A stretch of DNA of 64,000 nucleotides from Deltaproteobacteria bacterium (GTDB lineage: Bacteria; DRYD01). Location of the stretch: contig JAPYWL010000004.1 of assembly GCA_028276365.1 (NCBI GenBank), forward strand, positions 4,690 to 68,689. Reading direction: 5' to 3'. Of the stretch, positions 1-64,000 are shown piece by piece. Within the stretch, counting starts at the first letter, position 1; each line of letters opens with the position of its first letter. The notes beneath the pieces are model-generated. The model did no database searches. It was given only the letters and a program-made list of their open reading frames with translations, and was not told the origin of the DNA. A program made the translations under genes and the position numbers.

Positions 1-434
1 TTTTAGGTGGAGTTATATTAGTAGGCCAGTTATTAGCTGTTTATATGGCTAATGCTGGAGGATTATGGGATAATGCTAAAAAGAAAATAGAAGAAGGATT
101 CTTAGGGGGTAAAGGTACTGAATATCATAAGGCTGCAGTAGTTGGAGATACTGTTGGAGATCCTTTAAAGGATACTACTGGACCCGCTATTAACCCATTA
201 ATTAAAGTAATAAACTTAGTAGCTCTATTAATTGCTCCTTTAATAGCTGTTGGTAATGAAGTATCTTTAGAATTTAAAATTTCTGCTATTTTAGTAAGTT
301 TGGTATTATTAATTATTGCAGTATATGTATCTAATAAAGGATCATTACTTGATAGTGAGGAAGCTAAAAATGAACTACAAAAATTAGCTTCTAAGCATTC
401 CCAATCTAAATTAACCGATGAAGCTAAGGTGTAA
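1..434 (+). CDS. hppA: Membrane-bound proton/sodium-pumping pyrophosphatase, C-terminal part
   Basis: This is the 3' end of a gene that begins before the window; the open frame (codons from base 3) runs in from the left edge, so the ATG at 45 is internal. The visible 144 residues hold the conserved M-PPase stretch with GGLWDNAKK, then [19 protein letters not shown] and two last membrane helices. The [11 protein letters not shown] motif supplies aspartate and lysine residues that bind magnesium pyrophosphate. The family couples pyrophosphate hydrolysis to H+ or Na+ export across the inner membrane. The residue that distinguishes K+-dependent from independent forms lies upstream and cannot be read here. 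The C-terminal tail after the last helix is about 30 residues, charged and cytoplasmic or periplasmic. Identification is secure; pumped ion unknown. Confidence 0.95.
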
Positions 435-491
435 ATTAAAGAATAAAGCGTAAATTATTAATATTAATTTAAAAAGAAGCATTATTATTTA

Positions 492-1211
492 ATGAGTAAT
501 AATATTTTAAATAAAAACAGTATTTTAAATAAAGAAGATATAGAATTTATTTATAACAACTATTCAGAGTATGTTTTAAAGGTAATTAGAGAATTGGGAG
601 ATAATTATTTTCCTAATACCTCAGGAAATGTTAGCACTTTAATAGAATATAAAGGTAATAAGTATATACTATCTACTCCAAGTTCTATAAATTCTTTAAA
701 ACCTAAGGATAAATTAAAACCATTTGAATTAAGTCTAATTGATCTAAATAATAATTTAATTTACGGATTAAAACAAACATCTGAAATAAATTTGCATTTA
801 GAAATATATAAAAACTTGGATAATGTAAATTATGTAATTCATACACATCCTTTTTATTGTACTGTTTTTGCTGTTTTGAATAAGAAAATAGAAACAAAGA
901 TAATGGCTGAATCTTATTTAAAGGTTCCCAAGATTTTATATGTGCCTTATGAAACTCCTTCTACTTTAAATTTGGCTACTAAAGTTATTCAAAAAATAAA
1001 AAAAGAAGGGTATTTCCCTGTTATTTTATTTAATCATGGATTAGTTGTTTTTGGTAATGACTTAGATAAATTAATTGATATTACAAAAACTATTGAACAC
1101 ACTGCTAAAACTTATTTCTACTCTTTAATAATATCTATTCCTAAAAAAATAAAATATCATAAAATAAAAGAACTAGAAAAATTGTTTTTTAATTATGATG
1201 AAAGAAATTAA
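492..1211 (+). CDS. Class II aldolase/adducin-family protein
   Basis: The 239-residue protein has the class II aldolase fold markers in order: SGNVS near residue 44, SEINLHLEIY near 97, the metal-binding HTHP near 117, NHGLVVFG near 180 and a further histidine in EHTAKTYF near 202. These correspond to the zinc-binding histidines and the catalytic glutamate of L-fuculose-phosphate aldolase, L-ribulose-phosphate 4-epimerase and methylthioribulose-phosphate dehydratase. The substrate cannot be told from sequence. The stop overlaps the dapD start by 17 nt, so the two are probably co-transcribed, although no shared pathway is obvious. The Shine-Dalgarno match is weak. Confidence 0.8.
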   Translation: MSNNILNKNSILNKEDIEFIYNNYSEYVLKVIRELGDNYFPNTSGNVSTLIEYKGNKYILSTPSSINSLKPKDKLKPFELSLIDLNNNLIYGLKQTSEINLHLEIYKNLDNVNYVIHTHPFYCTVFAVLNKKIETKIMAESYLKVPKILYVPYETPSTLNLATKVIQKIKKEGYFPVILFNHGLVVFGNDLDKLIDITKTIEHTAKTYFYSLIISIPKKIKYHKIKELEKLFFNYDERN

Positions 1212-1998
1212 AAAATTAGAAGAGTTAATTAATTATTTATGGGAAGAAAAAGAAAATAATAAAGATATTTTATTTAAGCATAAAAAAGAAATAAAAAGAG
1301 TGGTAGATTTGCTTGATAAAGGGAAAATAAGGGTTGTAGAAAATGTTGATAATCAATGGATAGTTAATGAATATGTAAAGAAAGCAATATTGTTATATTT
1401 TATGGTATTTAAAATTAGGAATATAGATTTTAGGGGTATAAAATATAGGGATAAGATTCCATTAAAAAGGACTTATAAAGACGTAAGAGTAGTACCAGGG
1501 GCTATTGTAAGATATGGTAGCTATTTAGAACCAAATGTAGTAGTTATGCCTAGTTTTATTAATATAGGAGCTTATGTAGGTGCTAATACTATGGTTGATA
1601 CTTGGGTAACTGTGGGTTCTTGTGCTTACGTAGGAAGAAATGTTCATTTAGCAGGAGGAGTAGGGATAGGTGGCGTATTGGAACCTCCTTCTGCTTTACC
1701 TGTTATTATTGAAGATAATTGCTTTATAGGATCAAGATCTATAATAGTAGAAGGAGCGGTTATTAAAAGAGGTGCTGTTTTAGCAGCTAATGTGGTTATT
1801 ACCTCTTCTACTAAAATTATTGATATAAATACTGGAGAAATTTATTATTCTTATGTTCCTGAGGATAGTGTTGTTATTCCTGGAACATATTATAAAGAAA
1901 TAAATTCTAGTAAATATGGCATAAATTGTGCCTTGATAATTGGTAAGAGAAAAGAATCCACTAACCTAAAAACTATGCTTAATCAATTTCTTAGATAA
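1195..1998 (+). CDS. dapD: 2,3,4,5-tetrahydropyridine-2,6-dicarboxylate N-succinyltransferase
   Basis: A 267-residue protein with an N-terminal helical domain and a left-handed beta-helix made of hexapeptide repeats (from about residue 95). The DapD signature is visible: VVPGAIVRYGSYLEPNVVVM, MVDTWVTVGSCAYVGRNVH, the GGVGIGGVLEPP turn and EDNCFIGSRSIIVEGA. It succinylates tetrahydrodipicolinate on the succinylase route to meso-diaminopimelate and lysine, thus feeding the peptidoglycan enzymes encoded nearby. Length is close to the usual 270. It overlaps the aldolase gene by 17 nt and starts with two adjacent ATG codons, so either may be used; no clear Shine-Dalgarno site is seen, consistent with translational coupling. 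Confidence 0.95.
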   Translation: MMKEIKKLEELINYLWEEKENNKDILFKHKKEIKRVVDLLDKGKIRVVENVDNQWIVNEYVKKAILLYFMVFKIRNIDFRGIKYRDKIPLKRTYKDVRVVPGAIVRYGSYLEPNVVVMPSFINIGAYVGANTMVDTWVTVGSCAYVGRNVHLAGGVGIGGVLEPPSALPVIIEDNCFIGSRSIIVEGAVIKRGAVLAANVVITSSTKIIDINTGEIYYSYVPEDSVVIPGTYYKEINSSKYGINCALIIGKRKESTNLKTMLNQFLR

Positions 1999-2051
1999 AT
2001 ATTTTATAGTTAATTTTCTTTTTTACTTGTATTTTTGGGAAATTGTATTAA

Positions 2052-2067
2052 TAAGTTAGCTAACTTA
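2052..2067. promoter_or_regulatory. 16-bp perfect palindrome upstream of the antiporter gene
   Basis: The sequence TAAGTTAGCTAACTTA is a perfect 16-bp inverted repeat lying 41 bp before the antiporter start in an otherwise featureless 110-bp gap. Its size and symmetry suit a dimeric repressor operator. No regulator gene sits beside it, so this is inference only. Confidence 0.35.
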
Positions 2068-2108
2068 GAGAATTGGAATAATTTGAATAATTAGAATATC
2101 CTAAATTT

Positions 2109-3242
2109 ATGGAATACATTTTAATAGGTTTATTTTTTATACTTTTGTTTATTTTTTCTTACTACTTTAGAGTATCTTATGTATTTTTTTCTATATTTTT
2201 GGCTATTATTCTTGGTATTGCTTTTATTTATCTATTTAAAGAGAATTCTAATATTGTTTTTTTTAATAACATAAAAAGTAATTTATCGTTTTTTTATGAT
2301 AATGCCTTTATTTTTCTTTTCTTTTATTTAGGTTTAGGATATAGTTTTAATAAGATTTATAAGATTTTAATGAAATCTTTAATTCCTTCTTTATTGGATT
2401 TAGTTAATTTGGTTGTTTCATTTGTATTATTTTTTTTAATTTTAAAGGATTTTTTTATCAGTTTGGTTTTAAGTTTAGTTATTTATCCTTCTAGTACAGC
2501 TATTATTGTAAAGAAATTAGAAAATTATAAATTATTATACAGTAAGCAAGCTGATTTTTTATTAGGGGTTTTATTGTTTGAGGATTTTGTTCTTATAGTA
2601 ATACTTAGTTTTATAAGTATTAAAAATTTTAATCTGTATTTATTTTTAGTTGGCGCTATTTTATTTTTAATTATTATTATCTTTTTGCTAAATATATTTG
2701 AAAAGTATAAAAAAAATATAGAATTAATACTAAATAGTGATTTGGGGATATTTTTGGTTATTGGTATAGTTTTATTTTTTACTTGGTTATTTTACAAGGT
2801 TTTCTATTTACCTTATTTTATTTCTTCTTTTGTTTTAGGAATATCAATTAATCAATATTTAGCAGATAAAGTAAGGAGCAAGATAGATGGATTTAAGGAT
2901 TTAGCTTTGTTTTCTTTTATGTTTTTATTCTTTTTAGATTCTATTATGAAAGAGAAAACTTTGATTTTTTATGATTATCATATTTTGTTTATTTTAATTT
3001 TTTTATTATTTTTAAAGTTATTAACTACTTATATTGGGGCAAAGAATTTTGGAATAAGTTCAAAAAATTTGAATTTTGTATCTATCTTATCTTTAATAAG
3101 AGGAGAATTTAGTATTATTGCTATTTCTTTTATCCCTAAATATTTTACACTAGCTTTAATTGTTGTTATTTTAACTAACTTATTAGCTACTTTTAGTTTA
3201 AATTTATTTATTTTTAGAGATAGAAAAATTGTTAAAAAATGA
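2109..3242 (+). CDS. Monovalent cation:proton antiporter, CPA2/KefB-like
   Basis: A 377-residue, almost wholly hydrophobic protein with about 11-12 predicted membrane segments. The CPA2 signature YPSSTAIIVKKLEN near residue 133 is followed by LLFEDFVLIVIL near 163, where the antiporter family carries its ion-binding acidic residue. A second conserved stretch, SLIRGEFSIIAI, is near residue 328. It should exchange K+ or Na+ for H+ at the inner membrane. There is no C-terminal RCK/TrkA-N nucleotide-binding domain, so it is shorter than KefB/KefC. It converges on the lytic transglycosylase gene with only 23 bp between the stops. Confidence 0.8.
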   Translation: MEYILIGLFFILLFIFSYYFRVSYVFFSIFLAIILGIAFIYLFKENSNIVFFNNIKSNLSFFYDNAFIFLFFYLGLGYSFNKIYKILMKSLIPSLLDLVNLVVSFVLFFLILKDFFISLVLSLVIYPSSTAIIVKKLENYKLLYSKQADFLLGVLLFEDFVLIVILSFISIKNFNLYLFLVGAILFLIIIIFLLNIFEKYKKNIELILNSDLGIFLVIGIVLFFTWLFYKVFYLPYFISSFVLGISINQYLADKVRSKIDGFKDLALFSFMFLFFLDSIMKEKTLIFYDYHILFILIFLLFLKLLTTYIGAKNFGISSKNLNFVSILSLIRGEFSIIAISFIPKYFTLALIVVILTNLLATFSLNLFIFRDRKIVKK

Positions 3243-3265
3243 TAAATTATTAAAGTTTGTAAATT

Positions 3266-4276
3266 TTAAGCTATGTATCTCATTTCTGACTTATATTGTT
3301 GATAATAAACCATAATTCTTCTTACATAATTTTGAGTTTCAGCAAATGGAGGAATTCCACCATATTTTTTAACATTACCGGGACCTGCATTATATGCAGC
3401 TAATGCTAATTCTACTCTACCTCCAAACATATCTAACATTTGTCTTAAATATTTGGCTCCACCCATTACGTTTTGTACAGGATCAAAAGGATTTGATACT
3501 CCTAAAGATCTTGCAGTTTCTGGCATTAATTGCATTAATCCCATTGCTCCTACATGGGATCTAGCATTGGGATTAAAACCACTTTCTTGTTTTATTACTG
3601 CTTTTAATAAAGCTGGATCTAAATTGTATCTTTGAGCTGCTTGTAAAATTATTCTATCTAATTGATTTTGAGGAATGAAATTTCTAAAACCTATATTACC
3701 TGAATTAGGGGTAAGAGGGAATTCACCCATACCAGGGAATCCACCTATACCAGGAAATCCACTCATACCAGGAAATCCACCCATACCAGGGAATCCACCT
3801 ATACCAGGAAATCCACTCATACCAGGAAATCCACTCATACCAGGAAATCCACCCATACCAGGAAATCCACCCATACCAGGGAATCCATTCATACCAGAAA
3901 ATCCGCTCATGTTGTTATTATTAACAAGTGTTAGTAATAATAATAGTAAGCTTAATAGTAGCATTGGATTTATAGGGTTTTGAATCATATTATTATTAAA
4001 TGGAGCATTATTATTAAATGGAAAACTAAAGGGACTATTTAATGGATTTGAAAAGTTATTCATTAAAGGAATAGCTGTTCCTAATAAAGCACCTATTAAT
4101 CCTCCTGTTAATCCTCCTATTAATCCACTAATAAATGGGTTATTTAATGAGTTATTTGAAATATTATAATTATCAAAAAGATAATTAAATGTTATATTTG
4201 ATGTAGTTATAGAACTAAAGGAGAAAGTTGAAAATCCAGAGGTTATAGAAAAATTTGAATAATTAAAATTAATCAT
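3266..4276 (-). CDS. SLT-type lytic transglycosylase with collagen-like GFPGM repeats
   Basis: The C-terminal 140 residues are a soluble lytic transglycosylase domain: [17 protein letters not shown] holds the catalytic glutamate (E231), followed by [23 protein letters not shown] and [13 protein letters not shown]. Such enzymes cleave the MurNAc-GlcNAc bond to leave 1,6-anhydro ends. The first 200 residues are unusual: an Asn/Phe/Ser-rich start with no classical signal peptide, a glycine zipper ([16 protein letters not shown], residues 51-66), a leucine run (105-117), then ten hexapeptides of the form GFPGM[GS] (residues 125-184). The AAGGAGGTGT Shine-Dalgarno site fixes the start. It is divergent from rlmN. 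How it leaves the cytoplasm is not evident, though the hydrophobic segments may anchor it. Confidence 0.88.
3725..3904 (-). repeat. 18-bp in-frame tandem repeats encoding GFPGM[G/S]
   Basis: Ten 18-bp units lie within the lytic transglycosylase gene. Units differ at the Met/Ile and Gly/Ser positions and at the first unit (GFSGMN). Because the period is a multiple of three, copy number could change without breaking the frame. The protein has Gly at every third position only partly (G-F-P-G-M-x), so it resembles but is not strictly a collagen G-X-Y repeat. Confidence 0.9.
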
Positions 4277-4509
4277 TTTTTTTACACCTCCTTCTTTATT
4301 AGGATTTTAATCCTTATTATATTTATAAAAATTTTTTTTAGCTATTTTTAATAAGATTGTTAAAAAAGTTAAAAAAAATAGAAAAATGTTAAAAAATATT
4401 ATTTTTATTATATTATGTAATAATTTTTTTTTATATCTTTGTAAAGGTAATTATTTGAGGATTGTTTAAATATATATAAGGGTAAATATAAATAGGGGAG
4501 ATTTTTAAT
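4277..4509. other. Divergent intergenic region, no recognised element
   Basis: This 233-bp gap separates the divergent starts of the lytic transglycosylase gene and rlmN. It is nearly all A and T, so many sites resemble -10 boxes and none can be singled out. Promoters for both genes should lie here. The only clear motif is the strong Shine-Dalgarno site of the minus-strand gene at its left edge. Confidence 0.5.
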
Positions 4510-5604
4510 ATGGATTATTATCTAAAAAATTATACTTATAGTCAATTAAAAGATTTGTTAAAGAATATATTAGCTAAAGATAAGAGTAATCTAAAGGAAG
4601 ATTTTTTTAATTATAGAGTTGATCAGATTTTTAATTGGATTTATAAGAAATATGAGGATAAAATAGATAATTTTTCTGATTTATCCAAAAATTTTAGAGA
4701 ATTCTTAAAAAATAATTTTGAAATAAATTCACTAAAGATATATGATACAAAATTATCTAAATACAATGATTCAATTAAGTTTTTATTTAAGACATCTGAT
4801 AATGAGTATATAGAAAGTGTTTTAATGAAACATCCCCAAAGATACACTGTTTGTTTATCTACTCAGGTAGGTTGTAATGTTAGGTGTATATTTTGTGCTT
4901 CAGGTATTAATGGGCTTAAAAGAAATTTGAATTTAGCTGAAATAATTGATCAGTTATTTTTAATTCAGAAGTATATATATATGAGAGAAAAAATGAGAAT
5001 TACGAATATAGTTTATATGGGTATGGGAGAACCTTTATTTAATTATGAAAACCTTATTAAATCTTTGGATATTTTTACCCATGATAAAGCTTTTAATATA
5101 AGTAATAGAAATATAACTGTTTCTACTTCGGGAGTAGTTGATAAGATTTATGAATTAGCAGAAGAAAAATTTAGAGTAAAACTTGCTATTTCATTACACT
5201 CTCCCTTTGAAAATAAAAGACAAAAATTAATCCCCTTAGCTAAAAAATATAAAATACCTCAAATATTAAAAGCTGCTGAATATTATTTTTTGAAAACTAA
5301 GCGAAGGATAACTATTGAATATATTTTACTTAAAAACATAACAGACACCTTAGAAGATGCTAAAGAATTGGTAAATATTCTAAAAAATTATAATTTTAAA
5401 GTATTTATTAATTTGATTCCTTATAATTCAATAGGTAATATTTATTTAGATAATGTTTTATTAGAACAATCAGATAATGAATCTATAATTCAATTTTATA
5501 ATTATATAAAGAAATATTTTGAGGTAAATGTTAGATGGAGCTTAGGAAGAGATATTAACGCTGCTTGTGGGCAACTTAGAAGACAGTTAATCAATTCAAT
5601 CTAA
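4510..5604 (+). CDS. rlmN: 23S rRNA (adenine2503-C2)/tRNA (adenine37-C2)-methyltransferase
   Basis: A 364-residue radical-SAM enzyme. The cluster motif CxxxCxxC is at C122, C126 and C129 (GCNVRCIFCAS), preceded by the family stretch YTVCLSTQVG. Downstream are YMGMGEPL, where SAM is bound, SLHSPFENKR and, near the C-terminus, NAACGQL, whose cysteine is the second catalytic (methyl-carrying) residue of the family. It methylates C2 of A2503 in 23S rRNA and A37 in some tRNAs. Length is typical. It is followed after 15 bp by the PBP2 gene, probably in the same transcript. Confidence 0.95.
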   Translation: MDYYLKNYTYSQLKDLLKNILAKDKSNLKEDFFNYRVDQIFNWIYKKYEDKIDNFSDLSKNFREFLKNNFEINSLKIYDTKLSKYNDSIKFLFKTSDNEYIESVLMKHPQRYTVCLSTQVGCNVRCIFCASGINGLKRNLNLAEIIDQLFLIQKYIYMREKMRITNIVYMGMGEPLFNYENLIKSLDIFTHDKAFNISNRNITVSTSGVVDKIYELAEEKFRVKLAISLHSPFENKRQKLIPLAKKYKIPQILKAAEYYFLKTKRRITIEYILLKNITDTLEDAKELVNILKNYNFKVFINLIPYNSIGNIYLDNVLLEQSDNESIIQFYNYIKKYFEVNVRWSLGRDINAACGQLRRQLINSI

Positions 5605-5619
5605 TTTTTATATTTTTTA

Positions 5620-7341
5620 ATGAGGTACCTCTTTATTATATTTATTTTAGGGTATCTTTGGGTATTTTATAATTTATTAAAAATACATTTTCTAAAACAC
5701 GATTTATTTAAACAAAAATTATACCAATTTACCACTATAACTATCTATACTTCACCTAATAGATCTTTAATTTTAGATAGAAATTTAAAGGAAATAGTTC
5801 AAAATAAATCAGAATTTTATATAACTTTACAAAAATCTAAACTACAATTGCTAAACAGAAATACTAGAATGAATATCATAGATAATCTAAGTAAATACTT
5901 TAATAAAGATATTCAGCAAGAAATTGCTAAATCATATTTGGATAAAGTTATTTTAAAAAAAAATCCAAATATTAATGATATTTCATTTATAACTGAGAAT
6001 TTATATTATTTATATGGTGTTAATGTTGAGATTTTTTATAATAGATATTATCCTTATAAATCTGCTGCTGCTTTTATAACGGGATTTGTTAATATGCCTT
6101 CTTATGAAGAAATTAAAAATAATCCAGAGTTAATTTACTATGATTATACTGGAAAGGATGGCTTAGAAAAGCAGTATGATAATTTATTAAGAGGAAAATT
6201 AGGGGTTATTAAATATCAAATAAAGCCTGATGGCACTCCTTATAAAGTTTTGGATAAATCAGAACCTGTTAATAATTTTTACCTTAAAACCACTATTGAT
6301 ATTGATATTCAATTATATATTTATAATGAATTAAAAAAATTATGTGATAATTTAAGTATAAAAAATAATCAGCCAGTAGGAGGTTCTGTTGTTTTAATGA
6401 AAACTAATGGTGAGATTTTATCTTTAGTTAGTTATCCATCTTATGATCCAAATACTTTAAAGCCTGATTATAATTATATACTAAAGAAATACCCAGGTTT
6501 TTCTTATTTTTTAAATAGAGCTATTTCAGGGGAATATCCTCCAGCTTCTACTTTTAAAATTATAACTTCTTTAGCTGCTTTAAGTGAAAATATTATTAAC
6601 GATAAAACAAAGATATATTGCCCAGGGGTTTTTTATGTAGGTAGTCATCCTTTTTATTGTTTTAATCAATCAGGACATGGGTATTTAGATATTTATTCTG
6701 CTTTAGCATATTCCTGTGATGTTTTCTATTATAAACTTGGTTATTTACTAGGAATTGATAAATTATCAAAATATTGTTTCATGTTGGGATTAAATAATTT
6801 AACAGGTATTGATTTACCTTATGAAGCAAAAGGTTTTATACCTACTAAAGAGTTTAAAATGAAATATTTAAAAGAAGAATGGACTAAAGGGGATGATGTT
6901 AATAGTTCTATTGGTCAAGGAATGGTTTTGGTTACCCCTATTCAGATGGCTGTTGTTGTTAATTCTATTGCTACAGGGTATAAAGTAACCCCTTTTATTA
7001 ATTTGGATTATAAACCTAAAGTTATAAAACTTAATATAAATGAAAAAAAATTAAAAATAATAAGACAATCAATGAGGAATGCAATTGATTTTGGTACTGC
7101 TAGTATTGTTAAATATAAAGTGAAAAAATATGTAGTAGCTGGTAAAACTGGCACTGCTGAAGTACCTACTAATTCTAATAACCCTAAAGGATTAAATAAT
7201 ACATGGTTTGTTTCCTATTTTGATTATAATAAACCTGAGTATGTTTTAGTTGTTTCCTTAGAAGGTAGTGGAGGATATGGAGGAGAATATGCTGCTAACT
7301 TAGCAGCTGATATTATTAACTTTTTAGCTACTAAAAAGTAA
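5620..7341 (+). CDS. mrdA: Penicillin-binding protein 2, class B transpeptidase
   Basis: A 573-residue protein with an N-terminal membrane anchor (residues 3-22), a PBP dimerisation domain (about 45-205, with GKDGLEKQYDNLLRG near 178) and a transpeptidase domain. The active-site serine is S310 in PPASTFK, the second motif is SCD in LAYSCDVFYY, and the third is AGKTGTAE near residue 507. The GxGYxPxxxx-type dimerisation motif and SxD rather than SxN favour PBP2 (elongasome, with RodA) over FtsI. It cross-links peptidoglycan in the periplasm. There is no rodA or mreBCD next to it here. No obvious Shine-Dalgarno precedes the ATG. Confidence 0.9.
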   Translation: MRYLFIIFILGYLWVFYNLLKIHFLKHDLFKQKLYQFTTITIYTSPNRSLILDRNLKEIVQNKSEFYITLQKSKLQLLNRNTRMNIIDNLSKYFNKDIQQEIAKSYLDKVILKKNPNINDISFITENLYYLYGVNVEIFYNRYYPYKSAAAFITGFVNMPSYEEIKNNPELIYYDYTGKDGLEKQYDNLLRGKLGVIKYQIKPDGTPYKVLDKSEPVNNFYLKTTIDIDIQLYIYNELKKLCDNLSIKNNQPVGGSVVLMKTNGEILSLVSYPSYDPNTLKPDYNYILKKYPGFSYFLNRAISGEYPPASTFKIITSLAALSENIINDKTKIYCPGVFYVGSHPFYCFNQSGHGYLDIYSALAYSCDVFYYKLGYLLGIDKLSKYCFMLGLNNLTGIDLPYEAKGFIPTKEFKMKYLKEEWTKGDDVNSSIGQGMVLVTPIQMAVVVNSIATGYKVTPFINLDYKPKVIKLNINEKKLKIIRQSMRNAIDFGTASIVKYKVKKYVVAGKTGTAEVPTNSNNPKGLNNTWFVSYFDYNKPEYVLVVSLEGSGGYGGEYAANLAADIINFLATKK

Positions 7342-7484
7342 GTTTTTTTAAATATTATATTTAGCTTTTATTCTTTTATATTGCTTCTTTTAATTTTGAA
7401 AAGGATTTTAGATTTATAAATAGAATATAAAAGTGTCCATTAAATAATATAATATATATAGTAAAAAATTAGGGGGTGAAAAAA

Positions 7485-7553
7485 ATGGGTTGGTGGTGGT
7501 TAGTTATGTTAGCTATTATTTTAGTAGGTTTATCCTATCCTGATACATTCTAA
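7485..7553 (+). CDS. 22-residue membrane peptide
   Basis: A short frame MGWWWLVMLAIILVGLSYPD plus TF is preceded by a very strong AGGGGGTGA Shine-Dalgarno site at ideal spacing. The peptide is one hydrophobic helix with three tryptophans at the start and a short polar tail. It lies alone in the 476-bp gap between PBP2 and the zinc-ribbon gene. The rest of that gap shows no recognisable element. Tiny single-helix membrane proteins of this kind usually modulate a larger membrane complex, but no partner can be named. The ribosome site is the main reason to believe in it. Confidence 0.55.
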   Translation: MGWWWLVMLAIILVGLSYPDTF

Positions 7554-7817
7554 TTTTAAATTAATTGATCTTATAAAATTATAAAAATTATAAAAGAGAT
7601 AATAAAGAGATAATAAATGATAAAATAAGAATTTAAAATTAATAAAAATTAGTATTTTTTTTATAAAAATAAACAAGCAACTTATATAGCTTAGAATTAT
7701 CTACAAATACCTATTTTATAATAAAAAAACTTTATTAATGTGCTAAAGCGCTAAATGAGTATTGTTTAATAAAGGAGTATAGTTTGATTATATTTTAGTT
7801 AAAGAGGTGATTTATAA

Positions 7818-8408
7818 ATGTTTTGTCCTAGATGTTTAATTAATTCTAAAGAAGTTTTGCTCCAAAATATGGTATTAGAGGGTATAGAATTGGATGTATG
7901 TAATTCTTGTGGAGGGATATGGTTTGATAAACAGGAATTGGCTGCTGCTGTATCCTTAGATAAACAAACTGTAGATAGTTTTTATAATAAATTAAATGCT
8001 TTAAAAGTGCAAAATGAAACGAGTGAAACAGTTTCAAATGACCAGAATTTTGCTAAAGATCTTATTCTTAAATGTCCTAAGTGTAACATTGAGATGAGTA
8101 AATATAGATATATGTATACTTCTAATATCTATATAGACTCGTGTGATAGGTGTGAGGGTATTTGGTTAGATAATAATGAATTGTTAAATATAATAAATTA
8201 TTTAGAAGAAGCAAGTAAAGTGGATCCTGAAAAGGAAGCTGCTGTTTTAGCTAAAGTACAACAAATAAAAAGAGAATATGAATTAAGAGAAAAGGAATTT
8301 GTAGATAGCTTAGTTAAACTTGATGATAAAGCAAGAAACCCTATCACTAAAGGTTTAGGTGAAGTTTTACAAGCTATTTACTCTTTTCTATATAAAAGAG
8401 GATTATAA
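7818..8408 (+). CDS. Protein with two TFIIB-type zinc ribbons
   Basis: The 196-residue protein has two copies of the zf-TFIIB motif: CPRC near residue 3 with CNSCGGIWFDKQEL near 28, and CPKC near 82 with CDRCEGIWLDNNEL near 108. Each contributes four cysteines for one zinc ion, followed by the family's W-[FL]-D-x-x-E-L. The last 80 residues are charged and helical. The family is widespread in bacteria and has no settled function. A clear AGAGGTGA Shine-Dalgarno site supports the start. The neighbours give no functional hint. Confidence 0.85.
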   Translation: MFCPRCLINSKEVLLQNMVLEGIELDVCNSCGGIWFDKQELAAAVSLDKQTVDSFYNKLNALKVQNETSETVSNDQNFAKDLILKCPKCNIEMSKYRYMYTSNIYIDSCDRCEGIWLDNNELLNIINYLEEASKVDPEKEAAVLAKVQQIKREYELREKEFVDSLVKLDDKARNPITKGLGEVLQAIYSFLYKRGL

Positions 8409-8517
8409 TTAAATTATTAAGTAGAAGTTAATTTATTAGCTTACTAAAAAGAAATAAGTAATCTTAAATAGGAAAAAACTTTTGGAAATTAAGATAAGTA
8501 ATATTAGGGAGTGTGTT

Positions 8518-9417
8518 ATGGAAATTATATTAGCTGAAAAAATGGGATTTTGTTTTGGAGTTAAAAGAACAGTTAATGAAACTCAAAAATTAGTTGATCA
8601 AAATTTAATTGATGCTATTACTTTTGGCCCTATTATCCATAATAACGATGTTATAACCTATTTTAACCAAAAAGGTATAACTTATGTTAATAACCTTGAA
8701 GAATTAAAACAAAAATTAAAAGAAAAAAAAATAAATACTGTTGTTATTAGAACCCATGGAGTAAGAAAAGATATTTTAGAGGAAATTAAAAAACTTAATT
8801 TAAAAGTGATAAATGGGACATGCCCTTATGTTACTAAGGTTCATAAGATAGTAGAAAAAATGTCAAGGGAAGGATATCCGATTTTAATTATAGGGAAAGC
8901 TGATCATCCTGAGATAATTGGGGTTACTGGTTATATTGATAATAACGTACCTTATTTTATTATAAAAAATGAAGAAGAATTAAATCAAATTGATTTTTCT
9001 AAGATAAAAAAGATAGCTGTTGTTTCTCAAACTACTGAGAAAATAGAAAAAGTTCAAAAAATAGTTTCTAAGTTAATTAGCTTTATTCCTGAAGTTAGAT
9101 ATTTTAAAACTATATGTTATGCTACTGATGAAAATCAGGAGGCTGTACATAAATTAGCTCCTAATGTTGATATAATGATTGTTATTGGAGGAAAAAGTAG
9201 TTCTAATACTAAAAAACTATTTGAAATAGCTAAACAGTATTGTGATAGGACTTATCATATAGAAAATGAGAAAGATTTAGATATAAATTGGTTTAATTAT
9301 GATGATAAAGTAGGTATAACTGCTGGAGCATCTACTCCTGATTGGGTTATTCATAATGTTATTAATAAAATTAAAGAATTTTCTGATATTTTAAAAAATA
9401 ATACTGTTAAGGTGTAA
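8518..9417 (+). CDS. ispH: 4-hydroxy-3-methylbut-2-enyl diphosphate reductase
   Basis: The 299-residue protein carries the three conserved cysteines that hold the IspH iron-sulfur cluster: C12 (MGFCFGVKR), C102 (NGTCPYVTKVH) and C200 (TICYATDENQ). Also visible are IRTHGV, GKADHPEIIG and VVSQTT. It converts HMBPP to IPP and DMAPP, the last step of the MEP pathway whose first enzyme, Dxs, is encoded at 12.9 kb. I chose the ATG at 8518 because AGGGAG lies just upstream and the protein then begins at the usual family position. A TTG at 8482 would add 12 residues with no support. Confidence 0.95.
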   Translation: MEIILAEKMGFCFGVKRTVNETQKLVDQNLIDAITFGPIIHNNDVITYFNQKGITYVNNLEELKQKLKEKKINTVVIRTHGVRKDILEEIKKLNLKVINGTCPYVTKVHKIVEKMSREGYPILIIGKADHPEIIGVTGYIDNNVPYFIIKNEEELNQIDFSKIKKIAVVSQTTEKIEKVQKIVSKLISFIPEVRYFKTICYATDENQEAVHKLAPNVDIMIVIGGKSSSNTKKLFEIAKQYCDRTYHIENEKDLDINWFNYDDKVGITAGASTPDWVIHNVINKIKEFSDILKNNTVKV

Positions 9418-9470
9418 GTAATTAAAAATAAAAGTAAGAAAAAGTAAGATAGGAAATAGAGGGGAAATAT

Positions 9471-10940
9471 ATGTTAAAAAAACTAAGAAATATTATATTC
9501 TATTTAAGTATTATTTTGCTAATTTTTGGGATTTTATTTGTATTTAATTTAATGAAGATAAAAAGTGAAGGTAATTTAGAGAGTAATAATGAAAAAACAA
9601 TTAACCAGGAAGTAGATATAGGTAGAGCTGATTTTGAACTTTTTAGGCAAGTTATTGCTTATTCTTATAAATATTTTCCTGAAGATTTTAGTATTAAAGA
9701 TAAATTAAATAAAACATTAATTAAAGTTAAAAATAATTTAAATTATTTAGGATATAATGTTAATGTTTCTTTATTAAATTCTGATAATTTAAAGGATTAT
9801 CTTAGTGAATTTGAAACTAAGGTTAATGAGATTTATAATCAAATTAAAGATCAAAACATAGATATTTCTAAGAGTTTAGGTAAAAGTAATTTAAAACAAA
9901 ATCAGATTGAAATTTATAGTACTTTAAATAAGTATTTAAGAACTTATCCGGGATATTTTAAATTTGTTTTAAATACTTATTGTTCTACGTTAGATCCTTA
10001 TACTAATTATATGGGGCCTAAAGAGTATAAGGTTTTTAATGAAGGAATTAGTGGTGGTAATTTTAGTGGGATTGGAGTTGCTATGTCTGCTGTTAAAGAT
10101 AAAGATGGGGAAATTACTATTATAGATGTTTTTGAAGATACGCCAGCTTATAGAGCTGGATTAAAACCTGGAGATAAGATTGTTGAAGTTGATGATAAAA
10201 ATGTTAAGGATTATTCAGTTGATACTGTTCAATCTATGATAAGAGGTCCTAAAGGAACGCCTGTTAATTTAACTATAAGAAGAGGAAAAGATTTAATTAA
10301 TTTTAAAATAATTAGAGATATTATTCATATAAAAAGCACAAAAGAAAAATTAATAACTAAGAATGGAATGGAAATAGGATATATAAGAATAAGTAGTTTT
10401 AATAAAGATACTTCTAAGGAATTCTTACAATCTTATAATAAATTAAATAGACCTAAGAAAATTATAATTGATTTAAGAAATAATGGTGGGGGCTTATTAG
10501 ATGAAGCAGTCAATATAGCATCTTATTTTGTAGAGAACGGAAAATTAGCTGTTTATCTTAAGTCTAAAGATAGGATAGAAAAAGAATATTATACTAATTC
10601 TAAGGAAAAAATAGATGCTGATGTTGTTATTTTAGTTAATAATTATACTGCAAGTGCTGCTGAAATTTTAGCTCAATCTCTAAAGGATTTAAAAAAGGAG
10701 GTAAAAATAGTTGGACTACCTTCATATGGTAAAAATAGTGTTCAAACTTTATTTAATCTTATGGATGGCGGAGTTTTAAAATTAACCATTGCTAAATATT
10801 ATACTTTATCAAATAGAGATATTTCTAAAGATAAAGTTAGTTTAGATTATAAAGTTGAATTTAATGATTCTAATCCCCTTGATTTTGGATCTGATAAGGA
10901 TACTCAATTAAATAATGCAATAGAATTATTAGCTAAATAG
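9471..10940 (+). CDS. S41-family C-terminal processing peptidase
   Basis: A 489-residue protein with an N-terminal membrane anchor (residues 7-29), a PDZ domain (about 195-280, with GIGVAMS and TPAYRAGLKPGDKIVEVDD) and a tail-specific protease domain. The catalytic serine lies in YTASAAEI near residue 395 and the lysine in PSYGKNSVQ near 420, followed by KLTIAKYYTLSNRDI. Substrates are periplasmic or membrane proteins recognised at their C-terminus. The linker before the PDZ domain (residues 30-190) is longer than in typical CtpA. The AGAGGGG site fixes the start. It precedes rpmH by 36 bp. Confidence 0.9.
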   Translation: MLKKLRNIIFYLSIILLIFGILFVFNLMKIKSEGNLESNNEKTINQEVDIGRADFELFRQVIAYSYKYFPEDFSIKDKLNKTLIKVKNNLNYLGYNVNVSLLNSDNLKDYLSEFETKVNEIYNQIKDQNIDISKSLGKSNLKQNQIEIYSTLNKYLRTYPGYFKFVLNTYCSTLDPYTNYMGPKEYKVFNEGISGGNFSGIGVAMSAVKDKDGEITIIDVFEDTPAYRAGLKPGDKIVEVDDKNVKDYSVDTVQSMIRGPKGTPVNLTIRRGKDLINFKIIRDIIHIKSTKEKLITKNGMEIGYIRISSFNKDTSKEFLQSYNKLNRPKKIIIDLRNNGGGLLDEAVNIASYFVENGKLAVYLKSKDRIEKEYYTNSKEKIDADVVILVNNYTASAAEILAQSLKDLKKEVKIVGLPSYGKNSVQTLFNLMDGGVLKLTIAKYYTLSNRDISKDKVSLDYKVEFNDSNPLDFGSDKDTQLNNAIELLAK

Positions 10941-10976
10941 AATAATAAAAATAAAAAAAGAAGGGGGAAGTAAGTT

Positions 10977-11114
10977 ATGACTAAAAGGACTTATCAACCT
11001 AATAATAGAAAGATGAAGAAAAAACATGGGTTTTTGTCAAGGATGGCTACTAAAAGTGGAAGAAAAATAATTAAAAGAAGAATACAAAAAGGTAGATGGA
11101 GATTAACTGTATAA
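10977..11114 (+). CDS. rpmH: 50S ribosomal protein L34
   Basis: The 45-residue basic protein begins [20 protein letters not shown] and continues [10 protein letters not shown], an unmistakable L34. A strong GAAGGGGGAAG Shine-Dalgarno site precedes the ATG. In most bacteria rpmH lies with rnpA and dnaA near the replication origin; here neither is present, the upstream gene being a Ctp protease and the downstream one divIVA. Confidence 0.97.
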
Positions 11115-11153
11115 TATTTAAATTATTTTTCATTTATAGAGGTGTCTTATAAA

Positions 11154-11804
11154 ATGAAAGATTCTTTTAATAATGATTTTGCTATTTTAACTCCTGCTGA
11201 TATAGCTCGTATTAAATTTAGTACTTCTTTTAAGGGATATAATAAAGATGAAGTAGATGAATTTTTAGAACAACTTAATATCTATTATACTAAAATATGG
11301 AAAGAAAATATAGAGCTAAAAAATAAAGTAGAATACTTAACTAAAGAATTAGAACATTATAAAAAACTTGAGAATACTATTCAAGAGTCATTAATTACTT
11401 CCAAGAAAATGGCAAATGAAATAATACAATCGGCTAAACTGGAATCAGAGAATATAATCAAAAAAGCTCAATTAACTCAATTAACTATTGAAAATGAGAT
11501 TAAAAAAATCTTAGATAAAATTCAAAATGATATAACTCACATAAAAAATTTAAGAAATGATTTAGTAAAGGAAACAAAGTATTATTTAACAATTCTATTA
11601 GAAAAATTAAGTGAAATAGAAAGTAGTTTTAATGTAGAAGAAGATTATTATCAAGTATTTTTTAAAAAATATACATTGTTTTTAAAGGAGAATATGGATG
11701 GGTGTTTAAATAAATTAGTAGCTCTTAAAGATGAGAGTTTAGATTTATTAAATGAAAACCTAAAAAATAAAATAAGTAATGGAAATAGAGAAGTAATAAG
11801 TTAA
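11154..11804 (+). CDS. divIVA: DivIVA-domain coiled-coil protein
   Basis: The N-terminal 45 residues form a DivIVA lipid-binding domain (LTPADIARIKFSTSFKGYNK, then DEVDEFLEQL), and the rest is mostly coiled coil rich in Lys, Glu and Ile. Such proteins bind strongly curved membrane at poles and septa and recruit division, growth or chromosome-anchoring factors. I place the start at the ATG at 11154, which has AGAGGTG nine bases upstream; the GTG at 11142 sits inside that ribosome site. The resulting length is 216 residues. It is followed by a DUF6941-like gene and coaD in the same direction. Confidence 0.88.
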   Translation: MKDSFNNDFAILTPADIARIKFSTSFKGYNKDEVDEFLEQLNIYYTKIWKENIELKNKVEYLTKELEHYKKLENTIQESLITSKKMANEIIQSAKLESENIIKKAQLTQLTIENEIKKILDKIQNDITHIKNLRNDLVKETKYYLTILLEKLSEIESSFNVEEDYYQVFFKKYTLFLKENMDGCLNKLVALKDESLDLLNENLKNKISNGNREVIS

Positions 11805-11823
11805 TTGATAAAGGGGGTAAATT

Positions 11824-12342
11824 ATGAAAAAACCAGTATTACAATTTTCTATTCCATGCTTGGAAATAGAAACTGAAGATAAACCACCAGTATTTTCTTA
11901 CGTATTTTATGAATTACCTTTTCCTAACGCACCAGTTTCATTTTATATTGCTAATGGATGGTCTAATGGAGAAGGTAGTTTTACTCAAGAAATTAAGTTA
12001 ATTAAGCCATCTGGAAATTTATTAGTATCTACAGGAAAACAGGATTTTGAATTAAAGAGTTATAATATTCCTCAGTTAATGGTAAATTTATTTAGAGATA
12101 TGATGTTTGATGAATTTGGAGATTATAAAGTTGAAGTTTATCTTAATGATGAAAAAGTAATAGAATATCCTTTAACTGTTAGACAATTAACTCCTGAGGA
12201 AATAAGAAGAGTTCAAGAGATACAAAATAGGTTAGAGAATCAAGGAGGTACTAAAGAAAAGCAGGTTCAACAACAGACTTCAGAATCTAAGAAAGAAACA
12301 AAGAGAATATCCTCTGATGATGAATTTCTTATTTCTGGATAA
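11824..12342 (+). CDS. DUF6941-like beta-sandwich protein, function unknown
   Basis: The 172-residue protein has a globular part (residues 1-125) with FSYVFYELPFPNAP, FYIANGW and DEFGDYKVEVYLND, which resembles the uncharacterised DUF6941 family, followed by a polar disordered tail rich in Gln, Lys and Ser. There is no signal peptide or membrane helix, so it is cytosolic. A strong AAAGGGGGT site precedes the start. It lies between divIVA and coaD. Nothing visible suggests an enzymatic activity. Confidence 0.6.
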   Translation: MKKPVLQFSIPCLEIETEDKPPVFSYVFYELPFPNAPVSFYIANGWSNGEGSFTQEIKLIKPSGNLLVSTGKQDFELKSYNIPQLMVNLFRDMMFDEFGDYKVEVYLNDEKVIEYPLTVRQLTPEEIRRVQEIQNRLENQGGTKEKQVQQQTSESKKETKRISSDDEFLISG

Positions 12343-12355
12343 TAAATAATAGCTA

Positions 12356-12865
12356 ATGAAAAAAATAGCGGTTTATCCTGGTAGTTTTGATCCTATAACC
12401 TTAGGGCATATTGATATAATTAAAAGAGGTATTAATTTATTTGATAAGCTTATTATTTTAGTTATGATTAATCCTAAAAAGCAAGGATTATTTAATATAT
12501 TTGAAAGAAAAATTTTAATAGAAAAATCTTTAAAAGAATTTAATTTATTAAACTGTGAAGTAGATGTATATGAAGGATTATTGGTAGATTATTTAAGAAA
12601 AAATAATTTAAAGTATATAATAAAAGGAATAAGGGCTATTTCAGATTTTGAATATGAATTCCAGCAATATATAGTTAATAGTAGCTTTGATAATGAAATT
12701 GAAACTATATTTTTTATGACTAATTATGCTTATATGTATCTAAGTTCTTCACTTGTTAAAGAAATAGCTTATTTTAAAGGAGATATCTCTAAATTTGTAC
12801 CTAATTCCATTATTGAGGATATAAATAATAAAATTAATAGTTTAAGGGAGTTGAAAGTGATATGA
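12356..12865 (+). CDS. coaD: Pantetheine-phosphate adenylyltransferase
   Basis: The 169-residue protein starts MKKIAVYPGSFDPITLGHID, with the nucleotidyltransferase TxGH motif (TLGHI), and includes KGIRAISDFEYEFQQ and the ISSSLVKE-equivalent LSSSLVKEIAYFKGD. It transfers AMP from ATP to 4'-phosphopantetheine in coenzyme A synthesis. Length matches the family (160-170). There is no Shine-Dalgarno site, but the start is 14 bp after the previous stop and its own stop overlaps the dxs start (ATGA), so translation is likely coupled. Confidence 0.96.
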   Translation: MKKIAVYPGSFDPITLGHIDIIKRGINLFDKLIILVMINPKKQGLFNIFERKILIEKSLKEFNLLNCEVDVYEGLLVDYLRKNNLKYIIKGIRAISDFEYEFQQYIVNSSFDNEIETIFFMTNYAYMYLSSSLVKEIAYFKGDISKFVPNSIIEDINNKINSLRELKVI

Positions 12866-14907
12866 ATCAAATTAATTCTCAAATTAATTTTGAAAATACT
12901 AAATATTTAAAATATGCTAATTATAAGAATTTGAATGATTTTAATTATAATCAGTTAGAGATATTAGCAAAGGAAATAAGAGATTTTATAACTGAAGTGG
13001 TTTATCATAATGGAGGACATTATGGAAGTAATTTAGGAATAGTTGAGTTAAGTATTTCTTTATTAAGGAATTTTAATCCTGAATTAGATAAAATAGTATT
13101 TGATACTTCTCATCAAAGTTATGTTTATAAGATATTAACTGATAGAAAAGAAAGATTTCATACTTTAAGGACTTTTAAGGGGATATCAGGATTTTCTAAG
13201 ATAGAAGAAAGTAAATTTGATCATTATGGGGCTGGACATGCGGGTACAGGATTAAGTGCTGCTTTGGGATACGCTAAAGCTAGAGATATTCTAAAACAAG
13301 ATTATAATGTAGTTTCTGTTATAGGTGATGCTGCTTTAACCTGTGGAGTTACTTTTGAAGCTATTAATAATATAGCACAATACCCTTCTAAGTTAATAAT
13401 AGTTCTTAATGATAATGAGTTTTCTATTGCTCCCAATGTAGGTGCTTTTTCCATTTATTTAAAAAAACTTAGGAATAATCCTTTTTTAATTAAAGTTGAA
13501 AAAAAATTAGATGAAATTATAAATATATTACTTGTTAATAGTTTAATAAAAAATTTTTTAATTGATACAAAAAGTTGGATAGAAGAAGGTTTTACTAAGA
13601 TTATTTCTCCTTCAATTGTTGGAGTTATTTTTGAGGAATTTGGAATACAGTATATTGGGCCTGTTGATGGACATAATATTAGGTTATTAGATGAAGTATT
13701 TTCTTTTGCTAAAAAATTAGAAAAACCAGTTATTATTCATGTACTAACTGAGAAAGGGAAAGGTTCAAAAGAGGCACAAGAACATCAAGAGAAATTGCAT
13801 GGAGTAGCTAAAGGAAAGTTAAAAATCTCTAATTTTATATATTTTTCTACTGATGAGGGATTGAAAGTAGAAAAATCTACAAATTCAGAAGATAAAAAAA
13901 TAAAAACGTATACTGAGGTTTTTGGGGAAGCTATTGTAGAATTAGCTAAGGAAGATGAAAAGATAGTTGCTATTACTGCTGCTATGCCTTCTGGAACGGG
14001 ATTAATTAATTTTTCAAAATCTTTTCCTGATAGGTTTTTTGATGTAGGGATAGCAGAAGAACATGCTGTTATCTTTGCTAGTACATTAGCTTTAAAAGGA
14101 TTAAAACCTGTTGTATGTATTTATTCTACTTTCTTACAAAGAGCTTTTGATATGTTAATTCATGATGTGGCTTTACAAAATATTCCAGTTTTATTTGTAT
14201 TGGATAGAGGAGGGATTGTAGGAGAAGATGGACCTACTCATCATGGAGTATTTGATTTATCTTATTTAAGAATGATACCTAATTTCCAAATCTTTGTTCC
14301 TTCTAATGAGTTAGAATTAAGAAATATTATTTATACAGTATTGCAAAAATTGGATAAACCTACTGCTATAAGATATCCCAGAGATAATGTTGAAGGTATT
14401 TATCCATTAGATAAGTTTTCTACTATTGATCTATATAAGTGGGTTTTAAATTATGAAACAAAGGAACATAAAAAAGATTCTAAAAAAGTAGCTATTTTAG
14501 CTACTGGAAGATTAAATAGATTTATTCCTAAACTTATAAAATTGTTAGAAGAAAATGATATTTATTGTAAATGGTATAATTGTATAAGTATTAAACCTTT
14601 AGATAGTAATGTTTTAAATGATTTAATAGATTATGATTTGGTATTAACTTTAGAAGATAATGTATTAGCGGGTGGTTTTGGAAGTGCTGTTTTAGAATAT
14701 TATAATGATAATTTTTATGATAAAAAAATGAATGTTTTAAGAATTGGATGGGGGGATTATTTTGTTGAGCATGGTTCTATTAAAGAATTATACGATTTTT
14801 ATGGAATTAATGAAGTTGAAATTTTTAATAAAGTAATTCAGAAATTAAAAATAGATACTGTAAAGGTAGGTGTAAATAATAATGAATCCATTCAATCAAA
14901 TATTTAG
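12862..14907 (+). CDS. dxs: 1-deoxy-D-xylulose-5-phosphate synthase
   Basis: A 681-residue thiamine-diphosphate enzyme that condenses pyruvate and glyceraldehyde 3-phosphate, the entry step of the MEP pathway. Visible are HYGSNLGIVELS, the DTSHQSYVYK substrate loop, the cofactor motif from GDAALTCG to LNDNEFSIA, the transketolase central domain (GIAEEHAVIFAS) and DRGGIVGEDGPTHHG. The C-terminal transketolase domain ends with GDYFVEHG. It is slightly longer than the usual 620-640 residues owing to a 25-residue N-terminal extension and a tail that overlaps the nuoH start by 26 nt. The overlap suggests coupled translation with nuoH, an unusual operon partner. Confidence 0.95.
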   Translation: MNQINSQINFENTKYLKYANYKNLNDFNYNQLEILAKEIRDFITEVVYHNGGHYGSNLGIVELSISLLRNFNPELDKIVFDTSHQSYVYKILTDRKERFHTLRTFKGISGFSKIEESKFDHYGAGHAGTGLSAALGYAKARDILKQDYNVVSVIGDAALTCGVTFEAINNIAQYPSKLIIVLNDNEFSIAPNVGAFSIYLKKLRNNPFLIKVEKKLDEIINILLVNSLIKNFLIDTKSWIEEGFTKIISPSIVGVIFEEFGIQYIGPVDGHNIRLLDEVFSFAKKLEKPVIIHVLTEKGKGSKEAQEHQEKLHGVAKGKLKISNFIYFSTDEGLKVEKSTNSEDKKIKTYTEVFGEAIVELAKEDEKIVAITAAMPSGTGLINFSKSFPDRFFDVGIAEEHAVIFASTLALKGLKPVVCIYSTFLQRAFDMLIHDVALQNIPVLFVLDRGGIVGEDGPTHHGVFDLSYLRMIPNFQIFVPSNELELRNIIYTVLQKLDKPTAIRYPRDNVEGIYPLDKFSTIDLYKWVLNYETKEHKKDSKKVAILATGRLNRFIPKLIKLLEENDIYCKWYNCISIKPLDSNVLNDLIDYDLVLTLEDNVLAGGFGSAVLEYYNDNFYDKKMNVLRIGWGDYFVEHGSIKELYDFYGINEVEIFNKVIQKLKIDTVKVGVNNNESIQSNI

Positions 14908-16267
14908 TTTTCTTAGGTTTACTTTATTTTTTATTGTTTTTTATTTTGTTGTAGCTGTTTTTTTATTAATTATAGCATTTATTTTAGTTTTTATTTTAGA
15001 TAAATTGGGTGTTATTTCTTTACTAAAAACGTTTTTAATTATTCCTGCTAACTTTAATTGGTTTGGTTATGTTGTGTATTCTATTGTTGGGATTTTGTTT
15101 ATATTAACGGTTTTAATGGGTAGTGTTATTGTTCAGATTTGGTGGGAGAGGAAGTTTTCAGCTAAGATTCAGGGTAGGATGGGGCCTACTGTTGTTAATT
15201 TACCTTTTTTACTTGATATAGGGAGTAAAAATATATTTTTAGGAGGGATTTTACAGCCTATTGCTGATGTTATTAAATTAATCCAAAAAGAGATAATGAT
15301 ACCAGAAACTTCTTATCCTTATTTATTTTTATTATCTCCTATTTTAGCTTTTTCTACGGTTATGATTGTATTCGGAGTAGTACCTTTTAGTAGGGATTTT
15401 ATTATGCTTAAAGATTTAAATATAGGTTTATTATTTATATTTGCTATATCAAGTTATATGGTGATTTCGTTAATATTAGCTGCGTGGGCTTCTAATAATA
15501 AATATTCTTTGTTAGGTGGTTTAAGAACAGTTGCTCAAATGCTTAGCTATGAAATTCCTTTGTTGTTATCTTTTTTATCAGTTATTATATTTGTAGGTAG
15601 TTTTGAAGTTGTTAAAATAATAGAAGTTCAAGATAAGATAGGGTGGTTAATATTTTATCAGCCTTTAATGTTTATTATTTTCTTATGGTCTATGGTAGCG
15701 GAAAATAATAGAGCACCATTTGATTTACCAGAAGCGGAAAGCGAATTAGTTGCTGGTTTTGTTACTGAGTATTCTTCTATGGCTTTTTCTTTATTTTATT
15801 TAGCTGAATATGGTTACTTATTCTTTAATAGTATTATAATTTCTATTTTATTTTTAGGTGGAGATTCTTTAATTCCTGTTGCTTTTTTAAATATTCTATC
15901 TAATTATTTACCAAACAATATTTTTCAATTAATAATACTAGCTAATAGTAATGTTATATGGCTATTTTTGAAAGCTTTTATTGTTTTGACTTTAATAATG
16001 CTATTTAGATGGACTTATCCAAGGATAAGGATGGATCATTTAATGAATTTAGCTTGGAAAGCTTTTATTCCTATTACACTAATTAATATTATGTTTTCTT
16101 CTTTTGATTTGGTTTTGTCTTTAAATTTATTTAACAATAATTTTATTTTACCTTTATTTAATTGGATTTTCTTTTTAGTTATTATTTATTTAACTGCTAT
16201 TAAAAAAATTAGTTTATCTAGTAAATATAAAAATGTACCTATTTTTTATAAGAAATATAGTACTTAA
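14882..16267 (+). CDS. nuoH: NADH-quinone oxidoreductase subunit H
   Basis: The family signature is clear: WERKFSAKIQGRMGPTVV, ILQPIADVIKLIQKE, LGGLRTVAQMLSYEIPLLLS, ENNRAPFDLPEAESELVAGF and RWTYPRIRMDHLMNLAWK. NuoH links the quinone chamber to the proton-pumping arm of complex I. At 461 residues it is much longer than the usual 320-350. The conserved WERK lies near residue 89 instead of about 35-50, giving an additional N-terminal membrane region, and two helices follow the RMDHLM motif. It overlaps dxs by 26 nt and precedes the split nuoI genes, keeping the normal nuoH-nuoI order. Confidence 0.94.
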   Translation: MNPFNQIFSFLRFTLFFIVFYFVVAVFLLIIAFILVFILDKLGVISLLKTFLIIPANFNWFGYVVYSIVGILFILTVLMGSVIVQIWWERKFSAKIQGRMGPTVVNLPFLLDIGSKNIFLGGILQPIADVIKLIQKEIMIPETSYPYLFLLSPILAFSTVMIVFGVVPFSRDFIMLKDLNIGLLFIFAISSYMVISLILAAWASNNKYSLLGGLRTVAQMLSYEIPLLLSFLSVIIFVGSFEVVKIIEVQDKIGWLIFYQPLMFIIFLWSMVAENNRAPFDLPEAESELVAGFVTEYSSMAFSLFYLAEYGYLFFNSIIISILFLGGDSLIPVAFLNILSNYLPNNIFQLIILANSNVIWLFLKAFIVLTLIMLFRWTYPRIRMDHLMNLAWKAFIPITLINIMFSSFDLVLSLNLFNNNFILPLFNWIFFLVIIYLTAIKKISLSSKYKNVPIFYKKYST

Positions 16268-16284
16268 AGAAGTATAGTACTTAA
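16251..16284. repeat. 17-bp tandem duplication across the nuoH stop codon
   Basis: AGAAATATAGTACTTAA is followed at once by AGAAGTATAGTACTTAA (one mismatch). The first unit contains the nuoH stop TAA, so the second unit is a non-coding copy. It is a recent slippage-type duplication. Confidence 0.85.
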
Positions 16285-16373
16285 TAAAGAGGTTTTTAGA
16301 AATTACTTTTAGAATAATTAAATAAGAAACTGGAATAATTAAATAGGGAGTTAGGAATTGAGGTGATTTATTA

Positions 16374-18044
16374 ATGTTGAGTTCTTTAAATTATTTAGCT
16401 GATTCTTTAAGGAGATTGATAGATGGGCTTAAAATTACTTCTAGATATTTTTTTAAAGAGCCAATTTATACTTATAATTATCCTATAAAAGTTAAAGAGG
16501 TTTTTTCCAGGTGGCGTGGAAAAGTAAGAGTTAGAGCTTTTAATACTTTAGAAACTATTTATAACAGAAGTGAAAATATGTATAGATCTTTTAATTTACC
16601 GCCGTGTGTTAGGGGGTGTCCTGCTAATGTTGATGCTAGGGGATATGTAGTCTTAGCTGGTGAAGGAAAGTTTTTAGAAGCTTTAAATATAGAAAGAGCA
16701 CAGAATCCTACTGCTATGTGTTTTGGGAATCTTTGTACTGCTCCGTGTGAAACTACTTGTAGTAGGAGTGTTCAAGATCATAAGCCTATTGCTATTAGAT
16801 TAATTAAAAAAGCTATCAGTGAATATAATCTAAAAGTTAACTTAGAAAATAAGGGAAGATATAATTTTACTATAGTAGGTAAAGAAAGTAATAAAAGGGT
16901 AGCAGTTATTGGTGGAGGACCTGCGGGTATAGCTTGTGCTCATAGATTACTTAGATATGGGCATAAAGTTGATTTATTTGAAAAATATAATTTTTGTGGT
17001 GGATATCTCTATTCTGGTGTAGCTTTTTTTAGATTAGATAAGGATATTATGAACAAAGAATATGAGAATTTAGTTACTTTTACGAAGAATGGTAGAATTT
17101 TTTATAATGCTACTATTATTTCCGAAGAACAAAAAGAAAAATTTAAATTAGTATCTTATAATGATATAAAGGACTTAAATGAGTCTATAAATTATTTAGA
17201 AAAAGGTAGTGGGATATTATTTAGTGAATTAGAGGATAATTATGATGCAGTAGTTATTGCAGCAGGTGCTACTAAACCTAGAAAACTTAATTTAAAAAAT
17301 GCTGATAAAGTTGAATTAATTCAAGCTGAATGGTTTTTAGAAGATTGGAATTTAGGTATAAGGAGTTATAAAATCGGTAAAAAGGTAGTAGTTATTGGTG
17401 GTGGGGGAACAGGTATTGATGCTGCTAGAACTTGTAAAAAAGTTTTTTCTGATGAAGTATTTATTGTAGATTTATTGCCTTATGAGGATTTACCTGTAGC
17501 TGAAGAAGAAAAAGTAGAAGCAGAAGAAGATGATAATATAACTTTTATTTGTTCAGTTATGCCTACTGAAGTAGTTATTGATGAGAATAATAATATAAAA
17601 GGATTGAAAGTAGCTAAGTGTCTATGGGGACCTGTGCTTAGTAATGGTAGGAAAAAATTAATTAAAACTAATGAAGAGTTTGTTATAGAATGTGATACTA
17701 TTATTTTAGCTGTTTCAAGGGATATAGAAATTCCATTTGCTCCTAAGGATATTGTAGGTTTAAGGGGAGAAATAGTAGTAGATGGGTTTGATGTTATGGC
17801 AAATGGATTTGTATATAAATTTGGACAAAGCCCAAGACCTAAAGTATTTGCTGCGGGTGAAGCTTGTTATGGACCTCAACCTGCTATAGTGGCTTTAGCA
17901 AGTGGTAATAGAACTGCTGAAAAAATTCATATGTATTTAACTAATGAATTACCTCCAGTTTTAGATTTTGAAGTACAAAAAGTTTTAGGGCCTTTAAATG
18001 TTCACAAGGTTCTAAGGAAATCTGAGGTCTTAAAGGTTAGTTAA
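16374..18044 (+). CDS. NuoI N-terminal segment fused to a GltD-like NAD(P)H/FAD oxidoreductase
   Basis: Residues about 9-56 look like the N-terminus of NuoI: an amphipathic helix (SLRRLIDGLKITSRYFF), then YTYNYPIK and the RWRGKVRVRA stretch equivalent to the family's RFRG. From residue 75 the protein becomes a glutamate synthase small-subunit-like flavoprotein: iron-sulfur cysteines C78 and C82 (CVRGCP), C117, C122, C126 and C130 (NLCTAPCETTC), an FAD-binding GGGPAGIACAHRL near 180 and an NAD(P)H-binding GGGGTGIDAARTC near 340, ending with FAAGEACYGPQPAIVALASG. The following gene supplies the NuoI ferredoxin domain. It lies directly after nuoH, where nuoI normally sits. I infer that it feeds electrons from NAD(P)H into the complex I arm. 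Start has GAGGTGA. Confidence 0.8.
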   Translation: MLSSLNYLADSLRRLIDGLKITSRYFFKEPIYTYNYPIKVKEVFSRWRGKVRVRAFNTLETIYNRSENMYRSFNLPPCVRGCPANVDARGYVVLAGEGKFLEALNIERAQNPTAMCFGNLCTAPCETTCSRSVQDHKPIAIRLIKKAISEYNLKVNLENKGRYNFTIVGKESNKRVAVIGGGPAGIACAHRLLRYGHKVDLFEKYNFCGGYLYSGVAFFRLDKDIMNKEYENLVTFTKNGRIFYNATIISEEQKEKFKLVSYNDIKDLNESINYLEKGSGILFSELEDNYDAVVIAAGATKPRKLNLKNADKVELIQAEWFLEDWNLGIRSYKIGKKVVVIGGGGTGIDAARTCKKVFSDEVFIVDLLPYEDLPVAEEEKVEAEEDDNITFICSVMPTEVVIDENNNIKGLKVAKCLWGPVLSNGRKKLIKTNEEFVIECDTIILAVSRDIEIPFAPKDIVGLRGEIVVDGFDVMANGFVYKFGQSPRPKVFAAGEACYGPQPAIVALASGNRTAEKIHMYLTNELPPVLDFEVQKVLGPLNVHKVLRKSEVLKVS

Positions 18045-18074
18045 TTTTTATTTTTATAAAAAAGGGGGAGTTTT

Positions 18075-18458
18075 ATGGCTAGATTACCTGAATATGTAAA
18101 AAATAGTGTAATTTTGGACGATTATGCTTTGGAAGATGGGATTAGATGTTTAAGCTGTGAGAGTGGAGTTTGTATTGCGTGTGGCTACTGCTCTATGGTT
18201 TGTCCTGTTAAAGCTATAAGAATGGAAGTAATTCAAGATGAATTAGGGAGAACTATTGTTGATAAATTTGAGATAAATGTTAGTGCTTGTATATTTTGTG
18301 GATTATGTGAGCAGGTTTGTCCTACTAAAGTTATTGAAATGGAAAATACTTATGAATTTGCTTTATATAATAATGTTGATGTAGTTAGAATGGATGAATA
18401 TTTTGAATATGATGAAAAAAAATCTTTTGATCAAAAATTAATTATTAATAAAGGATAA
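18075..18458 (+). CDS. nuoI: NuoI-type 2[4Fe-4S] ferredoxin domain protein
   Basis: The 127-residue protein holds two [4Fe-4S] motifs: C33-C36-C39-C43 (CIACGYCSMVCP) and C72-C75-C78-C82 (CIFCGLCEQVCP). An additional CLSC pair (C25, C28) precedes the first. The stretch after the second motif, MENTYEFALYNNVDVVRMDE, matches the NuoI C-terminus. It lacks the N-terminal amphipathic helix and RFRG segment of a normal NuoI (about 160-180 residues); these occur instead at the start of the preceding gene. Its expected role is to carry electrons along the peripheral arm of complex I towards NuoB. The AAAGGGGGAG site is strong, so it is translated as a separate protein. Confidence 0.85.
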   Translation: MARLPEYVKNSVILDDYALEDGIRCLSCESGVCIACGYCSMVCPVKAIRMEVIQDELGRTIVDKFEINVSACIFCGLCEQVCPTKVIEMENTYEFALYNNVDVVRMDEYFEYDEKKSFDQKLIINKG

Positions 18459-18466
18459 AAATATAT

Positions 18467-19345
18467 ATGAATAAAAAATCCAAAAAAAACGAAAAAACTA
18501 CTATAGAAAAAAAGAATAAAATTAAAATAGAAAGTAATTATACTGATAAGTTAAAAATAAAAGCAATCGAAAATAAAACTAATATTGAAAATGAAATTAA
18601 TAGTGTTGATAAACAAATAGAGGAATCTAATAATAATGCTTATTTAACAAATGATTTAGAAGATAAGTTACTAAATCAGATAAAACAGGATTTTTTTGAA
18701 GAAAATAAGCTAAAAGATCTAAAAGATGAGGAGTTAGTAGAGTTGTATAAAAAAGGATTTAAAGAAGCTTTGGATATTTTAATTAAAAGATATAAAAATG
18801 TTATATTATCTAAGAGTTTATTATTCTATATATCTAATCCTCAAGAAAGGGATGATATTTTACAAGAAGCCTATTTAGGTTTTTTGAGTGCTATAACAGA
18901 TTTTGATAAAAATAAAGGTAGTTTTTATTCTTTTGCTAGTGTTTGTATTCAAAGACATATTTATACTTATATTAAAGCTTTAAATAGGAACAAGCATAAG
19001 ATTTTAAAGGGAGCTTTTTCTTTGGAATCTACTTTAAATAAGGATCAGGAGTTTGCTGAAAGAAGATTGGAAGAATATTTAGAGCACTCTAAAATATCTT
19101 CTAATATACCTTCTATATCTAGTTATTTATCTTCTGATGAAATAGCTTCTGTTAATTTTGATTATAAAGATAAACGAGAAAAAATATTAAAAAAATTAAC
19201 TCCTATTGAAAAGGAAATTTTAAAATACAGGAGCTTAGGATACAGTTATAAAGAAATTGCAGATAAAATAGGTAAAAGCATTAAATCAGTAGATAATGCT
19301 ATTCAACGTATTAAAAGAAAAGTTAAACTTATATTACAAGATTAA
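18467..19345 (+). CDS. Sigma-70 family RNA polymerase sigma factor, SigH-like
   Basis: The first 80 residues are Lys/Asn/Glu-rich and probably disordered. Then come sigma region 2 (DEELVELYKKGFKEALDILI, and NPQERDDILQEAYLGFLSAI with FDKNKGSFYSFA) and region 4 (LTPIEKEILKYRSLGYSYKE, then IADKIGKSIKSVDNAIQRIK). The arrangement, with a short linker and no region 3, is closest to SigH of Bacillus-type bacteria (post-exponential or sporulation onset sigma). Its regulon is unknown. No anti-sigma factor lies beside it. It starts 8 bp after the nuoI stop, and the next gene is a SpoIID-domain protein. Confidence 0.82.
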   Translation: MNKKSKKNEKTTIEKKNKIKIESNYTDKLKIKAIENKTNIENEINSVDKQIEESNNNAYLTNDLEDKLLNQIKQDFFEENKLKDLKDEELVELYKKGFKEALDILIKRYKNVILSKSLLFYISNPQERDDILQEAYLGFLSAITDFDKNKGSFYSFASVCIQRHIYTYIKALNRNKHKILKGAFSLESTLNKDQEFAERRLEEYLEHSKISSNIPSISSYLSSDEIASVNFDYKDKREKILKKLTPIEKEILKYRSLGYSYKEIADKIGKSIKSVDNAIQRIKRKVKLILQD

Positions 19346-19357
19346 AAATTATTTATT

Positions 19358-20590
19358 ATGTATATAAGGATTTTGATTTTTTTTATTGTTAATTTTATAG
19401 TTTTTTACTTTTATTTAGTAATTTCTTCATATGGTTATAATGTTTATAGATCGAATTTCATGTCATTGTTAAATCAAGAAAGCTATGATGTTATTAGAGT
19501 ATTAATAGATAGTGGGTATATTAAAGATAGGATTGATTTAAAGGGGAGTAATATAAGTTTAAGATATTCTTTAAAGAAATATCCTTCTATTTATCAAGGC
19601 TCTAATAATTTGTTTAATTTTTTATCAATAGTTTATAATTATCCTTATTTAGATTATTATTATTCTGAGAATAAGTATTATATTAATTTTGAGGATATAA
19701 GTGATGTTTTAGTTTTATCGAATGATTTTATTGAGTATAAAAATAGGAAATATAGAGGAATAATGAGAATAATTTTTAAAGATCATAAATATTATTTAAT
19801 TAATTATGTTAGTTTAGAGGATTATTTAAAAGCGGTTGTACCATCAGAGATGCCATATACCTGGAGTATAGAGGCTTTAAAAGCACAAGCTATTGCTGCA
19901 AGAACTTATGCTATTAAAATGATGTTAACTAGGAGATCTAAAAATGAGATTTTTGATGTTTATTCTACTGTTTTGGATCAAGCTTATTATGGGATTGATT
20001 ATGAAAAAGATACTACTAATTTAGCAGTGGATTCTACTAAAGGTATGATCTTAGTTTTTAATAACGAACCTATTTGGGCTTTATATCATTCTAATTGTGG
20101 AGGATTTACTATTGATGGATATTTACCCTTTGCTAAAACAGTATCTAAAGAAGATTATTATTTATCTTCTGTTAAATGTTATTATCCTGGAAATACTTGG
20201 GTTTCTAAAATTAGTTTATATGAAATAAAGGATTTGTTAAAAAAATATACTAAAAGAGAAGTTTATTCAATTAATTCTATTTCTGTTAATTCATTTAAAA
20301 CTACTTTTATTTACCAAACTGTGAATAATACTTTTGTTAATTATAGTATATATAATTGGGAGTTAAGGAAGTTATTGAATTATAGAATAAAAAGTCCGTT
20401 TATAGATAAAGTAAGTATTGAGAAGGATTGGGTAATTTTTGAGGGTAAAGGTAATGGGCATGGAGTAGGTATGTGTCAATATGGAGCAAATTATATGGCT
20501 AAAGCTGGATATAGTTATGTTCAAATACTAAATCATTATTATCCTAATTCTGTTTTAATTAACTTAACTGATTATTTTTCTAAAAAATGA
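19358..20590 (+). CDS. SpoIID/LytB-domain protein (first copy)
   Basis: A 410-residue protein with an N-terminal membrane anchor (residues 2-20). The SpoIID domain includes YLKAVVPSEMPYTWSIEALK, AQAIAARTYAIK, the HSNCGGFT segment and the C-terminal GKGNGHGVGMCQYGANYMA. Bacillus SpoIID cleaves denuded glycan strands as a lytic transglycosylase; many non-spore-formers have homologues involved in peptidoglycan remodelling or septation. The conserved glutamate of PSEMP is the likely catalytic residue. It starts 12 bp after the SigH-like sigma factor, so the two may be co-expressed. A second, larger homologue is at 52.3-54.4 kb. Confidence 0.87.
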   Translation: MYIRILIFFIVNFIVFYFYLVISSYGYNVYRSNFMSLLNQESYDVIRVLIDSGYIKDRIDLKGSNISLRYSLKKYPSIYQGSNNLFNFLSIVYNYPYLDYYYSENKYYINFEDISDVLVLSNDFIEYKNRKYRGIMRIIFKDHKYYLINYVSLEDYLKAVVPSEMPYTWSIEALKAQAIAARTYAIKMMLTRRSKNEIFDVYSTVLDQAYYGIDYEKDTTNLAVDSTKGMILVFNNEPIWALYHSNCGGFTIDGYLPFAKTVSKEDYYLSSVKCYYPGNTWVSKISLYEIKDLLKKYTKREVYSINSISVNSFKTTFIYQTVNNTFVNYSIYNWELRKLLNYRIKSPFIDKVSIEKDWVIFEGKGNGHGVGMCQYGANYMAKAGYSYVQILNHYYPNSVLINLTDYFSKK

Positions 20591-20640
20591 AAAATAAATA
20601 GTAATCATAGTTTAAATATTGATTAAATAATTTATAATTT

Positions 20641-21168
20641 ATGAGTTTTAAATTATTAAAATTAATTTCAGAAGAGGAAATTCAGAAAGGAGTATCTTAT
20701 ATTGCTAATAAGTTGAATAGTTTTTTAGATGAGAATTATGAAGATGAGTGGTATTTTATAACGGTGATGAAGGAGGGTATACCTTTTAGTGTTGATTTAT
20801 CTAAGCAAATTAGGCATAATTTGATATTTGATTATATATTTTTAGAAAAGATATTTGAATATGATAATATTAAGGAGTTAGCTATAAAAAAAGATATATT
20901 TTTACCTGTTAATAATAAAAATGTGATAGTATGTGCTACTGTTATTCATACGGGATATGAGGTTAATTTTATAAAAGAAGCTCTAAGGATTAGGGGAGCT
21001 AAGTCTATATTTATTGTTAGTTTAGTATTAAAACAGTATCCTAATAGTATAGTTAAGCCAGATTTTTATTATTTTGATATTGAGGGGACCGAATTTTTAG
21101 TTGGTTATGGGTTAGGTTATAATGAAAAGTATAGGAATCTTAATTCTATTTATAAGTTGGCTCTTTAA
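20641..21168 (+). CDS. Hypoxanthine phosphoribosyltransferase-like protein with degenerate PRPP motif
   Basis: The 175-residue protein matches HPRT in length and ends, with EFLVGYGLGYNEKYRNLNSI equivalent to the family's purine-binding FVVGYGLDYxExYRNLP. In place of the PRPP-binding motif (usually VEDIxDTG) residues 95-106 read VIVCATVIHTGY: both acidic residues and the aspartate of DTG are replaced (Cys, Ala, His). The loop glycine-threonine pair is kept. In known enzymes these acids are needed for PRPP and the reaction, so this copy may be inactive or regulatory. There is no tilS or ftsH next to it, the usual hpt neighbours. Confidence 0.7.
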   Translation: MSFKLLKLISEEEIQKGVSYIANKLNSFLDENYEDEWYFITVMKEGIPFSVDLSKQIRHNLIFDYIFLEKIFEYDNIKELAIKKDIFLPVNNKNVIVCATVIHTGYEVNFIKEALRIRGAKSIFIVSLVLKQYPNSIVKPDFYYFDIEGTEFLVGYGLGYNEKYRNLNSIYKLAL

Positions 21169-21242
21169 TATATATTTTAATATTTGCTTTTAAAAGGATT
21201 ATTTAATTAATTAATGAATAAATAAAAAAGCGGGAATCGAGT

Positions 21243-21641
21243 ATGTTAATAGAGTTAAAAATAAGTACTAAATTAAGAGAAGATTTAATAGATATAACTG
21301 ATTTAGTATTAGAGAAGATAGAACAGAGTGGAATTAAAAATGGGATAGCTGTTATTTTTGTGCCTCATACTACTGCAGCTATACTTATAAATGAGAATTC
21401 AGATCCTATGGTTAAGAAGGATATTTTGGAATATTATAAAAGAAATGTACCTCTAGATTATGATTATTATCACGTTGAGGGTAATTCAGATGCTCATATA
21501 AAATCTACTTTAATTGGTAATAGTTTAACACTAATTGTAGAGAATTCTAAGGTTATATTAGGTTCATGGCAGGGGATATTTTTTTGTGAATTTGATGGTC
21601 CTAGAATTAGGAAAGTTTATATAAAAATAATTCCTGGCTAA
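21243..21641 (+). CDS. YjbQ/UPF0047 family protein
   Basis: The 132-residue protein has the family's three conserved parts: FVPHTTAAILINEN (residues 39-52), GNSDAHIKSTLIG near 80 and LGSWQGIFFCEFDGPR near 102. The histidines and glutamate probably form a metal or phosphate site. E. coli YjbQ and homologues show weak thiamine-phosphate synthase activity, but the physiological role is unsettled. Length is typical. AGCGGGAATCGAG precedes the ATG. The HEPN-domain gene follows 26 bp downstream. Confidence 0.88.
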   Translation: MLIELKISTKLREDLIDITDLVLEKIEQSGIKNGIAVIFVPHTTAAILINENSDPMVKKDILEYYKRNVPLDYDYYHVEGNSDAHIKSTLIGNSLTLIVENSKVILGSWQGIFFCEFDGPRIRKVYIKIIPG

Positions 21642-21667
21642 GCGTTTATTATTGGTAGGTGATTTTA

Positions 21668-22084
21668 GTGAAAGAAAAAAAATTTAATAGTAAATCTAAA
21701 GAAGCATATTTAGCGTGGTATGAACAAGGGTTAAGAGATTTGGAGGTAGCTGATTTTTGTTATAATAATAATTATTATGAATGGGCGTGTTTTTGTTATC
21801 AAGAAGCTACTGTTAAAGTTTTGAAAGCTTTACTAAAAAAAAATAATCTTGAATCTTTTAGGCATTCTGCTTTTTCCTTATTAGAAGAATTATCAAAAAA
21901 AATAACAGTTAATAAAGAGCTATTTAACCTAAGTATGGAATTAGATAAACATTATATTACTTCTAGATATCCTGGAGCTAATATGTTACAGCCGCCTTTT
22001 AAAGTATATAAAAAAGAAATTGCTGAGAATGCTAAAAATATTGCTAATAAAATAATAGAATTTGTTAAACAATACTTAGAATAA
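21668..22084 (+). CDS. Stand-alone HEPN-domain protein
   Basis: The 138-residue all-helical protein shows the HEPN (pfam05168-type) pattern: AYLAWYEQGLRDLEVADFCY, WACFCYQEATVKVLKALL, FRHSAFSLLEEL and LDKHYITSRYPGA. Proteins of this family bind nucleotides or act as RNases, often with an adjacent MNT nucleotidyltransferase as toxin-antitoxin pair. No such partner is present on either side, and the Rx4-6H catalytic motif of ribonuclease HEPNs is not evident. I use the GTG at 21668, six bases after GGTAGGTG; the GTG at 21659 lies inside that site. Confidence 0.72.
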   Translation: MKEKKFNSKSKEAYLAWYEQGLRDLEVADFCYNNNYYEWACFCYQEATVKVLKALLKKNNLESFRHSAFSLLEELSKKITVNKELFNLSMELDKHYITSRYPGANMLQPPFKVYKKEIAENAKNIANKIIEFVKQYLE

Positions 22085-22202
22085 ATAGAATTTTTTATTT
22101 TTTTTCAATTTTTAGAAAGATATTCTTTGTATAATTTTCTTTAGGGGAAGGAGAATATAAACAATTTTTAGGATTACCTTAAATAACTATTTTTTATTTA
22201 GT

Positions 22203-23852
22203 TTGGTTTTTTGGAGTATAATTTTTTTGTTTTTATTAAAGGGAATTAATTTGTTATATTTTACTTATCCAGATGAAAGTAGAAATGCTTTTGCTACTTA
22301 TTATATGTATTTTAAAAATAATTTATATAATTGGATTGTTCCTTATTATAATGGAGATATAAGATATGATAAACCTGCTTTGCTTTATTATATTGCGAAT
22401 ATATTTTATATGTTATTGGGTAAATTGAATTTGGATATTGAAGTTATTTATAGATTGGTTTCTGTTTTTTCTTTATTTTTATCTAGTATCATTGTTTTTA
22501 AGTTTGCTAATATTTTATTTGAAAATATTTTTTATAGGTATTTTAGTGTAGTTGTGTTTGTATCATTTGTAAATATTTTTGTTGAAGCTAAAGCATTTGT
22601 AACTGAACCCTTATTTACTTTTTTTATTTTAATTTCTTATTACACATTTCATAGATTTTATCAAACTAGTAATTATTTTTATTTAAATTTATTTTTAATT
22701 TTTTTAGGTTTAGCTAATTTTAGTAAAGGGATTGTATCTTATATTGTTATTCTTGGACCAATCTTGATTTTCTTATTATATAATAAATATAATTTAAAAC
22801 AGATTTTTCATGTATTTTTTAATAGAAAAGTAATATTAGGTTGGATAGGGCATATTATTTTAGGTTATACTTGGTTTATACTTGTTTATTTATTTACTAA
22901 TGGAAAATTTATTAAAAATTTTTTATTTTTACATAATTTTGGTAGATTTACTGGTGCTTCAAATATGCATCTAAATCCAATTTATTTTTATTTTATTGTT
23001 ATTATTGTTAATATAATTCCTATTTGGGAATTGATTTCTTTGATTTTGGTCAATTTAAATAAGATAAGTTTGAAAAAATATAATGAACATTACCTTTATT
23101 TAATTTTTATTTTTGTTTTTATTTTTGTTTTTTATAGTTTATCTAAAGGGAAAGTTTATCATTATATTATGCCAATATTTTTACCTCTTTCTTTATTAAT
23201 TATTGCTTTCATTAAGGAAATTATAGAAAATAATTATCAATTCAATTCTAAATTGAATTTAGGAGTTTTTTTTATACTTTCTATTTCGTTTTCTATTATT
23301 TTATTAGTTTTGGATTTTAAGTTAAATGATTTGATTTTTCTTAATAAGGATAAAATTATTTTTAATCTTATTTATTTAAATTTGTTTTTTACAATTTTGA
23401 TTGCTTTTATTTTATATTTTAATTATTTAAAATCTTATGCTTCTTTTTTACTATTTGTTTTTACATTTATTAAAGTTATTTTATTTTATCATTCTATTTT
23501 AGATGATATTAATTTTAAAGTTTTAAGTAAAGATTTCATAGAGATTATTAAGAATTCAAGGAATAAAGAAATAATTACAGTAGGTGATATTGCTGGTGTT
23601 AGTTTTTATAATTTATATTTTAATAAAAAAGAAAGAACTATAAGTATAGATATAAATTATTTACAAGATTTTCCAAATATCTTAGGGGATATAAAAGAAA
23701 ATACTTATTTAGTTTTTACTAAAAAGAAATATTTTTTACAACTTAAAAATACTATTGATTATTCAAAAAATTATATAGTAAAGGAAGTAAGAAATATATT
23801 TGTTATTTTTCAAGATATGTTAGTTATTGATATAAAAAAAGTAGAGAAATAA
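22203..23852 (+). CDS. GT39/ArnT-like membrane glycosyltransferase
   Basis: A 549-residue protein with about 11-12 membrane helices. The first periplasmic loop has YPDESRNA, the acidic motif of the PMT/ArnT superfamily, followed by NGDIRYDKPALLYYIAN, which matches the K-P-x-L-Y-Y signature of ArnT-type dolichyl- or undecaprenyl-phosphate-sugar transferases. Later SKGKVYHYIMPIFLPLSLL also fits the family. It should transfer a sugar from a lipid carrier to lipid A, protein or another polymer at the periplasmic face. The start is uncertain: TTG at 22203 lacks a ribosome site, whereas AGGGGAAGGAGA at 22143-22154 lies upstream of an in-frame stretch with only ATT start candidates. Confidence 0.72.
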   Translation: MVFWSIIFLFLLKGINLLYFTYPDESRNAFATYYMYFKNNLYNWIVPYYNGDIRYDKPALLYYIANIFYMLLGKLNLDIEVIYRLVSVFSLFLSSIIVFKFANILFENIFYRYFSVVVFVSFVNIFVEAKAFVTEPLFTFFILISYYTFHRFYQTSNYFYLNLFLIFLGLANFSKGIVSYIVILGPILIFLLYNKYNLKQIFHVFFNRKVILGWIGHIILGYTWFILVYLFTNGKFIKNFLFLHNFGRFTGASNMHLNPIYFYFIVIIVNIIPIWELISLILVNLNKISLKKYNEHYLYLIFIFVFIFVFYSLSKGKVYHYIMPIFLPLSLLIIAFIKEIIENNYQFNSKLNLGVFFILSISFSIILLVLDFKLNDLIFLNKDKIIFNLIYLNLFFTILIAFILYFNYLKSYASFLLFVFTFIKVILFYHSILDDINFKVLSKDFIEIIKNSRNKEIITVGDIAGVSFYNLYFNKKERTISIDINYLQDFPNILGDIKENTYLVFTKKKYFLQLKNTIDYSKNYIVKEVRNIFVIFQDMLVIDIKKVEK

Positions 23853-23864
23853 AGAAAAATAGTT

Positions 23865-24668
23865 ATGAGATTATTTGTTATTATATTTAGCGCAGGTTAT
23901 TCAAGTAGGTTTAGGAATTCGTATGAATTATATAAAGAACTACCTAAACCATTAATTCCTATTTATAATAAGAAACTAATAGATTTACACTTACATAATT
24001 TACTGAGCTTAAGGAATATAAATATAAAGTCTTTAAAAATTTATGTTAATTTACATTATAAAGCTTTTGAGATATTTAGTTATATAAGTTCTTTTTATGA
24101 AGAATATATAAAAAAGGGAATAATTAATTTTTTATTTGAACCTAACTTATTAGGACATATTAAAACTATTGATAAGTTAAAATCTTATATACTTAATAGT
24201 GACTTATTTTTTATATTAAACTGTGATTCTTTTATTGGTAAATTTTATAATTACTTAGATATTGTTTTAGAGGTTTTAGTTAATAATAAAGTGAATAATC
24301 TCATATTTGTTTCTGATAAAAGAATTTCACAGGATAAAAAAACATATACTCATTTTGAATTTAAAGATTGTTTTACCTTTAAGTATAAAAATAAGTTAAT
24401 TAAAATTTCTAAAGTAAATGATATATATAAAAATGAGGTAAGTTTTAGGGAATATATTACTTTGTATATAGGTTTTAGTTTTTTTAGAATTAATAGAGAG
24501 TTTAATAATATTTTATTATCTCGTGATTTTAAAGAATTAAATTTTATAGATTTTTTGAAGAAACTTGATTTATATTCTCTTAAAATTCCCTATTTTTTTG
24601 AGATAACTGAAGTTAAAGATTATTTAGATTTCTTAAATTATTATTTGTTCTATTATAAGTATTATTAA
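23865..24668 (+). CDS. Sugar-phosphate nucleotidyltransferase-like protein
   Basis: The 267-residue protein begins MRLFVIIFSAGYSSRF, then ELPKPLIPI, the N-terminal signature of NTP_transferase enzymes with a slightly altered nucleotide loop (SAGYSSR for xAGxGxR). FILNCDSFIG near residue 118 holds the metal-binding aspartate. The C-terminal half is poorly conserved and lacks a hexapeptide domain. It probably makes a nucleotide sugar used by the preceding glycosyltransferase, from which it is separated by 12 bp. It is convergent with the kinase gene, 7 bp between the stops. Confidence 0.65.
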   Translation: MRLFVIIFSAGYSSRFRNSYELYKELPKPLIPIYNKKLIDLHLHNLLSLRNINIKSLKIYVNLHYKAFEIFSYISSFYEEYIKKGIINFLFEPNLLGHIKTIDKLKSYILNSDLFFILNCDSFIGKFYNYLDIVLEVLVNNKVNNLIFVSDKRISQDKKTYTHFEFKDCFTFKYKNKLIKISKVNDIYKNEVSFREYITLYIGFSFFRINREFNNILLSRDFKELNFIDFLKKLDLYSLKIPYFFEITEVKDYLDFLNYYLFYYKYY

Positions 24669-24675
24669 TTAAATT

Positions 24676-26760
24676 TTATGTTATAGTTGTTTTGGTGGTG
24701 GAATATTTAAGAAATTGTGGTTTTAGATCGTTAATGATTTCGCTTATATTTTGGTATCTTTTTTTGGGGTTTTTTTCTAACATTTTTCTTATTATTTTTT
24801 CAATATCTTTGGGTATATAGGTTGTATTTCCTTCTAATATATGACTATCTACGGGGTTATCTAACATATGAGCTTTAAATACTGCGTATATGTTATCACT
24901 TTCTCCAAATGGTAGTTTTCCTGTTAATAATTGGAAAATTATTATTCCTAAGGAGTATATATCGCTTCTTTGATCTACTTTTTGCCCTTTAATTTGTTCA
25001 GGTGACATATACCAAGGAGTACCTACGAAATCCTGGGTTATGTTTAAAGTTTTGTTAATTATTTTTGAGATTCCAAAATCTGTGATTTTAACGGTTGTTG
25101 TTTCTAAATTATCGTTTGTTAATTTTAATAATATATTTTCTGGTTTTAGATCTCTGTGAACGATTCCTTTTTGGTGGGCATAATCTAAGGCTTCTAATAA
25201 TTGCATCCATATATTCATAGTTTCATATATGTTTAGTTTCTTCTTTTCTTTTAAGATTTTATCTAAGCTTTTGCCTTCTACATATTCAAAAGCTATATAT
25301 GGGAGATTATCGTCTAAATTATAATCTATTAATTTAACGATGTTTGGATGTGAAAGTAATTTATTTATCTCTATTTCATTTTCTACTCTTTCTTTTATAA
25401 TATCTTCATTTAGAATGTGTTTATGGATAAGTTTTAGAGCTACTAAGTTTTTTGTTTTTGTGTTAATTGCTTTATATACTACTGCTGTTGCCCCTACTCC
25501 TAATTTTTCTAATAAAACATAATCAGAAACTTTAGGATTATCTTCATTTAATAAATTATTTAAATTGCTAACATTGCTTGATGTATTATTTAGTTGTTCA
25601 ATTTTTATTATTGTATCTTTTAATCTTCTTACTTTTTCTGATTTATTTTTATTTTTATTTAGTATTTCATTTATTGATTCTCTTATTTTATTTCTGTTAT
25701 AATATGCTAATATTGCTAATGCTATACTTGGAAATATTAGTAATGCTAAATATATATAAGGTATGATATGCTCTATATAGAATTTTTTTTCGAGTATAAA
25801 TGTTTTAGAATAAGTTGGAAAGGTTAAAGCGTGTGGATTTATTTTAAACGATATTGTTTCATCTTTATATCCCTTTGAGGATATTGACAAATTAAAGCTT
25901 TTGGGAATTAAAAAATTATTATCGTTTTTATATTCCGATAAATCATTTAATTTTAAGTTTTTGCTAGGAGGATTTTCTATTAAAGTTAGAGTTAATTTAT
26001 TGTCTTCTTTTTTTGTTAATTTGGTAAAATCAATAGAATTGACAGTAATATTGTAATCAAAATTCTTTATTTTATTTGGATATATATCTGTTATATTGAA
26101 TATAATATCGAATTTTTTGGGGGTTAAGGTTATTGTTAAGTTAGTATCTTGAGTTAAGTAGCCTTCTATTTGTAGTTCTTGGTAGTTGTTATTAATTGGA
26201 GAAATAAATATTTTTAAATAATCTTCTTCAAGTAAGCTTTGAGCATAATATGAAGATAGGTAATTTTTATTATTATTTTCTTTTAAACCTATTATTTTTA
26301 TATTAGATGGTATATTTTCATTATTTAAATTTTTTATATTTAGCTTTAGGTTATGATACTTTTTATTTGTTATTATTGTATTGTTATAATTATTATATGG
26401 GTAGTTTATGGTATTAGTTTTATTATTATTTAGATAATTTTTTGAAGTATTTTTATATGAATTTAATAAATAATTTTGAGAAGAATTTTTTAGAGAATTA
26501 TTATTTTCTGTGGAATTTTTTTTAATATTATTTTTAATAAAATTTTTTGATTTATTTTTTAAATTTTTAGGAGGGGGTATATTGTCTGTGTTATTAGGAT
26601 AGTTGTTTTGTTGGTATTCTTCAGGGATATAGGTTATTGACGCTGAATAAGCAATATTTAAATTTAATAAAATGAATAAGCTAAAGGTTAATATACTAAT
26701 TATGAAAGTAAAAATAGAAAAATATAGATAGTATTTTGTTTTGTAATTTTTAGTGTTCAT
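24676..26760 (-). CDS. Membrane Ser/Thr protein kinase with C-terminal kinase domain
   Basis: A 694-residue protein. A signal anchor (residues 11-40) leads to an Asn/Lys/Ser-rich low-complexity stretch and an extracytoplasmic beta-rich region (about 125-325), then a membrane helix (about 333-354), a linker and the kinase domain from residue 416. Kinase motifs are complete: LGVGATAVVYKA, ALKLI, IVHRDLKPEN near 533, ITDFGISK near 563, GTPWYMSPEQ and RSDIYSLGII. This order (sensor outside first, kinase inside last) is the reverse of PknB-type kinases, and no PASTA repeats are seen. AGGAGGAAAC precedes the start. It lies 32 bp behind an unknown protein gene that may encode its partner. Confidence 0.88.
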   Translation of the reverse strand: MNTKNYKTKYYLYFSIFTFIISILTFSLFILLNLNIAYSASITYIPEEYQQNNYPNNTDNIPPPKNLKNKSKNFIKNNIKKNSTENNNSLKNSSQNYLLNSYKNTSKNYLNNNKTNTINYPYNNYNNTIITNKKYHNLKLNIKNLNNENIPSNIKIIGLKENNNKNYLSSYYAQSLLEEDYLKIFISPINNNYQELQIEGYLTQDTNLTITLTPKKFDIIFNITDIYPNKIKNFDYNITVNSIDFTKLTKKEDNKLTLTLIENPPSKNLKLNDLSEYKNDNNFLIPKSFNLSISSKGYKDETISFKINPHALTFPTYSKTFILEKKFYIEHIIPYIYLALLIFPSIALAILAYYNRNKIRESINEILNKNKNKSEKVRRLKDTIIKIEQLNNTSSNVSNLNNLLNEDNPKVSDYVLLEKLGVGATAVVYKAINTKTKNLVALKLIHKHILNEDIIKERVENEIEINKLLSHPNIVKLIDYNLDDNLPYIAFEYVEGKSLDKILKEKKKLNIYETMNIWMQLLEALDYAHQKGIVHRDLKPENILLKLTNDNLETTTVKITDFGISKIINKTLNITQDFVGTPWYMSPEQIKGQKVDQRSDIYSLGIIIFQLLTGKLPFGESDNIYAVFKAHMLDNPVDSHILEGNTTYIPKDIEKIIRKMLEKNPKKRYQNISEIINDLKPQFLKYSTTKTTIT

Positions 26761-26792
26761 GTTTCCTCCTGTATATATTTTTTTAATATTTT

Positions 26793-27713
26793 TTATTTAG
26801 CTGTATATAGTTCAGCTAATAGAGAAAATAGGTCAGCTATTTTTTCAATAATTTTATTAGTAGTTTGCTCATCAGCTCCATTTTTAATAGCGTCATATAG
26901 TTCTTTTTCTGCTTCTTTTAATAATTTCCTTGCTCTGCTTATGTTTTCATAGTATGGTTGTTCGTTAAGATCTGATATACCTCTTGCTTTTAATTCTTTT
27001 TTAATATCTTCTCTTATATCTGTATAATCTTTTTTCTTCTTTTTTTTGAGTTTATTAAAGGCTACTGACATCATTCCTGCTGCAATTGATGAGAATTGGT
27101 TTTCTTCTGCTTCTCCTTTAGGTACATTTTTTAGTTTATTATCGTTAAAATCTTCTACCATTTTTTTGGCATCTTTTACTAATTTAACTAATTGTAATTT
27201 TACAAAGATTTCAGCATTTTGAGGATTCATTATCAATTGGGTATTTAGGATTTTTTCTAAGTTTTCTATTGCTTTGTTATCTGCATTTAACCAGGTCATA
27301 ACAAATCGTTGGGTAGTATTTTCATCGGCTTTTACTTTATTCATTAAAGCGAAGTTGGAGTTAGGATTTAGCATTGAAGATAACCAGTCTTTTAAAACTC
27401 CTTTTAAGGATTGTAGTTCTTGTTTATAAAGAGGAATAGAATCTTTTTGTTGAGTTTGGTTTTTATTTTTTAATAGGTTAATATTGGATAATTGAGATTT
27501 TCTTATTTGATCTTGTTTTAATTGTTCTTGTTTTAGTTGTTCTTGTTGTTGAGTTTGAGTTAATTCTTTTTGTAGTTGTTCTTTTTTTTCTGCTTGTTGG
27601 GATATAGTGTCTTTAATAGTATTTTGGGATTCATTTTTTTTAGCTATGTCTTGAGTTTTTCCGGTAAATGAGGCTTGCGTTGTTTTCATTCTATTTATAT
27701 TTGTACTATCCAT
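26793..27713 (-). CDS. Unrecognised Gln/Lys-rich coiled-coil protein upstream of the kinase
   Basis: I do not recognise this 306-residue protein. Residues 1-95 are polar, with long Gln/Lys/Glu runs (QQQEQLKQEQLKQDQ) likely to be disordered or coiled coil. Residues 95-306 are helical and contain a lysine cluster (KLKKKKKKDYTDIRED). No signal peptide, membrane helix or cysteines are seen. It is first in an apparent two-gene operon with the Ser/Thr kinase, with a ribosome site (AGAGGTGT) before the start. Co-transcription makes it a candidate substrate or scaffold; the N-terminus is Ser/Thr-rich. A type III secretion-like or phage origin was considered but nothing supports it. Confidence 0.6.
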   Translation of the reverse strand: MDSTNINRMKTTQASFTGKTQDIAKKNESQNTIKDTISQQAEKKEQLQKELTQTQQQEQLKQEQLKQDQIRKSQLSNINLLKNKNQTQQKDSIPLYKQELQSLKGVLKDWLSSMLNPNSNFALMNKVKADENTTQRFVMTWLNADNKAIENLEKILNTQLIMNPQNAEIFVKLQLVKLVKDAKKMVEDFNDNKLKNVPKGEAEENQFSSIAAGMMSVAFNKLKKKKKKDYTDIREDIKKELKARGISDLNEQPYYENISRARKLLKEAEKELYDAIKNGADEQTTNKIIEKIADLFSLLAELYTAK

Positions 27714-27952
27714 AAGAAAATTACACCTCTATATAAATTCGGCTCTTACTATCATTTTATTTTAGAATTAAATTATTAATAAAATGTTAAATTTTATTTA
27801 AAAAAATGTAAATTTTTTTTAAGAGTAGTTAATTAATATATAGAAGTTTTTAAAATACTTTTAAGTTGATTTTTAAAAGGACTGTTTGGAAATAGAAAGA
27901 ATATTTTAAAAAAATAATTTAAAAAAATACATATAAAAGTGGAGTGTAAATT
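27714..27952. other. Divergent intergenic region, no recognised element
   Basis: The 239 bp between the kinase operon and nuoM should hold both promoters. The sequence is almost all A/T, so no single promoter can be chosen. The only clear signals are the two ribosome sites at its edges. Confidence 0.5.
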
Positions 27953-29473
27953 ATGAGTAATAGTTTTTATTCTATAGGCGTGTTAATTTTGATTTTAGCT
28001 CATTTAGTTTTACCATTATTATTATTTTTTATAAAAGAAAAGTATGTTAGATGTTATTCTATAATAATAGGTAGTTTAATAGGGGCTTTTTCTATATTTT
28101 TAGCACTTTCTTTTTATTATAACCCTGACATTACTTTATTTACTTTTAATTTAAATTTATTTGGGTTAGATTATAGGTTTAGAATAGATAATTTTAACTA
28201 TAGTTTAATATTATTAAATGGTTTAATAACTTTTGCTTTTCCTTTGGCTACTCATATTAAAGAAAGGGAAAAAGATTTTTATGTTTTAGCGTTTTTGGTT
28301 ATGTTGGGGACTGCTGGTTTATTTTTAACTCAAAATATGATACTTTTTGTATTGTTTTACGAGTTAGCAAGTGTTCCTATGTATTTTTTAATTGCCAATT
28401 GGGGTAGTTTAGGATTAACTCCTTTTAGAAAAGTTGAGCCTAAATATGCTGCTATGAAATTATTTATTTATCTTCAGTTAGGTGGAATATTAGTAATGTT
28501 GGGATTTTTTATATTACATTCTTTAGTATTTCCTAATGATTTATTTAATAATTGGAATTTTAGTGATTATGAAAATATAATTAAGGTGAAGGGATATTTA
28601 GTAGATACTGATTTAGCTAAGATTTTATTTATTTTATTTTTTGTAGCTTTTGGGATAGAGGCTGCATTAGTACCATTTCATACTTGGTTACCTGATGGGC
28701 ACTCTGCTGCTCCTAGTTCTATTAGTATGATTTTAGCAGGTATATTACTTAAGATGGGAACCTATGGGATTCTTAGAATCCCTTTTGTATTTTTTAATGA
28801 AGCTTTAAATAGTTTATCTTTAGTAATTATATTTTGGGGATTAATAAATATGTTTTGGGGAGCTTTTAATGCTTATAGACAAATAGATTTTAAATATTTA
28901 ATAGCTTATTCTAGTATAAGTCATATGGGAGTAATTTTTATGGGGCTTGGTGCTAATAATGATTTAGGAGTAAGTGCAGCTATATTTCAGATGGTTTCTC
29001 ACGGTTTAATTTCTGCGGTTATGTTTTCAGTTGCTGGGTCTTTTCAATATAGAACTAATACGAGGATATTAGATAATTATGGAGGGCTTTTAAGAGTGAT
29101 GCCATTTATTGGATCTATACTAATTTTTGCTTCTATGGCTAATTTAGGGTTACCTGGATTAAGTGGATTTGTTTCTGAGCTAATTGGTATATCTGCTTCT
29201 TTAAAAGCTATTTATTCTAATAATCTCAAAATTATCTTTCTTTTAGTTTCATTAGGTGCTATTTTTATTACTACTGTTTATGTTATTAATTTACTTGAAA
29301 AAGTTTTATATAAAAGAATAAATCCTAATTACTATGAATTAAAGGATGCTCATTGGGATGAAAAATTACATTTAACTATTTTAGCTTTATTTATATTAGT
29401 ATTAGGTATTTATCCCAGATTAATAATGGATTTATCTAATTTAATTAAAATAAAGCAAATTATAGGGTTATAG
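27953..29473 (+). CDS. nuoM: NADH-quinone oxidoreductase subunit M
   Basis: A 506-residue antiporter-like membrane subunit with about 14 helices. The discontinuous-helix signature is clear: VPFHTWLPDGHSAAPSSISM, ILAGILLKMGTYGILR, then FKYLIAYSSISHMG. The pumping glutamate lies in LFYELASVPMYFLI and the lysine in AAMKLFIYLQLGG. It starts a two-gene unit with nuoN, about 9.5 kb downstream of nuoH and the split nuoI. NuoL, J, K and the peripheral subunits are not in the window. A GGAG site precedes the start. Confidence 0.94.
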   Translation: MSNSFYSIGVLILILAHLVLPLLLFFIKEKYVRCYSIIIGSLIGAFSIFLALSFYYNPDITLFTFNLNLFGLDYRFRIDNFNYSLILLNGLITFAFPLATHIKEREKDFYVLAFLVMLGTAGLFLTQNMILFVLFYELASVPMYFLIANWGSLGLTPFRKVEPKYAAMKLFIYLQLGGILVMLGFFILHSLVFPNDLFNNWNFSDYENIIKVKGYLVDTDLAKILFILFFVAFGIEAALVPFHTWLPDGHSAAPSSISMILAGILLKMGTYGILRIPFVFFNEALNSLSLVIIFWGLINMFWGAFNAYRQIDFKYLIAYSSISHMGVIFMGLGANNDLGVSAAIFQMVSHGLISAVMFSVAGSFQYRTNTRILDNYGGLLRVMPFIGSILIFASMANLGLPGLSGFVSELIGISASLKAIYSNNLKIIFLLVSLGAIFITTVYVINLLEKVLYKRINPNYYELKDAHWDEKLHLTILALFILVLGIYPRLIMDLSNLIKIKQIIGL

Positions 29474-29501
29474 AAAGATAATAGAAGGAGTTGAATTATT
29501 T

Positions 29502-31001
29502 ATGGATATATTATTTAAGTTATTTCCAGAGGCTATTTTAACTATTTCTATTATTTTTAATATTTTAATAATTTCAATTGCTAAAAATATTAAGGAATTA
29601 AGGAATGCTTTTCTGTTGGTTTTTATATTTTCTATATTTTTTACAATTGCTTCCTTGATTTTTCAATTATATTTTATAGTAAGTGGAAGTGAGCTTATTG
29701 ATTTATCTTTAATTTTAAATAATATTATGGTTTATGGGGTAAGTTCTTTTGAGATAGTTAGTAAAATATTGTTATCTATTGTAGCTATTATTTTAGCTTT
29801 TATTGTTTCTATATATTTTTATACAGATAAATATGAGCATAGATATTTCAAATTAGAATATTTACCTTTATTTTTAACTGTTTTATTGGGTTCATTTGTT
29901 TTAGTTAGTGCTAAAGACTTATTAACTTTTTTAATAGGCTTTGAGTTGGTTGCTATTCCTTCTTATTTTGTTATAGCACTTGATAATAAGAATAAAATAT
30001 CTTTAGAAGGTAGTATTAAGTATTTTTTAATTGGCTCTATTTCCACTATTAGCATTATTTTAGGTATTTTGATATTTTATATATTTAACGGGAGCTTTTT
30101 ATATTCTGCTAATTTAAATAATTTTAATTTAATTTCTTTAAAGTTAGGGTTTTTATTTATTTTAATTGGTATTATTTTAAAATTAGCTGTATTTCCATTT
30201 TCTTTTTGGATTCAAGACGCTTATTATGCTAGTAGAATTCCTTATTTATTACTTATTTCTACATTTCCTAAGTATTCTGTGGTTTTAGCTTTAATAAATA
30301 TGTTAAGTTATATTCAGGATGGATATTTTAAGATTTTATTGAGTGTATTGGCGGTTTTATCTATGGTTATGGGGGTATTTTGGGCTTTAAATGAAAATGA
30401 TATAAAAAAAATTATAGCTTATTCTACTGTTTTTAATATGGGTTTTATTTTAATTCCATTTACTGGATTCTCTTTTAATATTGAACAAAAAATTTATGTT
30501 TTGTCTTTAGTTAATTTTTATATTTTTCAGTATATTTTATCTACTATTTTAATTTTGGGAGTTTTATTATATTTAGAAGAAAAATATGATACTACTGATA
30601 TGTTAAAACTAAAAGGAGTTTTAGCTAATAATAAAGCTTTATCGTTTTTGTTAATTGTGGGATTACTTTCTACTGCCGGGTTACCTCCTACTGTTGGTTT
30701 TATTGCTAAGTTTTTTGTCTTAGCTTTTTCTTATAAATTTAACCCTATTTTAGTTATAATTGCAATTATATTTTCAGTTGCTTCACTATATTATTATTAT
30801 AGAATAGCTAAAGAATTATACGTTGAAAAAGAATTTAGTTTAGCTAATAACTTATCTTCTTTAGATTTTTCTTTAAAAAATTCTTTTTTGTATTATGTTT
30901 CTCTTTTTGGTGTTTCTATTTTGTTAATAATTTTAGGATTATTACCTTATTTTATTACTAATACGTTCTATTTTATTACTTATACTACTATTAAGTTTTA
31001 A
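29502..31001 (+). CDS. nuoN: NADH-quinone oxidoreductase subunit N
   Basis: A 499-residue, 14-helix antiporter-like subunit. Family features are the glutamate in IGFELVAIPSYFVIAL, KYFLIGSISTISIILG, the lysine helix with LKLAVFPFSFWIQDAYY, and DIKKIIAYSTVFNMGFI. NuoN is the proton-pumping subunit next to NuoM in complex I. The spacing to nuoM is 28 bp, with AGAAGGAG in between. No terminator-like hairpin with a T run follows. Confidence 0.92.
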   Translation: MDILFKLFPEAILTISIIFNILIISIAKNIKELRNAFLLVFIFSIFFTIASLIFQLYFIVSGSELIDLSLILNNIMVYGVSSFEIVSKILLSIVAIILAFIVSIYFYTDKYEHRYFKLEYLPLFLTVLLGSFVLVSAKDLLTFLIGFELVAIPSYFVIALDNKNKISLEGSIKYFLIGSISTISIILGILIFYIFNGSFLYSANLNNFNLISLKLGFLFILIGIILKLAVFPFSFWIQDAYYASRIPYLLLISTFPKYSVVLALINMLSYIQDGYFKILLSVLAVLSMVMGVFWALNENDIKKIIAYSTVFNMGFILIPFTGFSFNIEQKIYVLSLVNFYIFQYILSTILILGVLLYLEEKYDTTDMLKLKGVLANNKALSFLLIVGLLSTAGLPPTVGFIAKFFVLAFSYKFNPILVIIAIIFSVASLYYYYRIAKELYVEKEFSLANNLSSLDFSLKNSFLYYVSLFGVSILLIILGLLPYFITNTFYFITYTTIKF

Positions 31002-31104
31002 GTTTAGGTTGCCTGAGGATTTGGTAAGTATTTAAGTTATTTCATATTTTTTATATTTTGAACCGATAAAATATCAGAAATCTGGGGGTTCCTGAAAAAA
31101 TACT
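31002..31104 (+). other. Intergenic segment with a foldable three-arm stretch
   Basis: Downstream of nuoN, GAACC (about 31061) can pair with GGTTC (about 31087), enclosing two small hairpins, GATAaaaTATC and CAGAaaTCTG, in a compact three-way junction. The arms are only 4-5 bp. It matches no riboswitch I know. TPP-like words (CTGAGG, TTGAACC) occur but the rest of the TPP aptamer is missing. Confidence 0.25.
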
Positions 31105-31233
31105 TTGGTTAAAAAACTTGATAAGAAAAAAGAGGAAATAGAATTTTTACTTGAAAATTTGGAAAAAATAAAAGATAGTATTGATATTATTGAAAAAAGA
31201 TTAGTAAAGAAAAAATTAGCAAGAAAAACTTAG
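31105..31233 (+). CDS. Possible 42-residue coiled-coil peptide (TTG start)
   Basis: The frame encodes LVKKLDKKKEEIEFLLENLE then KIKDSIDIIEKRLVKKKLARKT, a regular Lys/Glu/Leu/Ile heptad pattern. An in-frame stop lies ten bases upstream, so the TTG at 31105 is the only good start; its ribosome site (GGGGGTT) is poorly spaced. It sits in the 383-bp gap before the response regulator. The rest of that gap (31234-31384) is AT-rich with nothing recognised. It may be real or chance coding bias. Confidence 0.3.
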   Translation: MVKKLDKKKEEIEFLLENLEKIKDSIDIIEKRLVKKKLARKT

Positions 31234-31384
31234 AAAGAAAAGGATAAATTTTTTAGATTTTTTTATATATTTTGAATATATTTTGGATATAAAAAGGTTT
31301 TTATTGGTTTTAATAAAATATTATTAATGTAAGGATTATTTTTAGGGGTAAATTTAATTTTAACATATTTAAGGAGGAGGTTTT

Positions 31385-31795
31385 ATGACTAGGATAGGGA
31401 AAGGTGAAAAAATATTAATAATTGATGATGAGGAGAATTTAGTAGATCTTATTTCTAATATTTTAAAACATGAAGGTTTTGTAACGGTTAGTGCATATAA
31501 TGGGAAAGATGGTTTAGAGAAAGCTAAACAAGAAAAACCAAATATAATAATACTTGATATAATGATGCCCCAGATGGATGGTTTTGAAGTTCTTAAGAAA
31601 TTAAAGGAAGATGAGGAAACTAAGGATATTCCAGTTATAATGTTAACTGCAAAAACCGAAGATAGTGCTGTTATAGAAAGTTGGAGGAAGGGAGCTGAAT
31701 TTTATATTCCTAAGCCCTTTGAGATTGAAGAAGTACTTCATGTAATAGAATTAATACTTAAAAATAAATACGCTAATTCTAATCAACAAAATTAG
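31385..31795 (+). CDS. Single-domain response regulator (CheY-like receiver)
   Basis: The 136-residue protein is one receiver domain: IIDDEENLVDL gives the acidic pair, IIILDIMMPQMDG the phosphorylated aspartate, VIMLTAKTED the Thr switch residue and FYIPKPFEIEE the conserved lysine. There is no output domain, so it acts through protein contacts, as in chemotaxis, motility or sporulation-type relays. No histidine kinase lies nearby. The AAGGAGGAGG ribosome site is among the strongest in the window and suggests high expression. Confidence 0.93.
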   Translation: MTRIGKGEKILIIDDEENLVDLISNILKHEGFVTVSAYNGKDGLEKAKQEKPNIIILDIMMPQMDGFEVLKKLKEDEETKDIPVIMLTAKTEDSAVIESWRKGAEFYIPKPFEIEEVLHVIELILKNKYANSNQQN

Positions 31796-31840
31796 TTTAT
31801 TTTATTTACTATTTATTTTTTCTTTCAATGGATTTTTTAA

Positions 31841-32779
31841 ATGAATACGAAAGTAAATATCATTGAGGATTTTAAATATTATTTAGTTTCAAAAGGTTTA
31901 GGTAGTAGAACTATTAAAGAGTATATACTTGATGTTCTAAAATTCCAAGAATTTGTAGAAAATGAGGTTATAAATTTGATTAATTTACTGGATTTATCTG
32001 AAGATAGGATATTAAAGATAATTCAAAAATATGTATCTATATTAAAATTGGAGAAAAATCAGAGTAATAGAGGAATAAATAGGAAGTTATCTGCTATAAA
32101 AAAATTTTTTTTATTTGCTTTTAAAAATGGATTAACTAATAAAAACATAAGCAATTTAATAGAAATGTTAAAAACTCCAAAAACTTTACCCAAAGCTATT
32201 AGTATTAGTGATTTAAAACAATTCATATTAAATATTGATTTGTTTATAGATAGTAATAAAAAATTAAGTACTTTTAAAAAGAATTTTTTAAAAGTAAGGA
32301 ATAGATTAATTATATATTTTTTATTTTTTACAGGGGTTAGAGTATCTGAATTGGTTAATATAAAAATTAATGAAATAGATTTTGAAAGTAATACTATTAA
32401 AGTTTTAGGAAAAGGTAATAAAGAAAGGATTGTTATATTTTCTGATGAATTAAAGGATCTAATAAATGAATATTTAACTATAAGGAAGGATTTTATTAAG
32501 GATAACGAGTATTTGTTTATTAGCTTAAGAAAAAAAAGAATAACACCAAGAATGATTCAGATTTTATTTAAGAAATTATCTAAATTAGTAATGAAGAGTT
32601 TTAATATAACACCTCATGTTTTAAGGCATACTTTTGCTACTGTTATGCTTAGTAATGGTGCTGATATAGTTAGTATTAAGGAATTATTAGGTCATTCAAG
32701 TTTAAGCACTACTCAGATTTATACAAAGGTATCAATACAACATTTAAAAGATAATTATAAATTAAATAAAGTGTTATAA
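31841..32779 (+). CDS. Tyrosine recombinase, XerC/XerD-like
   Basis: A 312-residue protein with an N-terminal SAM-like core-binding domain and a C-terminal catalytic domain. All active-site residues can be read: Arg in TGVRVSELV, Lys in GKGNKERIVI, His-x-x-Arg in HVLRHTFAT, His in LLGHSSLSTT and the nucleophilic Tyr in TQIYTKVS. The length and lack of an associated mobile element fit a chromosomal XerC/XerD that resolves dimers at dif, although an integrase of a lost element is possible. It is followed after 29 bp by dnaX. Confidence 0.88.
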   Translation: MNTKVNIIEDFKYYLVSKGLGSRTIKEYILDVLKFQEFVENEVINLINLLDLSEDRILKIIQKYVSILKLEKNQSNRGINRKLSAIKKFFLFAFKNGLTNKNISNLIEMLKTPKTLPKAISISDLKQFILNIDLFIDSNKKLSTFKKNFLKVRNRLIIYFLFFTGVRVSELVNIKINEIDFESNTIKVLGKGNKERIVIFSDELKDLINEYLTIRKDFIKDNEYLFISLRKKRITPRMIQILFKKLSKLVMKSFNITPHVLRHTFATVMLSNGADIVSIKELLGHSSLSTTQIYTKVSIQHLKDNYKLNKVL

Positions 32780-32808
32780 AATAGAGTATTATAGATGTAT
32801 TTTAGGTT

Positions 32809-34410
32809 ATGTTAGTTAATTATATTAGTTTATATAGAAAGTATAGGCCATCTAAGTTTGGAGAAGTTATTGGTCAAGATGTTAGTATTAAAATATTAAC
32901 TAATTCTATATTAAAGAAAGAGGTATTTCATGCTTATATATTTAATGGTACAAGGGGTACAGGAAAAACAACAGTAGCTAGGATTTTAGCAAAGGCTTTA
33001 AATTGTTTAAATTTAAATGGTTTTGAGCCTTGTGATGAATGTTATAATTGTAAAGCAATAATGAATTTTTCTTTTCCTGATGTTATTGAAATAGATGCTG
33101 CTTCCAATAGAGGGATAAATGAAATAAGAGAAATAAGAGATAATGCTAAATTATCTCCTTTAAAAGGTAGGTATAAAGTTTATATTATAGATGAGGTACA
33201 TATGTTGACCATAGAAGCTTTTAATGCTTTATTAAAGACTTTAGAAGAACCACCTAAAAACGTAGTTTTTATCTTAGCTACTACTGATATACATAAAGTA
33301 CCAATTACTATTCTATCAAGGTGTCAGCAAGTAGAATTCAAAAGAGTTGATTATCATTTAATATTTAATCATTTAAAAAATATTTGTCAAAAAGAGGGGA
33401 TTAATATAGATGATCAAGCTTTAATGTATATTTCTAAAGTATCTAAAGGATCAGTTAGAGATTCTATTAGTATATTAGAACAAGTTAAAAATATATCTGA
33501 TAAAATCACTTTAGAAGATATTTTTAAAATATTTTCTATCTATTCTTTTGAATTGATTAAAAATTATATTTATTATATTTTAGACGGTAATTTTAAGGAA
33601 GTTGTTAGTATTATTAATATAATAAGAACTAACGCTGTTAATATTTATAACTTTTTATATAATTTAAATACTGAGTTAAAAGAAATTATCTATTATTATT
33701 TTAATTCTGAAGTTATTGAAAAAGATTTAACTAAAGATCAAATTAAATTTTATAAATTTATAATAAATAAATTTGATATAAGATTAATTTACGAATTATT
33801 AAGGAATCTTAATTCTGTTTTAAATTTTTATAAAAATGATAATGATTATTATCTTTTTGAGGTTCAGACATTATCATTTATTTTTAACCTTAGTAAATAC
33901 TTAAAAAATAAGAGTAGCGAAGAAAGTAGTAGAGATTCTGAGTTTAAATCTTTGGATACTGATTATCAAAATAAAGAAAAAATTATTACAAATTTAGAAG
34001 ATACTAAAAGTAATAATATTTTAATAAGTAATAATATTTTAATTAATCAAGTGAATACACAAGAAAGTAAAGAAATAATTTTTAATGAAAATATAGGAAA
34101 AGAATATACAAAAGAATATACAAATGAGGATACAAAGGAAGAAGTTAAAAATTTAGAAGTTGATATAAAAAATAATATTTTAAATTTGATTTTGGATAAA
34201 AACTTACAGAGTGCTATTAAAGCTGCTGATAAAGTTATTTTTATTAATAATTCTTTGGTATTTTATTTTGATAGTTCTAAAAAAATTAATCAAACTTATA
34301 AAAATCTTATAAAGATCTCTAAAGAAAAAATTAAAAATTATCTTTTGAATAAATATAATATTAATGAAATTGTTTTAGTAGATGATTCTAAAAAAAAAAT
34401 GACAATTTAG
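32809..34410 (+). CDS. dnaX: DNA polymerase III subunit gamma/tau
   Basis: The zero-frame product has 533 residues. The clamp-loader AAA+ domain has Walker A GTRGTGKTT near residue 47, a four-cysteine zinc module (ALNCLN, CDECYNC), Walker B YIIDEVHML, sensor 1 ATTDIHKVP and the SRC box ILSRCQQVEF. It drives loading of the beta clamp. After about residue 360 the sequence is low-complexity and variable, as in other tau subunits. An A10 tract at 34390-34399 lies six codons before the stop, and the -1 frame is open for another 39 codons, ending on the next gene's ATG; a frameshifted longer product is therefore likely (separate entry). Confidence 0.95.
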   Translation: MLVNYISLYRKYRPSKFGEVIGQDVSIKILTNSILKKEVFHAYIFNGTRGTGKTTVARILAKALNCLNLNGFEPCDECYNCKAIMNFSFPDVIEIDAASNRGINEIREIRDNAKLSPLKGRYKVYIIDEVHMLTIEAFNALLKTLEEPPKNVVFILATTDIHKVPITILSRCQQVEFKRVDYHLIFNHLKNICQKEGINIDDQALMYISKVSKGSVRDSISILEQVKNISDKITLEDIFKIFSIYSFELIKNYIYYILDGNFKEVVSIINIIRTNAVNIYNFLYNLNTELKEIIYYYFNSEVIEKDLTKDQIKFYKFIINKFDIRLIYELLRNLNSVLNFYKNDNDYYLFEVQTLSFIFNLSKYLKNKSSEESSRDSEFKSLDTDYQNKEKIITNLEDTKSNNILISNNILINQVNTQESKEIIFNENIGKEYTKEYTNEDTKEEVKNLEVDIKNNILNLILDKNLQSAIKAADKVIFINNSLVFYFDSSKKINQTYKNLIKISKEKIKNYLLNKYNINEIVLVDDSKKKMTI

Positions 34411-34520
34411 ATAGTAGTAATAAAGAAATGGAAGCTAATCAAATAGTTAATAAAGAGAGTATATTTATAAGGGATTTTGAAGGGTTTATAGAATTCATAA
34501 AGAGGGAATTAGAGTTATGA
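34390..34520 (+). other. Probable dnaX slippage site (A10) and -1 frame extension
   Basis: Ten adenines (34390-34399) cover three lysine codons. In the zero frame translation ends at 34408-34410. In the -1 frame (or with one extra A in the mRNA) it continues with NDNLDSSNKEMEANQIVNKE, then SIFIRDFEGFIEFIKRELEL, and stops at TGA 34518-34520, overlapping the ATG of the next gene at 34517 (ATGA). Codon use and composition of the extension resemble the rest of the gene. dnaX slippage at A tracts is known in E. coli (ribosomal) and Thermus (transcriptional), but there the shorter protein results. A recent mutation or a sequencing error in the tract would look the same. Confidence 0.6.
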
Positions 34521-36955
34521 AGGGTATTAAAAAAAAATTAAATATATTTAAATTGTTGATAATATTATTTTTAGTAAATTTTGTTTTGAATTTTTTGAGT
34601 TTTAGAGTTTATGCAATAGATATAAAAGAAATGGAAAATAAAAGTGATTATGAGCTTTATAATATAGCAGCTGAGTATTTTAATAAAGGAAATGATCAGG
34701 AAGCTTTTAAAGTAGTAAAATATTTGTTAGAGAATAAGAATCCAAAAAATAGGGAAGCTTTATATCTTTTGATAGAGATTTTAATAAGGAATATAAATAA
34801 TTTTCCTGAAGATAAGAGAAAAGATATATTTTATCAGATAATAGAAAAAGCTAATTGGATAAATGATAATATAGATTATTATGATTATAAAGCGTATTAT
34901 TATAAAGGATGGGCTTTTTATAATTTAGGGGACTTAGCTACTGCTGAAAGAAATTTTAAAGAATCTTTAAAATATTATGCCAATTATTTACCTTCTTTAT
35001 ATTATTTATCTAAGATTTATTTAGATAAGAATGACTTAGAAAATGCTAGTAAAATTATTGAAAGGATATTAAATATACAGTCTAATAATATTAATTTTAA
35101 AAAATTATATTTTGAGTTGTTAATAAAACAAAATAAATTTGATGAAGCTATAGATTATTTTTATTCTGAGCTTAGTAATTTAAATGATGAAAATATATAT
35201 TATCTATTAGCGTTATCTTATTATAATAAAAATGAATTTCCACAAGCTTTAAATTATATCGATAAATCATTAAATATAAAACCTAATGATAATGATTATC
35301 TTAAACTAAAGGTAAAAATATTATTTAAATTAAGAAATTATAAAAATGCAGAAGAAATAATTAATAATTATTTTAAAGATACCATGGATGAAGAAATAAA
35401 AAATATATATAGCAATATTCAGGTAATAAAGAAACAAAAGGTATATATTTTAATTGCTGTTTTGTTAGGTTTATTAGTTGTGATAATAGGTGTATATTTT
35501 TATTCTAAAAGTTATAAAGAAAGTAGGTATAAGAGATATTTACGGGAGCAAAAAGCTAGTTATATAGAAAAGGTATCTAAAAAAGCGGAGAATTTGGAAT
35601 TATTAACAGGTTATGCGTATGATTTTTTAGCTAAGTTTTTAGAAGTTCCTAAAATTGGAATCTATATTGTTGATAGTAAGAAAGATAATACACTATATAG
35701 TTATGTAAATAATATTTCAGAGGATTTACCTGTTGCATTCTATGTTTTTACTAAATATTCTACGTGGTTAAATGAAGGTGCTAATAAACCATTTAGTATT
35801 TATCAAATTCAAGAAGATCCTACTATGAGCGAATATTTTGGGGGTAAAAATTTAATTAATTTTAAAAAATTAGGAGTAAAAGTAATTATACCTGCTGTTT
35901 CTAGAGGAGCTTTACAAGCGTTAATTTTATTAGCTGATGGTAAAGAAGAAAGTGCGTTTTTTGAAAATATAAAACAGAAAAAGGATTTATTGAGTGATAT
36001 AGTTGAAGAATTTGCTAATGATATTATGTCTACCAGGTTTAAGGAGGCAGCTATATTAGATGAACTAACTCGTCTTTATAATAGACGTTATATGCTACAA
36101 AAATTAGAAGAAGAAATTTCTAAAGCTAATCAAACTAAATCCAAGTTATCTTTTATTTTATGTGATATAGATAATTTTAAGAAATTTAATGATACTTATG
36201 GGCATCAAGTAGGTGATGAGGTTTTAAGAGTTGTTGCTAAGGTTTTTAAAGAGTCCTCTAGAGCAGATTTTGATATACCTTTTAGGTATGGTGGGGAAGA
36301 AATTGGATTAATTTTACCAAATACTGATTCAGAAAAAGCTTTTCAAATTGCTGAGAGAATACGAATGAATGTTTCTTCTAAAAAATTCGAAGGGGTTCCT
36401 ACTATTATTACTATTTCTATTGGATTAGCTACTTATCCTGATCATGCATTAGATGTAGAATCTCTAATAAAAGAAGCGGATGAAGCTTTATATTATTCTA
36501 AAAAAACTGGAAAAAATAAAACTACTATTGCTGGGGTTAAAGTTTTATTAAATGAATCTAATTTAAGTAATCAGCAATTACAGGATTTATCTAAAATTGG
36601 CAATGATAAATTTAGTGATAAACCTAGTGATAAATCTTTTACAGATGCTAATTTGAAAAAGGAATTTAAATTACCTGCATTTTGTTATTCTTATGAAGAT
36701 TTTATAGATTATTATAATAATCTAAAATCGAATATTTCTAATATTAAATTAGTTTCTATAATATCTGACTTAGATAATTATGAGAAAATTTTATATGATG
36801 TACATTTTAATTTATTATTAACTGAGAGTGTTTCTGCTAAACTTATTGGCAATAATGAAGTTGAAATAAAAATTTTATTAGTAGAAAGATCAGAAAAAGA
36901 AATTCAAGATTTGATTAATTCTGTTCAAAGTAAATTTAATGTTAAAATTAGCTGA
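34517..36955 (+). CDS. Membrane TPR protein with GAF-like and GGDEF domains
   Basis: A 812-residue protein. Signal sequence (about residues 10-34), then periplasmic tetratricopeptide repeats (about 40-300; AYYYKGWAFYNLGDLATAER is typical), a membrane helix (about 311-331), a GAF-like region (about 355-500) and a diguanylate cyclase domain (515-680) with LDELTRLYNRRYM, CDIDNFKKFNDTYGHQVGDE and RYGGEEIGLILP near 590. The GGEEI signature is compatible with c-di-GMP synthesis. The inhibitory RxxD motif is not intact (RADFD). A further 130 residues at the C-terminus match nothing I know. Its ATG overlaps the -1 frame stop of dnaX. Confidence 0.87.
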   Translation: MKGIKKKLNIFKLLIILFLVNFVLNFLSFRVYAIDIKEMENKSDYELYNIAAEYFNKGNDQEAFKVVKYLLENKNPKNREALYLLIEILIRNINNFPEDKRKDIFYQIIEKANWINDNIDYYDYKAYYYKGWAFYNLGDLATAERNFKESLKYYANYLPSLYYLSKIYLDKNDLENASKIIERILNIQSNNINFKKLYFELLIKQNKFDEAIDYFYSELSNLNDENIYYLLALSYYNKNEFPQALNYIDKSLNIKPNDNDYLKLKVKILFKLRNYKNAEEIINNYFKDTMDEEIKNIYSNIQVIKKQKVYILIAVLLGLLVVIIGVYFYSKSYKESRYKRYLREQKASYIEKVSKKAENLELLTGYAYDFLAKFLEVPKIGIYIVDSKKDNTLYSYVNNISEDLPVAFYVFTKYSTWLNEGANKPFSIYQIQEDPTMSEYFGGKNLINFKKLGVKVIIPAVSRGALQALILLADGKEESAFFENIKQKKDLLSDIVEEFANDIMSTRFKEAAILDELTRLYNRRYMLQKLEEEISKANQTKSKLSFILCDIDNFKKFNDTYGHQVGDEVLRVVAKVFKESSRADFDIPFRYGGEEIGLILPNTDSEKAFQIAERIRMNVSSKKFEGVPTIITISIGLATYPDHALDVESLIKEADEALYYSKKTGKNKTTIAGVKVLLNESNLSNQQLQDLSKIGNDKFSDKPSDKSFTDANLKKEFKLPAFCYSYEDFIDYYNNLKSNISNIKLVSIISDLDNYEKILYDVHFNLLLTESVSAKLIGNNEVEIKILLVERSEKEIQDLINSVQSKFNVKIS

Positions 36956-37018
36956 ATTCTATTAATCTGCTTTGTTAATTTAGTAAAAGAAATAAAATAA
37001 ATTCTAAAAAAGTAAAAA

Positions 37019-37393
37019 ATGAGTGAATTAATTAATTTTTCTAGAAAATATCAAAGGGAATTAGCTATTATAAATTTATTTCAGATTATTTTTTATAAAA
37101 GTGATTTTGTTTTTGAATTTTTAGATAATTACTTTAAGAATTTACTAAATAGATATATGATTAATAAAGTGGATATTGATTTAAAGATTTGGAACATGGT
37201 AAGATATACTGATTTTAGTATTTTAAATGAATTAGAGAAAGCTTTGTTGATTTTATTTTTTTTGGAAACTTTATATTCTGATTTGGATGATAAAATTATT
37301 TTATCTATTTATGTTAATTTATCTATAAAATATTGTAGGAGAAATTTTAATAAGCTTATACCAGTTTTTTTAGATAAAATAAAAAATGGGTAA
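37019..37393 (+). CDS. nusB: NusB-like antitermination factor, divergent
   Basis: The 124-residue helical protein begins with SRKYQRELAIINLFQIIF, comparable to the RNA-binding RRKARExALQALYQ of NusB, and ends with a pattern similar to its second half (LNELEKALLILFFLETLYSD, then LSIYVNLSIKYCRRNF and PVFLDKIKNG). Length is a little below the usual 130-150. NusB with NusE forms the boxA-binding complex in rRNA antitermination. It overlaps the PBP1A gene by 8 nt. The match is by eye and the protein is divergent, so the assignment is moderate. Confidence 0.6.
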   Translation: MSELINFSRKYQRELAIINLFQIIFYKSDFVFEFLDNYFKNLLNRYMINKVDIDLKIWNMVRYTDFSILNELEKALLILFFLETLYSDLDDKIILSIYVNLSIKYCRRNFNKLIPVFLDKIKNG

Positions 37394-39452
37394 ATTTTTA
37401 GTTTTTATTTATAATATTTTTGTAAATTTTGTTAAGTTTTTAATTTTATTGGTTTTATTAATTTTATTGTTTGGGATTTCATTTCTAGTAGGTATTATAA
37501 TGGAAGCAAAGAAAGAGTTGCCTGATGTTAGTTCTATAAGAAATAGGGTACCTGTTATGACTTCTGAAATTTTTGCTTCAGATGGTACTAAAGTAGCAAA
37601 ATTATTTATAGAGAATAGATATTGGGTTAGTATTAAGGATATTCCTATTACTGTTAAGAATTGTTTGGTGGCAGCTGAAGATGAGAGATTTTATTATCAT
37701 AAAGGTGTAGATATTATTGCTGTAATTAGGGGGATTATTAGTATATTAATGAATAAGGAAATAACTCAAGGGTCTAGTACTATTACTCAACAGTTGGCTA
37801 GGATTTTGTTTTTAAGTCCAGAGATTAGTATCAAAAGGAAAATAAAAGAAGCATTAATAGCTAATGAATTAGAGAAATATTTCTCTAAGGATGAGATAAT
37901 GGAATTATATTTAAATTTGGTTTATTTTGGGGAAGGGGCTTATGGGATTGAAGCTGCTTCTAGAGTTTATTTTGCTAAAAGTTCTAAAGATTTGAATTAT
38001 CCTGAAGCGGCATTAATTATTGGGCTTCTTCCTGCTCCCTCTTCTTATAATCCTTATATTAATTTTAAAGTAGCTAAGGAAAGACAATTATATGTTTTAA
38101 GAAAATTACTTGAGTTAAATTACATTTCTAAGCAGCAGTACGATGAATATATTAATTACCCTATTAATCTAAAGAAGGAAAAATTGGAAGAACAAAATAT
38201 TCTTTATCCTTATTATACTAATTTTGTTATTCAAAATTTTCAAAAACTAACTAATAATAAAATAAATTATGAAGATCTTAAAACTCAAGGATTAAAAGTA
38301 TATATAGCTTTAGATCCTAAGCTACAGGAAGCTGTTGAAAAGATGGTGAAAAAAGAAATAGATAAAAATCGAGATTTGTATAATGTTCATCAGGCAGCAG
38401 TTGTATTGATAGAGAATTACACGGGTAGAGTTATCTCTGTCATTGGTGGTTATGAATATAGAATTAATGATCAATTTAATAGGTTTTATCAGGCTTTTAG
38501 GCAGCCAGGATCTACTTTTAAGATATTTGTTTATACTGCTGCTTTAATGAATGGCTTTGATATTAACTCTATTGTTGATGATAAAGTTTATACATATATT
38601 GGTTCTGATGGTAAGCCGTATTCTCCTGTTAATTGGGATGGTAAATATTGGGGAACACTTACTTTAGCTGATGCTTTTGCATTTTCTAGGAATACTGTAG
38701 CAGTTTATTTAGCTAATTCAGTAGGAATTAATAAGGTTATAGAGATAGCTTATAAGATGGGGATAAAATCTAAGTTAGAACCTTATTTATCTACTGCTTT
38801 GGGGTCTTCAGTTGTGTCTCCTTTAGAAATGGCTGTTGCTGTTTCTACTATTGCTAATAATGGTCAATATATTGAGCCTGTTTTTATTGAAAAAGTTTTA
38901 GATAAATATGGAGGAATTATTTTTATAAATTCTAATAATTCTAAATTAGAGAATCAGGTTATTCCTTATGATATTGCTCAAAAGATGAAGTATTTAATGA
39001 AGCAAGTTGTTGATAGAGGTACAGGTACTAATGCCAAAATATCAGGAATTGATGTTTATGGTAAAACTGGTACTACAAGTGATCATAGGGATGCTTGGTT
39101 TGTTGGATTTACTGATGATTTTACTTGTGTTGTTTGGGTTGGTAATGATGATTATTCTAAATTAAATCAGGTTTATGGAGCTACTTTACCTGCTTTATTA
39201 TTTAAATATACTATTGAATTAGCTTATAAATATCATAAACCATCTGATAAAATTAAGAATATTAAATCTAAGATACTTAAAAAAACTGCTACTACTTTAG
39301 ATACCAATAGAAATGTAAATAATAATGAAATTACTTATGATAGTAAAACACATGAAAATGAACAGACTTTAAATTCAAAAACTACGGAAAAAACTATAAA
39401 TACTACAACTGTTGATTATAATACTTTTCCCTGGGAAAATACTACTAATTAA
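37386..39452 (+). CDS. mrcA: Class A penicillin-binding protein (PBP1A type)
   Basis: A 688-residue bifunctional enzyme. Membrane anchor (residues 5-36), GT51 glycosyltransferase domain with AAEDERFYYHKGVD (catalytic Glu), GSSTITQQLAR, KIKEALIANELEK and YLNLVYFGEGAYGIEAA, then a transpeptidase domain with PGSTFKIF (active-site Ser), FSRNT and YGKTGTTSDHRDAWF. It polymerises lipid II and cross-links the strands in the periplasm. The C-terminal 70 residues are Thr/Asn/Lys-rich and disordered, as in Gram-positive-type PBP1A. Overlap of 8 nt with the nusB-like gene. Confidence 0.93.
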   Translation: MGKFLVFIYNIFVNFVKFLILLVLLILLFGISFLVGIIMEAKKELPDVSSIRNRVPVMTSEIFASDGTKVAKLFIENRYWVSIKDIPITVKNCLVAAEDERFYYHKGVDIIAVIRGIISILMNKEITQGSSTITQQLARILFLSPEISIKRKIKEALIANELEKYFSKDEIMELYLNLVYFGEGAYGIEAASRVYFAKSSKDLNYPEAALIIGLLPAPSSYNPYINFKVAKERQLYVLRKLLELNYISKQQYDEYINYPINLKKEKLEEQNILYPYYTNFVIQNFQKLTNNKINYEDLKTQGLKVYIALDPKLQEAVEKMVKKEIDKNRDLYNVHQAAVVLIENYTGRVISVIGGYEYRINDQFNRFYQAFRQPGSTFKIFVYTAALMNGFDINSIVDDKVYTYIGSDGKPYSPVNWDGKYWGTLTLADAFAFSRNTVAVYLANSVGINKVIEIAYKMGIKSKLEPYLSTALGSSVVSPLEMAVAVSTIANNGQYIEPVFIEKVLDKYGGIIFINSNNSKLENQVIPYDIAQKMKYLMKQVVDRGTGTNAKISGIDVYGKTGTTSDHRDAWFVGFTDDFTCVVWVGNDDYSKLNQVYGATLPALLFKYTIELAYKYHKPSDKIKNIKSKILKKTATTLDTNRNVNNNEITYDSKTHENEQTLNSKTTEKTINTTTVDYNTFPWENTTN

Positions 39453-39552
39453 TAAGAAATTTTAAGTATTTTTATAGAAGGTTTTAATTTTTTTTGTGTA
39501 GAATTCTTTTAATAGCAATTAAAATCTATTTTATTTAGGAAGGAGTGAAGAA

Positions 39553-40449
39553 ATGGGTATATTAGTTAATAAGGATACAAGAATAATAGTTCAAGGGATA
39601 ACAGGGAAGGAAGGTAGTTTTCATACTAAGCAAATGTTAGATTATAAAGCTAATATAGTAGCGGGTGTTACTCCTTATAAGGGGGGCCAGGAGTTTTTAG
39701 GAATTCCTGTTTATAATACGGTTTCTGAAGCTGTAAGAGAAAAGGGGAAGATAGATGCAACTGTTATTTTTGTGCCTCCTAAATTAGCTCCTAATAGTAT
39801 AATAGAAGCTATATTAAATGGTATAAAAATAATTGTGGTAATAACAGAAGGTATTAAGCAGCATGATATGTTAAAAGTTCATTATTATTTAAAGAGATCT
39901 GATTCAATAATGATAGGTCCAAATTGTCCAGGTATTGCTACTGCTGGACAAACTAAATTAGGGATTATTCCTAATAATGTATTAGAGCCTGGGATAGTTG
40001 GTTTAGTTTCAAGGAGTGGTACTATTTCTTATGAGATTTTAAAATTATTAAAAGATCATAAATTAGGGCAAACTACAGCAATAGGTTTAGGGGGGGATCC
40101 ATTAATTGGTTTAAGATTTAAGGAAGCTTTGGAGATGTTTTTAAATGATTCTGAAACAAAAGCTGTTGTTATGGTTGGAGAAATTGGGGGGACTGATGAA
40201 GAAGAAGCTGCACCAATTGTTAAAAAGTTAGTGGAGAATAATAAACCTGTAGTTTGTTTTATTGCGGGTAAGAATTCGCCTGAAGGTAAGAGGATGGGGC
40301 ATGCTGGGGCTATTATTATGGGGAAATCTGGGAAACCTGAATATAAAATAAGTGCATTAAAGCAAGCGGGAGCTATTATTAGTGATACTATTCAAGAAAT
40401 ACCTATTATCTTAAAAAAAGAGTTATCTAAAGTTAAATTAGAAAACTAA
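39553..40449 (+). CDS. sucD: Succinyl-CoA synthetase (ADP-forming) subunit alpha
   Basis: A 298-residue protein with the CoA-binding fold (VQGITGKEGSFHTKQML, VAGVTPYKGG) and ligase domain (VSRSGTISYEI, IGLGGDPLIG, MVGEIGGTDEEEAAP). The phosphorylated histidine is in GKRMGHAGAI. It makes succinyl-CoA/succinate interconvertible with phosphorylation of ADP or GDP. No sucC (beta subunit) is adjacent, which is unusual because the pair is normally an operon. The ribosome site GGAAGGAGTG is strong. Confidence 0.94.
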   Translation: MGILVNKDTRIIVQGITGKEGSFHTKQMLDYKANIVAGVTPYKGGQEFLGIPVYNTVSEAVREKGKIDATVIFVPPKLAPNSIIEAILNGIKIIVVITEGIKQHDMLKVHYYLKRSDSIMIGPNCPGIATAGQTKLGIIPNNVLEPGIVGLVSRSGTISYEILKLLKDHKLGQTTAIGLGGDPLIGLRFKEALEMFLNDSETKAVVMVGEIGGTDEEEAAPIVKKLVENNKPVVCFIAGKNSPEGKRMGHAGAIIMGKSGKPEYKISALKQAGAIISDTIQEIPIILKKELSKVKLEN

Positions 40450-40455
40450 TTTTTA

Positions 40456-42195
40456 ATGAAAGTTTTTAATTTTTTTAGATTTAATTTTTTTAGATTTGGT
40501 AAGAAAATAGTTAATAAGGTTGTATTTTTTTTATTATTATTTTGTTTTAGTTTTGGAATTTCTTATTCTTATGAGGTTAAAGTTGTTTATTTTTATGAGG
40601 AGGGTAATTATTTTGTTTTTTATTATCCTAATTCTTTGAAGTTATTTGTGGATATTAATAGTGGATATGTTATAAAACCTGAGGATCAAGAGGTAAAAAT
40701 AAATTTTGTTTCATATATTCTAAATACAAAGACTTTTATAAGTAGGGATGAGGATACTTTTACTAAGCTTTACTTAATAAAAAAAGCTATCGGATTTAAT
40801 TTTGATGATATCCAACCTAACAATGTAGATTATTATTCTTGGTCTAATCTAACTTATAAGTATTTAATAATTTTTTTGAAAAATGTTGAAAATTCTATTA
40901 CTATAAGTATTCCTTCTTGGGAAAATTTAAATGAAAATGATAAAAGAGATATAATAGAGAAATATAGATTAGTTTTTGGGACTTCTTTTAATGAACCAAG
41001 ATATCTACCTTATGAGGTTATTTTTAAAAAAGATATTAAATATTATCAGTCTAAAAATCTGGTAAATGATAGTATTTATAGTACTGATACCTTGTATAAT
41101 ACTGAGAATACTTTATATAATACTGAAAAAAATTTATCTACTGATATATATAACAAAAGTGATAATACTAGTGATAATACTACTAATTTGCCTACATTTA
41201 ATACCTTTAGTAATGTTAAAAATAATAACTTAAATCGGAATTCTAATAATAATTTGATTTCTTTTATTTACGAGAATAAATTTATTATCATTTTTATTTT
41301 TCTTTTATTTTTCCTTTTAATTACGTTGTTTGCGGGATACTTTGTTGTTAAGAAATATTTATTTGCTTCTAGTAAAATTAATAAAGGAATTGATTTAGAT
41401 AATGATAGTTATAAAAAGGATTTAAATGAAGTAAAGGATTTGGATAAAGTTAATGAAGGAGGAAGTAATCTTGATAAAATTTTAGAAAAGAAGATAGAAG
41501 AGATAATTGATCAAAAGTTATCTAATTTTGAACAAAAAGTAATGGAAAAATTAAATTCATATGTTTCAGAATTAAATAAAAAGGTGGATAGTATTGAAAG
41601 TAGTTATTTAAATTTGCCAATTAATAAAGGGGAAAAGGATAGTGAATTTGATTTGAGGGCTAATAATAATACTATAGATCAAGGTTTTGATAATGATTTA
41701 GGTAAGTCAAAGAAATTGGATCCTGAAAATCTTGAGATTTTTATGTTTAAAGTAGATAATATTATTTCTAAACTAAAGTTTTTAGAAAATTATAAGGATT
41801 ATAATATTAATGATAAAGCTACTAAAATAATTTTTAAATTACAAGAATTGAAGTCAAAGATTAGAGCTTCTAAATCAATTAATATGGCTTTTTGGGAAGA
41901 TATTGCTAAGAATGATATAATTGATCTCATTTCTCTTTTAGATAGATATTTAGCTTCAATTGATTATAATCCTAATATATCAAAGATTAGGGGAGAATTA
42001 CTTAATGCTTTTGACTTAGAAGAGATAGAAGTTATTGTAGGTAGTACTAAGGTTAATATAATTGAGCACAAAGTTGAGGCATATTCTAGAAATCCAAGTG
42101 TTCCTAATGGAATTATAACAGATTTAAAGGAAAAGGGGTATAAATATAGAGGAATAGTTTTAAAAAGAGCAAAAGTTATAGAAAATAGGGTATAG
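40456..42195 (+). CDS. Membrane-anchored protein with GrpE-like C-terminal domain
   Basis: The 579-residue protein has a signal sequence (about residues 18-38), an extracytoplasmic region of unknown fold (40-190), an Asn/Thr-rich linker, a membrane helix (about 275-298) and a cytoplasmic part with coiled coil (340-400). The last 70 residues resemble the beta-wing head of the nucleotide-exchange factor GrpE: DLEEIEVIVGSTKVNIIEHK, then NGIITDLKEKGYKYRGIVLK and RAKVIEN, corresponding to GrpE's HxAv...G.V..v..kGY...g..lR.A.V. If correct, it could recruit or reload a DnaK at the membrane. The match is by eye. It starts 6 bp after sucD. Confidence 0.55.
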   Translation: MKVFNFFRFNFFRFGKKIVNKVVFFLLLFCFSFGISYSYEVKVVYFYEEGNYFVFYYPNSLKLFVDINSGYVIKPEDQEVKINFVSYILNTKTFISRDEDTFTKLYLIKKAIGFNFDDIQPNNVDYYSWSNLTYKYLIIFLKNVENSITISIPSWENLNENDKRDIIEKYRLVFGTSFNEPRYLPYEVIFKKDIKYYQSKNLVNDSIYSTDTLYNTENTLYNTEKNLSTDIYNKSDNTSDNTTNLPTFNTFSNVKNNNLNRNSNNNLISFIYENKFIIIFIFLLFFLLITLFAGYFVVKKYLFASSKINKGIDLDNDSYKKDLNEVKDLDKVNEGGSNLDKILEKKIEEIIDQKLSNFEQKVMEKLNSYVSELNKKVDSIESSYLNLPINKGEKDSEFDLRANNNTIDQGFDNDLGKSKKLDPENLEIFMFKVDNIISKLKFLENYKDYNINDKATKIIFKLQELKSKIRASKSINMAFWEDIAKNDIIDLISLLDRYLASIDYNPNISKIRGELLNAFDLEEIEVIVGSTKVNIIEHKVEAYSRNPSVPNGIITDLKEKGYKYRGIVLKRAKVIENRV

Positions 42196-42287
42196 ATATG
42201 GATAAGTACCGCCTGCTGAGGGGTATCCATATCTGTTTTAAGGCGGTTAATAAATACCTCAGCCTAAAGTGTTTATATACACTTTAG
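42194..42287 (+). promoter_or_regulatory. Structured intergenic element with crossing stems before ybaB
   Basis: Four complementary pairs lie in 94 nt. Stem A: 42194-42204 with 42224-42234 (11 bp). Stem B: 42208-42214 (ACCGCCT) with 42241-42247. Stem C: 42215-42221 (GCTGAGG) with 42257-42263. Stem D: 42264-42272 with 42279-42287 (9 bp, loop of 6). B and C fill the loop of A and both pair downstream, so A, B and C cross one another (order A-B-C-A'-B'-C'); not all can form at once in a simple way, which suggests a pseudoknot or switch. Stem A starts in the stop codon of the preceding gene and is followed by TGTTTTA, so it may also work as a terminator. Stem D ends at the AGAGA ribosome site of ybaB. 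I could not match it to a named RNA. Confidence 0.6.
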
Positions 42288-42300
42288 AGATAAAAAAGTT

Positions 42301-42597
42301 ATGCAGTTTAATAAGAATTTATTAAATCAGGTACAGAATATGGCTAATAAATTACAGCAGGAAATGGCTAATGAAAAATATGAAGGACAAGCTGGTAATG
42401 GAAAAGTTAAAGTAGTTGTTAGTGGATTACAAGAGGTTATTTCTATCAGTATTGATGATGAGTTGTTAAAAGATGATAAGACATTATTAGAGGATTTGTT
42501 AGTTGTTGCTTTAAATGATGCTCTAAATAAATCTAAGGAAGCTGGTAATAACGCTATAGCTAAATTACTTGGTAATATGAATTTAAATTTATTTTAA
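42301..42597 (+). CDS. YbaB/EbfC-family nucleoid-associated protein
   Basis: The 98-residue protein has the family core: LLNQVQNMANKLQQEMANEK, GNGKVKVVVSGLQEVISISI and LEDLLVVALNDALNKSKEAG. The homodimer binds DNA with little sequence specificity. It usually sits between dnaX and recR; here dnaX is 8 kb upstream and recR is absent. The structured element described at 42194-42287 forms its leader and may control it. Confidence 0.92.
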   Translation: MQFNKNLLNQVQNMANKLQQEMANEKYEGQAGNGKVKVVVSGLQEVISISIDDELLKDDKTLLEDLLVVALNDALNKSKEAGNNAIAKLLGNMNLNLF

Positions 42598-42699
42598 ATT
42601 TATTTTAATTTTATTTATTTTGATCTTAAGGAAAGTTGCTATCTTTAAGGATATATTTTTTAGAAATTAATATAATGTAGAGTCAATTAATGGTATTTC

Positions 42700-42738
42700 A
42701 AAGTATTTTTTTGGGTATTAAAAAGTATTTGTTGGGTA
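42700..42738. repeat. Imperfect 17-18-bp direct repeat upstream of lpxC
   Basis: AAAGTATTTTTTTGGGTA (42700) is followed by AAAGTATTTGTTGGGTA (42722), separated by four bases. It lies in the 156-bp gap before lpxC and may be a short duplication or a pair of regulator sites. Confidence 0.5.
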
Positions 42739-42753
42739 AGTGAGTGATTATAA

Positions 42754-43623
42754 TTGTTTAGATTATCTTTAAAAGAAGTTTCAGATGATGATTTTCTTAT
42801 TGTTAAAAAAAAATATCAGCTTACTTTGAAAACTAAAGTTATTTTATTAGGTAAGGGGATTCATACAGGTATAAAATCTAAAATTATTCTACATCCTTAT
42901 AATAAAGGTATTGTTTTTAAGAAAGGAAAAGAATATTTAAAATTAAATCCTTTTAAAGTGATTAATACTCTGGCTAGCACAGATTTAAGTTTGGTTAAAA
43001 CAGTAGAGCATCTTTTAGCTTCATTGTTTTTAAATAAAATAGATAATGTATTAATAGAGGTTTTAGGTTTAGAAGTTCCTATTTTAGATGGCAGTATTTT
43101 CTATTTTAATAAAGTTTTAGAAAATAATTTTTTTATTTTAGATAAAAAGGCTAAAACTTTAAAATTAAAAAATATTACTTTAGATAATATTAATTTGAAT
43201 TTAAATTATAAGATATTTGAAAGTGATATTTTAAAAATTTATTGTATTCAAAGAGATTTAAAAAGGAACAGGTATTTTTTAGCTTATTATGATGAGGGTA
43301 TGAGTATTTATCCGGCTAAGACTTTTGGGTATATTAATGATTATGAATTTTTGAAAAATAATAACTTAGCAAATGGTGCTGATTTTAAGAATACTTTAAT
43401 TCTAAGTATTAATAAAAGTAGTGATTTTTTTTATTTTAATAATGAAATAGCTTATCATAAGATAATAGATTTTATGGGTGATATTTTTACTATGCAAATA
43501 AAAAATATTAAAGCTACTTTTGTTTTAATTAATCCTAATCATAATCTTAATAATAAATTAGCAAGAGTTATTTTTAAAAATATTTTAAGAATAAAAAAGA
43601 ATTTAGGATTAAAAAATTTTTAA
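42754..43623 (+). CDS. lpxC: UDP-3-O-acyl-N-acetylglucosamine deacetylase
   Basis: A 289-residue, rather divergent LpxC. Domain I shows LLGKGIHTG near residue 30 and TVEHLLASL near 84 with the first zinc-binding histidine; EVPILDGS follows. Domain II has the KTFGYIND loop, NNLANGADFKNTLI and YHKIIDFMGD near 236, giving the second histidine, the zinc-binding aspartate and the HKxxDxxGD signature. It catalyses the committed step of lipid A synthesis, so the organism should have an LPS-type outer membrane. The start is TTG at 42754, directly after an in-frame TAA; the ribosome site is weak. HemA-HemC follows after 9 bp. Confidence 0.85.
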   Translation: MFRLSLKEVSDDDFLIVKKKYQLTLKTKVILLGKGIHTGIKSKIILHPYNKGIVFKKGKEYLKLNPFKVINTLASTDLSLVKTVEHLLASLFLNKIDNVLIEVLGLEVPILDGSIFYFNKVLENNFFILDKKAKTLKLKNITLDNINLNLNYKIFESDILKIYCIQRDLKRNRYFLAYYDEGMSIYPAKTFGYINDYEFLKNNNLANGADFKNTLILSINKSSDFFYFNNEIAYHKIIDFMGDIFTMQIKNIKATFVLINPNHNLNNKLARVIFKNILRIKKNLGLKNF

Positions 43624-43632
43624 TTAAATATT

Positions 43633-45903
43633 ATGTTTAAGCAAAACTTAGAATATTTTAGTTTGATAAATTTGATAAATATAGAGATAAATTATAAAAT
43701 TGCTCCGATTGAAGTAAGAGAGAAATTGCTTTTTGATAAAAATAATTTAATATCTTTAAAAAATTCTATTATTCAGGATGATTTTCTTAAAACAATAATT
43801 AATGGTATATTTATTTTATCTACTTGTAATAGAACGAGTTTATTTCTTGATTTAAATGTAAATCAAGTGTATAAAGAAAATTTAGAAGTTTTTGAAAATA
43901 TTGATAAATTCAGTTTTAATAATTTTTTATTGAGTTTAGATATTGATAATTTATTAAAGAAGCTTAATTTAGATGGTTTAAAAAATTACTTAGTAATAAG
44001 AAGAGGTTTGGAAGCTGTGGAAAATTTATTAAGGATATCTTGTGGTTTAGAATCTCAAATTTTTGGTGAAACTGATATTATTAGACAAATTAAGCAATAT
44101 TATAGTTACTGTAGGGAACTTAATTTATTAAGTAGTTTTTTAGAAATTTTGATTAATAAAATTTTAAACTATTCTAAAGAGTTTGATGTTAATATAAGAT
44201 CTAAGTTTAATAATCTTAGAAATAGTTTTGCTAATTTTATTATAAATTTTATTAGAAAATGTAATTATAGTAAAGTAAATTTATTGTTTATTGGTTTAGG
44301 TAGTGTTTCTAAACAGATAATAAAACTTATAGTAAGTGATGAGTTTATTTTTAATAAAATTCAGGAAATTGTTATTGTTTCTGATTATTATGAAAATCTT
44401 AAACAAAGTTTAAAAGAATATTCTATTTTTAGTTTTTATAAAAAAAATGAAATTAAATTAGTCTTTGAAAAGATGAAAAACAAAATCGACTTTATTATAG
44501 TTAATTCTAAAAATTTCTTCTTAGAATACGAATATTTAAGGGATATAACTAAAGATGTTATTATCTTTGATTTAGGTGTTCCCAGAAGTGTTGATCCTTC
44601 TATTTGTACATTATCAAATTTTAAGTTATTTGATTTAGATAAATTAAAGGAACTTGATTTTACTAATGATTCCTTAAATGTTTCAAATAATTTAAATGAA
44701 ATTATTGAGTTTTTTATTAAAGAAAGGCTTAAGCAATTTTATAACTACATTATTTCCAGAACCTTAGATAAAAAGTTATTAACTTTTTATGAACAAATGC
44801 AAGATATAAAACAAGAAATATTAATTGAGAATAATAACAAGAAAATAAGTAGTATAGATCTTATAGATAGGTATATAAAGAAATTGATTTATAAAATTTC
44901 GAAGGTACATAAAGATTATATGCTATTAACTAATAATACAGGGATATTTAAGAGGCAAATAATATTAGGTAGTAGAGGATCAAAATTGGCATTAATTCAA
45001 ACTTATAAAGTGCTTGATTTATTAAAGTTATTTTTTCCAGATTTTGATTTTTATGTTAAAATTATAAAAACCAGTGGGGATAAAAAGATTTATACTAATA
45101 ATTCATTTGTAAAGGAATTAGAGGAGGCATTGGTTAATGAAGAAATTGATATAGCTGTTAATAGCTTAAAGGATATGCCTTATAATATTAATGAATATAC
45201 AAATATAGCTGCTGTATTAAAAAGAGAAGAAGTAAATGATATTTTAATTTCTAAAGATAACAAATCTTTTTGGGATTTAGAACCTTATAAAGTTATTGGT
45301 ACTTCATCTTTAAGAAGAAAGGAACAATTGAAATTACTTAGACCTGATTTAATATTTAAAGATATAACTGGAAATGTTGATACCAGGATAAAAAAGTTAA
45401 ATAATTTAGGAGATTATGATGCTATAGTTTTAGCAAAAGCTTCTATTAAGCGTTTAAATCTTGAATATTTTATATCTTATGAGTTTTCAATTGAAGAAGT
45501 TGTACCTGCTGTTGGGCAGGGAGTTATTGCTTTACAAACTCGTAAAAACTCATTTTTAAACCAAATTTTATTTAGGATTAATGATATTAAAACTTTTTTA
45601 GAAATAGCTATTGAAAGAGAAATTATGGGAATTCTTAAATTAGGTTGTAGAAATCCTTTAGGATTATATGTATCTATTGAAAACAATTTTATTAATATCT
45701 ATTACTTTTTTATCTATAATGGCAATATATTTAAAGGTAGGAAACAAATTAATTTAATAAACAATAAAAATTTTCAATTAATTATAAGTTTAATTAAAAA
45801 TCCTGAACAGTATCATAATTTTAAAAATGAAGTGTATTATATTATTAATGATTTAGCAAATGATTTTATAAAGCAAATAGCAGGATTAAGTATAAATTTT
45901 TAG
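43633..45903 (+). CDS. Fusion of glutamyl-tRNA reductase (HemA) and hydroxymethylbilane synthase (HemC)
   Basis: A 756-residue protein. Residues 1-430 are glutamyl-tRNA reductase: IAPIEVREKL, the catalytic cysteine in STCNRTSL, GLESQIFGETDIIRQIKQYY, a Rossmann domain (LLFIGLGSVSKQ) and a dimerisation helix. From about 445 follows hydroxymethylbilane synthase: LGSRGSKLALIQT, NSLKDMPYNI (catalytic Asp), GTSSLRRKEQL, TGNVDTRIKKL, DAIVLAKASIKRL and LGCRNPLG with the dipyrromethane cysteine near 671. The fusion joins the first and a later step of tetrapyrrole synthesis; HemL and HemB are not here. In the reductase the histidine of the usual xxHLFxVasGLDS is asparagine (VENLLRISCGLES). A fusion rather than a missed stop: no stop or start interrupts the junction. 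Confidence 0.92.
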   Translation: MFKQNLEYFSLINLINIEINYKIAPIEVREKLLFDKNNLISLKNSIIQDDFLKTIINGIFILSTCNRTSLFLDLNVNQVYKENLEVFENIDKFSFNNFLLSLDIDNLLKKLNLDGLKNYLVIRRGLEAVENLLRISCGLESQIFGETDIIRQIKQYYSYCRELNLLSSFLEILINKILNYSKEFDVNIRSKFNNLRNSFANFIINFIRKCNYSKVNLLFIGLGSVSKQIIKLIVSDEFIFNKIQEIVIVSDYYENLKQSLKEYSIFSFYKKNEIKLVFEKMKNKIDFIIVNSKNFFLEYEYLRDITKDVIIFDLGVPRSVDPSICTLSNFKLFDLDKLKELDFTNDSLNVSNNLNEIIEFFIKERLKQFYNYIISRTLDKKLLTFYEQMQDIKQEILIENNNKKISSIDLIDRYIKKLIYKISKVHKDYMLLTNNTGIFKRQIILGSRGSKLALIQTYKVLDLLKLFFPDFDFYVKIIKTSGDKKIYTNNSFVKELEEALVNEEIDIAVNSLKDMPYNINEYTNIAAVLKREEVNDILISKDNKSFWDLEPYKVIGTSSLRRKEQLKLLRPDLIFKDITGNVDTRIKKLNNLGDYDAIVLAKASIKRLNLEYFISYEFSIEEVVPAVGQGVIALQTRKNSFLNQILFRINDIKTFLEIAIEREIMGILKLGCRNPLGLYVSIENNFINIYYFFIYNGNIFKGRKQINLINNKNFQLIISLIKNPEQYHNFKNEVYYIINDLANDFIKQIAGLSINF

Positions 45904-45931
45904 AAGCTTTATAAAAGATATAAAAAATTTT

Positions 45932-47476
45932 ATGCTTAAAAAGATATTAAAAAAACAGGAGCAAAAAGAAAATAAATTAGAAATACAATTACAATCTCTA
46001 AACTATAGGGTCTTAAAACAAATATTTAATAACTATTTTCAATTTTATAAAATTCCGAAGTTAAAAATAAAAATCTCAAGTAAAGAAAAACAAAATATAA
46101 TTAATTCTTATAATAAAGTTCAAAAGGTATTAAATGAAGATAAAAAAGTATATGGCATTAATACGGGGTTTGGTAAGCTTTATGATAAGATAATAGATAA
46201 ACAGGATTTAAAAGAACTACAAAATAATTTAATATATTCTCATTTTTCTGGCTATGGAGTAGAAATTGATGATATTTTTTCTAGTACTACTGTTTTAATA
46301 AGGTTAAAGCAGTTAGCATTGGGTTATAGTGGAGTTAGTTTAGAACTTATAGAATATATAAAAGAATTTATAGAGAAGGGATATATTTCGTTTATTCCTG
46401 CTTATGGGTCAGTAGGTGGTAGTGGGGATTTAATCCCATTAGCTTCTATTGCTGCTTCTTTTATTAAAGCTAATAAAATAAAAAATCTAAAAAATTATAA
46501 AGATTTTAAAGTTTATGAATTTAAACCTAAAGAGGCTCTTGCGTTTATAAATGGTGTAGCTTTCTCTTTATCTTTGTTCTCTTTTGGAGTATTTTTATTA
46601 GAAAAATTAATTAACTATTCTAATTTAGTTTTTACAATATCTTTAATTGCTAATAATGTTAATTATGATCATTTTAATTTGAATATATCTAAAACTAGAA
46701 AAAATAGTTTTTTTTTATGTGTTTTAAAAGATATTAATAAGTTATTAAAAGATTTTTTAAGTGAATTATATAAAGATTATTACTTACAGGCTCCATATAG
46801 TTATAGATGTTATCCTCAAATTTTGGAATCTTTTTTACTCGTTTTAGATATTTCTAAAAAAATAATAGATAATGAACTTAATACTGTTAGTGATAATCCT
46901 TTAGTAATAGGAGATAATTTTTACTCCGCGGGTAATTTTCATGGAAATACTATTTCTACTTTCAGTGATCATTTAAAATTACATATATTTCAATTATCTA
47001 ACATCTCTTATGAAAGACAGAATCATTTACTAAATCCTGATTTTTTAACTACCAAATCTGGTTTAAGTTCTGGCTTTATGATCTCTCATTATTTAACTTC
47101 TCATCTTTTAGCAGAACTAAAAACATATACTAATTATGTAAGTGTTAATAATTATCCTGTTAGTTTGAATCAGGAAGATTTTATAACTCACTCTGAATTA
47201 TCTACTAAAAATTTATTAAAAGCTATTAAATTAGCTTTTAAAATATTAACTGTAGAGCTAATAATGGCTATTCAAAAGGTAAAATTAAAAAATATTAATA
47301 TAAACGAAAATAATTTAAAAAACGAGTTATTAAAGTATTTTGAAGCTAAAGTTTTAAATGAGCTAAATAATTTCCCAATAAAAGATGATTTAGATCTTCA
47401 TAGAAAATACACTAATCTATATAATCTTCAATCTGTGTTTATTGATAATCTTAAATTTATAAAATTCAAAATATAA
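45932..47476 (+). CDS. hutH: Histidine/aromatic ammonia-lyase family protein with Gly-Ser-Gly MIO triad
   Basis: A 514-residue MIO-type lyase. Recognisable are YGINTGFGKL (catalytic Tyr), PAYGSVGGSGDLIPLAS near 155-170, ALAFINGVAFSL, YSYRCYPQILESF, NELNTVSDNPLVI and GNFHGNTIS. Histidine ammonia-lyase makes trans-urocanate and ammonia through an electrophilic ring formed autocatalytically from Ala-Ser-Gly. Here the triad is Gly-Ser-Gly, and the C-terminal ISYERQNHL replaces the usual SERR. The fold is clear, the activity less so. The rest of the hut pathway is absent. It begins 28 bp after HemA-HemC. Confidence 0.8.
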   Translation: MLKKILKKQEQKENKLEIQLQSLNYRVLKQIFNNYFQFYKIPKLKIKISSKEKQNIINSYNKVQKVLNEDKKVYGINTGFGKLYDKIIDKQDLKELQNNLIYSHFSGYGVEIDDIFSSTTVLIRLKQLALGYSGVSLELIEYIKEFIEKGYISFIPAYGSVGGSGDLIPLASIAASFIKANKIKNLKNYKDFKVYEFKPKEALAFINGVAFSLSLFSFGVFLLEKLINYSNLVFTISLIANNVNYDHFNLNISKTRKNSFFLCVLKDINKLLKDFLSELYKDYYLQAPYSYRCYPQILESFLLVLDISKKIIDNELNTVSDNPLVIGDNFYSAGNFHGNTISTFSDHLKLHIFQLSNISYERQNHLLNPDFLTTKSGLSSGFMISHYLTSHLLAELKTYTNYVSVNNYPVSLNQEDFITHSELSTKNLLKAIKLAFKILTVELIMAIQKVKLKNININENNLKNELLKYFEAKVLNELNNFPIKDDLDLHRKYTNLYNLQSVFIDNLKFIKFKI

Positions 47477-47713
47477 ATAAATATGATTTTTGGGAGTAAT
47501 GGAAAGACTTAAATTGGGATTAATCTTGGCTTTAATTTATTTGAAAGTTAATCTCAAGTAAAAAGTTAATCTAAATAATAAAAAGTAAGGTATTATTTTT
47601 TATAATGAAAAATTCTATTTAATTTCTAAATTTTGGTAATTTTTTTATTTTGCTAATTTCTATTGATTTGTTATGTTTTGAAGTTTTATTTTATATTGAT
47701 ATAATTTATAAAT

Positions 47714-48802
47714 TTATTTAGGGTAATTACTAATGAGTTCAATAGAATTTTCTTTAATTAGGATTAAGTCTTCAATTCTAATGCCACCTATATTTTCTAT
47801 ATAAATCCCAGGTTCAATTGTTATTACATTTGATATATTTAAATAATCATTAGAAACGGAAGATAAAGAAGGTAATTCATGGATTTCTAAACCTACTCCA
47901 TGGCCTAACCCATGAGTAAAATAATTCTCTAAATTATATTTCTTAAATATTTCTACTGCTTTAAAAAATACTTCTTTAGCAGGTACTCCAGCTTTTAAAA
48001 AATCTATAGAATTTAGTTGAGCCTCTAAAACTATATTATATAATTCTTTAAATTTAGGGTTATTTCCAAAACAAAAAGACCTAGTTATATCACTATGATA
48101 CCCTAAATAAGTAGCACCCATATCTATTATAATAAAATCGTTTTCTTGTAAAATAGTATCTTTAGGGGTATAATGAGGATAAGCACTATTATTTCCAAAA
48201 GCTACAATAGGCTCAAAAGCTAAACCTCCACCTAATTCAGTTATTCTCTTTTTTATATAGAAAGCTACTTCGGATTCCTTAATTTTTGATATATTGTTTT
48301 TTAATAATTCTTCAACTTCTTTTAATACCACTTGAGTTATTTCCATAGCTCTTTTAATTAATGAGATTTCGTGTTCTTCTTTAATAGCTCTTATATTTTC
48401 AACGAGAAAGTAAGTAGGAATTATTTTAAAATGTTCTTGATAAACTAAGTAACTACTAAGTGTTAAATTATTGGCTTCTACTGCTAATTTTGATACTTTT
48501 AATTCTTTTAATAGGTTTATTACTGTATTAGTAAGTCTATTTTTGTCATTAGCTTCTATTATAGTAGTATTTACTGCTTCATTTTTAGCTCTTAAAGTAT
48601 ATCTACCATCTACTATTAAATAATTTTCATTAGGGGTAATTACTAATATACCTGTGCTTCCGCTAAAATTAGATAAATAATAGAAATTATTTCTATTGTT
48701 TGTTATAAAAGCATCTGAACCTATGATATTCAATTGGTTTTTAACTTTTTGGGTCCTTTTGTTATATATTTCATTTATTTTATTTTCAGTAAAACTAAGC
48801 AT
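47714..48802 (-). CDS. pepP: M24-family Xaa-Pro aminopeptidase
   Basis: A 362-residue metallopeptidase with an N-terminal creatinase-like domain and a C-terminal pita-bread domain. The five metal ligands are visible: two Asp in IIDMGATYLGYHSDITRSF, His in HGLGHGVGLEIHE, Glu in VITIEPGIYI and Glu in GGIRIEDLILI. It removes N-terminal residues before proline in the cytosol. It is convergent with the ammonia-lyase gene (237-bp AT-rich gap with nothing recognised). Its 5' end is repeated in degenerate form three times upstream (separate entries). Start has a GAGGAGTGATGT ribosome site. Confidence 0.9.
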   Translation of the reverse strand: MLSFTENKINEIYNKRTQKVKNQLNIIGSDAFITNNRNNFYYLSNFSGSTGILVITPNENYLIVDGRYTLRAKNEAVNTTIIEANDKNRLTNTVINLLKELKVSKLAVEANNLTLSSYLVYQEHFKIIPTYFLVENIRAIKEEHEISLIKRAMEITQVVLKEVEELLKNNISKIKESEVAFYIKKRITELGGGLAFEPIVAFGNNSAYPHYTPKDTILQENDFIIIDMGATYLGYHSDITRSFCFGNNPKFKELYNIVLEAQLNSIDFLKAGVPAKEVFFKAVEIFKKYNLENYFTHGLGHGVGLEIHELPSLSSVSNDYLNISNVITIEPGIYIENIGGIRIEDLILIKENSIELISNYPK

Positions 48803-48836
48803 TTACATCACTCCTCTTTTTATTAGTATCTTTACT

Positions 48837-48880
48837 TTTGTATATTTAATTTATTTTACTTTTAGTAAAACTAAGCATTT
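48837..48880 (-). pseudogene. Degenerate copy 1 of the pepP 5' end
   Basis: On the minus strand this segment reads MLSFTKSKINQIYK, against MLSFTENKINEIYN at the true pepP start. About 44 bp match with a few substitutions. The copy is 76 bp upstream of the original and has no downstream peptidase sequence. Confidence 0.75.
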
Positions 48881-49044
48881 GAAATATAAAATGAAATATA
48901 AAATTTTTTATGGTATTTTAAGTAATTAGCACCGAATTGGTACATACCTACTGTATTTCCAAAACCTCTACCTTCAAATATAAATTTACCTTTTGTTTTT
49001 ATTATTTTTTCTATAAAATTAGATGGTAATAAAGAATAATACAT
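48871..49044 (-). pseudogene. Fragment of a SpoIID gene (57-codon open remnant)
   Basis: Bases 48920-49045 match 52327-52452, the 3' part of the large SpoIID gene, at 118 of 126 positions with no gaps. The open frame from ATG 49044 reads MYYSLLPSNFIEKIIKTKGK and then FIFEGRGFGNTVGMYQFGAN, where the intact gene has GHGVGMC. The conserved His, Gly and Cys of the SpoIID motif are thus altered. It then runs into unrelated sequence and stops at 48871. No ribosome site is seen. It is most likely a duplicated, decaying fragment, not a working gene. Confidence 0.85.
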
Positions 49045-49054
49045 AATTTATATT

Positions 49055-49101
49055 ATTGTTATATATTTTGTTTATTGTATTTTGAATAAAACTAAACATT
49101 T
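49055..49101 (-). pseudogene. Degenerate copy 2 of the pepP 5' end
   Basis: The minus strand reads MFSFIQNTINKIYNN, aligning with MLSFTENKINEIYNK of pepP. It forms a pair of direct repeats with copy 3, 75 bp away, including the shared flank ATTGTTAT. Confidence 0.7.
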
Positions 49102-49129
49102 AAAATACAATTTTTTAATAATATCATTA

Positions 49130-49173
49130 TTGTTATGTATTTTGTTTATTGTATTTTTAGTGAAACTAAGTAT
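49130..49173 (-). pseudogene. Degenerate copy 3 of the pepP 5' end
   Basis: The minus strand reads ILSFTKNTINKIHNN; the start codon has become ATA. It abuts the stop codon of the DHH phosphoesterase gene at 49174. Together the copies fill most of the 371-bp gap 48803-49173. Confidence 0.7.
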
Positions 49174-50178
49174 TTAAAAAACCCCGTTTTTTAGAGTATC
49201 TTTAAGTATAGGTAATAAAGTATCAATAGTTTGGAAAGGATCTTTTTTAATTCTAAATCCTGCGGCTAAGTTATGTCCTCCTCCTCCAAAATCCTCTGCT
49301 ATTTTCCTTATTGGAATATTTCTTGACCTTAAACTAACTTTTGTTTTATTTTCTTGGAGTTCTATAACACTAAAATAAATTTCCACTTCACTTAAATAAT
49401 CTACATTTTCTATTATGTTATTTACATCTTCTAAATTCAAATTAAATTTTTCTAAATCAGATTTTAGTATATAAGAATATGCTATTTTTTCCTCGATTTT
49501 TAATCTATCATAAAAAACTGATAATATTTTATATTCGTTAATAGATTTCTTATTGATTTTATAAAATATTTCACTCCAATTAACTAAATTTCTTAATTCA
49601 GAAAGGATTTTTAGAGATTTTGAGGTTAAAGAAGAATATTTTAAGCCACCTGTATCTGAGATTATACCCATTACTATATATTTTGCTATTTCTTCATCTA
49701 TGTTTATTTCAGTATCAACTATGATATCATATAAGGCTTCATTAATTGAACATGCATCCGTATCTACATAATAATAACTACCAAATAGATCATTAGAAGC
49801 ATGATGATCAAAGTTTAAAATTATTTTATCTTTTAAGATTTCTTGATAATTATTATTTTCTAAATTAAGTGCTTCTAAAAACCTTTTATAATTACCAGTT
49901 TCAATAGCTATAATACAATCAAATTTAGAAATAGTATCTTCTAATTTATTTATAAACTCATTTTCTTTAAAATTAAAAATTTCTATAAAATTTTTATTTA
50001 GTGGATCTTTTGAATAAAGAGTAACTTTTTTATAGAAGTAATCATTTAGGATTTTTTTTATAACTTTCATTGCTGATAAGCAGTCGATATCTGGAGAAGG
50101 ATGAGCAACTAATAAGACATTCTTTACTTTTATAAATAGTTTCCTTAAATAATTTAAGGAGATGTTGGATTTTATCAT
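49174..50178 (-). CDS. nrnA: DHH/DHHA1 phosphoesterase, NrnA-like
   Basis: A 334-residue protein with the DHH-family motifs: LVAHPSPDIDCLSAM (usually HxxPDGDAxGS; here D-I-D), CIIAIETGN in place of the DxxD motif, NFDHHASNDLFG (the DHH triad) and GIISDTGGLKYSS, plus the DHHA1 substrate motif FGGGGHNLAAGF. NrnA degrades short oligoribonucleotides and dephosphorylates pAp. The first motif and the second (Glu-Thr-Gly) differ slightly from consensus, but the metal-binding acids are mostly present. GGAGGTTTAAAG precedes the start. It follows a small unknown gene in the same direction. Confidence 0.87.
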   Translation of the reverse strand: MIKSNISLNYLRKLFIKVKNVLLVAHPSPDIDCLSAMKVIKKILNDYFYKKVTLYSKDPLNKNFIEIFNFKENEFINKLEDTISKFDCIIAIETGNYKRFLEALNLENNNYQEILKDKIILNFDHHASNDLFGSYYYVDTDACSINEALYDIIVDTEINIDEEIAKYIVMGIISDTGGLKYSSLTSKSLKILSELRNLVNWSEIFYKINKKSINEYKILSVFYDRLKIEEKIAYSYILKSDLEKFNLNLEDVNNIIENVDYLSEVEIYFSVIELQENKTKVSLRSRNIPIRKIAEDFGGGGHNLAAGFRIKKDPFQTIDTLLPILKDTLKNGVF

Positions 50179-50224
50179 CTTTAAACCTCCATTTAAAATT
50201 AGAGCTTGTTTATTAATTTATTTA

Positions 50225-50566
50225 TTAATTTAAAAGTTCATAAATTTCTTTAGCTATATAAATTTTTAAGATATTTTCTTCTTTTTTTATGTTTATTACT
50301 CTTATTTTGTTATCGTTTAGGATTTCAGTGAATTTTTCTATTTCATTTTTTAATATTTCAATTGGTATGTCTTTTGATTTTTCTTTATCTTTATCTTTTT
50401 CTTTTTCTTTATTATAGCTAAAGTTTATTTTATCTGAAATTATTATTTTAAAATCAAAATAATTTAACTCTTCATCTTGTTTAATTGTTTCTAAAACTAT
50501 TTTTAAAGGTAAAGATATTAGGTTAAGAATTTTTCTTTCTAATGAAATAATGTTATCCTTAAACAT
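50225..50566 (-). CDS. Unrecognised 113-residue protein
   Basis: I do not recognise this protein. It has an N-terminal helix pair (ISLERKILNLISLPLKIVLE), a short beta-like region, a charged low-complexity stretch (KEKEKDKDKEKSKD, residues 54-67) and a C-terminal helical-beta part (KIRVINIKKEENILKIYIAK). Position just upstream of nrnA is where rbfA often lies, but the RbfA sequence pattern is not visible. It is probably co-transcribed with nrnA (46 bp gap). Cytosolic; no function proposed. Confidence 0.5.
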   Translation of the reverse strand: MFKDNIISLERKILNLISLPLKIVLETIKQDEELNYFDFKIIISDKINFSYNKEKEKDKDKEKSKDIPIEILKNEIEKFTEILNDNKIRVINIKKEENILKIYIAKEIYELLN

Positions 50567-50621
50567 TATCTTAAAAGTTATAAAATAATTTTAAAACTTA
50601 AGTAATTAAGTTAAAAAAATA

Positions 50622-52247
50622 TTACATTCTAAATATGGCGTAATTAGTATCTTTAAATGGGCTATTAAGGGATATAGAGATTAATTTAGCTAAGATATTT
50701 CTGGTTTGAATGGGATCAATGATTCCATCATCCCAAAGTCTAGCAGTACTATAATAAGCACTTCCTTCTTGTTCATATTTTTCCATTATTTTATTTTTAA
50801 ATTCTTCTTGTTCTTTTTCAGACATTTCTAAGCCTTTAGCTTTTAGTTGCTGAATTTTAACAGTTAATAGAGTTAGAGCTGCTTGTTCTCCTCCCATAAC
50901 TGATATTTTAGCAGTTGGATACATAAATAAGAATCTTGGATTATAAGCTCTACCGGACATAGCGTAATTACCTGCTCCAAATGAGTTACCTACTATTATC
51001 GTGAATTTAGGAACATTGGAATTAGCAACAGCATTAATCATTTTAGCTCCGTCTTTAGCTATTCCTCCATGTTCATATTGCTTACCTACCATAAACCCTG
51101 TTATATTTTGTAAAAATACAATGGGGATTTTTCTACTATTACATAATTGTATGAAATGAGCTCCTTTTAAAGCAGATTGTGAAAATAAGACTCCATTATT
51201 AGCTACAATACCTACTAAGTATCCCCAAATTCTTGCAAATCCAGTAACTAAGGTAGGACCATATAGTGGTTTAAATTCATGAAAATAGCTACCATCTACT
51301 ATCCTTGCTATTAATTCTCTAATATCAAATGGTTTTCTTAAATCTTTAGGAATAATTCCGTAAATTTCTTCAGGGTCATAATAAGGGTCTTCAGGTTCTT
51401 CTTGAGGATATTCATATTTCTCTATTTTACCAAGATTTCTTATAATGCTTCTGGTTATCATTATAGCGTGTTCATCATTATGAGCAAGGTAATCTGCTAC
51501 TCCTGATATTTTAGTATGTACTTCTCCACCACCTAATTCTTCAGCACTAACTTCTTCACCTGTAGCAGCTTTAACTAATGGAGGACCTCCTAAAAATATA
51601 GTGCCTTGATTTCTTACTATAACTACTTCATCACTCATAGCAGGTACATAAGCTCCACCTGCTGTACAGCTACCCATAACTACTGCTATTTGAGGAATCT
51701 TATTAGCTGACATTCTGGCTTGATTATAAAATATTCTTCCAAAATGTTCTTTATCAGGGAAAACTTGATCTTGTAGAGGTAAAAATGCTCCCCCTGAATC
51801 AACTAAATATATACAAGGTAAGTTATTTTCTAATGCTATTTCTTGTGCTCTTATGTGTTTTTTAACTGTTAAAGGATAATAAGTTCCTCCTTTTACTGTA
51901 GCATCATTTGCTATTATCATTACTTCTCTGTTTTCTACTACTCCTATTCCTGTAATTATTCCTGCAGCAGGCACTTCATCTTCATATACATTATAAGCTG
52001 CTAATGGAGATAGTTCTAAAAATTTTGTACCCTTATCTATTAATAATTCTATTCTTTCTCTTACTAATAATTTATTTCGTTGTTTATGTTTTCTTTTAGC
52101 TTCCTCACTTCCTCCTGATTTGATTTTTTCTAATATTTCATAATATTCTTGTACTTTAGATTTCATATATTCAAAATTTTCTTTATATTCGAGGGAATTT
52201 TTATTTATTTTTGATTCTATTCTGTTAAACTCTATTTCTTTTAACAT
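50622..52247 (-). CDS. mccB: Acyl-CoA carboxylase carboxyltransferase, methylcrotonyl-CoA (MccB) type
   Basis: A 541-residue carboxyltransferase of the biotin-dependent family. Distinctive MccB-like stretches are [77 protein letters not shown] and [20 protein letters not shown]. The second half has [20 protein letters not shown] and [16 protein letters not shown]. It moves CO2 from carboxybiotin to 3-methylcrotonyl-CoA (leucine breakdown) or a related acyl-CoA. Neither the biotin carboxylase subunit nor other leucine genes are in the window. Very well conserved compared with its neighbours. Confidence 0.9.
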
Positions 52248-52253
52248 ATTTTA

Positions 52254-54350
52254 TTATTCTATCTCTTTTATTTCTACTCCTTTATAATAATGCTTTAATA
52301 TAAACGAGTAATCAAAGTGATTACCTAAGTAATTAGCACCGAATTGGCACATACCTACCCCATGTCCAAAACCTCTACCTTCAAATATAAATTTATCTTT
52401 TGTTTTTATTATTTTTTCTATAAAATTGGATGGTAATAAAGGATAATACATATCTTTTGAAAATAAATATATTGAATCATCTTTATATACGGTATATTTA
52501 TAAAAATTGTTTCCTTTTTTAGAAATTATAGTTAATTTATTAATTCTTTGGCTTTGATTTTTTTCAAGTATAATATCATAAATATTTCCTTCATATTTTT
52601 GTGATAAAAAATAGGGAATGGTTTTTGATAATATTGAATTTAGTTCATTTTTATTGAGTTCTATTTTCCATTTAAAGAGTTTAGAATCTTTACAATAAGC
52701 ATTATCTATATTATCCTGATAATCTTTAACTGATTTTAAATAAGGGATAGAATTATTAAATACATCTTGACTATTTGCTGTTAATCCTCCACAGGTAGAG
52801 TGATATAAAGCATCTATAGGAATATCTTTATATGTTATTATCAAGTTATGTGTAAAGATAGAGGCTAAGTAGCTTTTAAATGTTTCATTATATTGTCCGT
52901 TAAATGCTTGACAGTGAGGTTTATTACAGAGATTATAATTTTTATGTCGTTTATATTTAAGACTTTTGAAAGCATAGGTTCTTGCTGCTATTGCTTGAGC
53001 TTTTAGTGCTTCTAAACTAAAACTATCTGGCATCTCGCTTATTACTACATCCTGTATATAATTATCCATATCAATTAATAAAATCAAAATATTATCTTTT
53101 AAATATAGTTCTTTAAAATGGGTAGAAAATATTGCTTGGATACCTTTTTGTTTATTCAGTTTTATAAATAATATAATGTTATCTTTGTTATTGCTAATTA
53201 TTTTATTTCCATTTTCTAATTCATTTATTACTAGATTTGTATTTATAAAATCTTCAAAGATATTTTTAAAATTTCCTAATTGATTTGATCCGCTTAAACC
53301 TACTAAGTTAAAATATTTCATTTTATCTAAATCTATATCTTCTATTCCTATTGTTATGTATAAGTTTTTTTTAGATTTAATCAAATTTTGAGTATTATAC
53401 AAATTTTTAATATTTAATTTTTGTTTTTCAAGATACTTGTTAAGGAAATGATTTAAATTTAAGTTTTTTCGTTTTTTTAGAGATGAATTAAATATGAAAT
53501 TATTGCTAAAAGCTAATTCATAAGGTTTTATGATTAAAAATATATTAAAACTTTCAGGATTAATTTTTTTTAAATTTAGCTTTAGAATTAAATTAAGTAA
53601 ATCAATATTAAAATTATATATATAAGGATTAGAATAATTTTCAATTGTAAAGGTATTTTCTGCTAAAAAGTATATATTATCGTTAATTTTAACTAAAAAT
53701 GGAGTGTTATCTTCTAAATATGCTAAAATTTCATAATTATATAATAATTGTAAATTGATTGTGTATTTTCTTGAGAGTAAAATTTCTTTGGGGTAGTCTT
53801 TAAAATAATTTGTATAGTTTTTACTTATTTTAAAATAATTGTATTCAATGTTATTAAACTCAATATTGGCTATATTAAATAAATCATATATTTTATAATG
53901 ATTTTTTTGGTAGAATTTGTTATAAATTAGACTTTGGTAAGTAAATAATATTTTTCCATTGCTGTCTAAGTAATCTTTAAATTTCAAAATAACATTAATT
54001 GGTAGTATTCTACAATCATTTACTATAAGTAAATCTATATCAAAACTGTCTAATAAATTTAAACTTCTATCGGTTATAATTATATATTTTATATTGTTTA
54101 AAGCTAAAAATTTTTTTAAAAAATAGAATTCTTTTAGGTATCTTCTATTTAAATGATAAAATGTGTCATATGAAAAATAGATTCCTATTATTTTTGTATC
54201 TTTGGATTTTTGGTAATTCTTTAGATTTTTGTTATAAAAATACTCAAATGTTATATTTGAAAAGTAATCATAAAAATATATAATAAAAAAGAAAAGAAAT
54301 ACTAAAGTAGAAAAGAGTGATAATTTAGTAAGATGAAAAAAAATTTTCAT
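52254..54350 (-). CDS. Large SpoIID/LytB-domain protein (second copy)
   Basis: A 698-residue protein with an N-terminal membrane anchor (about residues 8-28). Residues 30-400 form a region I do not recognise; its KYIIITDRSLNLLDSFDIDLL and similar stretches could be a flavodoxin-like or DUF2194-type fold. The SpoIID domain (about 420-698) has DVVISEMPDSFSLEALKAQA, IAARTYAFKS, HSTCGGLT and FEGRGFGHGVGMCQFGANYL. A peptidoglycan-remodelling role is likely. A 126-bp near-copy of its 3' end lies at 48920-49045. Downstream gene: MccB type, 6 bp away; upstream: PilC/GspF. Confidence 0.83.
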   Translation of the reverse strand: MKIFFHLTKLSLFSTLVFLFFFIIYFYDYFSNITFEYFYNKNLKNYQKSKDTKIIGIYFSYDTFYHLNRRYLKEFYFLKKFLALNNIKYIIITDRSLNLLDSFDIDLLIVNDCRILPINVILKFKDYLDSNGKILFTYQSLIYNKFYQKNHYKIYDLFNIANIEFNNIEYNYFKISKNYTNYFKDYPKEILLSRKYTINLQLLYNYEILAYLEDNTPFLVKINDNIYFLAENTFTIENYSNPYIYNFNIDLLNLILKLNLKKINPESFNIFLIIKPYELAFSNNFIFNSSLKKRKNLNLNHFLNKYLEKQKLNIKNLYNTQNLIKSKKNLYITIGIEDIDLDKMKYFNLVGLSGSNQLGNFKNIFEDFINTNLVINELENGNKIISNNKDNIILFIKLNKQKGIQAIFSTHFKELYLKDNILILLIDMDNYIQDVVISEMPDSFSLEALKAQAIAARTYAFKSLKYKRHKNYNLCNKPHCQAFNGQYNETFKSYLASIFTHNLIITYKDIPIDALYHSTCGGLTANSQDVFNNSIPYLKSVKDYQDNIDNAYCKDSKLFKWKIELNKNELNSILSKTIPYFLSQKYEGNIYDIILEKNQSQRINKLTIISKKGNNFYKYTVYKDDSIYLFSKDMYYPLLPSNFIEKIIKTKDKFIFEGRGFGHGVGMCQFGANYLGNHFDYSFILKHYYKGVEIKEIE

Positions 54351-54367
54351 ATTTATTATTTTATTTA

Positions 54368-55381
54368 TTATAAGTTTCTAATTAGGAACATGATGGGAGA
54401 AAAAATGGATAAAGCAATAACGCCAGCAACTAATCCTGCTAATGCTGACATTATAGGCTCTAATAGTTTATTAATTGTATCAAAAGAAGTATTAGCTTCT
54501 AGTTCTGCTAACTCTGCTAGTTTTTTTAAAGTTTTAGGTAATTCTCCACTTTCTAACCCAGAATTTATTTGCTTAATATACATGGGTTTAAATGCATCAT
54601 TATAATTAAGTATTTCTATTAATTCCCCTTTTTTAGCTTTATCATATAATTTTGAAAAAAAAGTAGCAAATGGCTCTACTGTTTCATTTCTTAAGATTAA
54701 AAAAGTGTTTAAAAAATTAAGTCCGCTTTCTAAACTAACTGCCCATAAATTTAATACCAAACTTAAATAAGAATTATATATAGCATTCCCTATTACAGGG
54801 ATTTTAAATATATAGTTATAAATTTCTTTTTTATTAAAGGTTAGCAAATTTTTTAAAATAAAGTAAGCTATTAAACTTATAATAAATAATAAAAAAAGCA
54901 ACCTTATATCAAATATAGATGTTAAAATACTAAGTAATTTAAAAGCGAAAGGCTCAGAGATACCTAAATCTGCATATAAACTTCTAAACGATGGAATTAT
55001 CAGATTTTTAAAAATTAATAATATACCAGAAATTACTATTAAAAATAGAGACGGGTATATTAGGGATTTTATTAAATTATTTTTGGTTTCTATCTTTTTT
55101 TGTAATATAGATTCTATTTTTTTTATTACATAAGGTAAGTTCTCTGTTTGTTCTCCTATTTTAAAAATTGATAATTCAATTCCATCTAATATTTTTGTTT
55201 TTTGGAAAGCGGTTGATAAATTTGTTCCTGATAATACCATTTTTTTTAAATTAGTAAATTCTTTTTGATATTTTTTAAATGTTTGAATACAAATTTCTAA
55301 AGAATAACCTAACGGAATCCCACTTTCTATTAAAGTCCTAAATATCATTAAAAAATTTAATCTCTCTTGATCGTTTAACAT
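54368..55381 (-). CDS. Type IV pilus/type II secretion inner-membrane protein, PilC/GspF
   Basis: A 337-residue protein with two T2SSF domains. The first has LIESGIPLGYSLEICIQTFK, LSGTNLSTAFQKT and FKIGEQTENLPYVIKKI; the second has WAVSLESGLNFLNTFLILR and INSGLESGELPKTLKKLAEL. Three membrane segments are seen (about residues 110-130, 155-175 and 312-332). It is the platform protein that couples the cytoplasmic ATPase to pilus assembly. It is shorter than the usual 400 residues because it lacks an N-terminal extension. It likely works with the pseudopilins at 55.5-57.1 kb and 59.6-61.7 kb. Confidence 0.88.
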   Translation of the reverse strand: MLNDQERLNFLMIFRTLIESGIPLGYSLEICIQTFKKYQKEFTNLKKMVLSGTNLSTAFQKTKILDGIELSIFKIGEQTENLPYVIKKIESILQKKIETKNNLIKSLIYPSLFLIVISGILLIFKNLIIPSFRSLYADLGISEPFAFKLLSILTSIFDIRLLFLLFIISLIAYFILKNLLTFNKKEIYNYIFKIPVIGNAIYNSYLSLVLNLWAVSLESGLNFLNTFLILRNETVEPFATFFSKLYDKAKKGELIEILNYNDAFKPMYIKQINSGLESGELPKTLKKLAELAELEANTSFDTINKLLEPIMSALAGLVAGVIALSIFSPIMFLIRNL

Positions 55382-55484
55382 TTCATTTTTATATTTATAA
55401 AGATACTATAAAAAACCTCCCTAAAAATCAATACCTAAAACTTTAGAATTAAACTTATTAATGATTTATTAATGATAGAAATTA

Positions 55485-57050
55485 CTAATAATTAAAATCA
55501 ATAGCTATAATTCTATCTGTATGTATGTTAAGAAGATCAATAGGATCAATAAAGGATAATCTTTTATCATTAATATAATATTCGTTTAAAGTATTTGGTC
55601 CAGGTATTGATGAATGTATGCTTCCATATACATAAACATTTTTTAGATTTCTGTTACCAATTAGTGATAAAGTAGAATTATCGTTATACATTGCTACGTA
55701 TTTACCGCATAAGATTAATGAAGTATTTGATGAATTAAAATTACTACCATCTAATATAATATTTTCTGTTACTAAAGTAAATAGGTTATTGTTATTAGTT
55801 ACTGGTATATTATCTTTGTTAATTTTTGTAGGATCTATATTATTACCTATATTTACTTTATTAGCTGTTTCTTCATAAAGTATATGACCTTTTATAGTAG
55901 TAAAATAGTTTTGAGGGGTTATTAAATAAATTTTTTCTTTTATTATTCCATTATCTGAAGATAAATTACTATCTGATCCTATTATGGGGTTAGCAAAAAC
56001 TAATATGTATATTAAAGAATTCCTTGTTTTATATATAATATAATTATTTCCCCTTTTTAAAACTTTATACACATATCCATTATCTGGATTAAGGGTAAAA
56101 TTAATATTTCTATCACTTCGTGGATCTCTAATCTTCTTTTCTAAGTTATTAGCAAGAACTCTATCATTTGTTATTAAAGAGCTATTATTTTTATCAAAAT
56201 CAAAGGTTTGAGGTTCTCTTACTAAAATAAAACTAGAATCATAATTATTATTATAAAATATATCTATTTTTTGATTATTATTTTCAATATTAAAATTTAT
56301 ATTGGGATTATTATCATTTTGTTTTTTAACTATTAATACTCCTTTATTATTTAGTTCTACATTTTGAGAGGGGGGGGAATATAATTCTTGAATTACTTTT
56401 ATTAAGAAGTTATCATAGTAATTTATAGGATCTAAATCTACTCTATATAGTTTTTCTGTATATTGTTTTGTTAATTCTTCATCTGTAATAGATCTGGAGC
56501 TTGTAATTGAGTTAGAATATTCATCTATTTGTACTTCATAAAGTTGAGTATTATATTTTAGGAAGAGTTCTTTAAATATTTTGTTACTATAAACTTCTAT
56601 GTTGATTTCATCTGCTAAGGATGTAGCATTATTGTAATAAGAGGTAGCATTAAAATAGTAATTATTATTAGATTTAGTATATAGTTTATTAATGTTTCCT
56701 AAATTAATTTTATACTGAACAATTGCTTTAGCTAAGAGATTATTGTTTTCTAATATTTTAACGTAAATATGAGATCCATCTATATTTTTTATTTGGTATT
56801 GATAATTTTTTCCTTTATAGGGGATATTACCTGTGTAGTTTCTATAATCTTGTCTATAGATATTTGTAGCTATAAGTATTAAGCTTTTGATATCTGAGCT
56901 TCTTTTAGCTTTTTTTATTAACTCTTTAGTTGTTCTTATATCTGAGGAAACATAATTGAATAAAATGATACTAAAGAATGAGATAAATAAAGTAAATAAA
57001 GTTAGCCATAAGTATAAGGAGAATCCATTTTGAGCTTTATAAAATCTCAT
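55485..57050 (-). CDS. Large pseudopilin-like protein (PilX/GspK type)
   Basis: The 521-residue protein begins with a prepilin-like leader: RFYKAQNG, then FSLYLWLTLFTLFISFFSIIL. The glycine-phenylalanine cleavage site is present, but the glutamate at position +5 is missing, as in GspK and some minor pilins that sit at the fibre tip. After the helix comes a long Asn/Tyr/Ser-rich periplasmic region. The C-terminal part, with LSLIGNRNLKNVYVYGSIHS, resembles beta-helical DUF4900-like parts of PilX-type proteins. It is probably co-transcribed with PilC/GspF, 103 bp downstream. A GAGAAAAAGGGG ribosome site is present. Confidence 0.65.
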   Translation of the reverse strand: MRFYKAQNGFSLYLWLTLFTLFISFFSIILFNYVSSDIRTTKELIKKAKRSSDIKSLILIATNIYRQDYRNYTGNIPYKGKNYQYQIKNIDGSHIYVKILENNNLLAKAIVQYKINLGNINKLYTKSNNNYYFNATSYYNNATSLADEINIEVYSNKIFKELFLKYNTQLYEVQIDEYSNSITSSRSITDEELTKQYTEKLYRVDLDPINYYDNFLIKVIQELYSPPSQNVELNNKGVLIVKKQNDNNPNINFNIENNNQKIDIFYNNNYDSSFILVREPQTFDFDKNNSSLITNDRVLANNLEKKIRDPRSDRNINFTLNPDNGYVYKVLKRGNNYIIYKTRNSLIYILVFANPIIGSDSNLSSDNGIIKEKIYLITPQNYFTTIKGHILYEETANKVNIGNNIDPTKINKDNIPVTNNNNLFTLVTENIILDGSNFNSSNTSLILCGKYVAMYNDNSTLSLIGNRNLKNVYVYGSIHSSIPGPNTLNEYYINDKRLSFIDPIDLLNIHTDRIIAIDFNY

Positions 57051-57273
57051 AATACCCCTTTTTCTCTTATTTATAAATTTTTAATACATTTTTTTATAAT
57101 TTTTGATAAGTTTGTTAGGTTGTTTTATTCCATTGATAAGTATAAAGATTTTCGTTAAAAAAATATTAAAAAATTTTTTCTTAATTGTTAAATTTTAATA
57201 AAATTGCTAACTTTATGAAGATTTGTTTATTTATAGATAAGAAAAATTAATTAAAGAAGAATTTTTATAGATA

Positions 57274-58719
57274 TTACTTTCCGATACAAAATCTATTAAG
57301 CATATTATTTATAACAAGCTCAGTTATATCTGTTCCCAAAAGATTTAGTATTTTTTCTAATGCTAATCTTAAATTTACTAAAATTAGTTCTACGGGATTA
57401 TTATTTTGATATTCAAAAATAGCTTTATCTAAATAATTTAATACTTCTTGTAGTAGTTCTTTTTGGAATATATCAGTTATATAGAAATTATCTTCTAAAT
57501 TTTCATTAGTTTCAAAGAATTCAGTAATAGCTTTGTTTATTTGATCTAAATTAATGTTTTCTTTTATTGAGGCAAAAATTATTTTATAATTTTTTATATT
57601 CAAGTTGTATAGAATTTCTTTTATTAGGGATGTATTATTTTCTATTGCTTTATTTAAATCTTTTGATTCAATTTTATCGATTTTATTAATTATTATTATC
57701 AAGTATTGATTTTCATTTAAATTAGATAGTAATTCTTTATCATTGAGGTCAATGGAATTTATTTCAGTTAGGAAGAATACGAGTTTAGCGTTTTTGATTA
57801 TTTGTAATGCTTTTTGGATACCGATTTCTTCTATTTTGTCTTGGGTTTTTCTAAAGCCTGCGGTATCATATATTTTTAGTAGAAATCCATTAAAATTGAT
57901 GTATTCACTTATGATATCTCTGGTTGTACCTGGGATGTCGCTTGTTATTACACGTTCTTGACCGTATAGGTAATTGAAAAAGGTGGATTTTCCTACATTG
58001 GGTTTTCCTATTATTACTGTATCTATGCCCTCTTTATATATCTTAAGTTTTTCATAATTTTGTAGCATTCTAATTATACTTTGTTTTATGCTTATTAAAT
58101 CATTTATGAATAAGTTATAATCAATGGGTGGGATATCTTCTTCAGGAAAATCAACTAAAGCTTCTATCCATGGGATCCAATAGATTAATTTTTCTTTAAT
58201 TTCATTTATTTTATTAGATAATTTTCCGTTAAGGTTTTTAAAAGCTATTTCTAATTGTTTTTCGGTATTAGCTTCTATTATATCTTTAATAGCGAATGCT
58301 TGAGTTAGATCCATTTTTTGGTTTAGGACTGCTCTTAGGGTGAATTCTCCGCCTTTAGCTAATCTTGCTCCTTTTGATTTTATTAATTCTACTATTTTAT
58401 TAAGTATAATGATGTTTCCGTGTGCGCTTATTTCTACCATATCTTCTCCTGTATAACTATATGGTTTCCTAAATATACTTACTAAAACTTCATCTATTAT
58501 TTCATTATTATCGTTTATAATGTATCCATAATAAATTCTATATCCTTTATTAAAGTTTATTTTTTTTTTGTTTTTAGGTTTAAAAATTTGGGAGATTATG
58601 TCAAATGATTTATTTCCACTTATTCTTATTATTCCGATTGGTGCGTTTTTTAAGGCTGTTGATATTGCTACTATTGTATCTTCTTTTAAAAGTAAGTCTT
58701 GAATTATCATATGCTTCAC
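57274..58719 (-). CDS. mnmE: tRNA uridine-5-carboxymethylaminomethyl modification GTPase
   Basis: A 481-residue protein with all MnmE parts: the N-terminal folate-binding domain (DTIVAISTALKNAPIGIIRI, RKPYSYTGEDMVEISAHGN), a helical domain, the GTPase insertion (GKPNVGKSTFFNYL, DIPGTTRD, DTAGFRKT, IINKIDK) and the terminal FCIGK with its catalytic cysteine. With MnmG it installs the 5-carboxymethylaminomethyl group on wobble U34 of tRNAs. The start is GTG at 58719 or ATG at 58710; the latter has a weak GTGAAG upstream. The preceding 223-bp gap (57051-57273) is AT-rich with nothing recognised. Confidence 0.95.
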   Translation of the reverse strand: MKHMIIQDLLLKEDTIVAISTALKNAPIGIIRISGNKSFDIISQIFKPKNKKKINFNKGYRIYYGYIINDNNEIIDEVLVSIFRKPYSYTGEDMVEISAHGNIIILNKIVELIKSKGARLAKGGEFTLRAVLNQKMDLTQAFAIKDIIEANTEKQLEIAFKNLNGKLSNKINEIKEKLIYWIPWIEALVDFPEEDIPPIDYNLFINDLISIKQSIIRMLQNYEKLKIYKEGIDTVIIGKPNVGKSTFFNYLYGQERVITSDIPGTTRDIISEYINFNGFLLKIYDTAGFRKTQDKIEEIGIQKALQIIKNAKLVFFLTEINSIDLNDKELLSNLNENQYLIIIINKIDKIESKDLNKAIENNTSLIKEILYNLNIKNYKIIFASIKENINLDQINKAITEFFETNENLEDNFYITDIFQKELLQEVLNYLDKAIFEYQNNNPVELILVNLRLALEKILNLLGTDITELVINNMLNRFCIGK

Positions 58720-58800
58720 TTTTTAGTAATTTTTTATTTGCCTTTATTAATATTTTCTTCATATTTTTTTTTTTTCTTTTTAATTTTTTGTATTTTAATA

Positions 58801-58872
58801 TAAGGAGGTTTTTAATGTTTTTTTGTCTAAATTTATAAATATTTAAATATGACTGAATATAATTTAATATGA
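58801..58872 (+). promoter_or_regulatory. Duplicated start region and mini-ORFs upstream of thpR
   Basis: An AAGGAGG site at 58802-58808 precedes ATG 58815, which opens a seven-codon frame (MFFCLNL, stop at 58838). A tandem repeat follows: ATATGACTGAAT occurs at 58847 and 58867. The first copy opens a seven-codon frame (MTEYNLI) whose stop overlaps the real thpR ATG at 58869. The real ATG has no ribosome site of its own, so translation may depend on reinitiation from the mini-ORFs. Confidence 0.45.
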
Positions 58873-59411
58873 CTGAATTTATAAGAGCTTTTATAGCTTT
58901 AGATTTACCTTTTGAAGTTAAAAACTATATAACTATATCCTTATTTGAGCTAAAGAAATACTTTAAGTATGAAGCTATAAAATGGGTTAATACTGAGAAT
59001 TTACATATTACTTTTGCTTTCTTTAAAAAAATAGATAAATTAATTTTAATAAATAAATTTGAGAACCTTAAGATTGATGTAACTGATATCCCTATAATTT
59101 CAATAGATAATAAAGTTTATAATTTTAATTATAGGGTTTTGTATTTAAAACCTGATAATTATCAATTTTTCTTTTATATCTATAATCAAATTTTACAGGA
59201 ATTTAGAGATTATATGGATATAAAGGAGGAATTTATTCCTCATTTAACTATTGGAAGAATAAGAAATAAATTAAAACCTAAAGAAATTGATATAATTACT
59301 AACTTTAAGTTACCTGATATTGAGTTTAGACCTAAAGAAATAACTTTATTCCAAAGTGTATTATTACCTTCTGGACCTGTTTATTATAAATTAAAAAGTA
59401 TTCATTTTTGA
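58869..59411 (+). CDS. thpR: RNA 2',3'-cyclic phosphodiesterase
   Basis: The 180-residue protein starts IRAFIALDLPFEVKNYI, the family opening, and has two H-x-T-x motifs, NLHITFAF near residue 44 and IPHLTIGRIR near 124, which form the 2H catalytic site. It hydrolyses 2',3'-cyclic phosphate RNA ends or, in vitro, ligates 2'-5' bonds. Length matches ThpR (175-190). It is divergent from mnmE across a 149-bp gap. A weak hairpin at 59441-59470 may terminate it. Confidence 0.9.
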   Translation: MTEFIRAFIALDLPFEVKNYITISLFELKKYFKYEAIKWVNTENLHITFAFFKKIDKLILINKFENLKIDVTDIPIISIDNKVYNFNYRVLYLKPDNYQFFFYIYNQILQEFRDYMDIKEEFIPHLTIGRIRNKLKPKEIDIITNFKLPDIEFRPKEITLFQSVLLPSGPVYYKLKSIHF

Positions 59412-59440
59412 TAATTATTTATTCTTTGATTATTCCAATA

Positions 59441-59470
59441 GATTAATACCTGTTTTAAAAAGTATTAATT
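59441..59470 (+). terminator. Weak terminator-like hairpin after thpR
   Basis: ATTAATAC (59442-59449) pairs with GTATTAAT (59462-59469), with a G-T pair outside, a 12-nt loop and a short T run behind (TTTT). The stem is AT-rich and weak, but placed 30 bp after the thpR stop in a gap between same-direction genes. Confidence 0.4.
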
Positions 59471-59573
59471 TTAACAAATATTTAAGATAAATTTAATAAA
59501 TATTTAAAAAGTTTTTTAAAATTAAATAGGTGAATGAAAAGGACTTAAGGGAGAAAAGGAGGGAGGTAAAAGT

Positions 59574-60203
59574 ATGGGAATATTGGGAAAAAAGAGAGTA
59601 AAAGAGTTACATATGATAATGGGGATAAAAAGGAAGAAGGGATTTAGTTTAGTAGAGGTAATAATAGCGACTTCGATAATAACGTTTATAATATTTGCGG
59701 TAATGGAAGTATATTATGTAAATAAGAAGGCAGAAGAACAAAATCAGATTAGTTATATCATAGATGAAAGTATAAGTGAAATAGTACCAGTAGAGTTGTT
59801 AAGAATACCTGCTAATGTTAGTAATGAGAATAATCCCGCGCAAGTAGCTCAAGAATTAGTTACTCATTTAAATGGAATGGAAGATAGTATAAAGGGGGAA
59901 ATAAATAACGATTTAAAGAACTTTGATAAACAATCGGAGATAAAAGATATAAATTTTTCATATATAACTGAAAGGAAAAATGAGAATAGTATAGTAAAAG
60001 ATAGTCAAAATAAAGCGGTAAAAACATATATAAAAGTAGAGTATAGTTATAAGACAAAGTATTCAACAAGAAAAAAAATAATAAAACTGCCTGTATATAG
60101 TTATTATTATAGACCGCTTTTTAATGGTTTACAGCCACCGTTTTTTAACACTAGACCAGTTGAACCAAGAGATAGTGTATCATTAGCAGTAGATGGGGAT
60201 TAA
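59574..60203 (+). CDS. Prepilin-like protein (type IV pilus/T2SS)
   Basis: The 209-residue protein has a prepilin leader ending KRKKG, then FSLVEVIIATSIITFIIFAV, with glutamate at +5 of the mature protein: a class III signal cleaved by prepilin peptidase. The remainder is a polar globular part with no cysteine pair. The ribosome site AGGAGGGAGG is excellent. Compared with genes to the left, it uses more GGG, AGG, ATA and GCG codons. A 63-nt stretch (59681-59743) is repeated with four mismatches at 63874-63936 within a tandem array. It starts a three-gene prepilin unit. Confidence 0.82.
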   Translation: MGILGKKRVKELHMIMGIKRKKGFSLVEVIIATSIITFIIFAVMEVYYVNKKAEEQNQISYIIDESISEIVPVELLRIPANVSNENNPAQVAQELVTHLNGMEDSIKGEINNDLKNFDKQSEIKDINFSYITERKNENSIVKDSQNKAVKTYIKVEYSYKTKYSTRKKIIKLPVYSYYYRPLFNGLQPPFFNTRPVEPRDSVSLAVDGD

Positions 60204-60245
60204 AGGAAGTAGGTATAAAAAAAGACATAAGAAGAAGTAGAGGAA

Positions 60246-60791
60246 ATGGGTTTTAAGGTAATAAAGATGGATAAGGTAGCTAATAGGATTACAAGAAGAG
60301 GGATGACGTTAGCAGAGTTGATAGTGAGTGTTGGGATATTTTCAATGTTATTAAGTGTGTTAGTAGTGATAATAATAAAAGCAAATAGGATGTATAGGGA
60401 AAGTGAGTATTTAAGGGAGTTATATGGTAAAGTAAATATAATAGGGCAAGCGATAAGTAAGACATCGGATAATGCGGAGAGCGTAGATATAGCGATAGAT
60501 AATGATAAAGTGGTGTTAAAATTTAAGGAAGAGGAAGGAAAAGAGATAAGATATTATTTGTATAAGAATGAGGTTATAAATGGAGAAGGAGGGAAGAAGT
60601 ATTATATAGTGTATGGAGATGGGAGGAAGAGGGAATTTGAGATGCCAAAGGAGATAGAACAAAGGGTGAGTTATATAGATGTGAATGATTATAGATTATA
60701 CAATGTAGAGTTGTATGTGTATAATTTGAGGTATTCAAAGACAAGGGAAAAGAAGTTGGCATATAAAGTGAGTATGATACAAAAGAAATAG
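60246..60791 (+). CDS. Prepilin-like protein (PilW/GspJ-type)
   Basis: The 181-residue protein has a prepilin N-terminus: ITRRG, then MTLAELIVSVGIFSMLLSVL with the +5 glutamate. The globular part (residues 50-180) alternates short strands (KVVLKFKEEEGKEIRYYLYK), as in GspJ or PilW minor pseudopilins. It lies 42 bp after the first prepilin gene and shares its purine-rich sense strand. The functional class (pilus or secretion) cannot be decided. Confidence 0.75.
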   Translation: MGFKVIKMDKVANRITRRGMTLAELIVSVGIFSMLLSVLVVIIIKANRMYRESEYLRELYGKVNIIGQAISKTSDNAESVDIAIDNDKVVLKFKEEEGKEIRYYLYKNEVINGEGGKKYYIVYGDGRKREFEMPKEIEQRVSYIDVNDYRLYNVELYVYNLRYSKTREKKLAYKVSMIQKK

Positions 60792-60838
60792 TTAAAACTA
60801 ACTGGGACTAATTGGGAGATAGAAGAGGGGGTGAGAGA

Positions 60839-61744
60839 GTGAGAGGAAAGAGATGGGAAAGAGCGGGGATAATGATAAGTTTAGCGTTATTTTTGTTAGT
60901 ATTTTTTAGTTGGATAATATTATTGATGATGTATTCATATAATAGGTGGTATAAGGGTCAGGAGATGAAGATGTTAAGGACAAAGTATATATCGCCGACG
61001 TTTAGGAATATGAGATATAATGTGTGGATGATAAACGATGCCATAGAGAATAAAGGAGAGCTGATATGGGGAAATGAAAAATTCAGCCCATTCTTCCCTA
61101 TTGATTTAGGAATATCCCCTTATACTTCTAATATCTCTATTGGTGTAAATATATCAGATTGTAATAGAATAAAACTGAAATTAGATGATATAAATAATCC
61201 GGATATAGTACTATATGAACCTGGAGATAATCAGGGAAAATTATTAAGTAATCCTTCTTATGGAGATGAGAGTGATTTTGGGTTATTTAAAGAAAGAGTG
61301 AGGTATCCGTTTGCTAACCCTAACAAAGAATACTTAATGAGTCAAGTAGCTGGGAAGTTTCCATCAGTAAATGGAGAAATATATGATGAGGGAATAAGGG
61401 AGAAGATAAGGGGAGTGACATATCCGTTAGTAAAGAGGCTAATAGGGTATGGAGTGATAGAAGAGGTGTATGAAGTAAGGATAAGGGATAGGGAGATGAT
61501 GATAGAGAATAGAAAGTATATATATCACAGGGTGAAGATGACACCAGTATTTAAAGTGCCAAGAGAGATAAATAATAAGGCATACAAAATAATAGATGAT
61601 ACAGATGTAAGTTTGACAATAGTTTATAAAATTAATTATGCCGTTAATATTGACGCTCAATATCATAGTACGGATGGGAAAGTGAAGATTACAGTGATAG
61701 GAAACCCGGCATTGGAATTAAAAAGAATAGGGTATGGAGAATAG
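60839..61744 (+). CDS. Prepilin-like protein lacking the +5 glutamate
   Basis: I begin this protein at GTG 60839, four bases after GAGGGGGTGAGA; a TTG at 60812 would add nine residues and put the ribosome site inside the gene. It has 301 residues with a short basic leader (RGKRWERAG) and a hydrophobic helix (IMISLALFLLVFFSWIILLM). The site resembles a prepilin cleavage site, but glutamate +5 is missing, as in GspK-like minor pseudopilins. The rest is unrecognised. Base use is mosaic: 61080-61370 resembles the AT-rich genome, while 61380-61600 is strongly purine-rich. A hairpin terminator follows immediately. Confidence 0.62.
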   Translation: MRGKRWERAGIMISLALFLLVFFSWIILLMMYSYNRWYKGQEMKMLRTKYISPTFRNMRYNVWMINDAIENKGELIWGNEKFSPFFPIDLGISPYTSNISIGVNISDCNRIKLKLDDINNPDIVLYEPGDNQGKLLSNPSYGDESDFGLFKERVRYPFANPNKEYLMSQVAGKFPSVNGEIYDEGIREKIRGVTYPLVKRLIGYGVIEEVYEVRIRDREMMIENRKYIYHRVKMTPVFKVPREINNKAYKIIDDTDVSLTIVYKINYAVNIDAQYHSTDGKVKITVIGNPALELKRIGYGE

Positions 61745-61763
61745 AAATTAAGTAATTTCTTTT
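61744..61763 (+). terminator. Hairpin terminator after the prepilin unit
   Basis: GAAATTA (61744-61750) pairs with TAATTTC (61753-61759) and is followed by TTTT. The first base is the last base of the stop codon. The apparent two-base loop would open to four. It is a compact, plausible intrinsic terminator. Confidence 0.5.
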
Positions 61764-61873
61764 AGCTAATTTTTTATATTTTCTTTATTATTTTATTTTT
61801 ACATTTTCTTTATTATAGGAATATATTGTTATATAATTTATTTTGGTTCTACAAAAGCAATATAAAATACTAA

Positions 61874-63316
61874 TTAGGGATTGGTGCTAAGATTGCTAGT
61901 CCAAGTATAGGATTGAACAGTATAAAGAGTAGTAGAAGGAGTTAAGGAAGAAGGAGATAATGTAATAGTATTTATAGTAGGTAAAGTGTAAGAAGTAGAG
62001 GTTATATTAACAGTAGTAGGATTATTGACGACATTAAAGATGTTGTTTTCAGTGAGATTAAATAGGTTATTAAATTTAAGGAAGAAAATTTTATAAGAAG
62101 AAGGATTAAGATCGCCGGTGAGAATAAAACCATTGTCAGGGGTTTCATGATATTTTTGGTATTGATACATAAATAATTGGTTATTATTAGTATCTAATTC
62201 AAAGTATTGAATAGGGTTTAAGGAGGTGTCAAAAATAAGAAAGAGTAGTTTCTTGATAGAAGATTCAGTTTTGGAGATACCGACAATAATATGATTATTA
62301 ATTTTGGAGATGTTAATATTGTTAATAGAGGAGGAGGAAAGAGAGATTTGTTTAGAAGCAATAACTCCAGGAGGAACAGAGATTTTATTAATGTAAATAG
62401 TGTTAGAGTTAAGGCCGTCGGCAAAATAAACGTAATCATTACCTGATTCGGTAGAAATTAGCGGACTTTGGAATCTAAGGTATTCAGTATTGAAGGGTAT
62501 ATAGTTGGTAGGGATTTTGGTAGCGGATGTAAGAGTAGATTTAGACATAATGAAGATACCAGTATTTAAAACGATACCACTGGAATTACCATTTACTAAA
62601 ACCCCTACTAAGTTATTAGGTGAAGAAGAAGAGAGATAAATATCATCAGGAAAACCAGTAGAGGTGTTGTCAGTTTGATATTGTGAGAGAATATTAAAGT
62701 TATTATCTAAAACGAGGAGATAACCTTGGGAAGAAGGAGTATCTGCTCTGAGAGATAAGTAGAAATAAGGGTTATCAAAGATAATTCTGGGGAATTCAGT
62801 ATTATTGAAGAATAAACGCTGTTTAAGAGAGAGGGAGGATTTATTGATTTTGAGGATAGCGGAGTCATATTGGGTGCCAACATTAAGGTTGTGGATATCA
62901 GCTGAAATAATCAATTCAGAGGAATTATCTAAAATATTAGTAGGAGAAACAGTTTGGTCATTACTTGATAGAGTAAAGGCGAAGGATGTAGAAAAAATAG
63001 AGGAGAAATTGGAAGATATTCTATGAATAATTAATTTACTAGCGGTAGCAGCATCGTATTTACCAAGTAAGTAATAATAGTTTCCGTCAAAGATAGAAGA
63101 AAATGATCGTTTGGTATTATCGATAGAGAGAGCTGGGTTAGAGAGGGAGGGTCCGCTGGGAGGAGTAGGAATAAAGATACCGCCGGAACCACCGCTGTTA
63201 AAGATATTACATTGAAAGGAAAGGAAGAACATAGTGAAGATGAGGGAGAAGATAATAGCAAGTAGTGTTTTGGATTTTAGGTTATTTTTGTGATGTTTGA
63301 GGTTAGTAGGATTCAT
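61874..63316 (-). CDS. Secreted or lipoprotein with repeated beta-strand pattern
   Basis: The 480-residue protein has a signal peptide (residues 15-34) ending near a cysteine (LSFQCNIF), a poor lipobox, followed by a Gly/Pro/Ser linker (GGSGGIFIPTPPSGPS). The body repeats strand pairs such as FDGNYYYLLGKYDAAT, NPYFYLSLRA and GNDYVYFADGLNSNTIYI, the kind of sequence found in beta-propellers. The C-terminus is Ser/Thr-rich. It is probably exposed on the cell surface or in the periplasm. The sense strand is pyrimidine-rich, so the plus strand here is purine-rich, as in the prepilin genes on the other strand. AAAGGAGGGATTTTC precedes the start. Convergent with the prepilin unit. Confidence 0.62.
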   Translation of the reverse strand: MNPTNLKHHKNNLKSKTLLAIIFSLIFTMFFLSFQCNIFNSGGSGGIFIPTPPSGPSLSNPALSIDNTKRSFSSIFDGNYYYLLGKYDAATASKLIIHRISSNFSSIFSTSFAFTLSSNDQTVSPTNILDNSSELIISADIHNLNVGTQYDSAILKINKSSLSLKQRLFFNNTEFPRIIFDNPYFYLSLRADTPSSQGYLLVLDNNFNILSQYQTDNTSTGFPDDIYLSSSSPNNLVGVLVNGNSSGIVLNTGIFIMSKSTLTSATKIPTNYIPFNTEYLRFQSPLISTESGNDYVYFADGLNSNTIYINKISVPPGVIASKQISLSSSSINNINISKINNHIIVGISKTESSIKKLLFLIFDTSLNPIQYFELDTNNNQLFMYQYQKYHETPDNGFILTGDLNPSSYKIFFLKFNNLFNLTENNIFNVVNNPTTVNITSTSYTLPTINTITLSPSSLTPSTTLYTVQSYTWTSNLSTNP

Positions 63317-63380
63317 GAAAATCCCTCCTTTAAAGTGTTGATTTTTGGGTGTCGATATAAAATAATTATCTGTTTATAAA

Positions 63381-63409
63381 AAAAATCCTCTTTTTTTTTG
63401 AGGGTTTTT
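63381..63409. terminator. Bidirectional terminator-like hairpin before the tandem array
   Basis: AAAAATCCTC (63381-63390) pairs with GAGGGTTTTT (63400-63409): ten pairs including one T-G, around a loop of nine T. T runs follow the stem on both strands. It separates the lipoprotein gene's upstream region from the array. Confidence 0.6.
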
Positions 63410-63420
63410 AATTAGGGGAG

Positions 63421-63870
63421 CTAAAGGGAGCCAGGGGGAACAAAAGGGAACCGATTGAAGTCAATTGAAGCCAAATGGAACCAAAGGAAACCAATTGAAA
63501 GCAATTGAAGTCAATAGAAACCAAACGAAACCAAATGAAGCCAAATGAAGCCAAATGAAGCCAATTGAAGCTAAATGAAAGCAAATGAAGCCAATTGAAC
63601 CTAATTGAAGCTAATTGAAGCTAATTGAACCCAATAGAACCCAATAGAACCCAATAGAACCCAATAGAACCCAATTGAACCCAATTGAACCCAATTGAAC
63701 CCAATTGAACCCAATTGAACCCAATAGAACCCAATTGAACCCAAATGAACCCAAATGAACCCAAATGAACCCAAATGAACCCAATTGAACCCAATTGAAA
63801 TCAATTGAAATCAATTGAAATCAATTGAAATCAATTAAAACGGATTGAAGTCAAAGGAAGTCAAAGGAAG
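63421..63870. repeat. 10-bp tandem array, 45 units, consensus CCAATTGAAC
   Basis: The array consists of 45 consecutive 10-bp units with no insertion or deletion. Variation is mostly at unit positions 1, 5-6 and 10 (C/T/G, AA/AT/TT/TA, C/G/A). The centre (63631-63800) is the most uniform, the edges more divergent, the usual pattern for arrays that expand inside. Because 10 is not a multiple of three and the plus frames have many stops, it is unlikely to encode protein; the reverse frames are open only as a by-product. The AATT/AAAT core is repeated once per helical turn, which predicts curved DNA. The array resumes after the pilin fragment at 63941 with a two-base phase shift. Confidence 0.95.
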
Positions 63871-63873
63871 TAA

Positions 63874-63936
63874 AACGATTATAATATTTGCGGTGCTGGA
63901 AGTATATTATGTAAATAAGAAAGCAGAAGAACAAAA
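63874..63936 (+). pseudogene. 63-nt copy of a prepilin gene segment inside the array
   Basis: This segment matches 59681-59743 of the first prepilin gene at 59 of 63 positions without gaps, equivalent to residues TIIIFAVLEVYYVNKKAEEQ (the gene has TFIIFAVMEVYYVNKKAEEQ). The frame remains open from 63839 through the segment and to the end of the window, continuing into translated repeat sequence. No leader peptide or ribosome site is seen upstream, so it is not a working pilin gene here. What follows the window is unknown. Confidence 0.9.
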
Positions 63937-64000
63937 AAGGAACCAGGGGAAACCAAAAGGAACCAATTCAAAGCAATTCAAACCAATTGAAACCAAAAAA
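63937..64000. repeat. Continuation of the 10-bp array to the window edge
   Basis: After the pilin fragment, units such as AACCAATTCA and AACCAATTGA resume with the same 10-bp period, shifted by two bases relative to the first part. They are more divergent than the array centre. The array continues to the end of the window and its full length is unknown. Confidence 0.85.

Follow-up and report, generated by a model that had tools for sequence, protein, structure and literature searches.

In Candidatus Calescibacteriaceae, a little-known family of hot-spring bacteria, the complex I subunit NuoI is encoded in two pieces with a flavoprotein between them. A first gene (ORF1) encodes the N-terminal segment of NuoI fused to a GltD-like module, and a second gene (ORF2) encodes a short GltD-tail-like segment followed by the NuoI ferredoxin domain. 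This anatomy is solid. We consider it reasonably probable that a StnC-like GltD entered NuoI between the anchor and the first Fe-S motif, and that it acts as an added electron input beside a HoxEFU/NuoEF-like diaphorase.

The stretch of DNA that we analysed, called the window throughout, comprises 64,000 nt of assembly GCA_028276365.1 (contig JAPYWL010000004.1, 4,690 to 68,689, forward strand), and all coordinates are positions in it unless another locus is named (Table 1).

Table 1. Positions in the window of the chimeric locus, its parts and neighbouring complex I genes
Feature	Position	Strand	Basis
nuoH, complex I membrane subunit	14882..16267	+	directly 5′ of ORF1; Pfam NADHdh E 1e-101; NCBIfam NuoH E 6e-90
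ORF1, NuoI-N::GltD chimera, 556 aa	16374..18044	+	profile matches; dN/dS 0.03-0.09 between relatives
NuoI N-terminal segment, ORF1 residues 1-58: amphipathic helix, YP and R-W-R-G motifs	16374..16547	+	HMM, hhalign, hydrophobic moment
GltD/NfnL/StnC-type FAD/NAD(P) module, ORF1 residues 74-525	16593..17948	+	domain profiles, predicted-fold match
GltD Fe-S region of ORF1: C78, C82, C121, C125, C129, invariant K145	16599..16808	+	alignment; PMC10482914
FAD-binding GxGxxG, ORF1 residues 180-185	16911..16928	+	Pfam Pyr_redox_2 / NAD_binding_8; alignment
NAD-binding GGGGTGID (342-349) and D366, ORF1	17397..17471	+	alignment to homologues; invariant in six relatives
ORF1 C-terminal tail, residues 526-556, within GltD linker region	17949..18041	+	continuous read-through ORF1+ORF2 alignment to StnC
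Intergenic, ribosome-binding-site-like GGGGGAG ahead of ORF2 ATG	18060..18074	+	sequence
ORF2, GltD-tail-like segment, then NuoI two-cluster ferredoxin domain and C-terminus, 127 aa	18075..18458	+	TIGR01971
ORF2 residues 1-28, ending R-C25-L-S-C28; proposed missing GltD ligand pair	18075..18158	+	StnC alignment, homologue comparison
NuoI ferredoxin domain, C33/C36/C39/C43 and C72/C75/C78/C82 (N6a/N6b ligands)	18159..18455	+	TIGR01971; invariant in relatives
nuoM, antiporter-like subunit	27953..29473	+	TIGR01972 E 4e-109
nuoN, antiporter-like subunit	29502..31001	+	TIGR01770 E 6e-71

Anatomy and conservation of the chimeric NuoI

The start of ORF1 was recognised as NuoI by several methods. Residues 12-58 matched NuoI N-termini (NCBIfam NF004538, E 7e-4), and the start of the protein weakly matched positions 1-37 of TIGR01971. 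With an HMM of 11 canonical NuoI N-termini, the E was 4e-9 for the window and as low as 1.6e-10 in the relatives, whereas the lowest E among 3000 composition-matched shuffles was 0.05; the hhalign probability against NuoI N-termini was 95.9%. Residues 3-26 are significantly amphipathic (hydrophobic moment, p 0.003).

Residues 74-525 of ORF1 form a GltD-like FAD/NAD(P) module recognised by Pfam Fer4_20 and Pyr_redox_2, and the predicted GltD core matched NfnL (5jca, E 3e-32) and StnC (8oh5, E 6e-30). The best NCBIfam match was the PRK12771 type with 265 bits, which is under the model's own cut-off of 516. Together, these results bear out the sequence-only reading of ORF1 as a NuoI N-terminus with an amphipathic helix followed by a GltD-like flavoprotein. 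ORF1 keeps the FAD-binding GxGxxG, R352/T353 and the cluster ligands; K145 aligns with StnC K170, and R220, the counterpart of NfnB R201, aligns with R239 on the FAD side of StnC. Its nucleotide fold has GxGxxG, not GxGxxA, and where most homologues carry the NADP-type YRR, all six family genomes have V-D-[IL]-L, in which the aspartate (D366) is invariant. GxGxxG and an aspartate in place of YRR are features that favour NADH in Rossmann folds. Because ORF1 has both, NADH would be the favoured nucleotide, although this preference is not decisive because YRR is also missing from some GltD homologues.

ORF2 matched TIGR01971 positions 40-115 (E 4e-22), which extend from the first cluster motif to near the C-terminus, so that the model is covered from 1 to 37 by one protein and from 40 to 115 by the other, with no shared positions. 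All eight NuoI cluster cysteines of ORF2 are invariant in the relatives. The earlier identification of ORF2 as NuoI therefore stands for the ferredoxin part and fails for residues 1-28, which end in an RCLSC resembling that in the C-terminal tail of StnC-type GltD domains and are not NuoI.

The order nuoH - (NuoI-N::GltD) - NuoI-C was present in six of the six available Candidatus Calescibacteriaceae genomes (the window and five relatives, two genera). The nearest named relatives of the window's genome are Candidatus Calescibacterium MAGs. The chimera does occupy the nuoH-nuoI site, as had been proposed from the window, and the same split recurs in all five relatives. Identity among relatives was 74-92% for ORF1 and 79-93% for ORF2, and dN/dS values of 0.02-0.09 for NuoI-N, GltD, the nucleotide domain and ORF2 alike show strong purifying selection. 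The sole genome from another family of the same order (73% complete) gave no match for NuoB and only weak, ferredoxin-level matches for NuoI. In a tree of GltD cores, the Calescibacteriaceae sequences were monophyletic on a long branch whose placement was not resolvable; because the branch is long and unplaced, the chemistry of this GltD may have changed. Viral contigs, which were searched to deepen the alignments, yielded nine GltD loci, no NuoI and no GltD-ferredoxin.

The split within the GltD domain

In GltD-type flavoproteins, the RCxxC segment looks as if it had been permuted between the two ends of the chain. Among the GltD homologues collected for this analysis (L008-L031), this pair, which stands ahead of the conserved PC...CP motif, was N-terminal in 9 (and, by alignment, in L095), shifted to the C-terminus in 15 and present at both ends in none. 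ORF1 has the pair at neither end, and none was found upstream of C78. The motifs of the two proteins complement each other, since RCLSC occurs in ORF2 (residues 24-28), immediately ahead of the NuoI cluster motif, a position at which none of 20 canonical NuoI proteins has a CxxC. When ORF1 and ORF2 were read as one chain, the alignment to StnC was continuous and RCLSC stood opposite StnC RCLEC (C562/C565). The GltD domain of StnC comprises residues 102-565 and binds two [4Fe-4S] clusters, of which the one adjoining the FAD is ligated by three cysteines and K170 (PMC10482914).

The alignment thus places the ORF1/ORF2 boundary within the GltD domain, a point that the sequence-only reading had overlooked. 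Because ORF1 lacks RCxxC while ORF2 carries RCLSC ahead of the NuoI clusters, we infer that one [4Fe-4S] cluster is common to both chains, with ORF2 contributing two of the ligands that hold the outer GltD cluster, only a few residues from N6a/N6b. Outside RCLSC, ORF2 residues 1-22 resemble GltD tails weakly (tail HMM, p about 0.014-0.02 in the sister genus and 0.13 in the window). AlphaFold modelled the GltD core of the read-through chain well and both NuoI parts with a pLDDT of about 25-45; because these parts and their docking were uninformative, we did not count the model for the shared cluster.

In the window, ORF1 and ORF2 lie in the same frame with a gap of 30 nt, as might be expected of an ordinary nuoI broken by a frameshift or by an assembly or annotation error. 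This explanation has next to no probability. The ORF2 start has a frame offset of 0, 1 or 2 relative to ORF1, depending on the family genome, and because this offset varies, the split does not reflect a frameshift or readthrough. The five other MAGs share the organisation at these differing offsets, and a ribosome-binding-site-like sequence precedes ORF2; on both grounds, frameshift, readthrough and assembly artefact were excluded. A search for an RNA fold at the junction found nothing.

Complex I gene content and the proposed route of electrons

Complex I genes for NuoA to NuoI and NuoL to NuoN were inventoried by profile searches and in chosen stretches of the window's genome, which is 87% complete. 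NuoB, C, D, H, L, M and N were found, and NuoA adjoins NuoB in a relative. Nearly complete nuo complexes have been reported, without detail, for Calescamantes (PMC4791363). The genes are dispersed one by one or in short clusters, with no single operon: outside 14882-31001 of the window, they lie on at least five further contigs, which carry B with C, D, E with F, the short G, and L (L039, L040, L044, L119, L122). NuoD retains the GPQHPSTHG motif, and NuoD models outscore FpoD by far. Judged by sequence, the complex I is genuine and of the quinone type, and the proposed tethering of GltD to the NuoI anchor in a real complex I locus holds. Profile searches found no second complete NuoI in the six family genomes, and in the window's genome ORF2 gave just one further match, to a 97-aa ferredoxin.

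A NuoE-like/NuoF-like gene pair is located on another contig of the window's genome (C6). The sole NuoG-like protein found there (contig C40, L044:801-1535) has 244 aa and is HoxU-like, scoring 263 bits with HoxU versus 136 with NuoG; the large NuoG domain is absent from it, and no full-length NuoG was found in the 87%-complete genome. The NuoF-like and short HoxU-like genes are kept in all relatives, with the short form in six of six genomes (L079-L083). The NuoF of the window's genome (491 aa) consists of the FMN and 4Fe-4S NuoF domains only and has no C-terminal ferredoxin domain. By gene content, a NuoEFG-type input module is not simply missing, and GltD is not the sole possible input because NuoE-, NuoF- and HoxU-like genes are present. 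Of the earlier proposal that GltD feeds NAD(P)H electrons into the arm, entry through the FAD remains the most economical role, while the suggestion that it does so in place of NuoEFG is weakened; the search for nuoI and nuoEFG elsewhere had a divided outcome, with NuoE, NuoF and the short HoxU-like protein present and a separate intact NuoI found in none of the six genomes.

Directly 5′ of nuoE-nuoF lies a 2-oxoacid:ferredoxin oxidoreductase beta-like gene (L040:16419-19476); this order also occurs in genome G001 and was not seen at the nuoF of G002. Most relatives have a second, hydrogenase-linked set (L075-L078; L090-L092). In it, a HoxU-like protein of 508-566 aa has either a hydrogenase small subunit or accessory genes as neighbours, and NuoE and NuoF are fused into a protein of about 625 aa that is encoded close to hyp genes. 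Neither this set nor any hydrogenase small subunit was found in the 87%-complete genome of the window.

These neighbourhoods bear on how GltD is used. It is conceivable, if unlikely, that GltD is the sole physiological input of an 11-subunit-type complex I with an added GltD module, and that the NuoEF/HoxU-like proteins serve a 2-oxoacid oxidoreductase or a hydrogenase. The position of NuoE and NuoF directly 3′ of the oxidoreductase gene, shared with G001, would fit such a replacement, as would the HoxU-like character of the NuoG-like protein and the group-3 hydrogenase-type sets in the relatives. However, all relatives retain the short HoxU and NuoF, and the 87%-complete genome of the window yielded no hydrogenase small subunit, so that the NuoEF/HoxU proteins appear to have no other obvious partner; HoxEFU has been proposed as a feeder of cyanobacterial NDH-1 (PMC9414918). 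The long branch of GltD, its changed nucleotide motif and the short NuoG would also be in keeping with a structural relic that binds FAD, oxidises no nucleotide and makes up for the missing NuoG domain by stabilising the arm, but the nucleotide domain is under purifying selection (dN/dS 0.03-0.09) and GxGxxG, R352/T353 and the cluster ligands are kept, and we regard a relic as improbable.

Less probable still is a bifurcating or transhydrogenating complex I, in which the GltD and NuoF flavins would exchange electrons via NuoI/HoxU and couple NADH, NADPH and quinone in the manner of StnABC or NfnABC. The nearest solved structures do include the bifurcating StnC and NfnABC subunits, and the counterpart of NfnB R201 is kept. 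Bifurcating StnB/HydB, however, is a NuoF-like subunit with a C-terminal ferredoxin domain (PMC10482914), and the lack of a domain of this kind in NuoF speaks against the bifurcating input that had been suggested from the window. The FAD of StnC is itself reported to be non-bifurcating (PMC10482914), and ORF1 has lost the NADP-type YRR.

In the added-input reading that we prefer, a StnC-type GltD would have been inserted into NuoI, and the chain would now be two polypeptides with their boundary inside GltD. ORF1 would be anchored at NuoH by its NuoI segment, hold the FAD, bind the nucleotide and form part of the GltD clusters, while ORF2 would bring in the RCLSC pair of the GltD tail together with the N6a/N6b ferredoxin of NuoI. 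Both proteins would have to associate and likely form one complex, in which the shared [4Fe-4S] cluster is probably held by ORF1 C78 and C129 and ORF2 C25 and C28. Electron input through the GltD FAD is probable: the FAD would be reduced by NAD(P)H, more likely NADH, and electrons would then move on to cluster 1 (C82, C121, C125, K145), from there to the shared cluster and, by way of N6a/N6b and N2, to quinone. The GltD port would serve as an added input, or as a reversible output, beside the HoxEFU/NuoEF-like diaphorase. More tentatively, two independent flavin ports, a HoxEF-like FMN and the GltD FAD, may meet at NuoI, one of them via a two-chain [4Fe-4S] cluster; possibly the complex runs backwards, with quinol and the proton gradient driving the formation of NAD(P)H.

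Relation to known systems

Canonical NuoI (TIGR01971) and the chimera have in common the N-terminal amphipathic anchor, the YP and RxRG motifs, the eight cysteines of the two 4Fe-4S motifs and the site after nuoH; in the chimera, however, the protein is cut between positions 37 and 40 by about 500 GltD residues, is divided into two chains and has an extra RCLSC pair before cluster 1. With StnC of the StnABC transhydrogenase (8oh5, PMC10482914) and NfnABC subunits (9bov, 9n5u), it shares a GltD with a Lys-ligated cluster beside the FAD and an RCxxC at the C-terminal end of GltD that feeds a Nuo-type Fe-S chain. StnC, however, joins GltD to a NuoG-like chain and feeds the soluble, bifurcating StnAB, whereas here GltD joins NuoI and a membrane complex I, and RCxxC lies on a second chain. 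PRK12771-type GltD-ferredoxin proteins likewise lack an N-terminal RCxxC and have RCxxC followed by 4Fe-4S motifs at the C-terminus, but they are single chains with their own ferredoxin rather than NuoI, have no NuoI N-terminus and mostly keep YRR.

PRK13984-type proteins also combine a NuoI-like N-terminus, a two-cluster ferredoxin and GltD in a membrane-complex subunit; they differ in their order (N-terminus, ferredoxin, GltD), in being one chain and in keeping the N-terminal RCxxC of GltD. Such NuoI-like::GltD fusions were found in three other genomes. Two of them (L093, 7541-9370; L095, 6677-8524) lie in full Mbx-like operons of unrelated genomes, with Mrp-type antiporter subunits and MbxL-like NuoD homologues, and the third (L094) has a NuoD-like neighbour. 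In the GltD-core tree, the PRK13984-type fusions form a clade separate from the Calescibacteriaceae GltD (support 99/99).

We know of no GltD in the NuoI of cyanobacterial HoxEFU/NDH-1. That system (PMC9414918) resembles the present one in its short HoxU-like NuoG, NuoE/NuoF-like proteins and dispersed complex I. Partial precedents therefore exist in the NuoI-like::GltD fusions of Mbx-like operons and in the GltD::NuoG of StnABC. What appears distinct here is the joining of GltD to NuoI in a quinone-type complex I, its insertion before the first cluster and the split into two chains. In the openly licensed PMC literature, we found no description of the nuoH - (NuoI-N::GltD) - NuoI-C arrangement, and the earlier statement that no such complex I had been described thus holds for this layout and has to be qualified by the three fusions with another domain order.

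According to PMC11238625, which cites Moparthi and Hagerhall, the NADH module of complex I is thought to have been gained by docking onto an older core. A flavoenzyme spliced into NuoI suggests that the entry point can be re-engineered inside a conserved electron-carrying subunit and provides a natural test case for the attachment of input modules. Because no common direct donor is known for the 11-subunit complexes without NuoEFG (PMC11238625), a physically attached donor would be informative for these as well. A [4Fe-4S] cluster divided between two chains at their junction would, if true, pose an unusual assembly problem.

Two other features of the window were observed. At 43633-45903, a 756-aa ORF fuses glutamyl-tRNA reductase (HemA) and hydroxymethylbilane synthase (HemC), both of tetrapyrrole synthesis, and at 3266-4276, a lytic-transglycosylase-like protein contains long, near-perfect GGFPGM-type repeats.
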